Part shown: positions 1 through 64,000 of the stretch, piece by piece
Layout: each line of letters starts with the position of its first letter
How positions within the stretch are numbered: position 1 is the first letter of the stretch
Assembly (NCBI GenBank): GCA_903813345.2
Contig: CAIIXF020000006.1
Span: 1,922,001 to 1,986,000, forward strand
Length of the DNA stretch: 64,000 nucleotides
Source: Owenia fusiformis
Lineage: Eukaryota; Annelida; Polychaeta; Sabellida; Oweniidae
Direction of reading: 5' to 3'
Notes under the pieces: model-generated
Told to the model about the DNA's origin: nothing
Database searches by the model: none
What the model saw: only the letters and a program-made list of their open reading frames with translations
Program-made: the position numbers and the translations under genes

Positions 1-20
1 CAATGCATTAGTCAAGTTAC

Positions 21-992
21 CTTTAGAATTCTTCGTTGAAGGCTTCATCATCTGCTTTAAGGAATTGCTCAGCTCCGCTAACATGTGGCTGCAACCTGAA
101 GTAAAGGAACCAGAACGTATTATTACTTATTTGGATGTGCATTTGACAGTAATTCCTAGATGAAATATTGTTTTTAATGGGAGGTTATGGATACAGGTTA
201 TATCCCGGGGGAAATAAAGAAAATGCACTGAAATTCTAGTATACGAAGATGCAACTCAGATATCGACTATAACACCACTAATGCCTGGGTCACAAATGCT
301 GCGATTCATCGGCCGGCGCCCGGCCGATTGAGTATTTTGTTTCGGGTAAAGACCTGTATGAGGGGTAATGGTCCTAATTACTTGATGCCCATGAAAACAA
401 TGAGAATACCTACCTTGACTACTATCTTCTCCGTCACTGCTTTCCACACGGATGGTCTGTGGGGGAATAGTAGGACTGCAAGCACCTAAAAAACAATTAT
501 TTACTCTATTGTAGATATACTTAATTTAGCTCCTGATTTAATATGGCGAATGGGGAACATTTATTTAGTTACTGCAATGAGTGGCATAAAACAATGAAAA
601 TACCTACCTTGATTACTAGAAATATCTTCTCCGTCACTGCTTTCCACACGGATCTGTGGGGGAATAGTAGGACTGCAAGCACCTAAAAAACAATTATTTA
701 CTCTATTGTAGATATACTTAATTCAGCTCCTGATTTATATGGCGAATGGGGAACATTTATTTAGTTACTGCAATGAGTGACATTACTAGTATATTATCCA
801 TTTTAACACTTTTTGGTTTTCTACGTAAAAATATGCACAGGTGCTATTTTTATCAAAGTACCCAGATTAAAAAAAAATCCGAAATATCATAAAAAATGTA
901 AGCTTAAACGTTTTCAAAAAATGGCATATTTTACCATCATCTGCATCTGTCCCTTCAGATGGACTGAACCAGGAAGGCGTTGAGTCCATCAT
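21..992 (-). CDS. 5' part of an unrecognised minus-strand gene with duplicated exon (partial)
   Basis: Four exons can be joined on the minus strand: 992-935 (starts with two Met codons, MMDSTPSWFSPSEGTDADD), 682-608, 485-414 and 95-21. Each later exon has an AG acceptor and GT donor, and every junction is phase 1, so the frame stays open for about 93 codons. Exons 2 and 3 are paralogous copies (both begin GACSPTIPPQ and contain RVESSDGED). The chain is Ser/Asp/Glu rich without a domain I recognise; the last exon visible is more basic (LAELSNSLKQMMKPSTKNSK). An acceptor-like CTTTCAG lies just before the first exon, so a 5'UTR exon may sit upstream, near the CRE cluster shared with the divergent gene at 1768. 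The gene continues beyond the left edge. The exon structure is well supported by phase; the function is unknown. Confidence 0.55.
396..783. repeat. Tandem duplication of about 195 bp (exon plus flanking intron)
   Basis: Sequence at about 396-588 recurs at about 592-783. Both copies hold the exon, its donor (GTAGGTA on minus) and its acceptor side, followed by the same intron text. Small differences inside the exon (72 versus 75 nt) keep the frame. Confidence 0.8.
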
Positions 993-1485
993 CACTCCTC
1001 AGTCTCTGATAGCTGAAAGTAGAATTGATAATTAGCCTAAATTGTCAGTTCTCTTAACAAGTCTAGTCTAACAATAATAAAAGGGATAAGTCATTTCGAT
1101 ATGTACATGGTCATAGTCATCAATAATCTGATTTTAGGTCATCAGTGCTTTCCCGTAGCATGGGAGGGCGATCGGCTTTTTGATATTTTTGACTATGCAG
1201 TGAATCAAAAGTGAAACCTGGAATTCTTTGAAAAAAGTGAACCCCACTTGGCCAATCCTTGGCTGGCAACGGACCTGTGGTCTATAAGCTTACTAATAAA
1301 ATATAAGCATAGCCTAGATATTTATTGTGTCTATTGAAAATAAAATATACTTACATACAGTTACACCTTTACTAGCCTCTTCTTTATACTATTACTATTA
1401 CTATTACTATTAGACTATATCATATGTGACTATGCGCGTATGTGAATAATGGCGGGCGGTCTATAGTAGGCTATCCCTTTTGCGT

Positions 1486-1650
1486 GTGACGTCGTTGCCT
1501 CAGTATTCGTGACGTCGTAGCCTCAGTATTCGTGACGTCGTAGCCTCAGTATATTGGAGATTTGATGATTACCGTTGCTAACAACCTAGTAGTGACGTCA
1601 CAGTTTTGCCTAACATTCCAAATTTGGGCCTCGCATTTGTGACGTTACTT
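1486..1650. promoter_or_regulatory. CRE/ATF-like site cluster in the divergent intergenic region
   Basis: Three tandem 23-bp units each begin GTGACGTCG (about 1487, 1510 and 1533). A full CRE, TGACGTCA, follows near 1592, and a TGACGTTAC near 1640. This lies between the minus-strand ATG at 992 and the plus-strand ATG at 1768, as expected for a shared bidirectional promoter. bZIP (CREB/ATF) binding is inferred from the motif only. Confidence 0.5.
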
Positions 1651-1767
1651 TCCCGAACTAAAACATAACGCCATTATCATAGGATTTTCGGGAGTCTACT
1701 AGGGTTTCGCTCCAGCTCAGCTGTTAATTCATGCATATCTGTGGGCGGTTATCATGAAACCACACCG

Positions 1768-4700
1768 ATGGACGTTGACCAACAGCAGGAAGGTAAGCTC
1801 ACTCCCCCTGACTGGTTGTTCATTGTTAAACATTCAGTGATTCACGCATCTTATCTTTCGACCATCGGAAAAGTCACATAAGTGACAAATAAGAGATAGC
1901 GATCGATGCCGGTGTGAAATATATTATGGTCCCCTTTCCTAACGGCCCTTACTGGCCCTTATTCAGTGTATAGCCTAAATAATAAGGAAAATAATGGTAA
2001 TTAGGTCACCATAAAAATCAATCGAGAGTAGGACAATAATTTGATAGAACCACCTACCCTTTTACACCGGGGCCAATAATATCGACAATGCATTCATTCA
2101 TTCGATTAAGGGTATTCCCCTTTCAACAACTTCAAAGCATCTGAAACCAACGGGGAATCCCCTGCTCTGTTCAGCACATTTTGTGAGACAGTTGCCATAG
2201 TTTTATTGATCACATTCGATGAAATAATAGTATAATATTTTCAGATCATGAAGACGGTACCTGTAGCTCCATTTCGCTGGAGAGGCTACGTGTATATGCA
2301 GCGTCTAACAACAACAACAACAACAACAACAACATGGAGATGGAGCCAGACGAGGGCAGTGATTTTGATGAGGATGATATTTTGTTGTCGAACAAAATAG
2401 GTATGGAAGCAGTAAATAATGATGTAACCATTCATGCGTGTTATTTATTTATTTATTTATTTATTACTAATTTGAAATCATATGTGATCAAAGTAAGCAC
2501 ATTTTATATCAAACCTCTAAATTTAATTGTATATTCCATATTTTTATTGGCATTATCTATCTTTTTTACAGAGGAAGCCTTTGTGAACAAAGCATCAAAG
2601 AAACATAGTAAGTCAGTTCAAAAAGTCATTTCCTTAATAAAAGAAACAACATTTCATGCTACTTGTAAGTTAGATCACCATATATTATATAATAGTATGT
2701 ATCTTTTATTGACATGTATCAAAACATACACGGCTACGACTAAAACTTCGACTACATCATTTACATCATCAGAACAAAATTCATATAATAAATATTGACA
2801 GCATACAAAAAGGCAAACAAATTTAAAGTGTGATGTGCAGACTATGCTTAATATTCTATATTGTCCCTGTTTGCATACAAACTATTTTATGTATTTTCAG
2901 ATCCTAAACTCCTGTCTATTCAGCAATTAGTTGCGGTGTTTTGCTGCTCGTTTTGTTGTTTGGGCGGACTACTTGTGAGTAGACATAGATACCTTTATTT
3001 TGAGTAAAGATAAAATTATCAGTTACATTTTAAGTTAAGGTCAGTGTGTACGTTCGTCCATTTGTAACTTCAACGAAGATTGCATATAAATTCTGGACAT
3101 ACAAAACTACCTTAAACTGAACGCACTGTTTGATTGAATGAACACGATACAGTATGTACATAATCATAGTCATCAATAATCTGATTTCAGGTCAGCAGCA
3201 TGAGTGATTCCAGGCAATACTTCCAGGGCCTGACTGCAACTGAAAAGCACCAGTATGTGCTTGATACACTTAAAAGAACCTCAAGGTATTATCAATAATT
3301 AAGGATTTAAGCAATTGGCTCAGTGTAATGACTATTTAGTACTAAACAAAAATTTCAAATAGGCCTTAGTTACGCTTTAATCTCCTGTTTAAGAACCCCT
3401 ATTCTTACTTTCGAAAATGTATTCTAGCAATACTATCCAACATGAATCTACTTGTTGTGATTCGATAAACTTTGGCATATATCAATGTTCGTGCATGAAA
3501 TTTTCTGGAAATATTAATAAAATTAAATGTTTGGCGACACTATGTATCAAGTTTGGTGTTCTAACTCCAATTAGTTCCTGAGATAGAGCTCTGTTTGCGT
3601 TATTTGTTGATCACCCCTTGTATCAAGGCAACAAGCATTAAGAAGATTGAATTCAGTCCAAAGCTTCAAAAAGGAGAAATCCACTTTTATATTTTTAAGA
3701 TCCACCATGTTTCAAGAGGAATATCAGCTGAAATATGGTAGGGGGAATACGAGTAGAGTGCGTATTCCAACAAATCTGACTCTGAACGTACAGACTTTCA
3801 CCAGTGTGCATTCTAACGGGTACAGATTCTCATCAGGGCGCATTCGAAACAGTAGAGTAAATCGTACTTGCTGGCAGTATTGATTATCTTAAAGGCAGAA
3901 TCAGATCTATAGGGGTGACAAAATTACAAGCAACATGTACAATTGACCTACCAATCTATTCTGTACAATCTCAATTACAATACCTCCCAAAAGATTCACG
4001 ATATGTTATAAATTGGTAAAGTTATCATGGATTCAAAGTGCAAAAATGAGTTAAAAATGTTTAAATTCTCCAAAATAATAAGAATGGTAACCATTCTTAT
4101 AGAAAAATAATACATTATTGTAAAATCTTTAGTTTTCCTGAATTAAGTGTGCACTTTTGGGATTTTTGAAACAATTTTTTGTTGGGCCATAATCATCATA
4201 CGTAAAAGCATCACTCTTTTGTATATGTTGTTAAAAGGCAGATAAATTAGCATCCATATGAACATTAGTTTCGCTATGTCAATCTGGTATTCCATGCCTT
4301 CCCATCCCAGTGGTTCGTATGCTAAGCTACTGGGCACTCCGCAAACTCAGGGAAGGATTGTATTTTCCTACCAATTTTCCGCTGTGACGTTTCCAATTTA
4401 ATGTAATGTAATGCCGTCTTCATTCCTGCATGAGACTTAACTTGAAATAACATTTTTATGAACTTTCAGTTTTGATGAGAATGGCGAATACGAAGGAAGT
4501 TCCTTTTACATAGAAGGTTTACCCAACTATCCAATATGCTTGAATGCATGGCTGGCTATACTTGGACTGGCAAGCTCAACATTCTATGCCATTAGAAAGA
4601 GATTCATTGGTAAGTATAAGCAGTTTCATACTATAAAAATCATTATAATTAAGGCTTATTAATGGGACAAGGGCAAATTAAGAGCTAGCAACAACATATT

Positions 4701-7700
4701 AATAATTTTTGCAATTTTAATTATAGGAGGTAGTCTTTTGGCGCCTTTACCAAATGGGAGAGGACATGGGATACCGTCTATGGAGGCTATTGCTTGGATT
4801 GAAAGGTAACTGGTCCCATGAAATCTAATTTTAGAAGCCAAAAAGAACATTAATCTAGACATGTCCATCCGGCTTCAAAGGACTTCAATTATGCTTAAAT
4901 TCAGCAATATATACTTCAGTTCTTGCAGCAACGATGGGCCCTTGCATTATTGATTGGCTGGGGGTGTTTTCCCCTTATAAACCTCATGTTTTTTAATACA
5001 CTCAATGTTTATAATTCGTCAATTTCTTAGTTAGAAAGAGCTGTTTAAAATATCTACCGTGTAGTCCATTGTAAAGATTTGCTTATTACAGGTATGCAGC
5101 ACAATTCGGTGACAAATTGCCTGATTCGTTGAATATACATCTGCCAGTGTGTTTGACAAAAACAGACATTTTCAATGACTACAAAACACACATGGGGGCG
5201 GAATCTCTGACAGTATCAGAATCAACATTCAGAAGGCTCTGGAAGCAATACTTCAGCCATGTAAAAGCTCCTAAAGTAAGAAATTATTCTTTATCATACT
5301 GTTATTACATTAGCCATTACATTTTTCTAATTAACATTTAAAACGTGGATTGATAATATTACAATTTCCATAAAGCTTTTGATTTTATTTGCATAAAGTA
5401 TTTGTTTGTTACTTTTTATCCCATCGAACTACTTAAGAAGGCATTTTGAATATAGTACCTCATTTCTAATAGCGATGTTTGTTCAGTTTCTGCTGAATCT
5501 TTTGAAGCAAAGGCTATATACTATGTGATGTAAATACTGTATTTCACACATTTTGAATTGTAAATAGATTCTCAGTCACTGTCAGTGTATTGACTTTTGC
5601 AATTGCCCTGCCTATTTTGTACAGATGGCGTTGACGTGTACATTGATCTTCCTTATATTACAGGCTTCGAAATTCAACAAATGTGACACCTGTGTGAATA
5701 TCCAGGACAAACTTTCAAGGACCAAAGGTAAAAAGGCACGCATGGCCCTTGCTTCACAGCGCGATGCACACCTTAAACAACAAAAGTAAGCATCTTATTC
5801 ATTTTAAGCGATCTTTATTAATTATTATAAATAAGTTTCAAAATTAAAGAAATTCAAAGGCAAAGATTAAGCAAAACAGGGTTTCTAAGAGATACTGAAG
5901 CTTTCAGTTAAGTAACTAGCATTTGTTATCTAAATACCCAATGGTGTGATACAAATACATGTATAATCTTTGATAACTATCTTAAGAAAAATATTTTTGG
6001 TTTATCAATAAGTATAATATGATACCAATGATAATATGCACATATATTGCAGTACCGAACGTAGAAAATACTATAAGCACATCGGAAAAGCCAAGGATGA
6101 CAGTGACAGATATATGTCCATCATTATCGACAGTATGGACCAGGCAAAGACGATGTTGCCAAGGTTTCTGTTAAAGGCCAAATGCATGTCGAGCCTATGG
6201 CTCCTAAAAGTTCACTTAGTAAGTTTTAGGTGCTAGAGTGTTGAAAAAAAATATAAGCCTGCTTTAAGCTTAAATACAAGAACGATGATAATCTGATAAA
6301 TCTGGATGAGCTAAAAATGAGGTATTTATTAGCGGCCTCTAAATCATAATAATATCGCATTATTACATGATGGAGTGTGATATATGAGATATCACCTAGA
6401 GGAAAAATAGTATCCAACTAGCCAGAGCAGAAGGTGATGTTTTATGAGAACATTATATTTGTCCATTGTGCAATTTTGCATTCATAACATGAATATTAAT
6501 CAACAATATTTAACAAAATCTGAAATACAGAGTGAATATTTCGAAATTCCTGAACATATGAATATCTATACTCGCGAAATGCATGTTGTTAAGGCTCATC
6601 CAGGAATTTTAACATTATCACATGTACATCCTTGATCTGACCAATCACAGTCCATCATATAATTTGAGATGTGATAATATATATCGTCAATTGTACTATA
6701 TTATTACAGTGAAATATATTTTATATATTTTAGGTAGGAGTAATTATCCATGGTATAGCTCAGTATGGATTTTTCGATGTCTTCCAATGGCCGCATGGGT
6801 CAAACCTTACGATAACATGCCTTATGATGGCATTATGCTCACTGAAGAAAATCCCACCGACATTGTATGTCCAGATGGATAATTGTGCAAAAGAGAATAA
6901 GAACAGGTAATTTAATTATTTAATGTCATAGTAACACTAGCTCAGTCACTCTTAAGAGGTACATAGGCAGAAACTCAGACAAATCCCATCCCACGGTGAC
7001 CATTTTTGTTCAGCGACCATATTGACCCTTCCTTTTTGAGCAGATGTTCCTAACCCATAAGGCATACGCTTTTTGGTTGCCATTTCAAACCACTGCGTCC
7101 CATGTTTGATCAACTTAAGCGACACTTTTCTGTCACAGATAATAACCTTTCAGATGAGGAATAAACAGCCTACTGTAAATTGCCTATCACTTGAGTCTGA
7201 GAATCACTACAGAATAACTTGATATTATACTGATTTTTTGCAGATACACGTTTGGCTTTTTTGCGCTCTTGGTTCAAATGGGGGTATTTAGAAAAATTAA
7301 AGTGTCTTTCTTGATGGTTGGACATACACATGAGGTAAGAAACACAAAAACTTAAACCCCAACATAAGATGGTATCTATTTTATGTATATTTCTTTAATA
7401 TTAATTGGGCTAATAGAGGACGAATCTGATCTAGAGAAAACCTGGGAATAAGACATTGTTATCATTTTACATTTTGGTCTTTAATCCCCCTTGTTATAGC
7501 TGGGACTATCCATTTTTAAAAATCTCCCCAGTCCATAATTTATTCCAGGAAATCTAAAGATTTCTATATTTATTGGTGAGCCTAATTATTCCATATACAG
7601 AATATCACATCATTTTGAGTGATATCATTTTTATCGCCGAGTTGATATCAAATATCAACACGAGTGAGCGAGGCGATGAAATGATATCACGAGAAATGGT

Positions 7701-10700
7701 GTGATATTTGGTTTATCCCATGATTACAATCATGAGTTTTTAAAAAATCAAAAAATGAATGAAAATCGTTTATCACACGGATATGCGTGTAATAAACGAT
7801 ATCAAATCAATTCGTTTATTACACGGATATACGTGTGATAAACGATATCACACGCATATGAGTTTAATAAACGATTTTCTGGAAAATATCACACGGATTT
7901 AAATAATATCATAAACATCAATAGCTGTTATTGTACTGATAACACATTAATCGTGGGATAATTATTGATATTAATGCCAATTAAGGATACTATATTCAAA
8001 ATAGTAATGTTTGCTTTTTAGGATGTTGATAGGATGTTTAGCAAATTTTCTGTTTGGCTGGCAAGAAAGAGTGTACTAACCCTTATGACCCTAATGGAAG
8101 CTTTTGAAAAATGCTTAAACCCAAGCCCTATTGCTGCAGAAGTAAGTATAATTTAATGGAAATATTGGTGAATTCTACATGTTATCCATAGTTTAGTTAA
8201 TATTTAGATAGAAAACGCAAGATCAAGAGACGAATGAAAGTAATCTGAAAAACTAAATGAGATTGGAAATAATAATTCACATACTTTTAGAACTTTAACT
8301 ATCTGAGGATATAGATATAATTGAATAAACTTGAAATTGAAATGTGATTTTTTCAGATTGAAAACATATATGATGTCAGCTCGTGGATTACACCACACTT
8401 AGAGACTATTAGTGGTCACTCTCGCCCACACTGCTTCAAATTTGTAAAAGAAAATGGGCACACACGCTTATACTATAAGCAGTGGTCCACTGACCAGGTA
8501 GGGATATTTCAGTTACTATAGTTGGATAAACATAAAATGTTGCAGACCTGAACAACAGCAAACTTTGCTTTGACTTAAAAAATCTTACTTCAAAATAAAT
8601 GTAGACTGTCCTGAGGACAACTGGCAAAATGTATACCGATGCTGTAAACCTTGAAAGTACTGTTGACGGAGACCAGAGATCAAGGTCAATAGTACTGTTA
8701 ATGTTTAGAGTTGAGGTACGAATCTAGTATACACACTTTTGCCAGTTGACCAAATAGAGAGGTTAACAATTGTTTTGTTAGTCCGAAAATCCCATGGTTG
8801 CAAGATTTATATATTTGAATTTCATGTTAAGATATGTTTGGTATGTGGATCAAGATATCATATTTTAAAAAGTATAAATTCTTTAAAAGTGATATTCAAT
8901 AATTTCAATTTCAATTTTCACCAATTATGCAAAAGGATTTTCAATTGTTTAAAAGTTTTCTTCAAATTTTTTTTTTTTCAAAATTGTCTTTATTTTTTTT
9001 TAAGTAGCAGTCAACTGAACCTTGTAGTGGTCAACAGTACCTAGTAACAGTAACAGTACCTTGTTGACTTTTAATTAACCAATTAGAATGGAGTATTTTA
9101 ACTGAGGTACTAACAATATGTACTGTTGACTGCTACTTGGTATAGTACTGTTGACCTTTACTAATTGAAAACTGTAACTGTAATCCTTGATTTTAGACTT
9201 GGGAGAGACCAGGTACTGGGATTGTACTGAAATCAATACCAGAAGACAGCCCCCTTAGCATCAAACCAGACTATGGAAAGGCGGATCTGGACAAAGTGTC
9301 GGCAGGGATTCGGAAGGTATTCTTTATTGAAGGTCACACAAATAGCTAGGGTATATTTCTACTAAAATTTGTCTCAAGCTACTATACTTATGCTTTATGC
9401 ATAAATGTACTGTAATTACAAGAAAAAATTATTGATATGGAAATGTTCTTTAAATGTTACAGATACAACACTTCATGCACAAGGAAGAGGACAAGGTTTG
9501 GTGGGAGAATTTACCCTCAACAAGGAAACAGGAAGGTAAATGAACTCCACTTATTTCAAATGTCAATCCTTCTGTAGAATCAACAATAAATGAACATAAA
9601 GTAGAAGTTTATGTCTCAGTTTAATGTCCCAAACCTCTCATTGGTAATTTAATCTGATTATATTCAGAATCTATAATCATCACCCATGTTTGCATTTTAA
9701 AATTATTTATTAAATGTACCACATGTACACTTTACAGAAGACGATTTTGAACAAATTTACCAATGGCCGATGCAGAAGTTATTAGACGCCTCGAGTAATC
9801 TGCACCCAGATGAGGCTGAGACAGCAATACCCAACCCTCCTAATGCTCCTGATAAAATCCCCCCTGTAAGTGCAGAAGTGTAATAAACTGATAAATATTA
9901 ACTTAAAAACTTACAATTGCTTTACATTTGATTTGAACATTTGATTATCTTTATTGCAGAAACAATTTTGGGCTTGGATTTGAAAATTCTTTAAACTTAA
10001 AGTAATTCTATGATTATTTATTCTTAAAATGATAGTATGATACTAGGCATATGATATAAAAAATTAACTTATTCAGGTTCGATTAGGAAAACAACGTGCA
10101 ACCAAAGAAACAGGTTCCTATGCTCTGCTGGACATTCCCATGTATCAAGGGGAATGGCCTCAAGTTGGACAAGTTATAAGTAAAGGTTAGTTTAGGTTTG
10201 TATTGAAAAATAAACCATTTCTAGCGATGTTTTACTCTATACACTTTTCGCTATTTAACATATATTGGAAAAAATTTGGAATAAATCACCAGAGCATTTG
10301 TTTTGTACCTTGTTTAAACTTAAGTTTGACTCCTATCATGTCAAATGTCTTACAAAACAACATATCATTATGCATCATATATTACTAATTAATATGCATG
10401 ATCAAACAAATCTACCTGGTTCTTTCCTCTGGTATCTAACATTGCAATAGACACTAACAACACATATTTAACAAAATTACAGTAAAGAATACTTTTAATT
10501 TCAACAGTGAGTATTGGCATGGTTTATGTTTCACTTTCAGAAAAGGATTCTGTGACAATTCACTGGATGAGGGGAGCAAAGTCCACACCCTGGAGGTTAT
10601 GTAGCAGGAGAGTGGGGAGGTCTTATCAACCATGGCTTGAAACTTTTAATTCATCTAAAGTATTCCATTATTTTGATTTAACCCCTTCCGGACATCTACC

Positions 10701-10749
10701 AAAGGAGGCAAAGGAAGCTTCGGAAAGATATGCAGAAGAATATTTGTGA
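1768..10749 (+). CDS. DUF7869-type transposase-like protein, 19 exons
   Basis: Coding exons: 1768-1792, 2245-2400, 2572-2607, 2901-2974, 3191-3285, 4470-4609, 4727-4805, 5092-5275, 5664-5785, 6053-6218, 6734-6906, 7244-7334, 8022-8141, 8357-8497, 9197-9316, 9463-9535, 9738-9865, 10077-10185, 10541-10749. All have GT-AG borders and matching phases, giving about 746 aa without a stop. The acidic N-terminus has a nine-Asn run. A CxxC (C270, C273) follows in KFNKCDTC. The core shows IIIDSMDQAKTMLP (D330/D333), VQMDNCAKENKNR (D408) and MVGHTHEDVDRMF (E447/D448). These are hallmarks of the family I recall as Pfam DUF7869, thought to have an RNase H/transposase fold. The C-terminus (HWMRG, FDLTPSGHLPK) resembles the chromatin-reader-like tail common in this family. 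An in-frame alternative acceptor at 10508 would add 11 residues. An out-of-frame ATG at 1754 precedes the start. Function is unknown: it may be a domesticated transposase or an active intron-bearing element. Confidence 0.8.
2307..2333 (+). repeat. (AAC)9 coding microsatellite
   Basis: Nine AAC codons in exon 2 of the DUF7869-type gene encode a poly-Asn run; they are followed directly by an ATG (2334), which could act as a secondary start. Confidence 0.9.
3975..4200 (+). repeat. Dispersed repeat, copy 1 (partner at 45495)
   Basis: The stretch from CTCCCAAAAGATTCACGATA through TTTAGTTTTCCTG matches 45495-45770 in the same orientation with scattered substitutions. The second copy has about 40 extra bases before GATTTTTTGTT. 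It lies in intron 5 of the DUF7869-type gene. No coding content is seen. Confidence 0.8.
7610..7910. repeat. Palindrome-rich intronic repeat
   Basis: Several self-complementary motifs lie here, for example GATATCA repeats and an imperfect 32-bp palindrome at 7813-7844 with two mismatched pairs. The motif CGTTTATTACACGGATAT recurs in both orientations. It is probably a decayed foldback or MITE inside intron 12 of the DUF7869-type gene. Confidence 0.6.
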
Positions 10750-11077
10750 AGTTGTTGCCGAATGTACTTTTGATTTGTGAATTGTGTTTATATACAGTTA
10801 CTGCCTACTGGCATAACACTATGGTATTTCTAAAAAAGCGCCTAAGCTAGGGGTTTAATCCTACTTCAAATTGTAGTGTTATTACAATTGTGGTTTTAGA
10901 AAAGTGTTTTTATAAATCACCTGGATCCCTTTTCACTAATATAAGAATCGGCATAAAATACATGAAACACTTATATAGACCTGTTTTATTCAAGCCCTTC
11001 ACCTGTCTTTACAGTTGTAACATTTGTTCAAATGAAATTACTGTGCAAATCACATATGGTACATCTAATCAAAAAAG

Positions 11078-11890
11078 AGGTGTTCCACTTTACAGGTGTT
11101 CCACTTATACTTATAGAGGTTCATTTAACATTAAGTCAGTTTGTCTTGTGACTCTGAAGTGTTCCACTAACAGAGGTGTTCCACTTTACAGGTTTCACTG
11201 TATATGTGTTTCACTTGGGAGGTGTTCTACTTATAGAGGTTCATTTAACATTAAGTCAGTTTGTCTTGTGACTCTGAAGTGTTCCACTAACAGAGGTGTT
11301 CCACTAACAGAGGTGTTCCACTTTACAGGTTTCACTGTATATGTGTTTCACTTGGGAGGTGTTACACTTATAGAGGTTCACTTAACATTAAGTCAGTTTG
11401 TCTTGTGACTCTGAAGTGTTCCACTAACAGAGGTGTTCCACTTCTAGAGGTGTTCAACTTTACAGGTTTCACTGTACATGTGTTTCACTTGGGAGGTGTT
11501 CCACTCACAGAGGTTCATTTAACATTAAGTCAGTTTGTCTTGTGACTCTGAAGTGTTCCACTAACAGAGGTGTTCCACTAACAGAGGTGTTCCACTTTAC
11601 ATGTTTCACTGTACATGTTTCACTGTACATGTGTTTCACTTGGGAGGTGTTCCACTCACAGAGGTTCATTTAACATTAAGTCAGTTTGTCTTGTGACTCT
11701 GAAGTGTTCCACTAACAGAGGTGTTCCACTTTACAGGTTTCACTGTATATGTGTTTCACTTGGGAGGTGTTCCACTTATAGAGGTTCATTTAACATTAAG
11801 TCAGTTTGTCTTGTGACTCTGAAAAGTGTTTCACTGACAGAGGTGTTCCACTTTACAGGTTTCAATGTACTAGTATGTGTTATGGTAGTG
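11078..11890 (+). repeat. Minisatellite of about 120-150 bp units built on AGGTGTTCCACT
   Basis: The phrase TCATTTAACATTAAGTCAGT recurs at about 11121, 11241, 11378, 11515, 11665 and 11785. Unit length varies (120, 137, 137, 150, 120) because an inner 12-14 bp motif (GAGGTGTTCCACT) expands and contracts. Long ORFs across it are by-products of periodicity. The array starts 330 bp past the stop of the DUF7869-type gene. Similar decayed text is seen at 60430-60610. Confidence 0.85.
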
Positions 11891-12646
11891 TAATATAGTT
11901 TGTCTTAAAATGTTCCAATACATGTTCATAAATACCACTGTTCCACAATTGGTTACTTTGACGTGCCAACAGCCAAATGATAATCCGCAACTTGACTTAT
12001 AAGTAGGTTTAAATCAAGAAAATAAAAAACTCGTAACCAGGAAGTTCATCCATTTTGTTACTTACACGTTACATCAAAGTAAACAGTGGTGGAACAGTGA
12101 ATACATAAGGGGTAAACATTTATTTGAAAAATTACTATTAGATTTTAAAAATGTTATAATACATGTCTAGTACATTTCCACTTAATATGCTCAAATCATT
12201 GAGTCATGGTAGTTGATCTTCTTAGTTGATGGTATTTATACAGTGAAACCTGTCCTATGGAACATCACCTCTCTCTCTGTTCACAGGTTTTATTGTACAT
12301 TAAATTCCATCAAATTATGTATAAATGTATATATTTTTGTGATAGTTCAGTGATACAGTCAAATAACAATGAAGTAATATGCCATGAATATTTCAATTTT
12401 ACATGAATAGCAAGCTACAATACAGACTGTACAATATCAATAAAGGTGCAGAAAGTGTAAAAGAAGTAAACAGTCAGACTATCTATCTAGTTCTACAATC
12501 TATAATTGTTATAATTATTGTTGCTTTGTTAGCATGCAGGGTGAGGGTGAGGGTGTAGGTACTAAAACAGGATAAGCACACCAGGCAGGCAGACAGTTAG
12601 TTTATAGTGGTAGTTGGTAAAGGTCTAAGGTGTAGATGATGAGTAG
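11891..12646. other. Non-coding stretch; possible 3'UTR of a minus-strand gene
   Basis: No coding exon is recognised. Near 12240 the text CAGTGAAACCTGT...GGAACATCACC looks like a decayed transposon end. An AATAAA on the minus strand near 12125 would suit the orphan minus-strand exon at 12647-12694. Confidence 0.3.
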
Positions 12647-12694
12647 TTAAAGCTTGGTGAGGTTGAAGAAGAAAGCATAGCAAAACACCATCAC
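12647..12694 (-). CDS. Possible orphan 3'-terminal exon
   Basis: On the minus strand a CTTCCAG acceptor is followed by an open hydrophobic stretch, VMVFCYAFFFNLTKL, and a TAA. It resembles the last exon of a membrane protein, but no upstream exon was recognised on the minus strand up to 25 kb, so this may be chance. Confidence 0.2.
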   Translation of the reverse strand: MMVFCYAFFFNLTKL

Positions 12695-12803
12695 CTGGAA
12701 GTAGAGTAAAATATACAAGTTAAAACGTGCAATTATTATGGAGATTATAGCATTTTGCTTATTATCAATTATCAAATTAAAGACAAATACAGTACATATT
12801 TTA

Positions 12804-13110
12804 ATAGAATCAAAACACCCTGTAACATAGTATTTCCTGAAATAAATAATGTAACTTTATTAAAACAACCATGGTGATACTACCACACATTTCATGTAAA
12901 TATACACTTCATAAGAACAAGACCTATTTTTGTAATTGAATTTGAAGAAAAATGCATTACATGTTTAATACATGTGTGATTGTACAGATATAGAAATAGA
13001 TTTGAAACACCCTGTAACACAGTATTTCCTGAAATAAAATATATAACTTTATTGAAATAGAATTGAAACACCCTGTAACATAGTATTTCCTGAAATAAAA
13101 ATATTAAACA
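12804..13110. repeat. Three copies of a 60-70 bp repeat
   Basis: The motif AAACACCCTGTAACATAGTA followed by TTTCCTGAAATAAA occurs near 12808, 13001 and 13066. No gene is seen around it. Confidence 0.7.
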
Positions 13111-13243
13111 AACATGATGTTACTTTATATAAAAAACCATAACCTATTTAATTATCCTATTTATACTTCAATGAAAAGTCAAATCTTGGTTAAAAGCTAG
13201 ATTTGTCAGTCTTGCCAGCAAAATTAAATCTACTACTGATCTA

Positions 13244-13505
13244 AAGTAGTCCAGTCCTGGCAACAGGACTAGAGTAGTCCAGTCCTGGCAGCAGGACTAG
13301 AGTAGTCCAGTCCTGGCAGCAGGACTAGAGTAGTCCAGTCCTGGCAGCAGGACTAGAGTAGTCCAGTCCTGGCAGCAGGACTAGAGTAGTCCAGTCCTGG
13401 CAGCAGGACTAGAGTAGTCAAGTCCTGGCAGCAGGACTAGAGTAGTCCAGTCCTGGCAGCGGGACTAGAGTAGTCCAGTCCTGGCAGCAGGACTAGAGTT
13501 GTCAA
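13244..13505 (+). repeat. 28-bp minisatellite, about nine copies
   Basis: The unit GGACTAGAGTAGTCCAGTCC + TGGCAGCA is tandemly repeated with very few substitutions, suggesting recent homogenisation. Part of the unit (GACTAGAGTAGTC) is nearly palindromic. No ORF of note is present. Confidence 0.9.
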
Positions 13506-14140
13506 GTCACTAATAGTAAAGGGAAATGATTAACATACCCCACTGACTTATCAAGTCCAGCCTAATATAAAAAAAATAAAAAAAATAAAAAAACTGACTA
13601 ACATTGGTCTGGTATTGTCAAATTTCTAAAATACATCATTTTCCAATCCAGTGGCGGATTCCAGATGTAATTGGAAATCTGTTTATTGTTTTTAAAAGAA
13701 AGTCACAACTTACTTAAGTTAAATTAAATAGGGGCTAAGTTAAATTGATTATCTTGACAAGTTAAAGAATTTATTACTTTTTTGATATGGTCAGGGTTGA
13801 AGAATGAAATAATTCATTTTGCAATTGGCAACTGAAATGAAATGCAAGTTGTGAGTAAAATAGGAAGAAATTCAACTTGTATTGTAGTTTAAAAATAATA
13901 ATGCAGTGATCCCCCAGGATTTTAGAAGAATATAGTTATTTTGAACAACATTTTTTAAATGTTGTTATGTATTGGATTGTTAAATTGTTTATATTGTTTT
14001 AAATTTTAAATTGTTTATATGATACAAATTAATTGATAAGTTGGTATATTTTCTTGAATTCTAATTAAAAGAATAGATATGTTTTAAATGTAAAAATATT
14101 ATATAGGACATTAATAAAGCTAGAAATGTAGATATTAAAG
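13506..14140. other. No gene seen
   Basis: AT-rich sequence with A-runs near 13570. No exon, RNA gene or clear repeat was recognised. Confidence 0.5.
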
Positions 14141-14144
14141 AAGC

Positions 14145-15200
14145 ACATGGCAGCCATCTTGAAAAATGGCAGCCTTTATTCGTTATTTTACGATTTTTGC
14201 TATATCTCGAAAAGTAGTGGAGCGATATTGTTCATATTTGGTTGTGAATACTATAAGCATGGCACACTGTCTAATTACACTTTTGGTAGAAGGCGACAAT
14301 TTTGAAAAATGCCAACCATTTTAACGTATTTTACTATAACTCGAAAAGTAGTGAAGCGATTTTATTCATATTTGATATGTGAATACTATAAGCATGGCAC
14401 ACTGTCTACAGTGCTGATATATAATAATTAAGGGTTACGTTTTCAAACTAAACAGAGCTCCAGCTCCTACCAAAATAAATTTGCCTACATACCCCTGAGA
14501 CTCTTATCTGATAGATAGAATGCACAAATAAAACAAAAGTTTTGCTATTATAGGTAAAAAGTTCTCTTGAAATTACGAAGTGATTTTACCTGTTAATTCT
14601 GTTCATGGTCCGCCATTTTTGCGGAAGTTACACTGAAACGCAAACTCCATGAAACGAAACGAAATCACTAGAAAAAACATGGCATACATTGTGCGCATGT
14701 GCAGCAAAGTTTTAACCAATCAGATTATTTGATTATTTTGCGCACATGAATTATTTGCTTCTGAGCACTTACAAGCTTACCACAATAAACAACCCTGGCA
14801 GAGACTACCCTGAACCTACTTCATTTTGGCGAAATTTCAGCTCAAACTCGTGACAAATGAACTTTGCATACGCTGGTGTGAAGCCTTGGAGACACTCATT
14901 TTGGTATATATGATTTATGGTGTATACTTTTCTGCAGTTTGTGTGAGTTTGGGACATTAAATGTTAAAATTCAAGAAATTATGGCAATAAAACGACTAAT
15001 CAATTAATATATATCAGCACTGTAATGACACTTTTGGTAGAAGGCGGCAATTTTGAAAAATGGCTACCATATTAGTGTATTTTCCATAACTGGAAAAGTA
15101 GTGGAGCGATTTTGTTCATATTTGGTATGACACACTGTCTAGTGACATTTTTGGTAGAAAGTGGCCATTTTGGAAAATAGCTGCCATTTTTTGCTATATA
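14145..15200 (+). repeat. Tandem units of about 135 bp, interrupted by a MITE
   Basis: The phrase CGAAAAGTAGTG(G/A)AGCGAT recurs at about 14206 and 14341, and as GGAAAAGTAGTGGAGCGATT near 15093. Each is followed by CACACTGTCTA...CACTTTTGGTAGAA. A decayed unit lies near 22590-22650. The third unit is split by the insertion at 14409-15022. Confidence 0.8.
14409..15022. mobile_element. Tc1-like MITE, 614 bp, TA target duplication
   Basis: The left end is CAGTGCTGATATATA; the right end is its reverse complement (TATATATCAGCACTG region). Both are flanked by TA (14407-14408 and 15023-15024). Flanking text joins to CACTGTCTA-ATGACACTTTTGG, the same as uninterrupted neighbouring units, so the empty site is visible. 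The CAGTGCTG terminus equals the known end of Tc1. No transposase ORF is present. Confidence 0.85.
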
Positions 15201-15250
15201 CTTTGTTTGTAATAATACCAACTTTGGCATTGCTATTGTCTAGTTTTATT

Positions 15251-16595
15251 ATGTCCCCACCACATAGTGTGGGGCCATATTGTCGACCTAGGCGCGTCCG
15301 TCTGTCTGTTTATCTGTCTGTCCATCCGTACGTCTGTCCGTCCGTACGTCCGGCAGTTTTCTCCAAAACAGCTACAGATATATCCTTCAAATTTTCAGGG
15401 ATAACTTATAAGTACTTACAGATGTGGATGAAAAAAACTCGATACCTACTTCTTGTCAGCCATTTTGAAGTCAAATGCTAAAATCCTTGTCTGCAAACTT
15501 TAAGAAAAACGGCTTCACAGTTGCTTTCAAAACTTTTAAAATCTCGTTCAGCTTACTTCATTCTACATCTGGTTAGGTTTTGGACCTGTTATCTCAATCA
15601 TGTCAGCCATTTTGAATGTCTTAAGAAAAGTTAGCGCGCGATTATACTTTGTATCATATTGAATGGTGTTTTTGAGTTTTCATACTTTAACTATTTAGTA
15701 GCTTTATAAATAATTCCAGGTGTACTTTGTTCTAAAAGGCTATGTTATTGTTAACAGTGGTTATATGTGACAATTTTGTAAAAGGAAATCAGCAAAAACT
15801 CATAATCACTTTTTTATTGTCGGCCATTTTGGATTTTTCCGTCCTAAAATCTTGTCTGTAAAGTCTTATCTATGCGTTTTCAGGTGAATCGTTTGGTAGA
15901 TCAATTTCAAATTTTCAGGGATGATTCTTAGTATGAAAATCTAGATCTGATTAGTTTTTTGGCGTTCAGGGTAAATGTCAAGGCAGCCATTTTGGATTTT
16001 CCTTCTTAAAATCTTGTCTGTAAAGTCTTGTCTACGCATTTCCAGGTGAACTGTTTGGTAGATCAATTTCAAATTTTCAGGGATGATTCTTAGTATGGAA
16101 ATCTAAATTGGATTAGTTTTTTGGCATTCTGTGTAAATGTCAAGGCAGCCATTTTGGATTTTCCGTCCTAAAATCTTGTCTGTAAAGTCTTGTCTACGCG
16201 TTTTCAGGTGAACTGTTTGGTAGATCAATTTCAAATTTTCAAGGATGATTCTTAGTATTAAAATCTTGAACTGATTAGTTTTTTGACATTCTGGGTAAAT
16301 GTCAAGGCAGCCATTTTGGATTTTGCATTCCAAAAGCTTGTCTGTAAAGTTTTGTTTATATGTTTTCTGGTTAATTGTTTGATGGATGAATTTCAAAATT
16401 TCAGGGGTGGTTCTTTTATGAAAATCTAGAACTAACTAATTTTTGGGCATTCTGGGTAAATTTCAAGGTGGCCATTTTGGATTTTCCGTCCTCAAATTGT
16501 GTCGGTAAAGTCTTGTCTACTTATTTTCAGGATAACCATTCGGTGGGATCATCCATTGGTGGGGACATTTTGTACACATTTGTGTTCTTGTTTGT
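15251..16595 (+). mobile_element. Non-autonomous element of about 1.3 kb with internal tandem repeats
   Basis: It begins ATGTCCCCACCA (15251-15262) and has the inverse TGGTGGGGACAT at 16557-16568. A (TCTG/TCCG)n tract follows the left end. Inside, a unit of about 162 bp starting CAAGGCAGCCATTTTGGA recurs near 15817, 15978, 16141, 16302 and 16464. About 25 bp past the right motif (TTTTGTACACATTTGTGTTC) is shared with the second copy at 19826, so the true border may lie there. No transposase is present. Confidence 0.7.
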
Positions 16596-16599
16596 GTAT

Positions 16600-19500
16600 T
16601 CTATCTATCAGATAAGATGTCCATGCAGTAAAGCTCTGTTATAAAAATGTGTCATCATGTGTCATCATAAAATGCAAACAAACATTTTAATTATGTGTAA
16701 ATAAGAGAGTATCCTATGTTTAGAACTGAATAACTGCTAACAAGAGAAGTAACCATAATTGGTATGATCGATTAATGATGAGCTAAATGTCTTCAATTGG
16801 TTTTGTTTTGTTTTTCTTTTTTTTGCTGGAGAATTTTACGTAATTTGTTTTTGTTTTCAGTGTTACAGATCAGCAAAAGTTAAGTAATCGTTATTGTTGC
16901 AGTCATATAAATTATTAAATGCATAGTTTTCTGTTATTTAATTCTCAGATGGTCTCTGATATATTTTATAATTTTTGTGAAAATTGTTTTAGTATATCTA
17001 ATGAATTATATATGATGCAGCATCAGGACAGAGTTAGAGGAAGGGAACAGGCAAGTTTTTCATTCATGTTTTTTATCTATTGTTTTATATAAAAGTAGAA
17101 TATGAAGATAAACTGTATATTTGATGTGAGACATTGTTGTCTCAATCTAATCTGGAAAGTGTGACGATTGGCTTGGCTGACAAGCTTCTTCAGGAGACAA
17201 TTTGGTGAAAAAATTCAAACATAGTCAAGTGAAGTAATTAATGAATAATATGTATTCATATATTATTATTAATTTTTTAATAATATAAATTAGATAAGTA
17301 CCATGATATAATATAATACATATATATTGATATATTTACAAAATATTTTTGTTTCTAATATTCAGCTGCTAATATACTAATAATATGGACAAGACAATTC
17401 ATAAAATAAGTTTATAATTGTTTGATGTAAGATAAAAATATATAGAATTACTAAATATCTTCATGTTCTCTTGTCCCAAAAAGCGTTCTAACATTAGCAA
17501 TTCTGCAGCATCGTTAAATTCATAATGCATATCATTAAATAACCTTATCTCAATCTTTGTTTTATTTTCACATCTTATATCCTCATTAATTAGTACACCT
17601 ATGCCAGGTTGTTTTATATAGGTCATCTTTTGCTGCTGGTGAGGTCCCTGGTAATTTCTCTTCCTGATTTTCCTGATTGAATATGTTGATTTTTTGCGTT
17701 TATCGAAAAATTATTTGGTTTAGTCAACTTCCGGTGATGCAATATGTCGGCTGCCGAGTGACGTAAAGTTGAGGAACTTGCATAAATCTGCAGGAGCCTT
17801 GGATTGGCCAAATTCTTTCGGGTTAGACAAGGATAGCTTGATAGATCTTGCGGAGAATCATTCAGGACCTTATTTAGCTGCATTGATCATATTGATTGCT
17901 CTTCCATACTCCAAAGACAATAGATAAGTGCAAACTACCTGGCCTTGACCTGATAATCTGCTACCCTGGATCCAGGCTCCTTATGCCTCCATCACAGGCC
18001 CAGCTTCACTGATAATCCATGAAAATGCATCAAATTGATTAAACCAGTAAAATAGGCTAACATTTGCAGCCTGGGATCAAGCAGGGAATTCAATTGTAAA
18101 GCAGTAGACTTGAGCAAAAGGAATAATATCCAGTAGGTCATTGATCTCATGAGATTCATTTAAATCCTGGAAAACCAGGCACCAAGACTTCATACAGGTG
18201 CAACTTGGTTTGTCTCTTTATTATTAGGTCATTGTACCACCAATGTTATAAGCATGTTAGTGGGTGGGTCTCAGGGAGCTGCATTGAGAAGCAATCAATG
18301 AATCTATATCTGAGTATCCTTATCTTCATTTATTCATCTGCAACCTAGATATTACTGGTTTTGCATTCTTTATATTTAAGCACTGTGGATACAGAATCCA
18401 TATAATTTCTACTTCTTATTACATTGATATTAAAACTTCATGTTCAATTTCAATTGTGATTTATATTTTTTATTTTTAGGTACTGGTGGAAAGAAAACAT
18501 TTTTGAGAAAGTTGCTCTAAAGTATCATTACATTGTCTTCTTTTAGTAAACCTGGAAACAGGTCTGTGGTAATTCCAGTGTTGTCAAGAAACAAGAAAAA
18601 CAAGAAAATTAGAAAGCATGAAATATCAGCATTTCCTGGAGTTATCATTGACCTCTTACCAGATTTACTAAAAGGACACATTGTGAATAATGCTTACCTG
18701 AAAAAGCAAGGAAATACACACAATGCCTTCATACTTTATTTTGTACCAGAAAATTTTGTGTGCAATATAACACTATTTTAAAAAATATATTCATTCCACC
18801 AGAACCTTAAGTCGAGCATTGCACAATACAAAATACATTTTTCTGAAGATGTCCCATGACTTCTGTCCTTCAGTGATAAACAACTCCCTTTTATCATTGG
18901 CAGTCTTAAGGATAAAATGCCCTATGATATTGTATGATACACCTTTTCCATACCAGTATTCTCACTTGGATTTTGCATCAATTCTAAAATGCAAAACTCT
19001 CATTTTTCCCAATTCTGAATATATGGTAGTTTTTCACGATTTTTACACATATTTAAGCACTCATATTATAGGTGTTATTAGGATGGTGCAAGCCATGGTT
19101 GGTTGGTGAGGACATGTGAGCCACAACTAACTAGCCACATCAATTAACTCTATTATTTCCTGAAGAAGCTATTTTTCAAAATCTGTGAGTACAGCGCCTA
19201 CTCTTTTCAGTACTGGAAAGAATATGTAATATGTACACTGTGGTGGCATACACCCACAGGAAATGTGGTGTGACATATCAATATAAATAAGGAACTAACC
19301 AATCAAAGCAATTGCAAAGAAGGTGATAAATCAACTCTAAATTTATTATTATTTTATCCCACCCCTTGTGACCTATTTGTGACTCAATATATATTTAATT
19401 CATAGAAGTACATAAAAACAAAAGTTGTTTTGGATTTAAAATTATCACCCAGCCTTTATTAAGTCTTTGTTGAGTATTATATATTCGATGAATCATCAGC

Positions 19501-19800
19501 TACATTATTAAATAAGTTATTTGCTGTGCGTATTTGATTTTATCAGATATTATACAAACTAACAGTGTTCTAATTGATAGAGCCTGGTAAATATGACAAT
19601 ATTAATTAATAGAGTCAGAAATGCTATTTTCATTAAAGGAATATTCCTTGCCAAACCATCTCTCTCCTTATATGGTAGCTATAACCATATATGCTTGGCA
19701 TGTTTAGCAAAACACGCAAAAATGTTTTGATATGGTCAAATTTGATAACACAGAAATGTGATGCTCAATTCCAGTAAGCTGCCATCTTTTAAAATTTGAC
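16600..19800. other. No supported gene
   Basis: Two overlapping minus-strand open frames at 17399-17883 and one plus frame at 18533-18778 (FSKPGNRSVVIPVLSRNK) look somewhat protein-like, but no family was recognised and no splice chain could be built. The rest is AT-rich non-coding sequence. Confidence 0.4.
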
Positions 19801-19825
19801 ACAGGAAGTGATGTCATCGACTCTC

Positions 19826-20285
19826 AAATGTCAAGGCAGCCATTTTTGATTTTCCGTCTTTAAATCTTGTCTGTAAAGTCTTGTCTACGCGTTTTAGGTG
19901 AACCGTTTGGTAGATCAATTTCAAATTTTCAGGGATGATTCTTAGTGTGAAAATCTACATCTGATTAGTTTTTTGACATCCTGGGTAAATGTCAAGGCAG
20001 CCATTTTGGAGTTTCCATCCTAAAATCTTGTCCGTAAAGTCTTGTTTACATGTTTTCTGGTTAACTGTATGACGGATCAATTAAAAATTTTCAGGGGTGG
20101 TTCTTAGTTTGAAAATCTAGAACTGACTAAATTTTTGGCATTCTGGGTAAATTTTAAGGTGGCCATTTTGGATTTTCCGTCCTTAAGTTGTGTTGGTAAA
20201 GTCTTGTCTACTCATTTTCAGGATAACCATTTGATGGGATCACCCATTGGTGGGGAAATTTTGTACACATTTGTGTTCTTGTTTA
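19826..20285 (+). mobile_element. Partial second copy of the 15251 element
   Basis: It carries two full internal units and the right end (ATTGGTGGGG then TTTTGTACACATTTGTG) in the same orientation as 15251-16595. It lacks the left end with the TCTG tract. Substitutions are scattered, so it is older or independently inserted. Confidence 0.75.
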
Positions 20286-20838
20286 CAAAATGTTTTCAAT
20301 AATTGGTTTAAGAGAAAATCATTGTTGAATTCAGTTCACCATATCGATACCTATCCTTTACTTCCATAAACTGTCAACTAAATTTTAAACAATATCTAGT
20401 ATTGTTCTCAAGGCAAAAGTGAATCTTATATCATTATTTCCCATCTTGTTTTCTTTTGTTATCGCAAATAATGACTGACCATACTTTTCAAACATCTTGA
20501 ACTTGATTTTATGATGTTAACAATGTTTTCATGATTTCATGAAATATTGGAGAATATGGCTCGAAATGATAAAGTTAAAGCAGAAAGCATTGACAGAATA
20601 CATGGTAAAGAGCTATGACACAAGTTATCTTCATTCATGCATTAAGACATATTCGAACATGACTGTATTCACGCCTTCTATAAACTGTAATCAAAGTCAA
20701 TGCTTCAGCTGGGTTATATTCGAGATTAATAACCCAGTTTAATACGTGTAATGTGTGACGTCATAACGGTGGGTCGTAGTAATGGCGGACCATGATGAAT
20801 ATTCGAAACAATTTGGTGAGTTTTCATGTTCGAATCGT

Positions 20839-21007
20839 AATATAGACCTCAGAGCAGGGTTACTAGTTTCGAATAACACGCCGCTGGTCTCGGCACAAAA
20901 GCTTTCGAACCCCTCACTCCCTTCGGTCGTTCGGGGTACAGAAAACGTTTGTGCCGAGACCAGCTGGGTGTTATTCGAAACTAGAAACCCTGCTCTTTGG
21001 TCTATAT
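20839..21007. repeat. Long hairpin, arms of about 65 bp
   Basis: TATAGACCTCAGAGCAGGGT...GGTCTCGGCACAAA is followed after a short loop by its near-perfect reverse complement, ending ACCCTGCTCTTTGGTCTATA in decayed form. A foldback MITE is likely. A CRE-like TGACGTCA lies just upstream (about 20757). Confidence 0.75.
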
Positions 21008-21029
21008 TTCTTAATTGCATATGATGACT

Positions 21030-24000
21030 CCAATAGGCAGTGCGAAGTATTCAAAGATGAAATTAGAGAAGGGAAAAATGTATTGAGGTTAGCTGGAGTT
21101 ATGAGAAGTCTTGACATCCTATAGTTAGGATGGTTCCGATATTATGTCACCACCAAAAAGTGGTGACATATTGTTATTTACTTATGGACTGGACATAAAA
21201 TGCTATAATTACTGCATTACTGAAAAGAAAGACTGCATATTATTAAGTACTATATGATATTTAGATTAAATATAAATTAGTTATAAAATAACCTGACTAA
21301 CAGCTGAAAGAATATGATAAAAAACAGGTAAGAAACACACCTATTTGCATTTATGAATTTTATATACTCCAATGTAGGCCAGTAAATCAATTGTTCTAGC
21401 TATTGTGACATCACACATCTAACAGGGTGACCCAAAGAAAGCAGAATCCTTCAAAGATGAAATAGCTACATATGTAGTCAGCTTCATTTTTCATGTACAG
21501 AAACTTCAATGTGTGGATGACAATGGGAGACCAAATTTGTTATATAATATTCCCTACTTTCCTTGTTATGGTCATTTAAAAAAGGTGCCCACTTTTGAAA
21601 GAAAAGAAAATGAAAGAGTTTTGCGTCCACATCATTTGTTTGAACCTGTCACATTCTTTTAGCTTCTTGTTAAGCTGTAATTTGTGAGTATGTAGGTTGA
21701 GGTCATTGATGGGAAAGTGTCTCAGCTTTAAGACATTTTTACCTCACATGGTGAGCTATTGCAATCAATCTCATGTCTGTCTGTCAACAATTGGCCAGTT
21801 TTAAAACCTCTGTCAAAAGGATTCCCGTTTTAAGTTATTTTTGTTCAACATCAATTTAGAAAACTCCCCTTTGACTCCTGGTTCAAAAGCTCGCCTATTT
21901 TCAAAATGGATGCCATTTTTGTCTCGCAAAATTCACTTTTGGACCATTTGCTTAAAACCTGTATCTTTACTATGTTGAGCATCTAAAGTTGTATGGGTAT
22001 GTAGTAAAATGTCAAAAGGTGGCAAAAATGAAAAATTCTCGTGTTTCAACCGATTTTAGAGCCTGGGACTCAAGAGGTTAATATAGAGAATTCTTTGCCT
22101 TATATGCCCTATTATAGAAAATGCTCTGCCATATATGCCATTTTTTAGAAAATTTTAGGTTATCCCATTAACCATGACCTCTAGCTTGTGACATTATCCA
22201 TATCCACTAGGTTGGGACTTGACCTAGCTCAAAGTGACAGTGCCTAAAACGATCCTAACTATAAACAAGATAAGTTGTTCTAATATGCAATGCTTGAATG
22301 TAGGTTATGTCACAACCAACTATCAATCTTATATGTTCTATTGAGGAATTAAATAGAACAAATATCACCAATTAAACAATTTCCTAAGTAAGATAATGCC
22401 AGAAATTATCACATTTGTAAAGAGTATGTCACTGTGTATAGTAATCTAATATTGATTTTAGAAAATAAAATGCCTTTGTCTTTTAAAAATTGTCATCTTC
22501 ATTCAAAAGTCATAGTGCCTATTTAGAAGCATATTACACTTGCTTATGACAGTTTGGCTAATGAATGATCATGTGTGTTTTTTATAACGATTTTTGTTAT
22601 AACTGAAAAAGTAGTAGAATGATTTTGTAAAAATGCCAGCCATGGCTGCATGATGGGATTTGCTATGCTCTGGTGTTGCTTGTCTTGTGAACTATAATTG
22701 GTATTCTGCAATTAATTAATATTTGGTGTCCAGTATCCTGTAACAATTGTTACACTCTTTTGTAACCATTTGAACTAAGCATACCAGGTGGTGATATTTT
22801 GATATTAATGCGTTGCTACTATACAATCTAATAGTTTTCAACTAAGCTGTTTAGGGTTACTCAGTTCATTAACAACAGTATTAATTTTTATAAATAAATC
22901 TTGTATCCTGGTTTCAAATCTTTCTTATGAGTAGTTAGTACAGGTGTTTGGTCTATATTACGTGGTAGAAATGTTACATCTGTCACATATATTTGTGATT
23001 GTAAAACATGTTGATTTAATAGATTCTCTTATGGTGAATCATGAATTTTACATTCTGTAAATACAAATAAGTTATTGTTATATAAGTTATATAAAGTAGT
23101 CAATTGACAAAATTCTAAGAAATGAATTTTTGAAATTCATGAAACTTGCACTTACAATTAAACATGTTTCATGAATATACTATAGTAATTTAAACCATTA
23201 TATTGTCATCAATTATACTTACATAATCTCTTTACTTGTGGTTTATTTCTGTGGTTTCCTAGTTTCCTTGATATATGAATCTGTTATATTCCAGTTATTA
23301 TTTTAATTGATTAGTGGTGGGAGAAGGTGTCAGAAAGGAAATATTGTAACATATAACACAAAAGAGTCACATATACCAAGTCTCATAATAAAAAAAAGTT
23401 AAGAAAACATAAAATGTTTGTATAATATACAGTATTTTTCTGTTACATACTCTATTTAGTTGTATTTTGAAATTTTAAAATAAAATTTATGATATACACA
23501 TGTATTGATAATGGCAAAACATGAATTTTTTCTTGAAAATCTAAGTTTTTGATTTTCAACCAAAGTAATAAATATTACTGTTTCAAATTTTGATTCTTGC
23601 TTTGAAAAATCCAAAATGACTGCCTAATGTGGGATTTCGCAATATTTGATCACTTGAAAGTATTGCTATATTAATTGAATTCAAGAATATTAATGAATGG
23701 TTCAATTATTGTTTAACCTTTAGACAGTCTCAAATTGACCAGCAACTGACTCACCATAGGGCAGCTTGGGTCACTGTCAATTACTGTTAAATGCATTATT
23801 AAAATAAGTAATGGTACTCTGTCTTCAAATATAAATAAAATAAAAAAATAAATAATAATTAAATCAGAAACATTGATTTGATTGAAGAACACAGTGATGC
23901 AAGTGAACTACCATTGATTATGTTATTTTATTTTTCAAAATATTTAGGCATTTTGGCATTGGCTTGTGCCTTGGTGGTTCCCATATTGTCTTTGTTTTAT

Positions 24001-25240
24001 CATTAAATATGGAGGTTTCCCATTGAGTTTCTCAATGTTAGATGTAGTGACTTGGGTATAGGTGTAAAATGAGTATATATCTGTATCTGAACCACTGAGT
24101 ACTGAATAGATAACGTAAGGTACATTTTGGGAGGAACTCTTTTAGACAGTTTAGCTTGAAAGTTAGTGGGAGAAAGCATCTCATGATTTACCACAAATAT
24201 GTAGCTGGCTACAACTCTGCATACTACACTGGCTATATGTAACTCAAGATCAAAAGAAAATATTTCATTTTTAGATGGCCATTTATGATATGTTGATGAT
24301 TAATGCTTGGAATGTGTTTTAAATTCAGTTTGTTTTGCTGCTTTTGTTGTATGTAAACAACATTTATTTATGGTATTTGATGATGCATCATGGATATATT
24401 CATTCCCACTTTCCCAGGTTTCTATATTTATAGAGGTTACAAATAACATTGACTGAAAGATGAGTAAAAGCTGAAAACTTTTAATAGTTATATACTTGAA
24501 ATAAACGCCAGAAATAATCTACTAACTGAGTTGTAAAGTGTGAGGAATTTTTTTATCAACTTGAAAGTGTTACAATTAAGAAACATTGGTATGAGGTCAA
24601 GGTTCATAGCAACTTAAAACAACCTGTAGTTATTGTGTGTTAATATATTGTAAAAAGTAAACTTTGACGTAGTTAGTAGATGATTATCCCTTGTGAAATA
24701 GTAGAAATAGAGAGGATTGTGGAAGGAATATAATGAAACATGATGTATCAGTTTAAAGATAAATATCTTGCAATTCAAATACTTTCACATTTGGAATATG
24801 CATCTTGGATCAGTGAGTATATTGGATAGTGTTAATACATAGACTGGGATTGACTGTATGTAGAGAATTGACTGTTTTGAAGAGCTGGTGGTGTCAATGT
24901 GGTATGGTAGGAATGTAGGGTCAAGTTGCTCTATGTTGGACCTTCACAGCTTACAATGTAATGTGACTCTCTTATCTCAATGTATTTTATAGAATATCTT
25001 AACTGGAGCAGTTAGCTGTAGAATAAAGTGCTCTCTGGAATATATTCACATAACTCTAAATCTGGACATCTAGGGCTCTACATATTTTCATTCTGCACAG
25101 CCCTTTACTAACATAACACAACTTTTTGGATTCATTTTGGGCCAGGTTTATAATATAAACTGGCTATTTTGTAAACGAAAGTTTGGATAATGATTGTTTT
25201 GCTTAAACAATCTACTTCATAGAAACACACTGGGAGGTCT
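21030..25240. other. Long non-coding stretch upstream of SHOC2
   Basis: No exon chain was recognised. A short palindrome (ATGTCACCACC...GTGGTGACAT, near 21147-21170) resembles the end of the 15251-type element. A decayed 135-bp unit lies near 22590. The rest is AT-rich without clear features. Confidence 0.4.
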
Positions 25241-25344
25241 AACATTCTTGGCCTGATAATAATACTGCAAAATACATTGAAGTTGGACTTGTTGACAAAA
25301 ATTTGGTCATTGTAAAAAGTAAGGCGAGAAACCAGGGAACAATA

Positions 25345-28300
25345 ATGGCTGCAACTGAAGTGTTATACATGATGGAAAAGGTAAGGAAGATTGTAATATT
25401 TACATCTTGGTTTGCTTGCTCATTTGATATGCTGTATTTTTACAAATATATAGGCCTGCCATTATTAGTCGGAATGTCGACTTGTCAGTCAAAATGAAAG
25501 TTCAACAACGAAGTCGACAACAATCCCGTCATATCGATTAAAAACAATATAAACTTCCAGGCGATAATTAGTGATTTTTTACTTGCCTTGCAGTGATCTC
25601 CCGGGGTTTTTCTCAGGTTGGTGCAAAATTCTCATTTTCACAATTTAGACCAAAATTTGTCAAAATATGCCAATTTTTCATGATTTTTCTCATTTTCAAA
25701 TGTAAGTATGTCATGATGCGCAATCTAACTACCGGAAATGATTATTGGAACAATTTCCTCGGTTTATGTTCTTATTAATAATGACTTATAAAATGACTGA
25801 CTTGTGGAAATACTTTGGGTTTATAACCAGTACACGATAAATTGTTATTATTCGTAAAATTTATACTTGTTTCATTTATTGGTACACATGTTTGCGTAAC
25901 TGTATTCATATCTTGAACTATATCCCAATCATAACACCGCCCTATATATTACTACGCGTTCATGAATCAAATAGTTCTACTACTAGTATTTTTGAGTTGT
26001 AAGTTTGATTGTCGACAACATTCAGTAAAGTTTGACTGTCGACACGTGACATTTGAGTTCGATGGCAGGCATACTACTACATATACAAGGGCTATGTAGT
26101 GGAAGGTTTAGGATACAAAGTTTCTCCCGAGGGAAATATATGTATCCCCTGAGGGACTGCAGTTATAGATGACAGTATGGGTACATGTAGATATCTATAA
26201 TGCTCCCTAGATACACATTCCCGAATGTTATGTCTTTCTAGAACCTCACAAGGTATGGGTTACATCGTACATTATCTTTTATTAAGTCAGGTTATTATGT
26301 CATATCAATGTGATCCATCCAAAAGAAATTCAGTATGCACCTGTCTATATTTTTTTTTATATTTTATCCATCATCTCTAAATATAGATACTGTTGCACTT
26401 TAAATTTCCTTTTATCCTTCACATTTATTTGACTTAGCTTCTTAAAAGATAGTTTCTCCTACCCTCTATAAGTGTAAGAGAAACCCCATGTTTCTTTCTG
26501 CTCACTGATTGGTTGAGGAAATGTCAGTGCGGTTGATTGGAATTTATGACCTGGGCTGTGATGGGCTGCTGAACTGTTGTCACAATTATTCAGAGGTTAC
26601 TCTTAACCTAACCTTGGCACGCTTCAACTTTGAAACACCTCCATTGAGTACTATTCCCACTTGAAAGCTTAAAAATTATGTTGCACCTACCTTAGTCAAC
26701 GATTTGAAAAAGACCTTCTACCAAGTTGAAAATTTAAATATTATACTGCATTTTTATATTTAGGATTTGAAAATTACTTTTCATTCAGTTGAAATTCAAC
26801 ATTATATAGTTACTTTGCACCTAGTTGAATTTGAATATTATGTTGCACCTAGTTGTGGATTTGAAAATAACCTTTTACCAAGTTGAAATATTATTGAATA
26901 TTATATTAAACTTAGTTGAAAATTTGAACATTTAAATGTTATTCAAATTAGCTGATAACTCAAGGAGGATTGGCTCCCAGAGTGCACCACCGATATTCTG
27001 TCCCATATATGGGTATGTCGTAATACAAAATTCGAATTCAAACAGCCGCCATTTTGTTCACTTCAACATTTAAATCGTGAATTTTGGTCTTATTTCCAAA
27101 CGAAAAATTCCAAAACTCACAAGAAATGATCGAGATATTGGTTCGAATCTTTTGAACTGTTTATTTTGAATTTATAGTCGGTTTTAATTTCAGAAAATAA
27201 CGACATTTCGACGTTTTCATTGTTGGAAAATATCGAGTTTCGATCCTGGGAGCCAATCCTCCTTGCTGATAACTTAAGATATAATATTGTCATGTTGTAT
27301 GTTGCCTTGGAGACATCCAGGGTAACATGTATAGGAAGTTGAAACATTCAGTAGGTTATCCACGAGGAGATATAATATACCTTTGGGTTTAAACATCTAG
27401 GGGCAGAATGTCTTGCTACTATTTATTTGTAATTTGTCATGGATTATGTAATTTTTACTAAATTATATTTGACATTTGATAAGCTTATGTAAGTATATAC
27501 ACTGGTATATAAACAGTGTGCCTGCATTCATTGCATAAGAGATGTAGTTGACACTAAAGACTGAAGCGAGCAATAGGACATTCTTATAGTTAAAGTTCCG
27601 TTAACATCAATAATTTGTACATAAAAGGAGGCCAAGCATTTCAAGGCTGTATATAAGATGCCATATATGGGTATATATAATAAAATCTAGCCTAAGAAGG
27701 ATTTGATATTACATGTACATGCAAATGTACAACAAACTACAATAGATTTTCTAAAGGATATTTTTGATATTTTACCTTTTGACATCTATAAATGAGCAAG
27801 GTATATATTTTGATTTACTGCATTTTGCTGCAAATCAATTTTAGTTATAAAATTATAATATAAATGAACATTTCAGTCGTCAAAATCTGATTCTCTATGC
27901 TTTAACAGACATTGTTTGTTAGAGGGAATAATTTGGGTACCCTTTGATAATATTTTATATTAGTTGGTAAAATTATTCATTTGTACTCAGTTTCATATAT
28001 GCATATTATTATTTCTTCAAAAGAACTTTCAGAACAATACTCAAAATAAGGTAGAATTATTCCGATATCACCTTTAAATAATGCTTCTGAGAGATCTACT
28101 CTCTTCCAAATAAAGTAAAGGCTGACTAGAACCTATAATAGAAGAAAATATAAAATGTACATTGCTTACCCTTTGCATTCGTTTGACTTCACTTCTTAAA
28201 ATTTTCTGTTTCACATGTTTTTCAGGAAAAGAAAGCCAGTACAGGGTCTATAGGTGCTACATTAGAACCCAGCAGGCCAAAGCAGGTTACTGTCACCCAG

Positions 28301-31300
28301 CCAGGCCAGAAAAATCCCAAACCTACTGGTCCAGCCAAGAGACCATCTGTAAAAGCAGACCTTGTAAGTACTATATGGCACTTATTACACCTAATTATTT
28401 GTCTCTTAAATTATACAGGGTGGGCCAAAAAAAACGCCACTTTTTTTTTCAAAATGCTATAACTTTTTAATTTTTGATACAAAATCATAATTTACATACC
28501 AAATGAAACTTGAGGTTGTTATCTAGCCATTGATCATGAATTATACACTTTTACTTGAATAAAATATGTCACCAGTTCTCACTTAACCATGTGGTGTGCC
28601 ATTATAAATAAGCATAATTTGCATAATGTTACTAAACTGATACGCCCTGATGACCACAAGCTAATAGCCCTAATTCAAACCCAAGTGAGTATATTGTATG
28701 GGGAGGTCTCCAGGAGATGGTATGAAGGCACCCAATCTTAAAATTGCTTAACTAAAGCTGGCAATTAAGACACGTTGAAAAAAATATAGCTAACATTTCA
28801 TTGGTACTGCTATATCAGCAAGGCGACTAAAACTAAAATCTATCATCAAATGGGGTGACGGACCAATTGAACTCCTCTTTTAGATCAAATATAATCCCAG
28901 TTGAAGGACTTGTTACATTATATTATTACTAAGAACCCTTGGCACTATATAACTGCAAAATTTGGGGTATGTAGGTTGGAAAATAAAAAAGTTATAGTGG
29001 CTTGAAAAAAAGTGGCATTTTTTGGCCCACCCTGTATAAATTACGATGTGACATTTTTAGTGAAATAAAATGCAAACAGAAGTTGAAGTAATGGTGGCTT
29101 TCAAATCATAGGATGTACATGTATTTTAAAGTTAAATACTGCTCAATAGTTTATTTTTTTGCATATATTTACGTAATAATCCTAGTATGACATCATTCCA
29201 TCAGCAAGTGGAATTTTAGTAACAAATCGAGTAAATATTTGTTCTCCCTTGATTTTCATCATAAATCGTGTAAATGGCACCAGATTCAAACTGAAAATCG
29301 TAATCTTGTGACATCAATATTGCTGAAAATAGAGCCTGAAAGACAATGGAATTTCAGCGTTTTTTAAAGAGTGACATATTTTGGCATCCCCATTATAATC
29401 TGATAATAAATAAATTATAATCTGATAAATATACCTCAAAGGTAAGCACTAAAAGACATCAGTGTGAATATGTTGAATAAACCTGGATTGAAATTTGTAT
29501 AATTTATTTTTGTCTTTTATAAACATTAGACAAAGACTAAGTGCCTTTTTAATAAAGCAGTCTTATAAAACCTTGGAACCTTGGAAACCTTTGGAAATCT
29601 GTTCTGAATGTTATTTTAGATATTAATATTTTTGTAGGAATTCTGCCAAATTCAAGGACAAGTACAATGTCATAATTGCATTAATAATGAAGGCTAATGA
29701 AAAGGATGAGGTTCATACTGAATGTGGTCATCTTTATATGATTAAACAAGAAATGTTTTGATAAGATTTAAACAAGAAATTGATGCAAAATTGTTGTTGT
29801 TGAGATCTCTAGAATAGACTATCTGACACCAGAAAAAGTTGGAATTTTTTCCAAAAAGTTGCGCGAGGGTTTTGCTTAAATTGTGATTCAAAAAAAAGAA
29901 AAGTTGCAAAAAGTTGAGACTTGTATGATCGGGATCTCTCTCATTAACAGCAGGGGTTTCATTAGCAGCAGGCAACAGGCGATTTTCACCAATTTTCACA
30001 AAATCGCCTGTTGTTTTTAGGGACTTTTCAACTTTTCCATGTTAATAATCTGATTTCCATAATTTTGCCTGTTTTCATTTATTTAGCCTGTTGTGAGAAA
30101 TTCTAGTGAAACCCCTGAACAGTCACAAAAATCGCTTCATATTATGTCTATTAAACTAAAATATTGTAGCAATACAACTTTCTCTGGTATCAGGTATATG
30201 CCTGTCCTTCTGTCTGTCCTTCTATCTGTCTGTCTGTCCATCCATCTATCCCTCCATCAACAATTTTTAGACAGATGCAAACTGCCTTTCATTAATCTGA
30301 AGAGATGTTCATCCATTAAGGGTTGCAATTTTTCGTGCGCTCACCAGCTTCGGATCACTGTAACTTTGTAAATACTTATTGAAAAGTCATGAACTTTTTT
30401 TTAAAATGTATGTACAGACTTCAGGATTAAATAAATTGATAAATCATGCATTTTTATCATCAGGGGTCCCTTGGAGACCCCTTAGAACAAAATCGATCAT
30501 ATATGATCGATTTTGGTTTTTGCTATTTTAAGGGGTCTCCAGGGGCCTTATTTCAATAAAACTGCAAGAATAATGCATTCTCTAAAAGAATGGACCAGTA
30601 GGAACATTTTAAAAAAAAGATTGTTTGAATCTGATGACTCTGTGCAAAGTTAGAGGCACTTGAATCTGACATGTCGCGAAAAAGTATCGAAAACGATAAA
30701 ATCCCATGTTAAATTGCCATAGGGATTTTCCGAGAATTTGCAGTCTCGAAGCTCTAAAAAATTTATTTGTAGGAGTTATGTCATAGTACAAATACCACAG
30801 AAATCAGCATAAGAAGATCTATAATTCTGAGTTTTCAGATTTTTAAATTGAAGTCTCAATAAAAAATTAAATGCTAAAATAATTCCATTTTGAAAAAAAT
30901 CCAACTGCGCCATCTTGAATTATGACGTCACAATGACACTATTTCATTTGCATATTCATATTTTTTTTCAAAAAACATAAAGTATGGGTATAGCCCTTCA
31001 AAATGACATATAACTTATTGGGTGTTGCTTCCTTTTCTTGCTTCTAGATTCATTTACATTTCAGTTTTTCATTTCTTTCCATTTACCCCAAATTTTTCAG
31101 TCATGAAGGAGTTAAGGGTTGCATACTAATGCAGCTTTGCCCCATTTTGGAGAAATCAAAATCTCATATTTTTGACAAATCAATTGATATATATGGAGCA
31201 ATTGATGTTGAGAATGGTGTCATTTTTCATAAAAATCTGTAGTAAGTGGACATTGGGTTTGTCTGAACATAATTATTAGAGTGATCAAAATATTGAAATA

Positions 31301-34300
31301 TATAGCCCAAATGTTAAAATGAAAAATTTCAAAACCAACAAAATGCACTTGTGAGCTTCATGCTAAGAGTGCACTTTGTCCTTTTATATATAATTAACAA
31401 GGTGTAGGTCACAGCGTTTACTTCTTCATAATATACAGACATGTTTTGAATGAATGTAAAACAACCCTTCGTCACGTCTTTCTATCATGTCTTTCCGATA
31501 CTCTATATTTCAAAGCAAACATCCGTTGTCTTAGACAGATGTGTGCGTCATAACAAGTTTAGCTGACTTTGAACATAATTTTCATTTTAAACAACTTCAA
31601 TAAACTTCTGCTAAAGATGTAGTTCATCTTCTTCATCTTCTGTGGTCTTCATGTTTCACCAGACTCATCAACTATATCAAGGATCACTGCTAATACAAAT
31701 CGGTGTTAGATGGGGTGTGGTGGGGTAGAGTCAGGTCGTTTTGTTATTTTCTTAGTATTGAGAAGTTAAAAGTTTTAGCTTTCAATGAGTTTGAAATGAC
31801 GTAAATCGGTTCAATATACACTCAGAAAGTCGTTAAATTAGAAACTTGTTATTTTGACTCGGCCTCAACTGTAAGTGGTCACATTGGTGGAGAAAATAAA
31901 TGAAACTGCTATGATTGCTGATGCTAAATCATTGTAGATTTTCAACCTTGCATGTAATTTTCCCATAGATTATTTTTTGCATCCTAGAGTCCGCAAAAGT
32001 AAAATTATCAGATTAATGTAAAATATCTGAGTATACATTGAAAAACATGTCACATGGTACTTCATTTTTTGCAGGATGTATCTAAGGAATTTCAACGATG
32101 TCGAGAAGAAGGTGCCAAACGATTAGACCTCAGTAGACAACAAGTAAGTTCTCAGAATTATAGATGAGGGTAGGATGAAAATCCTAAAATGAGGCTGGGG
32201 TCATACATAGGTCATGGTGACTTAGGTAAATGACATTAGGTTGGGTGGTTGCTATTTGGTTGAGAGGTTTCTCCTAAAGGTACGTTCACACCAACGGCGA
32301 ATGCCACGCTTTAAATCGGCGAGCAAAGCGCCGTCATTTTTGTCATTTTTCTTCATACCAACGGCGCTTTGATGGCGCTTTAAAGCGGCTTGTAAAGCGG
32401 CACCAAAGCGTAACAAAGTTTGATTAAAGCGTCGGGGTCGTAATAGGTCGTAGAAAAGCTCAGAGTAAAACGGGATATTCGGCAAGAGCGCCAAAAAATT
32501 TTAAACTCTTAAAAAATTTTGGGCGCTCTGTTACGAATCGATTAAGCGCCGAGAGCGTATCAAAGCTTAACAAACCGTAACAAAGCTCAGAAAAACTTGA
32601 TCCAAAGCGTAGGAAAGCTTAACATAGCTCTAAAAGGTTCCTCACGCTTTGATCCCGCTTTGATCAGGCTTTGTTACGCTTGAAATCACGCTTTGAAAAG
32701 CTTTGATAAGCATTATTACGCTTTGATATTATGACGCTTTAAATCAGGCTCTGATACGATTGCAAAACTCTGTTGTGCATTGTTACGCTCTGTTAAGCTC
32801 TGTCACGCATTGGAAAATGTCGAGATCGCCGATTCCATGCCGCTTTTGATCCAATGACTATATAAAGATGCAGTAGATCCATAAAACCATTGCATCTTTG
32901 ACTCGAGAACACGATGGCAGAACAACGAGATCCAGAAATTCCAGATGGACCAGAGCATGACCTATCTGAAGAAGACATGACGTTTGTCGCACGGCGTGAT
33001 ATAGCGTGTGAAAACTTTCAAGCGTAACAAAGCCTAGCAAAGCGTTTCAATCCTTGATTAAAGCGTCTCAATTCGTTGGAAAGCTTGAGAGTCCGTCAGG
33101 AAAGTGTAACAAAGAGTGTCAGATATTGATGAAAGCGTCTGACCTCGTGTCAGATCTTCATGCCAGATCGTAGCAAATCTTGAGACATCTTAACGAAGCG
33201 TGTCAAGTGGTAACAGACCGTGAATAGACTGGGGTCCCCGCTTTGAACCAAGCTGTGTTAAGCTTTCCTACGCTTTGAGTCAAGCTTTGTTGAGCTTTGT
33301 TACGGTTTGTTAAGCTTTGATACGCTCTCGGCGCTTCAATCAATTCGTAACAGAGCGCCCAAAATGTTTAAACAGTTTAACATTTTTTGGCGCTCTTGCC
33401 GAATATCCCGCTTTACTCCGAACTTTTCTACGACCTATTACGATCCCGACGCTTTAATCAAGCTTTGTTACGCTTTGGTGCCGCTTTACAATCCGCTTTA
33501 AAGCGCCATCAAAGCGCCGTTGGTGCGAACGCTTAAACAGTTTAAATTTTTTAGCGCTCTTGCCGAATATCCCGCTTTACTCCCGAGCTTTTCTACGACC
33601 TATTACGACCCCGACGCTTTAATTAAGCTTTGTTACGCTTTGGTGCCGCTTTACAAGCCGCTTTAAAGCGCCATCAAAGCGCCGTTGGTGTGAACGTACC
33701 ATTAAGGAGACAATAGAATATAATCAATGTGATATGTCAAAGCACAGGGTTTAACCCAAACCAACAAACATGCAGTGATTTATCCTATGCCAAGTAGAGT
33801 TTTAGGGAGCTAAGTTGGTAAGATATATCCCGTATCCTGATTTTGAGGTTTCCATATCCAGAACCTCCATATCTCCCGCCATATCTCCCGCTTCGGTGCA
33901 TATCTTCCCGCTTCTGGTAATGCAATAAAATGACTTTGCATATGAATAATTTGTTTATTTTTACACCTTGAACTATTGAAATGGCCATATGCCCCTGGAA
34001 ACTCTACTTGGTATAGGATAAAGCAGTTATGTACGGTCGGTTTGGATATTGGGTTCATCCCTCGTGAGATATGCACATCTACCTTCGGTCCCTACGGTCC
34101 CTCAGGTAGATATGCATATCTCCCTCTGGATAAACCCCATATCCAAGACCTCCCAGTACATAACCCTTATATATATATAGGTACATTAATTATTAATTTA
34201 TGTGATGTTATAATGACTCCATACTTAACAAATATTTAGTTTTATTGAGCTGATACATGTGAATCATTCTCAAGTGATATGTCATGAAGACATAAGGTTT

Positions 34301-37300
34301 AGTGGAATATCATCTTGTGAAAGTACCGTAGCTATCATCAACATAGAATGAATTATTTGTTTCATATTCTTTGACCTGCTTTTGACCAATTATACAACTG
34401 CATGCTTGAAAGTGATACAATTAAATTGGTTTTTCCTGTCATATGAAATAAAAAATAAGTGATTTGATAAAATATGTTTTGTTTACTGGGATTTGCTCAG
34501 TATAAAATTTAATTTCACAATAACTGATGATACTCAAGTCCTTTACTGTATGCAGTATGCACTAGAAGATGTGATCTTACTATTCAGATGCAATGTATTT
34601 CTTTCTTCCAGATTAGTATATTGCCGAGCTCAGTGCGAGAATTAACTCAACTGACAGAGTTATATCTGTATGGGAACAGACTAACAAGTCTACCAGCAGA
34701 GATAGGATATTGTTCAAATTTATTGACACTGGCCCTTAGTGAGAATTCTTTAACTAGTCTGCCTGAAAGACTGGAGCATTTAAAACAATTGAGAGTGCTA
34801 GATTTAAGACATAACAAGCTTAATGAAGTAAGTATCACATTTAACGTGTCTATTGGTATTCACTGTTACAATTGTGCATGGCAGGTATATAGCAGCTACC
34901 TGTTACTCAGTGTGGTGAAATTGCATTGCGAGGAAGCATTTTGACAAAAAAGCTACATAATGAAGGATTTTGTAATTATTAGGTTATACCTAAAATTCCT
35001 CTTAAATAAATAAAATAAGCTTTTTTGTAAAACTACTTGTTAACAAAGCATCAAAATAAATAGTTTGTTATAATTTTACAGTTACCTTACAACTCAAGTA
35101 TAACATGATGAGTTTGTGTGAAATTCTTAAGGATCCTTAAAATAGTTTTCTTTTTCCAAAAATACATTCAATATCAAACCATGAAGTATTTCAGATTAAC
35201 AAACAAGGCTCTTAAAATACTTAATTCAGCTAAAAATAATTTCATTATCAAAAATTTGGGTCTAAATTAACAAGTAGTTAGATTAAGAACTACTTCTGAA
35301 TCTATTTATATTTTTTCTAGATTCCTGAGGTAGTGTACAAATTGACTTCACTTACCACATTATTTCTACGCTTCAACAGAATCAAAATAGTTGGAGAAGA
35401 AATTAGAAATCTTACAGTAAGTGATAAATTCTTCACCTTGCAATGTTACATACCCATATATAGGCATATAAATTAGTCATAAGAGTAAATATTGAGTTGG
35501 TACTGTGGAACTGTGGTACTGGAACAAATCAAAGAATGAAAATTTGAACAACAACAATGTAAAGAGGTCAGCAATTCTTATTATTATATACCGGTAGTTA
35601 TAAAACTACTGCAATTTCACTGTGATGTATCAATTTTTGATGGCATGGCTTTTTAATGTACAAGGTGGGCCAAAAAATGTTAACCATTCTGATTGTGCAG
35701 TACTATAATAGGAGTAGCATTTTTTGGCCAGCCTGAATATATGAATACATAAATGGCAGCATGCTCTGACTAAGATGTTCATTTGACATCTGACTTGGAT
35801 GTACATTTGACATCAAACTGCAGTGTTCTTTAGATCATCTTAAAGTGTAGAAATGACACCTTTGTATATAAACCATGTCTGTTATGTGCTTTTGTTTTTC
35901 AGCATTTATCTATGTTAAGTTTGCGGGAAAATAAAATTCGAGAACTTCCAACAGGCATAGGTCAACTCGTTCATTTAGTGACATTTGATGTCAGTCACAA
36001 TCATCTTGAGCACCTGCCACATGGTGAGTACTAAGTCTATTGGGTTCGTTTTTTGGTGGGATCGTTAATTGTTATGTATGATTCCAATAAAACTTGCAAC
36101 CTTATCGTAAGTTAATATGCTTCCAAAAACGGACCCCTGTACATTATTATTATTATGTGATCATTGTTTCGATGTCACAACCACGAGTGTTGACATATTA
36201 TTATAGTCCCCAACTTTTTTGTGGACTGCAGTTGGTCTTTGGCATTCAGCTGGCATCTGTAACAAATGGCAGTTTGCATGTCAATGCCTTGTCTTACAGA
36301 TGTATTTCCCAGAATGTATATAACCATGTTTGTCTTCCATCAGAACCAAATGAGTCAAAGCTGAGTACCTTGAACAAATCAGGGAGAAAGGAAATATGGA
36401 TTAACTCAAAAATTATATAGAAATGCAAAAAGTTTACATGTCATTTTTTGCATTTTATTGATGATGATGAATGTCATTTTATAAGAATCAAAAATGGACA
36501 GATGTTTTGCTATAGATGTCTATTGATATTAGTAATAGTATTATTATTAATTTACAGTGGGATGATGGAATAGAAAAACAATGTCATAAGGTGCAATACC
36601 CTAACCTAGTCAGTAATCATACTTATCCAGTTCACATACTCCTCTGCAAAGGATTAATATTTGAAATTAGAGAAAATAGCAGCACACGCCTGACCTGTAT
36701 TTGCAAAAATAGGATGTACATGCTCTGGGGTCACCTGATTTCTTAATATTGAGATGAAGTCTTTCAGGATGTAACGGTTGTCTGACCTAAATGTCAGGCC
36801 TGTAGCCAGCTTTTGGCAAAGGGGTTCAGATTTTAAAATATTTCGCTCCCCCTCCCCCTACAGACTACATGCCTGGATTTGATAAAGTATTAAAAATATT
36901 TTCAGAAATTGGTAATTGTGTGCAGCTAAACAATTTAGACCTCCAGCACAATGAATTGCTGGATATTCCTGAGTCCATTGGCAACTTGAAGTCTCTACAA
37001 AGATTAGGTCTTAGGTAAGGATATTGACAAGAGAATATAAATTCATTCAAAAAACTTAACATTTGGGGAAATATTTGGAATAGAATTTAAAACTTACTAA
37101 TTAGATAAATTAACTTCTGAAATATGTTGTGTTTATGCAACTTTACCTAAATGATTCCCAATCCCAATTTTGATCTATTTTGTCAAATCCATTTTTTAAA
37201 TGTATTAGACATGAACTTTCAAGAATATTTTAATGAAGTTTTCTGCTCATCAGCTCAATGAAGGATTGTTGAAAAAAAATTTAAGTGATTTCTGATGATT

Positions 37301-40300
37301 ATGAAATTGTAAACTACTTGATACATTTTACAGATAAACTTTTCAATTAACACCGGGAGCTATTTGAAAAAGGAATAACCTAGTTTGTATGATAGTCATA
37401 TTTATTAAATATTTATTAAATTCATTGATTTCTCAATTCACCCCTTATAGGGTATAAGAGTACAAAAGACAAACTTAACTAATACAGTAACAAACATTAA
37501 AATAACATTTATATACATGTAAAAACATTTTTTTGCCCAGCCTCGATTAAAAATTTACAAAGTTTTATGAGTATATTTTTGTTTGAGTTCATTAATTTCT
37601 CAAACTTCTGTGTGTTTGGTCTTGTGGTATAACATTTAGGAAGGTATCTTTTTCTAATATAACTTAAAGCTTTGCATTCTAAAATGACATGAAATTCATC
37701 ACCTATTCCTTTACCACATAAATCACAAAACCTATTTTCCCTAGGAATATTTTTATAACGTCCTCTTTCAACTGGAACAATGCATTTTACTGTATAACTG
37801 TAACTGATTTTGTGAGGAACCCAATTGTTTGGCTTGAAACTCAATAAAATCTTGAATCTTTTTAATATTTTGTGTATTTCAGGTATAATCGTCTCAATAG
37901 CATACCTAAGTCACTGGCCAACTGTGTTTATATGGACGAGTTTAATGTTGAGGGGAACAGCATATCACTTCTACCAGTAAGTAATGTGCTTCAATACGAA
38001 ACAAAACTCAAATTGCAAATGAGTGAACTGCAGCAATTTAACTATTAAAACTTACAAAACAACTGCCACACAATACGATTTGAAAAATACAGTGAAGCAA
38101 ATGTCATCTTTTTAGAATATCTTTAAGTATTGAAGACATATTCTGTTAAGAAGCGATTTTACAGAAATTAGTTGATGACATTGTGAATTTAGAATTCATT
38201 TTGCTTGAATTCATGCCAGTCCTGTCCAATGTTCCCTTCTTAAATTACCATGTTATTCAATGATATTATGAAATTACCATGTGTTCAGTTATTTTGACAT
38301 ATTTCCAGTGTTAAGTGAATTTAATTTCAATATTTTTATGGCAGAACATAAGTAGCAGATATCAAACCAAATATCCCTAGAATATTGTTATGTATATCAT
38401 CTATAACACCTTTTCTAAGTGCTACATTGTCGTTGTCATGAGCTTATGTTAACCTGTTCATCTTCAATTTTATATAGATGCAGACAAGTGCCAAGAACTG
38501 GTAAGGATTTTGGCATGCTGGGGAAATAACTTGGTTGCCACTTTTAATTTCTTGATAAAAGTGTGATATTTATCGCTGTGTGTTTTGTTTTCAGGAGGGA
38601 TTATTAGCTAGTTTAGTCAACTTAACGAATATCACCCTATCGCGGAATGCGTTCCAGTCATACCCAGTTGGTGGACCAGCGCAGTTTATAGCCACTCAGG
38701 TAAAATTGCAGTCACCTTAATGTTCGGTGTGGTAACAGACACTTGAAATACTTGTACATTCAACTTTCTCACCTCATTTAATAGTCAGGTTTGAAATACA
38801 TACAAGGACTAAAACCTCAATGATATCTTACACATTATAATGCATTGGGTTGACTTTATTCTTATGAAAAAGTATTCACAAATATGATGGCTCTATATAA
38901 TGAAAAAAATGTAACATACATAAGTAAGGTTACTTAATCTGGAAGTATTATACCTTTCAGAGTCCCATGAATGATTGACATGATATTAGAAATTAACCTT
39001 AGTAAATGGAACATCTCCAAAGTGAACACTTAGATATCCCATAGGTGTTCCATTTGTGAATGTTTTAAATATCTTAATTTGGAAAACAAGTAAATCATAT
39101 GCTCAATTAAATTCACTTCTCTCAATTTTATTGTTCCATTCACATAAGTTTTAAATCTCGTACTACTTTGGAGAACAAGTGATTTGTATGCTTAGTTTAA
39201 TTCACTTCTCTCAATTTTATTGTTCCATTCACATACGTTTTAAATCTCGTACTACTTTGGAGAACAAGTGATTTGTATGCTTAGTTTAATTCACTTCTCT
39301 CAATTTTATTGTTCCATTCCCATAAGTTTTAAATCTCGTACTACTTTGGAGAACAAGTGATTTGTATGCTTAGTTTAATTCACTTCTCTCAATTTTATTG
39401 TTCCATTCACATAAGTTTTAAATCTCGTACTACTTTGGAAAACAAGTGAATTGTATGCTTAGTTTAATTCACTTCTCCCAATTTTATTACAGTCCATCAA
39501 CATGGAACACAACCAGGTTAACAAAGTCCCATTCGGAATATTTTCCCGGGCAGAATACCTGACACGTCTAAACATGAAGGACAACCAACTGACTTCTCTT
39601 CCCCTAGATATTGGTAGCTGGGTAAAGATGGTCGAGTTGAATCTCGGTACAAATCAACTCTCAAAGATCCCAGATGATATACAAAACCTACAAGCCCTAG
39701 AAGTTCTAATACTCAGTAACAATCTTTTGAGAGTAAGTTCATTCTATTCAGCTTTATAGTGCTCTATTACTCCAGCTGGAACAAATCATTTATACATATC
39801 TAAAGGAGTTCTTTGTCTTATACTCCATCGTATATTAGGAGGTCAGATGAATAATATACCTACAAATGCTTTAACAAGAATTACGTTAAGTTTACTAATG
39901 CTATATAAAATTTGCAATGATGACAATGCATAAAAACTTGAAATATTAAGTTTGGTGAAATTGGCCTATATAGTACTTCATGATATAAAAACGTAATTTA
40001 CTTTTTGATTGACATATTTTTGGTTTCCCATTTTCCAGAGGCTACCCCCAACTATAGGAAACTTAAAGAAATTGCGTGTTCTTGACCTGGAAGAGAACAA
40101 ACTGGAATCTTTACCTCCAGAGATAGGCTTTTTGAAGGATTTGACACGCCTAGTTGTTCAGGCCAATCAGCTGACTGCTTTGCCTCGAGCTATTGGCTGC
40201 CTTAACAATCTACAATATCTGGGTGCCGGAGAGAATAACCTCACGTCAATACCTGATGACATAGGTCAGTCTTTTATTTGAAAAGTCAGTGTGATTAAAC

Positions 40301-41937
40301 AGCAGTAAGCAACACCATTGATTCATGTCTAGGATGTAGATTGGATCAAACTGTATCTTGAATTCACCTTTTCGCGGTTCGCTCTTTGAATCAGAATGTT
40401 CGCAAATATGCACTCAAAAAGGACAAAATTTGATTGGTCAATATTTTCCCACTATGCATTTCGTGTAGCTATTTGCGTGACACGAAAGTTCTAAATCAAA
40501 CTAGATTACTCAATTTTGTTTTTACACACGCACGCTAAATAAAACAATGACACCATCGTAAGTATTCTTCTTTGTCATTGCTTTAATAGTCAGTATACCG
40601 AGTTTAATCAATAAAAGATTGTACAATGAACAAGAAAATTCGGAAACGAGTACTATAGATTTGTTTTCGGACCACTGAACAGATTGATCTAGATAATAGC
40701 GACACGTCTTCTTTGGTCTACTGCTCAGTTGTTTGTGGGTTTTCAACGTAACTCTATAATGTAATTTGAAGATGAATACTTTTATTCAGTTGTTGCATCG
40801 ATGTCGCAGTTTGTAGTGCGGTAAGATTGGCATGAAAGTATTGAAAGTCGAATGGAATTGTTTTTTCGAATATGGCGACTAGTCTACTGATCATGTGACC
40901 TTCTCTTCCGGAATATTTTCTCACTTTTCAATCATCGTTTTCACCACGCTATGAATTAAAACAATGAAAAAAATAGCTGTTATATTAGGATTAATGAGAG
41001 ATCAATCGTTTCTAATAATTTTTTCTGTACTCTCGTATGGGAATATGAACGAATATATCGTTTGCAAAATAGGTGTGAAAATCCCCATGTTAAACCTATG
41101 AGGGAAAATAAATAAGTATAAATTTGTTCCTTCGCGAACTGCATCATGGGAAATATTTTGCCCTTATAAGGAAAGATTTTCGCGTCTTCTCTTTTGAAGA
41201 GGGAACAACGATTTCGAGAATTCATTCTCATTTATTTCATCTATTTATTTCTATTTTTTGAAACTAGTGTATAAAAGGAAAATATTACTGGTGGAAAATT
41301 CATTAACTTTTTTTATTTTCACTTTATTGCAAAGCTGCAATATGTTTATGTAAAACAGATTTATATTTTCTATGAAAATAAATCCTATATACATGTATTT
41401 ATTAAAACAATCCCTCTCCAGCCACTGGTGGAAATATAAACCTTATGTGCTATGTATGTTTTAGGGTCCCTGATGCAACTAGAGTCACTGTACATCAATG
41501 ACAACCCAAACCTGCACAACCTGCCCTTTGACCTGGCATTGTGTGCCAAGCTACAGATCATGAGCATTGAAAACTGTCCGCTCAGTGTTATCCCTACAGA
41601 GATTGTAGCTGGAGGACCTTCACTTGTTATTCAGGTACATTGCTCGATACTCAACTTAGATTGGTTTCAAGTTTGATACTCAACATTAATCTGATACTTG
41701 ATAGTCGAAGCCTGAGGATTTTCACCATTTTTTGGTGCAATGAAACGTTTCAAAAAGTATTTGATCATAGATTTTCTTATTTTAATTTCTGGTTAATGAG
41801 TTACATTATATTTCAATAGTTCGAATGAGTAATGGGCAATAAGTGTCCTGTTCATGCTGTTTTTTAATTTTATTAATATCTTGATGTTTTTTTACTTTCA
41901 GTACCTCAAAGTACAAGGACCTTATTGCCAAATGTGA
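25345..41937 (+). CDS. SHOC2: SHOC2 leucine-rich repeat RAS-RAF scaffold protein
   Basis: Coding exons: 25345-25380, 28226-28363, 32075-32143, 34612-34827, 35321-35416, 35903-36023, 36906-37014, 37883-37976, 38595-38699, 39493-39732, 40039-40264, 41465-41634, 41902-41937. Phases match throughout, giving 551 aa (human 582). Residues 1-58 are a low-complexity Lys/Pro tail. Residue 59 onward ([20 protein letters not shown]) starts the LRR solenoid, about 20 repeats of the LxxLxxLxLxxNxLxxLPxxI type. Diagnostic stretches include [42 protein letters not shown] and the C-terminal [19 protein letters not shown]. Known role: SHOC2 binds GTP-loaded MRAS and PP1C to remove the inhibitory phosphate from RAF, in the cytoplasm and at membranes. 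The first exon ([12 protein letters not shown]) is the least certain: it fits by phase and donor only. Confidence 0.95.
26952..27274. mobile_element. 305-bp MITE with 20-bp TIRs and 9-bp target duplication
   Basis: CAAGGAGGATTGGCTCCCAG at 26961-26980 is matched by its perfect reverse complement ending at 27265. CTGATAACT flanks both sides (26952-26960 and 27266-27274). A 9-bp duplication suits Mutator-like elements. It lies in SHOC2 intron 1 and holds no transposase. Confidence 0.9.
28168..28201 (-). repeat. Fragment of the 50664-51019 element
   Basis: ACCCTTTGCATTCGTTTGAC and the following CTTCACTTCTTAAAA are the reverse complement of the right end of the insertion at 50664-51019. It lies 25 bp before SHOC2 exon 2, in the upstream part of the splice-acceptor region. 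Confidence 0.75.
28416..29034. mobile_element. 619-bp TA-flanked MITE (CAGGGTGGGCC ends)
   Basis: The left end is CAGGGTGGGCCAAAAAAAAC; the right end is GGCCCACCCTG preceded by GTGGCATTTTTT. The TIRs are about 30 bp with few mismatches, flanked by TA (28414-28415 and 29035-29036), as for Tc1/mariner-type elements. It lies in SHOC2 intron 2. No transposase ORF is present. Confidence 0.85.
29973..30013. repeat. Hairpin with 14-bp perfect stem
   Basis: CAACAGGCGATTTT and AAAATCGCCTGTTG are separated by 13 bases in SHOC2 intron 2; flanking text repeats CCTGTTG-like words, suggesting a decayed repeat. Confidence 0.6.
30195..30258 (+). repeat. TCTG/TCCA microsatellite
   Basis: Imperfect (CTGT/CCTT/CCAT)n tract like the one that follows the left end of the 15251 element, but without its flanks. 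Confidence 0.6.
30462..30546. repeat. Nested palindrome with 28-bp perfect core
   Basis: The core at 30488-30515 (CAAAATCGATCATA and its exact complement) is a perfect 28-bp palindrome. It is enclosed by CCTTGGAGACCCCTTA and the inverse TAAGGGGTCTCCAGGG. It lies in SHOC2 intron 2. Confidence 0.75.
32851..32867 (+). promoter_or_regulatory. CCAAT and TATA box inside the foldback element
   Basis: CCAAT at 32851-32855 is followed by TATATAAAG at 32859-32867, about 47 bp before the ATG at 32914. The spacing is plausible for a polymerase II core promoter with a short leader. Confidence 0.4.
32914..33027 (+). CDS. Short ORF (37 aa) in the foldback core
   Basis: ATG to TAA encodes [20 protein letters not shown] and 17 more residues, acidic and without a recognised domain. 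Lying directly behind a TATA box, it could be the first coding piece of a lost transposase gene or a captured host first exon. It runs into arm sequence, where the frame ends. Coding status is unproven. Confidence 0.25.
   Translation: MAEQRDPEIPDGPEHDLSEEDMTFVARRDIACENFQA
33779..34165 (+). repeat. Two-hairpin dispersed repeat, copy 1
   Basis: The first half has inverted ends: TTTATCCTATGCCAAGTAGA near 33779 and TCTACTTGGTATAGGATAAA ending 34024. The second half (about 34030-34155) is a further imperfect hairpin around GGTAGATATGCATATC. The whole recurs inverted at 46885-47266. This copy lies in SHOC2 intron 3, just past the foldback element. Confidence 0.8.
35661..35735. mobile_element. Deleted relative of the CAGGGTGGGCC MITE
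   Basis: CAAGGTGGGCCAAAAAATG and the inverse GCATTTTTTGGCCAGCCTG enclose only about 37 bases; TA precedes the left end. It lies in SHOC2 intron 5. Confidence 0.6.
37430..37865 (-). pseudogene. 5'-truncated LINE fragment (ORF2 C-terminus)
   Basis: The minus strand encodes about 118 residues ending at 37509. It includes [35 protein letters not shown] and a C-terminal [12 protein letters not shown]. This CxxC...H...C pattern followed by a short helical end is typical of the C-terminus of many non-LTR retrotransposon reverse transcriptases. A 3' tail follows with AATAAATATTT repeats (to about 37385). The reverse transcriptase core is absent. It lies in SHOC2 intron 7 and stops right at the exon 8 acceptor region. 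Confidence 0.7.
39025..39490 (+). repeat. 89-bp tandem repeat abutting SHOC2 exon 10
   Basis: ATTCACTTCTCTCAATTTTA starts at 39111, 39200, 39289, 39378 and (as CTCCCA) 39467, an exact 89-bp period, with a decayed copy before them. The last copy reads into TTATTACAG, the acceptor of SHOC2 exon 10 at 39493, where other copies have TTATTGTTCC. Confidence 0.9.
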
Positions 41938-44900
41938 ATAATGCTTAGTGGGCCATATACAGCCTTGAGAAACACCATTTGGAATGAACTGCCACAGCAG
42001 ACACCAAATTATGACATATTTGGAAGTAGACACCATATTAGGAATAGACTGCCTAAGCCGCATCCTTATATGGAATAAATTCCTGGAATTGTACTGCAAT
42101 AAGTGGAAGGACCACTAAGTTAGGGCATGTATTATTTATGTCTAAAGGACACCGGAAGTATGAGGAAGATTCTCTATGTATTGGGTTGGCAAATAATACC
42201 ACCCAGTAGATTTAGCTGGCCAGATCCAAGGTTCTAGCTATATCTAAAAGTCTATGTATTAGTAAGGGATGGTGATGTTTGATGGCCCCCTTGGATCTAG
42301 ATATCCAGGGTCTGTATTGATAGCCATCTTACAGCCTTGGGCACTTAATTGACTGGACCATTCTACACTCGCATGCTAATAATTGCAGCATGTTGTATGA
42401 CTTGTATCCCATTGGCACTTTGGCCTTAGGTCCAAGACACTGTAGCTGGTCAGTAGGGTACAATGGCTTGACATTGCAACTGAAAACTTAACATGGAGTA
42501 CACTATCCATGAAAAAGCTTGAAGAATTTATTTTCAAAAACAGCCTGATGTTCAGGCTAGTTACACTTGTGCCCCATGGGAGTCAATACTCTGTGTGAAT
42601 CAGTGTGTGTTGGGATACCACAGAGGGCTATAACAAAGAGGAACAATAAATCTGAATGAAGGGATTTTATGTATTAGAACAGTTGGCCCTTACCCAGAGC
42701 AGACAGATATATAGCACACTTTGTTGTGAACAGTTATTAAAGAAGTGCAATTTGTAATTGAAATGACGCTGTATCTGGGGATCCGATGTAATGCTTATCC
42801 GTTTCCCATCTAACTGTTGTCATAGTAATCATTTGTCAGTTTATATATTTACAACGTATGAGTACATGGTGTAATATGGATTTTATATGTGCATTTTTTG
42901 ATAGTAATTTGTAAGTTTTGATTTTTATGGATTTTTTGAGTTGTTGTTTAATACTTTGTTGGTTGTAGCACGCAGACACAGTGCTTCCAGTTTAATCTTA
43001 AAGGTGGCAGCACTGTGTCTGTGCGTGGTGTATTTGAATATTGTACTTTAATGTTGTGAAGAGTCTATTAAATGTTGGCAGCCAGTACACTGTGTGCTAG
43101 CACATATAGAACATTCATTACTCAAGGTGGCCTAATTGTGAGCACCAAATAGCCGTGAATTTTCTTGGTTTGGAAAAACAGAAGTGGATTTTCGTTGTGT
43201 ATTAATATTAAAGGAATGAGTTATCTTAGTCCCTGTTGATTCGGTAGCTTGTGTTTTTAACACATCAGGGGAGGGGGAAAAGCTAGAAGATACCTGGCTA
43301 TTATGATGTTTTCATATATGAGAGCTACTAGAGATGTAGTATGCAGACTTTGAATACAAGACAAATAGTAAATTGTTCCATATGGTTGTTGAATTTTAGA
43401 GATTGATATAGTCAACTTAGAAGGAGATACAATTTATCTTCATGGTAAAGATGAAAATTGAACTTTAACATTGCCAAATTGTGTATTATCATTGACAAGA
43501 CAATATGTGTATATCTTTGAAAAACACCTGATGAACTATGAATTGTTAATGAGAATTTTTGAATGAAATGATTTGTAGATGCAATGAAAAGCATTGCTAA
43601 TACACATGATTGACTGGGATAAGTCATCTTTTGATTCACTCAACCAGTCTGCCACCAGGGCTCATTATTATTAAAACTATTTATTTAAAGTTTAAACTTT
43701 TTTATTATGGTCTTGTCTTCAATTTTGATTCCAAATTCAGAATAGGGAAAATTGTCTTTGTTTTTGAACATGTTAGCTTAATCATTTCATTTGTCATTTT
43801 TACCTCATAAATCTAAACAGTAAAGACTAATTATTATTATCAATACTTGTACTACCAATTGTAAGATCACAAAATATGACTTACCATTTCATCTCAATTA
43901 TCGGTAGTGCCACTTAGTAATGTGGATCTTTTTCTAATTCACTTATATTCATTATTATTCTCTTGGGAGGCAAAATTATGAAAAACATTTTTCTATTTAA
44001 GGTATCATGTAGAAAACTTTGGAATGATTTTGTTATAGATTTTAACTGTAAATTCTAATTCTGTTCACTGGTGTATTTTCAAAACAAATGAAATATTAAA
44101 TATTAATAATTTGTAAATCAAAGATAGAGAAATCCCAGACTTGCCAATTTAAGGAAAATCTTCAAGATTTATACACTATACAGGGGACTGTGTTACTTAA
44201 AATGCATCACTGTGGATGTCCTGCTATGAACTGAAGATTTGTACAGTAGTCTATATCATTGGTAAGATCATGTTATTCCAAATACATAAAGGGAAGCAAG
44301 TTGTCAATAGTTCAATATAATCTCAGAAACCTATGCTTTGTCTGTTATGGTTAATATACAAAAATGCAGAAATGTATCAAACATTTGAAGAGACTTTGAT
44401 GTGCATATTGTCTCAAGTGTTAGTTCTAATTACAATAGTTTTAATTACAATAGTTCTAATTACAATAAGACTACATGCAAGAGTAATTGATTTCATTGTT
44501 AGCTTGTACCACCAATAGACTTTGATAAAGGCATCTCTTTCTGTTTTTACCAAAGCTTGATAGAGATAACATAAATTACATTTTAAATTTGAAAAAAATA
44601 AAGAGTGGTAAAGAAATCTCAATTTGGAACTTGATGAGCAATTTTTGATAGTGTTGAAGCAGTGATATCCCCAAGATATTTTCTCAACTAAATCCTCATT
44701 CCATCTGTTCTTGGCCAAATTATCTCATTATGTCACACTGTTGACAAGTGCAAATAGATTTTCAACTCGGTGGCATGTCATTTTCATATTTTTAACTGGG
44801 TACTGCACATATTTGCTCTAATGCTGGGAGATAACTTGTTTGTGTCTATTGATGGTGCAACCAGATCATTATGAATTCAAACAAATTGAAGTTATATATT

Positions 44901-45480
44901 TTAGATCAGAATTCGTCATTCATGGCCTTTGAAAATAAATTTCTGAAAATAATATTGATCTTTTGACTGCTTCCCCATCCTATGGAAACCCAGTAAGATA
45001 CACTAGGTTTTTGTGAGCAAAAAATGAGCATATGTATAAATCAATTTTCATCATGAATTTGTCAAGTATTAATTGAATTAGAATAATTGGATTTCATCTT
45101 TCCTCTGATTTGAAAGTGAATCTGTTAAATGAATGTAAGAAGTAGAAGGAATGTTGTAAAATATGTATATCTGGCACTAGATATCTCAGTATGTTAGAGA
45201 TATTATATATATGTTGTTCAAAGTACCGCCCAATACAAGTCTAGTTCTAAATGCTTCAAATAGGAATTGATGAAATGCATATATGTAAATATATAATAAT
45301 AAACCAACTAAGATGTCATTTTGTTTGTTTTGGTTTTGATATTTAACCATATTGACAATGTCCAAAGGTTGACTTAAAATTATATCTCAACATTGTATTG
45401 TAAAACCCTATCAAGTTATGGAGAGGTCTAAAGCATGTAGATATACAGATCCAAAAGCTCATAATTAGTTATTCTTCTGA
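41938..45480 (+). other. Probable SHOC2 3'UTR and 3' flank
   Basis: No coding exon was recognised. AATAAA words occur (for example near 42645 and 45298), so the 3'UTR end cannot be fixed by eye. It contains the hairpin at 42969-43027. A short triplicated TTCTAATTACAATAG-like tract lies near 44420-44470. Confidence 0.4.
42969..43027 (+). ncRNA. Long near-perfect hairpin in the SHOC2 3' flank
   Basis: CACGCAGACACAGTGCTTCC pairs with the downstream GGCAGCACTGTGTCTGTGCG + TG. The stem carries a 2-nt bulge and a few single mismatches and continues inward through TTTAA/TTAAA to a tiny loop. About 59 nt fold almost fully. It could be a pre-miRNA-like hairpin or a very short foldback MITE; sequence alone does not decide. 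Confidence 0.35.
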
Positions 45481-45494
45481 TCAAATTATTATAC

Positions 45495-45770
45495 AAATAC
45501 AATATCTCCCAAAAGATTCACAATATGTTATGAATTGGTGAAGTTATTAATGATTCAAAGTGCAAAAATGGGTGAAAAATGTTTAAATTCTCCCAAATAA
45601 CAAGAAAGGTAACCATTCTTATAGAAAAATAATACATTATTGTAAAAATCTTTAGTTTTCCTGGAATAAAGTATGCACTTTTGTGATTTTTAGAAATTAG
45701 ACAGGACAAGGAATGACATGAGCCAAAAATATTCTAAAATTGAAACGATTTTTTGTTTGGCCTGCTCGCT
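45495..45770 (+). repeat. Dispersed repeat, copy 2 (partner at 3975)
   Basis: It matches 3975-4200 in the same orientation from CTCCCAAAAGATTCACAATA onward, with an extra segment of about 40 bp before GATTTTTTGTTTGGCC. No coding content is seen. Confidence 0.8.
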
Positions 45771-46884
45771 ATATCTGATTCTCTCTTTAACTATTTCATG
45801 CCCATTAAAATCTGAAAAAGGGGCAGTCCACTTAACATCATAATGAAGGGGGGTTTGGCATGTGTAACAAGGTGTTCCATTTTTGTAAACATTCCAAAGC
45901 TGCTCTTCTATCAGGTCAATCTCCTGTTCCATTTAACATCACTAGATATTACTCAATGAATTAAAGCATTTTGAATTATTTATCTGGTCATCATTATTAA
46001 TGTACTTTCCCCGGATGATCCAAGTCATAGGAGTCAAACTGTCTCATTGTTTGAGTCATGTGGCACACACAACTTTAATGGACCATTGATACTTTTCCTT
46101 GCACTAAACATGAATAACAAAGACAAACAAAGACAAAAACTTTTACATAAGATGAACATTTTATGTGTACTCAATGACGATAGCTTATTTGTAAGTATTC
46201 AATTTTGAATCTGGGAGTTACACATGAACTAAACGAAGCAATCATATTTCAAAATTATTTCTGTTCGTAAAAAGTGACTAGCCAATGAAATGATCTTGCA
46301 CAATATGCTCTTATCATAAACTCCATCCTGCATAGGACTCTAGCTAATAATACACTTATTAATATTAATGAAACAAAAGAACATTGATATTTTTAACACT
46401 ATTTATTTTTACATAGAGTTTTATAAATTGAATTTTTATTTCAATATGATGACAAATATAACATATGACATACATAATATAACATATTAAAAATCTGTAT
46501 AGCTGAGCACCCCAGCTCTAATCTGAACACCCCTCAATTTGATCATTTCCTCATGCCATGTTAACACCTGCCAATCTGGACATTTGGCTGATGCCAGAAG
46601 CATTGATATTATTACTATGCCATTATAAGGTAAATTCATACAATATACAATGTTTAATACAGTATAGTATTAAGCTATAAAATATTTAAAATTTATAGTT
46701 AATCATCATTACACAATCCTTGACAATATATTAGTGAAATGATTACATTATAATATGTAAAAAGTAGAAATCAGAATATAGAATTGATTATAAAACAATC
46801 TCCTTTAATTTTGAAATACTTCATCACATTCGTTTGAATATTTTAATTTTATCACAAATTATTATCCCTTATCACAAGACATGT
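45771..46884. other. No gene seen
   Basis: AT-rich sequence between SHOC2 and HTATIP2. The text at 46500-46560 (GAGCACCCC, GAACACCCCTC) looks like a decayed repeat with GTGTTC-type words, like those at 11078. Confidence 0.4.
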
Positions 46885-47266
46885 ATAAATAAGGGATATG
46901 TACTTGGAGGTTTTGGATATGGGGTTTATCCAGAGGGAGATATGCATATCTACCTGAGGGACCGATGTGCATATCTCACGAGGGATGAACCCAATATCTA
47001 AACCTACCGTACATAACTGCTTTATCCTATACCAAGTAGGGTTTCCAGGTGCATATGACCATTTCAATAGTACAAGGTGTAAAAACAATCAAATCATTCA
47101 TTTGCAAAGTCATTGTATTGCATTTCCACTACTTACCGGAAGCGGGAAGATATGCACCGAAGCGGGAGATATGGAGGTTCTGGATATGGAAACCTCAAAA
47201 TCAGGATACGGGATATATCTTACCAACTTATCTACCTAAAACTCTACTTGGCATAGGATAAACAGT
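46885..47266 (-). repeat. Two-hairpin dispersed repeat, copy 2 (inverted)
   Basis: Reverse complement of 33779-34165 with scattered substitutions and a small insertion; it again shows TATCCTATACCAAGTA-type ends and the GATATGCATATC hairpin. Confidence 0.8.
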
Positions 47267-47795
47267 CATATCTTTTATTAGGTAATAATATACTAGTAAG
47301 TTGTTGACATGTCACATCACATAAAATTGGAGCAAAAATGCACATACAATTTCCCCAACCCTGTAATTCATTTCAGATATATATTATTTGACATGCAATA
47401 AAACCTGAGTCAGTAAACAATTCCATGAAGTAATATTTTGACATTTGGACATTTTAGACCCACCTATTATATATTAAACCTCCACTGTCCCACTGTAAAG
47501 TTTAACCTGACCCTAGCAATGTTAACTTATCAAGTTTCACTACACTACATTTGAGTGTGCATTAAAATTGTATAGTGAAGTGAACAGGTGGAGGCCATTT
47601 TATATAGAGGAAAATACATAAAGGTGAAGGCCACTTGAATTATGAAAAATAGAATGGCATAATCTTCCCATTGCTAGAATCCAATCCAATCGAGGTTCAA
47701 ATTCTGAAGGTCATGGTTTGAGTTTTGTACATTATGGCAACAGGATATAATGGTACAATAGATCATTTTAGCAAATCCTGCTTAAAATGCAATCC
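47267..47795. other. No gene seen
   Basis: AT-rich flank of the 20-bp minisatellite; no exon or element was recognised. Confidence 0.4.
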
Positions 47796-47800
47796 ACATC

Positions 47801-48015
47801 CTCCATTTGCATTACCCATCCTCCATTTGCATTACCCATCCTCCGTTTGCAATACCCATCCTCCATTTGCATTACCCATCCTCCATTTGCATTACCCATC
47901 CTCCATTTGCATTACCCATCCTCCATTTGCATTACCCATCCTCCATTTGCATTACCCATCCTCCATTTGCAATACCCATCCTCCGTTTGCAATACCCGTC
48001 CTCCATTTGCATTAC
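47801..48015 (+). repeat. 20-bp minisatellite, about 11 copies
   Basis: The unit CTCCATTTGCATTACCCATC is repeated exactly every 20 bp, with two recurring variants (CTCCGTTTGC, AATACCC). Because 20 is not a multiple of 3 and the unit holds no stop, all three plus frames stay open; these ORFs are not genes. Each unit carries ATTTGCAT, an octamer-like POU-domain word. Confidence 0.9.
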
Positions 48016-48019
48016 TCTG

Positions 48020-49060
48020 TATAAGGATTAGGTGGTTGAAAATTTCATAAACGAAGGATGACATTTGAATACATATTTATGAAATTGTGCTGCTAACACT
48101 ACTACCAATCTACACATATCTTCTCCATGACTATTTTTCTAATTCTGAAGAAGTTAACAAGTATGTCTGCAGATACAACATTCATATCACAAATGTGTTT
48201 TAGTATCACAATATAATTTAAAGCATATTATTATTTGCTTTGCATTGTTATTTCACTCTATTTCAATACACTCTTTGATATTGCTGCATTTTTGTTATAA
48301 CAGTTTCTGACATTTTTTCATTTACTGTAGATACACTTATTTTAACGCTACTTAATTTAACGGATTTGCTCAATTTCAAATATTGGTGGCTATTTAATTT
48401 GGCGGATTCAGGACTGAAGTTTAATTTTTGTAGATGTTTATGTCATTAGGACAGGTGTTTACTAAGATATTTTCTGTATTTCTTTTGGAATAATGTAGAA
48501 TTGATGACATGTTGACAGGAAATGGACCCCTGGAGTTTAATTTCTGAAGTGCATTGGACAAAAATTCCAAACTGAAATTTGACAGATTTTTAATTTGGTG
48601 GATTTTCTGAATCCACCAATCAGTCAAATTAAAACGGGAGCCAAATTAAGTGTATCTACAGTATTCCTCTCCCCAGTGCTCCCTGGTTCCAGGGACTTTG
48701 ATAAATGACTAGCTGAACTGGAAATGCATTTCATTTCGCTGATAATACATGTATTGTTGATTTGAAATCAAGAAAAATACAAGTATCATTGCAAAAACTG
48801 CATAAGTAATTGTGTCAGTTTCCTTTCTTAAGGCTCTTACAAAGTTCTTTAATATAGTGAATTTTATCCTTTTTGTGTAGTATTGTAGTGGTAATAATAC
48901 AAACGAGATACAATGAGCAGTCCCAGTAGGCAAAATAGATGCTAGATTTCCTATGGTATCATTTTGGGATTTTCATAGCTTGAAATTTCCTGACTTTTGG
49001 CCACGAAGAATGTTACAACAGTAAAATTTAGTCAAAACATCTCTTTGCCCATGGTTTGCT
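48020..49060. other. No gene seen; 3' flank of HTATIP2
   Basis: It includes an imperfect inverted pair: TACACTTATTTTAACGCTAC near 48330 and the inverse AATTAAGTGTATCTACAGTA near 48645. This suggests a MITE of about 330 bp (48329-48662) with ends like ACTGTAGATACACTTA. Confidence 0.45.
48326..48663. mobile_element. Possible MITE with TACTGTAGATACACTTA ends
   Basis: Left text TACTGTAGATACACTTATTT is matched by right text AATTAAGTGTATCTACAGTA as an inverted repeat of about 18-20 bp, enclosing about 300 bases with AATTTGGCGGATT / AATTTGGTGGATT words. Both ends could share a TA duplication. No ORF is present. Confidence 0.65.
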
Positions 49061-49062
49061 TT

Positions 49063-52931
<3,869 letters not shown>

Positions 52932-54030
52932 TTCATGTGTAAATATTCACATGTGGTTTTAGGTCTGTAAAATGACCAAAATATATACAATACTAATATC
53001 ATAAATAATAAGGAAGAATAAGTGAGTGATTTGGTTGATAAATTATACTATAGAGTACCGTTATCTACTTAAAAGCGGTGAAAGTAAGTTATTTTTAACC
53101 GGATGTGAACACTAATCGAAACGAAATCGAGGCTCACAAGTACACGTAAGTCTATTTTAATTTTGTCCATACTTTTGTCAAAATCAAAGGTAAGCTTATC
53201 AAATTCTAATCGTACATATAGTTATAAATGTACCTGTTATATCATGTTTAATATATTGCAGGATACTTCTCATGTTTAAAAAGTTATAACTACTTCTAGA
53301 GCAATATTGCAAAGTTACAAAAATGTTTTTGTCAAAAAATTAGATCTAGGCTATTCTCAAAATGATGCTCATTCTTCACTGGGATTCACTGATATGTGCA
53401 CAGTCAGAGAGAATGTTTCTGGCGAAAGGAGTTCTGGGATTTTAAATTTATGAAGTTGGGAAACCGGAAGGGCTTACCTTTTTCAATTCCCGAATCTCTC
53501 CGAAATTAGCTCATCTTGGTGACTGTAAATTGCACAGCTGTATTCAATGGAGTCTTGTCATATTCGATCAGCCTCAATTTTAAAGTGTATATTTTATTTT
53601 CAACGTGATTTCATCGTTTTTTGTCGACTGGTAAGAAAACGCCGGGCAAATGGCAAGATGGATGACTTTTGACCTGACCTTGACCACGTCATCAATATTA
53701 CCAAGATGGCGGTTTCAAAATTTTCTAAAATCGCTTCAAATAATATTATGTTAATTCCTAGCGAGTAAAGATATCTCTTAGTTTGCTATTTCACAATAAG
53801 ATAACGAAATGTGTAAGGAATTCGTATTTATCAATTAAAACATCACATCGACATTTGGTATTCGTAAACTAGACGATGAAGATAACGACCTCGAAAAAAA
53901 ACAAAAGAGCGAGAACGGGATTCGAACCCGGGCCTCCAGCGTGCTAAGCGAGAATTCTCCCCCTAGACCACCGTTATATTACATATGATGTTGGGAATTA
54001 AACGCTACTTATTTTGAATGCTATGATTCG
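52932..54030. other. Intergenic region between HTATIP2 and the nucleobindin gene
   Basis: Promoter-proximal flank of HTATIP2. Apart from the tRNA-like sequence at 53909-53977, nothing coding was recognised. Confidence 0.4.
53909..53977 (-). pseudogene. tRNA-like sequence (tRNA pseudogene or SINE head), anticodon-loop AGC
   Basis: On the minus strand, TGGTCTAGGGGGAGA fits a polymerase III A box and GGGTTCGAATCCCG a B box, at tRNA spacing. The anticodon loop position reads TTAGCAC (AGC, Ala). The T stem pairs mostly, but the acceptor halves (ATAACGG and TTCTCGC) do not, and the anticodon stem has a C-T mismatch. It is therefore a decayed tRNA or tRNA-derived SINE, not a working tRNA. Confidence 0.6.
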
Positions 54031-54033
54031 GAA

Positions 54034-54201
54034 GTGACGTCACGTTCTTCACGTTTTGTTTGAGAGCGAGAACGAGACGTGCCAGAAGCCTGGCTTTTTT
54101 GTGAGTCGAGCTGTTCAAAGTACATTTAGTTATAATTATCGCTTTCCAGAACAATTTAGGAAACAATATTTTCTATCTACGTCGATTACAAAGCATCTAA
54201 G
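54034..54201 (+). promoter_or_regulatory. Candidate promoter and 5'UTR exon of the nucleobindin gene
   Basis: AGTGACGTCACG (full CRE) lies near 54034, followed by ACGAGACGTGCC. A strong donor, CTAAG|GTACGTA, falls at 54201/54202. Nucleobindin exon 2 appears to open with an acceptor at 56702, so a non-coding first exon here is plausible. This is inferred only. Confidence 0.3.
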
Positions 54202-54979
54202 GTACGTAAATTTATATGAACAACTGAGTCAATAGGGATAAATAGCCCAACGAGAGTCGGCGGTCTTAAAAAATACTTGGATCTGGATGCCAGTCCTGGT
54301 ATAGATATAGTTCCAGCACAGTTCGAAGAACTGCGTATTAGATGTCCGTGGATATGTGCGTACCTTCGAGTTACTCTATTATCATTAGAGGTATGAAATA
54401 GACAATTATATTCAATCAATTAAATTGTAAACATACGATTTAGAGTAGGCAACTAGATATCTTATTACGGAAATAATCGACTGTCTCTGTGCTGATTAGA
54501 TCTAGATATCGATTCTTGTATCTGTTCAGATGTGACTCCTTGAAGGTTCATAAAACATGAAAATAAATCACAAGGGTTGCAGAAGATTTCCTTCCTAACT
54601 ACTGCACCAATACTTTCCAAAATAATTCATATAAAACAAAACTAATGTTAAATTATCCTGTAAACAATGTTGATGTATGTGAATATATGAAAGTACCTCT
54701 ACTTGGTTCAAACAGTTGAATAATGTTATATTTTGCTCCAAAATGGGGCTGGATTTTTATATTTTGTTCATTCTACAATCTTGCATTGGCCACTTTGATT
54801 GTGCACACATGCATACTCAACAGCGTTGCAGGCACAATGAATTAATTAGGTTCTCAATGGGGCAGAAACATGTAGTAAATAGATATGTTCCCCACCCGTT
54901 AATTTTAACATAAAACCATGTTTATGAAAAGAACATGCACACAATGATATTCAAAGGTCAAATTTGTTCAACAAGTCAG

Positions 54980-55392
54980 ATTCATAGCTGACGTTCTAAG
55001 TCAGATACGAGGATTGATAGGTACTGTGCTGATCAAGAATTCTAGGTATTGGAATTGACCTCAAAAGGAAAAAATGTGATGATGTTTTTTGCAAACTTTG
55101 TTCCCTTTGTCCAGTTGATGATTTAATAATACACACATTTTTACATGTACTCACAATCAATGTGAAAGAAATGGATTTTACAACAGAATCAAAACCTCAT
55201 GTTCACCAGATATATCTAATATGTTTTTTGATGCTTCCTTTTGATGAAAAATTGAAATGGTGCCTCAGAGATGTTGTTTTTAGTATTAAATATATTTATC
55301 CCTTGCAAACATATCATCACATGGAATATATTCAGGCAAAACATTCCTGTGACACATTAGACATTGCATATATTTTTTTCCTTCAAGTGTAA
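54980..55392 (+). pseudogene. Possible decayed LINE ORF2 C-terminus
   Basis: The text reads IRGLIGTVLIKNSRYWN then a stop, and after a frame change CKLCSLCPVDDLIIHTFLHV with an open stretch to 55392. The GT...RY...CxLC...H...C order resembles reverse-transcriptase C-termini, but the match is weak and broken. Confidence 0.3.
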
Positions 55393-56700
55393 AATAAATA
55401 GATATTAGATAGGCAAAAACATAATAAATATCTCTTTCATATTCATACAACTACGTGTATTAAAAACTTCTCTAGATTGTACATGTAAAATCTTATAGAA
55501 TTCTGAATAATTCTAGAAAAGTTCTTAGAAAAGTATGGTTGTCATTTCCTATTTAATTTGCTCTGTTTATCTACAAGATAAGAAGGAAGTTGGTATGGAT
55601 TACACTGAAACTATATGTTGTATAGTAAACAGCCTTGTAGTTTTACAAAAACATACATGATAAATACAAGTTTTGAAGAACTATAACAGGTGTTCTGTCC
55701 TCAAATTCAAACCATTTTTTCAAAATCATTTAATATGCTCTTTTTTGATCTGCATTATAATATCATGATATCTGAAATGCAACTCATTGTTATGTTCAAT
55801 TCTAGTAAATTATTACTATAAATAGAACAAAATGTTACACAGATAACAAAAAGAAAAATCATTGGGATAAATGGTACAAGTTGATTTAGATTTCATTTTT
55901 ACGATTTAGTTGATAACACATTTATTACATGAATGTATTACAATTATAACACACTATGCAATGACACTTTCACATGCTGAGATACAGTAAAACCATTCAA
56001 CTTGAACACCCTTCTAAGATGAGTACTTCTGAATAAGACCTTTTTGTATAATTTTTTTAATATACAGTATATGGATAGTAATAGATTCATTCACTTCACC
56101 AACCTACCAAGTCATGAGATAACGAGGTAACCAATGGTTGCCCCGTGGAACATTTTGGAAAATTTGATACGAATCCAATATTTAAACTAAGAGGGGGAGA
56201 AACCCCAGGGTTCAAAGATGACATATGCTTATAATGTAAATCTGTATTGAGATGACATCGTCGCTGATTGGTTTAGCGAGTCGTTCGTTGATTGGTTTAA
56301 AACAAGGTCAATTTGAAAACTTTGAAAACCAAGATGGAGGGTAAGTTTTTGACAAAAGGAGGTGCGCGAAGGAGGAAATTGTATCTCATTAATTGAATCA
56401 TGAGGTTTTCCCTCCTCTTATTTAAACTTATTATTTGTATCACCCTCATTTTTAAAATCTCCAGGGAACTAAGAGTGGGGGACAGAATAAAAATAAAAAT
56501 AAAATTGGTCACAAAATTTCTCAAACATCATAAAACATAAGCATCACTGATCACATTGCATATAACATTACACAATAATGGATACTAAAATTTGGCAAAC
56601 TGGCAAACAATCAAAAGATGCTCTTGTTCCAAACTGTTTAACTCAAATAACTGCTTATTATAGGTCTTATATTTACTTTGTTATATCATTCATATGTTAT
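55393..56700. other. No gene seen upstream of nucleobindin exon 2
   Basis: AT-rich sequence. CAGTAAAACCATTCAACTTG near 55986, with GAACACCC words, looks like the end of a decayed transposon. Confidence 0.4.
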
Positions 56701-56709
56701 AGATACGGC

Positions 56710-59700
56710 ATGGCGCATATCCTACTGCTGAGTGCCATACTGTTGGCGACCATCCCAGGGTTTATAGCACCCCCTGTTGTAGAGAAACAACCTAAACCAG
56801 TAGAAGATACAAATACAGGAGAGGATACTGTGAGTTTGAATCTTATTACCTAACTCTTCTTATCACAGTCTGCCTTTGAGTATACATTTTACTCACACAA
56901 TTGGTCTTTCCTTTGTTGATGAGTATACTCACACAATAACACACATGCGAGTAGGTAGTTACCAGTTTCACCACTAGGTGGCTCGTTCGGGTCAGATAGC
57001 ATGGCGGGTATTGTAGAAAGTTCCCTTTAACTTAAATTAAATCTGTTTTAGTGGTTCGATTTTCATATCACACTTATGTATCTAATAGTAATGCAAATTA
57101 AAATATCTCCAGTAAAAGAAAATGTTATCTGTCTAAAACAAGAAAAATTATTTTACTTTTTGTGATTTTGTAACATGGGGTCTATGGGGAATCAACCCGA
57201 ATTAGAAGTCACTCTTTCAAAAAAAATTACCATATTTTTAGATGTACTTTTACATGTAGATTTCAAATATGACATCACTTTGACTGAATTTCGAATATTT
57301 AATGACGTAAGTAAATATTATTTCTACTGGCATCTAGTCTATTGGCCTTTCCGTTGTTGATGAGTATACTCACACAATTGGCCTTTCCGTCGTTGATCAG
57401 TATACTCACACAATTGGCCTTTCCATTGTTGATGAGTATACTCACACAATTGGCCTTTCCGTTGTTGATGAGTAAACTCACACAATTGGCCTTTCCATTG
57501 TTGATGAGTATACTCACACAATTGGCCTTTCCATTGTTGATGAGTATACTCACACAATTGGCCTTTCCATTGTTGATGAGTATACTCACACAATTGGCCT
57601 TTCCGTTGTTGATGAGTAAACTCACACAATTGGCCTTTCCATTGTTGATGAGTATACTCACACAATTGGCCTTTCCATTGTTGATGAGTATACTCACACA
57701 ATTGGCCTTTCCATTGTTGATGAGTATACTCACACAATTGGCCTTTCCATCGTTGATGAGTATACTCACACAATTGGCCTTTCCATTGTTGATGAGTATA
57801 CTCACACAATTGGCCTTTCCATTGTTGATGAGTATACTCACACAATTGGCCTTTCCATTGTTGATGAGTAAGCTCACAAAATATATGTTATTGAACATGT
57901 AGACCAGAGGATTGAGTGGTCCAAATTATTTTTAGGTAGTCTTGTGTTATAACATTATTTAACTTTGGGTTTAAAACAATGTAAAGTCTGAAATTTGCAA
58001 TTTGATATAGGACTGTAAATGATTTTCAGAGTTTTAACAAAGAAGCAAAAATTATGATTTCATACCATTATGTTGTGATATGTAAGTAATTGATATCATT
58101 TGATGTGGCATTCCAAGAATTTTGTATTCCATGATTTGTAATCTTTAGGTCCTTCCAGCTTTAAGACAGTAGTGTCCTTCTTGGCAGTTAACATTTTGGC
58201 CATAAGAGCAAGCCATGATAGACCAATTAAAAACACAAGTCATACAAAATTGAATCACTGCATTGAATAATGAATGAATATGAACACGTAGGTTCTATTG
58301 TAAACCATGTAGATTTATCTTATTAACCAGCATACATGATTGACTACCAGCATATGTTTATAAAATGCGCAATTATAATATATCCCATTGCTCATGACAT
58401 GGCATCCCATTAAATTAAAACAATACCACAATCATCAATGTTGTCCTTTTATGTTAGTTGTTTTATGAGCTTTGCAGTCAGGTTTATTGTTTATACATAC
58501 TGACTTTGTGTATACAAATAAAACATGTTTCACTGTAGAAATTGTATATGCCAGTATGATTTTGTCATCACATGATGATATGATCTAGAATTTTATATTC
58601 AGTAAAACCTGAAAGTGTTCAGATTAGCAGGTGTTCACATATCAAGGTTTTATTACAATGACAATCCATGGCAGAGTAAAAGAAATGAAACCGAAAAAAT
58701 GTGTTCACATTCAGAGGTGTTCATATAACAGAAGTAAGAAAAAGTCCTCCTAAATTGTCATCTCACTAAAATCTGGCATATTCCTTTAGGTGAAGAAATA
58801 ACTGAATATTCTTGTTTTTTAGGATACTGGTCTAGAATATGATCGTTACTTAAAAGAGGTAGTATCCATATTAGAAGAGGATGAGGGCTTCAGGAAGAAA
58901 TTAGAGGAGTCAAACATTACTTATATCAAGGTACATCTTGCAAAAGTGACATCTGTTATTTTGGAGTCTACAGATAACCTATCTATAGTTTTACAGATAA
59001 CTTATCAGTAGCCCATTATTTAGATATAGGAGTTCAAAAATCTATAAATTGTTACTGTATTATAATATATTTTGACCGTTTGATGAATGTTGAATTATTT
59101 TAGAAATGTAAAAGCCTGTTTTTTATTATGCAATAAGCATGGATGTTTTATGTGTGCCCAAAATTGAATCATTAAAGTAAAGGATTATAGAGACAAGCTG
59201 GGGTATCATTTCTTTTTACTGGCAGCATTATTTTTGTATTTTCTGAGTATTATATCCTGAAATTGCTCTATACTAATATTAAATGCAATATTCACATTGG
59301 GTATTTATTAAAAGAAAAGATTCCAATATTTTACACTGTATCTTTTTCCACTTAACCTACTAGAAGCTGCTGTCTGGTATCTTCTCTTTAAATTGCCTGT
59401 CTCTGGTAAATATGGCAATCATGGGTAAATCCATTGAAATGTCCAGACTATGAAGTCAATATATTAAAAAAAGGAAACTGTTATAAAATGTTATGCGTAT
59501 ATGTAATTGTTATATTGTAGAGTGGTGAAATAGCTCAGCATTTAGAAATGGTCTCCCACAGAATCAGAACTAGACTAGATGAGCTGAAACGCCGTGAATT
59601 GACACGTCTTAAAGAGCTTATGCACGCAAAAATGCAAGCAGCAAAAGGTATGTCTATTGTTTTGAGAAGTTTTTTAAAACTCAATGGTCTTGTGATTTAA

Positions 59701-60141
59701 TGTGTTACATTTATATGAATACTCTTGTTTGATTGTCTTTTAACAATTTGTCAAGGCTCATATTTCTAACTATTTGATAGCCTAACTTTCAGATTATTTT
59801 TCATTAATCTATTTGTAAATTCAAAATACTGACTATAAAGCATCCTCCAGGTACAGGGCTCTACAGAAAGAAGGAAGGAACAGAGTTGATGATATCTAGA
59901 GCTCTGTGTTTGGAGAATGACTATAGAACATTAGCACAGACTAATGTATTGAAAGATTGTCATGTACACACTTTTTCTACTGCTATATTACAAATTAAAT
60001 GCGATTCATATGGATCATCCTCTCATTTTATTTTATAATGTTATTGAATTGTATGAAAAACACACATGTATTAATACAGCTGAGACAATCATGCCATCTC
60101 TCTTCTACATATAGATGCTGAGCTAGGAGAAAACAACAATG
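56710..60141 (+). CDS. NUCB1: Nucleobindin, N-terminal exons only (partial)
   Basis: Coding exons: 56710-56829, 58823-58930, 59521-59647 and a tentative 27-nt exon 60115-60141 (phase 1 to 1). The start Met is followed by a signal peptide (MAHILLLSAILLATIPGFIA) and a Pro/Glu linker. Then come DTGLEYDRYLKEVVSILEED, SNITYIKSGEI and VSHRIRTRLDELKRRELTRL, which closely follow vertebrate NUCB1/NUCB2 (the region that includes nesfatin-1 in NUCB2). Known family role: secretory-pathway and Golgi calcium binding through two EF-hands, and G-alpha binding. The EF-hand, DNA-binding-like basic and leucine-zipper parts are not in this window; they should lie to the right of 64000, or the locus is disrupted. 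An acceptor just before the ATG (at 56702) implies an upstream non-coding exon. Whether it is NUCB1- or NUCB2-like cannot be told; invertebrates usually have one gene. Confidence 0.85.
57341..57878. repeat. 36-bp minisatellite, 15 copies
   Basis: The unit GGCCTTTCCATTGTTGATGA + GTATACTCACACAATT recurs exactly every 36 bp from 57344. Each unit holds the palindrome TGAGTATACTCA. Because 36 is divisible by 3, three long ORFs (two minus, one plus) result; they are by-products. One and a half isolated ancestral-like units lie at 56880-56935. It sits in nucleobindin intron 1. Confidence 0.95.
58600..58735. repeat. Decayed GTGTTCA-rich repeat
   Basis: CAGTAAAACCTGAAAGTGTTC at 58601 and following GTGTTCACAT words resemble the transposon ends near 12240 and 55986. 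It lies in nucleobindin intron 1. Confidence 0.4.
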
Positions 60142-61373
60142 GTACAGTTAACCCTCTCCCAGCTTTAACAATGACACTTGGCCAATTTGACCAATTGGTG
60201 AAATTGTGTGAAACTGCTTTGGACCATTTAGATTTAGTTTTAGTAGAAATTAGTTCATGAGATGACATAGTTTCATTATTTTGTTGAGTTGATGGAATCA
60301 GATTTTGGGAATCCCAACTACAGTGTAAACCCCCCTTCCCTTTATACTGTTAAACTAGAAAGTAAGGCCTTTGTTAGTGGAATGCCCTTTAGACCACCAA
60401 AAAGTTTCACTTTCTACTTTATGGGTACAGGTTCTTAAACACAGTTCTACTTGTGAAGTGTGCCACAGGAAAAAGTGTTTCACTTAAAGTAGTGTTCCTT
60501 TTAAAGATGTTTTCCACTTAAAGATGTGTTTTGCTCAGAGGTTTTCTACTTAAAGAGGTTGTCCACATAGAGCCATTCCATTTAAAGAGGTGTTCCGCCC
60601 AAAGAAGTTTTCTGGATTCTCTTGTATCAGGAAGTTGTATATTGTAACTTTCCAATGCAACATTATTTTAAGTATATTGATAGGGCATATATAGGCGAAT
60701 GGAGAGTGCTTTCATGTTAGAGTTTATGTTTATTTTCTACTGCATGCTGTTTCATTAAATGATTAACACCTCCTCCCAATTTGTATAATAGTGATCACAT
60801 GATCACGTTTTTAACCTTTTGGTTGATGAATTTACTATGCTTGAAAACTAGATATATAATCTGGTGTTTTATGGTATAACTGAAATGGCACTAAAGCATC
60901 GTGTCACATATCAAGGTGTCGTTCTTTAAAGTAATTAATCATTCACTTGTTAAGAATATATATCTTAACTATTTCAAAAAACATTGATTATGTGTTAAAG
61001 CTGCACCTTCTATTAAAAAGTAATCATGGTTTGTCCCGAGGTACCTAGTAGTCTGGATGTAGAGCCAGTAGAGGTGGAAATGCTTATTATATGAACTTTT
61101 TTTGCATTTTCTGTTTAAACATGATATCCATATTCAGAAACTGTTGGATGCCCAACGGGCATCCTTGAGGAATTTTTTTGGCGGCCATTTTGAATTTTCA
61201 CACGTTTTATGTATTTTAGCCAGCATATTAGAACAGAAAACTAGCATACACATACACAAATCTTGCTGTTTTTTCTATAATAGAGTTTTAATATGATGTA
61301 TACCAATATGTTAGGTTCCAGAAATGTTTCTTGACAAAAATAAAAAAATTCAAGATGGCCGCCAACCTTACAA
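60142..61373. other. No supported exon; probable nucleobindin intron
   Basis: It holds decayed GTGTTCCACTT-type repeats at 60430-60610 and a small palindrome GGATGCCCAACGGGCATCC at 61145-61163. No EF-hand exon was found on either strand. Confidence 0.5.
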
Positions 61374-61571
61374 TTTATGAAATGTCTCATTCTGTGATAA
61401 TATCAAATGGATATTAGTGTTTCCTACAAAATTATCAATAAAAAATACTAAATACATCTGATCATGATCTCTTTCTCACATATAAAATATCTGAAATGAG
61501 TAAAAAGTAACCTACATAATAATAATGATGTTCCACAAGGGTCATTTCTTGGTGCTATATATATCTTGAAT

Positions 61572-62354
61572 TTATGAATTCTCTTCTTTTACTAAGATTT
61601 CATCAAGGATTTCCCTCAATAAATCCTCATCAGTTTCTTCCAATTCCTGTTCAGTTACTGTTTTTTGTATGTTGGTTATTGCATTCATTCCCCTTGCAAA
61701 CACAGAACAATGTACATGATAAAGATGCCTTCGAGCATGAACATCGCCCAGTTCTACATACCTTGCCCTCCGATGCACATGTGCACTTAATGAGCTTGAG
61801 AATTCCTTCAGGGGCACAGGGTGTATCCTTGGGCATTGTTGTTGGGACAAGTGAGCCTGTGCTATTAATTTCCCAACCATAATCTTTTGGAAGGATAAGT
61901 GGGGGGTCAGGCATATCAGCATTTTTCCATATAGCTACTTGGAAATGAGCTCGCTTCACATGCTGGGAAAATGCTTCTGTTGTTGGTGGGAGGGATTTTA
62001 GCTTTGGTGCATTTGTAATGTGTTTTGCAGCATTTTATTTGCCCATACAGCATATCTCACATCAGACATTTTGTCTGTGACTTTAGGTGTAATTCCATAA
62101 CATCTAGATACAAATTCTGTTCAAGTTTTCTCAACTTCAGTCATGTCTGCAGTGACATCTCCCAAGTTAGTGAGTGAGTATCTATTTAACACCTTCAGGA
62201 CTGTTAGCTTGCCAATTCCATGCATGCAAGATGTCGTATCACTGCCAGAGAGACCATGCGCAGCTAACAAGTTTGGGATTTTTAATTTGTGTTCATTTAC
62301 GGTTGCATTAATGTTAATGTTTGCTCTGCCAGATGATGTTCCCTCCATTATCAC
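61572..62354 (-). pseudogene. Inverted partial copy of the FEN/PIN-like, Cys-rich gene (broken)
   Basis: Read on the minus strand it repeats the 3' half of the gene at 62333-63802: the MEGTSSGRANININATVN region, GLSGSDTTS, GIGK and the Cys-rich tail. It is broken by an in-frame stop near 62120 (Ser codon in the other arm changed to TGA), by a one-base loss near 62025, and by a further frame shift near the C-terminus. Where the right arm has a stop (63329), this arm has a Trp codon. It has no start of its own and lacks the 5' half. Confidence 0.85.
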
Positions 62355-63802
62355 TATTTGATGAAAATGGAGAAATTAATATCACAACTTCAAAATCAAC
62401 ACTGAAACAAAAGTTACAGATTGAGGTGACCTCAAGAGGAAACAATTGCAATGTACGTGTCGTTGATGGGTGTGCCATCCTTTGGATCATAACATGGCCG
62501 ATGGCTGGCAAAATTGAAAACTTCTGTATTGCTTTCACTAAGTACATCCTGAGATTCCTAACCGAATCAGATGTATACCTTATCTTTGACAGATATAAAG
62601 ACAATAGCATAAAGAACAGCACCAGGTCATCTCGAGCTCAATCAGCCAGGAGAGTGTATAAGTTCAGCTCCGACACACCTCTCCCTGCACAGAATGTTGT
62701 ACTGAATGTGACTGAGAACAAAGTCCAGTTGATAAAGTGTGTCATCGACCATCTCACTCAAAAAGCTAGTGAAGGATCATTCTCCAACATCCTTGTTATC
62801 ACAGGTCCTGATCCAACACCTGTACAAATTCACAAAGGCAATATTGACCAACGTAATGACTTAAGGAACACTCAAGAAGAAGCAGATGTTGATATCGTAC
62901 ACCAGGTTCTGCATGCTGCCAGTAAAGGCCAACAGAATATCAGTGTACTCAGTGATGATACTGATGTTTTCCTTCTACTTCTTCATCACTGTCTCAAGCA
63001 GAAGTTAATGGAAAATAACATCATAATGGAGGGAACATCATCTGGCCGAGCAAACATTAACATAAATGCAACCGTAAATGAACACAGATTAAAAATCCCA
63101 AACTTGTTAGCTGCGCATGGTCTCTCTGGCAGTGATACAACATCTTGCATGCATGGAATTGGCAAGCTAACAGTCCTGAAGGTGTTAAATAGATACTCAC
63201 TCACTAACTTGGGAGATGTCAATGCAGACATGACTGAAGTTGAGAAAACTTCAACAGAATTTGTTTCTAGATGTTATGGAATTACACCTAAAGTCACAGA
63301 CAAAATGTCTGATGTGAGATATGCTGTGTGAGCAAAGAAAAATGCTGCAAAACACATTACAAATGCACCAAAGCTAAAATCCCTCCCACCAACAACAGAA
63401 GCATTTTTCCAGCATGTGAAGCGAGCTCATTTCCAAGTAGCTATATGGAAAAATGCTGGTATGCCTGACCCCCCACTTATCCTTCCAACAGATTATGGTT
63501 GGGAAATTAACAGCACAGGCTCAATTGTCCCAACAACAATGCCCAAGGATACACCCTGTGCCCCTGAAGGGATTCTCCAGCTCATTAAGTGCACATGTGC
63601 ATCAGAGGGCAATGTATGTAGAACTGGGCAATGTTCATGCTCCAAGGCATCTTTATCATGTACATTGTTCTGTGTTTGCAAGGGGAATGAATGCAATAAC
63701 CAACATACAAAGACAGTAACTGAACAGGAATTGGAAGAAACTGATGAGGATTTATTGAGGGAAATCCTTGATGAAATCTTAGTAAAAGAAGAGAATTCAT
63801 AA
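62333..63802 (+). pseudogene. FEN/PIN-like nuclease-fold protein with Cys-rich tail, one in-frame stop
   Basis: An intronless frame of about 490 codons is interrupted by one TGA at 63329-63331; both sides are in the same frame. Motifs in order: TQEEADVDIVHQ (EEAD at 62876-62887), VLSDDTDVFLLLL (62948 on), HGLSGSDTTSCMHGIGKLTV (GSD at 63128-63136, GIGK at 63155-63166). The tail, CTCASEGNVCRTGQCSCSK then CxxxCxCxGxxCNN, is a CxC-type metal-binding pattern. It ends in an acidic ETDEDLLREILDEILVKEE. The order acidic-acidic-GxD-helix-hairpin-like GIG resembles XPG/FEN1 nucleases; this is inference. Similar proteins, in my recollection, are multicopy in marine invertebrates and may be mobile-element borne. 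The 5' end runs into the inverted arm, so the true N-terminus is lost. Confidence 0.7.
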
Positions 63803-64000
63803 ATTCAAGATATATATAGCACCATGAAATGACCCTTGTGGAACATCATTATTATTATGTAGGTTACTTTTTACTCATTTCAGATATTTTATATGTGAGA
63901 AAGAGATCATAATCAGATGTATTTAGTATTATTTATTGATAATTTTGTAGGAAACACTAATATCCATTTGATCTTATCACAGAATGAGACATTTCATAAA

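Follow-up and report, generated by a model that had tools for sequence, protein, structure and literature searches.

We found that the 19-exon gene in the 64,000-nucleotide stretch of Owenia fusiformis DNA analysed here (the window) very probably encodes a putative transposase and belongs to a giant DNA transposon that is rich in introns and bounded by terminal inverted repeats (TIRs). This gene, gene 1, lies with a second, divergent gene in an element of 23,305 bp that bears the features by which a TIR DNA transposon is recognized, namely inverted repeats at both ends and target-site duplications (TSDs) of a fixed 4-bp length whose sequence differs at each site. Because the introns travel with the element, it moves as DNA and not via spliced RNA.

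Gene 1 encodes a DUF7869 protein

The original prediction placed a gene of 19 exons, 18 GT-AG introns and 746 aa at 1768..10749 (+ strand). With exon ends anchored by hand at GT-AG sites, a script that then tried the donor choices returned three open chains, one of which reproduces this model exactly; the remaining chains, of 744 and 697 aa, depart from it solely at the donors of exons 17 and 18. The exons, all on the + strand, lie at 1768-1792, 2245-2400, 2572-2607, 2901-2974, 3191-3285, 4470-4609 and 4727-4805 (exons 1-7), 5092-5275, 5664-5785, 6053-6218, 6734-6906, 7244-7334, 8022-8141 and 8357-8497 (exons 8-14), and 9197-9316, 9463-9535, 9738-9865, 10077-10185 and 10541-10749 (exons 15-19).

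The DUF7869-type assignment was borne out by an HMM search, in which Pfam DUF7869 (PF25273) matched aa 349-533 with 243.4 bits (E = 1.9e-72), above the curated cut-off of 26 bits. The residues proposed as catalytic (D330, D333, D408, E447 and D448) are all found in the protein, as is the proposed CxxC (C270-x-x-C273), and D330, D408 and a G-H-T-H-x-x-x-D450 block are kept in all five relatives compared. The DUF7869 protein would be an RNase-H-like DDD/E enzyme, with D330, D408 and D450, or E447, as the best candidates; the stretch coding for these candidates and the Pfam match is exons 10-14 (6053..8497, + strand).

No solved structure was matched significantly by a profile of the core, the best being heparosan synthase (E = 0.033), with retroviral integrase at E = 1.5. 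The only contiguous relative found, L046, was modelled over part of its length with AlphaFold from a single sequence, and the model was unusable (mean pLDDT 37). L046 was also the one hit in bacterial genomes; since an identical twin, L047, is present in another marine MAG, it is probably a eukaryotic contaminant. Two scans of viral contigs gave no relatives.

Gene 1 lies within a 23-kb element bounded by inverted repeats

Taking window coordinate 0 as C6:1922000, with negative positions to the left of the window, the element runs from -9621 (G000:C6:1912379) to 13683 (C6:1935683), and its right 13.7 kb occupies positions 1..13683 of the window. Its ends read AACAGATTTCC...GGAAATCTGTT, and the inverted repeats, with termini AACAG..CTGTT, are 1.3-1.4 kb long. 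The right TIR (12351..13683, - strand, 1,333 bp) and its left partner (-9621 to -8183, 1,439 bp) were recognized as a self-inverted match, with 84.7% identity over 886 columns and 90.2% over 726 columns. They are flanked by the duplication TATT, at 13684..13687 on the right and at -9625 to -9622 on the left. Two checks suggested with the original prediction, a copy count and a search for TIRs outside 1-11 kb, yielded three copies bounded by TIRs and TSDs, with the TIR edges here at -9621 and 13683.

Two tandem arrays lie near the right end. A subterminal array with a period of about 137 bp (11080..11881) is present in all three copies at differing lengths, while a 28-bp array of 9.6 copies (13241..13508) sits inside the TIR and has a counterpart in the left TIR. 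The 28-bp array is a possible candidate for the transposase binding sites.

The divergent neighbour of gene 1 noticed earlier proved to be a 14-exon, 579-aa gene (gene 2), which runs leftwards from 992 past the window edge to -7527. On the - strand of the window it has exon 1 with the start codon (935..992), exon 2 (608..682), which is acidic and a near-duplicate of exon 3 (414..485), and exon 4 (21..95); exons 5-14 lie to the left of the window. The 775 bp between the two start codons (993..1767) are the presumed shared promoter. The promoter had been described as CRE-rich, and TGACGTC does cluster at 1487-1600, where four sites (1487, 1510, 1533 and 1593/1594), three of them in a 23-bp tandem repeat, account for 5 of the 13 matches in the window, against 1.93 expected per window from shuffling.

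The DUF7869 enzyme would be produced by transcription from this TGACGTC-rich region common to both genes, with the 18 introns removed by the host's splicing machinery, and would bind the element ends, excise the element and insert it into DNA with a 4-bp stagger. The product of gene 2 would be an accessory protein of possibly ParB/sulfiredoxin-like type, and its role may be to bind the DNA of the element or to protect it.

Copies of the element in the genome

The element has three copies on different contigs (C6, the window copy, C10 and C4). All of them have both TIRs, and their 4-bp TSDs (TATT, TTGA and TTAT) are perfect. The C10 copy is complete, with both genes open (749 and 578 aa). Over 17,951 compared bases it shows 15 substitutions relative to the C6 copy, and the gene 1 exons are free of them; 18 of the 19 exons are identical together with their 6-bp splice flanks, the exception being exon 2, with a 9-bp difference in the poly-Asn run. 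Such agreement, like the Pfam score, is far beyond chance for the gene model. The C4 copy keeps both ends and is broken inside, with exons 11 and 13 absent, exon 4 cut and exon 12 elsewhere. Remnants are found on C11 (one-ended) and C8 (internal). The near-identical C6 and C10 copies, both with two open genes, offer a natural test of transposition.

One might instead read the copies as segmental duplications whose inverted repeats are incidental, as the long stretches of high identity would allow. However, homology ends at the same TIR edges in all three copies, and the 4-bp direct duplication differs from copy to copy; a search of the genome that skips very common words gave no other match to the sequence flanking the C6 and C10 copies; and the pattern recurs in two distant families. 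We therefore give this reading hardly any credence. Empty sites for the C6 and C10 insertions were absent from this assembly.

The original prediction held that gene 1 may be a domesticated host gene, a view against which near-identical copies sharing its introns and flanked by TIRs and TSDs would speak. Such copies are those on C10 (complete) and C4 (broken inside), which have both TIRs and 4-bp TSDs of their own. The frame that stays intact over 18 introns and the purifying selection seen between diverged relatives would suit domestication. On the other hand, gene 1 sits inside a TIR/TSD unit with complete and broken copies on other contigs, and the gene type is multicopy, with 100 exon-level PF25273 matches in the genome; a domesticated transposase gene is immobile, usually single-copy and without flanking TIRs, whereas gene 1 is present in three copies with TIRs and TSDs, one of them broken inside. 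Domestication is thus very improbable.

The related claim that the gene is under selection stood in part. Against the C9 relative, gene 1 shows a dN of 0.27 with synonymous change saturated (pS 0.87) over 522 codons, and purifying selection is seen between diverged families, where it is not peculiar to the gene 1 copy here. Between the young copies none is seen (exons versus other sequence, p = 0.22 and 0.76), as expected if the copies are indeed young.

DUF7869 marks further families of giant transposons

Two distant DUF7869 families, A and B, gave 14 TIR pairs: 11 in family A, spanning 20.6-35.6 kb except for one of 72.5 kb, and three in family B (28.1-31.1 kb). DUF7869 exons lie within 13 of these 14 pairs, contrary to the earlier argument that so intron-rich a gene would rarely be mobile. 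Perfect 4-bp TSDs flank 9 of the 10 insertions read (6/7 in family A, 3/3 in family B), which brings the count across the three families to 12 of 13; in family A one insertion has no matching TSD at the TIR edge, and another has AAAA in an A-run. Since families A and B are also giant and have perfect 4-bp TSDs, DUF7869 is a marker of giant, intron-rich TIR transposons. The TIRs of the three families differ, with ends AACAGATT, AACAGGG and AAGTCC, and the TSD length is the same; therefore, the TSD length goes with the DUF7869 protein.

An alternative is that DUF7869 is cargo and that another enzyme mobilises the element. We infer the catalysis of DUF7869, one family A pair (C2, 20.6 kb) has no DUF7869 among the matches listed, and giant transposons elsewhere carry accessory genes, some of them being without a transposase (PMC12477816); all three points would fit a cargo role. 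The C2 pair could, however, be a non-autonomous derivative. Moreover, known transposase domains are absent from gene 2, the sole further gene in our model of the element, and DUF7869 is common to three families with different TIRs and the same TSD length. We consider the cargo reading unlikely, and retain DUF7869 as the putative transposase.

Relatives of gene 2 were found in family C9 (matching exons 5, 12 and 13) and family D4 (exons 12 and 13), in neither of which the ParB-like middle of gene 2 has a match; the part of family A that was read held no convincing relative. The ParB-like motifs of gene 2 were seen by eye only, and searches of Pfam, PHROGs, NCBIfam and PDB gave no support for ParB, which is thus no more than a lead. 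A divergent ORF of family B (L024:840-1643) contains two motifs resembling them in the same order, though the regular expressions were drawn up after both sequences had been viewed and prove little. Comparison of this ORF with gene 2 was weak by local alignment (16 of 1000 shuffles reach the score) and by phmmer (68 of 2000 shuffles, 1311 reported, reach the real 1.4 bits), and BLASTP gave E = 0.017 over 18 residues. Seven ORFs picked by eye from 51 listed had nothing above the Pfam cut-offs.

DUF7869, an unnamed Pfam domain, thereby gains a context as the hallmark protein of giant TIR transposons with 4-bp TSDs and many introns. For vertebrate elements, an assumption of intronless genes is stated in PMC3369469. 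Our findings counter the practice of taking a transposase gene with many introns to be domesticated, so that in annotations of genomes like this one such genes may be entered as belonging to the host.

Relation to described superfamilies

Sola elements have 4-bp TSDs and DDD catalysis, and the element here shares the first and, as proposed above, may share the second. Judged by description, giant Sola1 is the closest described kind: according to PMC12477816, Sola1-1_Ec32 of Ectocarpus (21.5 kb) resembles our element in its size class above 20 kb and its layout, and has an opposite-strand gene with a ParB-like domain, recalling the by-eye motifs of gene 2. The possibility that the element belongs to the Sola superfamily as a Sola1 from an animal, and does not form a new superfamily, is in our view a serious one, falling slightly short of an even chance. 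Against it, ParB in gene 2 finds no support from any family model. The Sola1-1_Ec32 partner protein is described as 1104 aa long with a DNA methyltransferase domain, whereas gene 2 encodes 579 aa without a methyltransferase match; the element here also differs in the 18 introns of gene 1. Furthermore, the mean length of curated Sola1 elements from bivalves is 5,445 bp (PMC10294476).

Other described groups are further removed. Kyakuja-Dileera-Zisupton (KDZ) elements are likewise giant DNA transposons with accessory genes, but have TSDs of 7-8 bp (PMC12730594, PMC12477816) in place of 4 bp. A clade described in PMC12730594 has similarly short TSDs (2-5 bp), together with usually CA..TG termini and C(2)C/H(3-4)H motifs between D2 and E; both of these are absent here, where aa 408-447 of the gene 1 protein hold one Cys and H-T-H only. 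Polinton TSDs are 6 bp long (PMC10045372), unlike those here. Kolobok elements resemble ours in having 4-bp TSDs and a second protein, KolobokP (PMC9587614), but the TSDs of Kolobok and piggyBac are TTAA-specific, whereas TTAA does not occur among the 12 matching TSDs here; at the thirteenth insertion (C9:1336391), a fit to TTAA requires moving the left edge by 2-3 bases. Literature searches, mostly of papers available without subscription, returned no title or abstract on a DUF7869 giant-transposon family and no mention of DUF7869.

The C-terminal domain of gene 1 resembles the C-terminus of human NIPBL

The last exon of gene 1 (10541..10749, + strand, aa 678-746) encodes most of a C-terminal domain whose only significant match in the PDB is the C-terminus of human NIPBL, the cohesin loader (E = 2.8e-6; E = 1.7e-5 with a profile of other copies). 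The domain occurs at 13 other places in the genome (E below 0.05), 9 of which have a listed DUF7869 match less than 25 kb away; it is absent from this animal's own NIPBL locus as far as that was read. In the transposase, it may serve as a tether to DNA or chromatin.

A speculative scenario, which we hold to be rather unlikely though worth stating, is that human NIPBL acquired its C-terminal domain by capture from a giant transposon of the DUF7869 kind, in the form of a last-exon cassette comparable to exon 19, in a lineage leading to vertebrates. Alternatively, the transfer went from NIPBL to the transposons, or an older source supplied both. If capture did occur, NIPBL and the transposases would have in common a module for tethering to DNA or chromatin. 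No title or abstract on a link between NIPBL and transposases was returned by the literature searches, mostly of papers available without subscription. A precedent for a vertebrate protein tail common to mobile-element proteins is reportedly the C-terminal region of P2X7, where both the domain and the host protein differ from the NIPBL case. NIPBL has a role in Cornelia de Lange syndrome, and through the link described here one can directly test where the end of this human disease gene came from and what it does.

The DUF7869 gene lies within a TIR transposon

The exon ends of the DUF7869 gene (gene 1, plus strand) were anchored by hand at GT-AG sites, and donor choices were then tried by script. 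Three open chains were obtained, one of which reproduces exactly the predicted 19 exons, 18 introns and 746 codons (1768-10749); the other two (744 and 697 aa) differ only in the donor sites used for exons 17 and 18. The protein matches PF25273 (DUF7869) over aa 349-533 (E = 1.9e-72) and carries D330, D333, D408, E447 and D448 together with a CxxC (C270-x-x-C273), as the original prediction had it. The CRE-rich promoter was likewise found, with five of the 13 TGACGTC matches in the window at 1487-1600 (1.93 expected per whole window); three of the four promoter sites derive from a single 23-bp tandem repeat. So was the divergent neighbour, gene 2, a minus-strand gene of 14 exons and 579 aa running from 992 to -7527 (negative positions lie left of the window), with all 13 introns GT-AG and 775 bp between the two start codons.

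On the other hand, our data do not support the proposal that gene 1 is a domesticated host gene, since it lies within an element bounded by TIRs and TSDs, with further copies on contigs C10 and C4. The genome spans 498 Mb in 525 contigs, the window being C6:1922001-1986000. A protein search of it, in which 60 of 189 candidates were scored, returned near-identical gene 1 exons in conserved order on C10, while C4 has many of these exons. The unit common to the aligned loci stops abruptly at window positions 13683 (right) and -9621 (left), and its ends are mutual inverted repeats across 1.3-1.4 kb, with termini AACAGATTTCC...GGAAATCTGTT. The copies in the window (contig C6; 23,305 bp), on C10 (24,279 bp) and on C4 (29,421 bp) have both ends and are flanked by perfect 4-bp direct duplications that differ from site to site, TATT, TTGA and TTAT, respectively. 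A genome search with the terminal 236 bp gave 28 matches, including seven full-length ends, six from these three elements and a solitary one on C11; C8 holds an internal remnant. For the insertions on C6 and C10, the 110-bp flanks had no other genome match in a search that skips very common words, so these copies do not look like pieces of larger duplicated blocks; the same search revealed no empty site for either insertion in this assembly. The element behaves like a cut-and-paste TIR transposon.

Copy divergence was measured outside the TIRs and tandem arrays, within matching stretches of at least 96% identity, and it is therefore understated, most of all for C4. Between C6 and C10 there are 15 differences in 17,951 aligned positions (exonic 1/3,978, other 14/13,973; p = 0.22), and between C6 and C4 there are 57 in 12,308 (exonic 15/3,036, other 42/9,272; p = 0.76). 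In C10, 18 of the 19 gene 1 exons and their splice flanks are identical to C6, exon 2 having three extra Asn codons, and gene 2 shows one substitution and one 3-bp change; both genes are open (749 and 578 aa). Based on this near-identity and the open genes, C6 and C10 are two very young copies, open in both genes. The broken C4 copy lacks exons 11 and 13; its exon 4 is cut and its exon 12 is out of order. We observed no sign, in the comparison of the three copies, that either open copy is a selected host copy.

Related giant elements in the genome

A genome search with PF25273 (E cut-off 0.01; 111 of 111 first-look candidates scored) listed 100 matches at the exon level. For two distant families, A and B, we compared two copies each, located the one-sided stop of homology and searched the terminal 77-79 bp genome-wide. 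Family B (AACAGGGTGC...) has nine ends, forming three pairs (28.1, 28.4 and 31.1 kb) with three unpaired, and family A (AAGTCCTGAC...) has 25, three of them unpaired and the others making up 11 pairs, of which 10 span 20.6-35.6 kb and the last, perhaps a nested insertion, 72.5 kb. All but one of these 14 pairs enclose PF25273 matches from this list, the exception being the 20.6-kb pair on C2. Perfect 4-bp duplications flank all three family B pairs (ATAT, TTCG, ATTT) and six of the seven family A pairs read, out of 11 (AAGA, ATGA, TTAT, ACAC, ATTA, AAAA); at C9:1336391, a family A element, the TIR edges read AATT versus TTAA. Judged from exon-wise matches, the transposases of both families are likewise split by introns, at partly different positions.

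A closer relative on C9 has transposase exons 50-86% identical to gene 1 and a divergent gene 2 relative (36-44%). Over 522 codons, it differs from gene 1 by a dN of 0.27 with synonymous change saturated (pS 0.87), a few exon-edge codons being possibly misaligned. This comparison indicates purifying selection on the DUF7869 protein across families.

Candidate catalytic residues

Residues were compared among the window family, the C9 relative, families B and A, and a remote protein, L046 (PF25273 E = 4.9e-21). All five have D408, D450 and D330, the D330 of family A being read from the preceding exon; the first residues of that family's alignment row are probably intron. L046 has Asp at E447 and Lys at D448. 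From this conservation and the changes in L046, the likeliest candidate triad would be D330-D408-D450 (DDD) or D330-D408-E447; the D408-E447 spacing is 39 residues in all four animal sequences. A core profile had no significant match among solved structures, the best being heparosan synthase (E = 0.033) and retroviral integrase (E = 1.5).

The L046 locus (NHDG01000113.1) is identical over 7,883 bases to L047 (NZIP01000049.1), and the two are binned in unrelated marine bacterial MAGs; it encodes a 1036-aa DUF7869 protein with a weak OTU-like N-terminus and is probably eukaryotic contamination.

Classification among known transposons

Sola transposons have 4-bp TSDs and a DDD transposase. As described in the cited papers, KDZ elements have TSDs of 7-8 bp (PMC12730594) and Polintons of 6 bp (PMC10045372), against 4 bp here, and Kolobok and piggyBac duplicate TTAA (PMC9587614), against TATT, TTGA and TTAT; the CA..TG ends and the C(2)C and H(3-4)H motifs of CMCT, as given there (PMC12730594), are not found in the window element. 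With each of these failing on a feature, Sola1 remains. The layout fits that of a giant Sola1 described in Ectocarpus, which is 21.5 kb long and encodes a ParB-like/DNA methyltransferase protein on the opposite strand (PMC12477816); curated bivalve Sola1 elements average only 5,445 bp against 23,305 bp (PMC10294476). Therefore, we describe the element as a giant TIR transposon that carries two genes, the putative transposase gene having 18 introns, and possibly as a Sola1.

A NIPBL-like C-terminal domain

The last part of the gene 1 protein (aa 668-730, mostly exon 19, window 10541-10749), searched alone against PDB, matches the C-terminus of human NIPBL (E = 2.8e-6; residues 1559-1622 of the 1642 in chain 6wge_E, and a longer twin chain, 6wg3_E), with no PDB match besides NIPBL chains up to E = 10. 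The domain occurs at 13 genome places (E < 0.05), including the three window-element copies, and a fourteenth scores 0.96. For nine of the 13, a listed DUF7869 match is found within 25 kb; C3:1245198 lies about 30 kb from one, on the wrong side, and for three places on C4 (28150306, 28154790, 28730917) there is none within 45 kb, where weak matches may be missed.

Nine places were fetched (L057-L065). A profile of gene 1 with six of them (without L059, L064 and L065) matched NIPBL at 6.4e-6 (next match 0.81), and one without gene 1, from five (without L062-L065; three near DUF7869), at 1.7e-5 (next 0.33). The real domain scored 35.7 bits against the NIPBL piece, compared with 9.8 for the top of 499 scored shuffles. 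In reverse, the NIPBL piece found seven genome places, all among those of the domain, the best (C4:28150327, E = 8.4e-4) being one without a listed DUF7869 match nearby. Homology of the transposase domain to the human NIPBL C-terminus is well supported by these searches.

The host NIPBL gene lies at C1:13111491-13112749, and a later, conserved exon (C1:13125509) aligns to human chain residues 1400-1461. In 16 kb there (C1:13112401-13128400), the best domain match covered nine residues and lay on the wrong strand (E = 0.059), and whole-genome searches gave no separate NIPBL copy of the domain, although an exon that is diverged or lies further away could be overlooked. The host locus appears to be without the domain, and neither direction of transfer between NIPBL and the transposon is well supported. 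Downstream of the last identified NIPBL exon, at a distance of about 20 kb, is a family A element (C1:13145362-13176116) whose transposase lies on the opposite strand; this nearness may be coincidence.

Gene 2

The gene 2 protein had no significant match in Pfam, PDB, PHROGs or NCBIfam. By eye, aa about 230-390 resemble the ParB/sulfiredoxin pattern, with a G-G-x-H block ahead of a GL....AR..AN.HN one, which we take as a lead and not as a result. A divergent family B ORF (L024:840-1643, minus strand) has GGxH and GLxxxxARxxANxHN in the same order, with weak alignment support. In exons 2 and 3 (window 608-682 and 414-485), an acidic segment is doubled by tandem duplication (unit 197 bp, 93% matches), and the exon 5/6 intron holds a variable tandem array of CCATACC-like units (window -1467 to -517), longer in the C4 copy.

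Other features of the window

A leucine-rich-repeat coding stretch at 34531-34944 (LRR_8, E = 6e-13) is probably part of a host gene. What is likely another mobile element lies at 61572-63804, where two coding stretches resemble each other and run in opposite directions (plus-strand ORFs of 337 and 156 aa, a minus-strand ORF of 127 aa); none of the three ORFs has a Pfam match. Finally, a repeat seen in translations at 57299-57925 has three open frames over both strands, with INNGKANCVS-like units.
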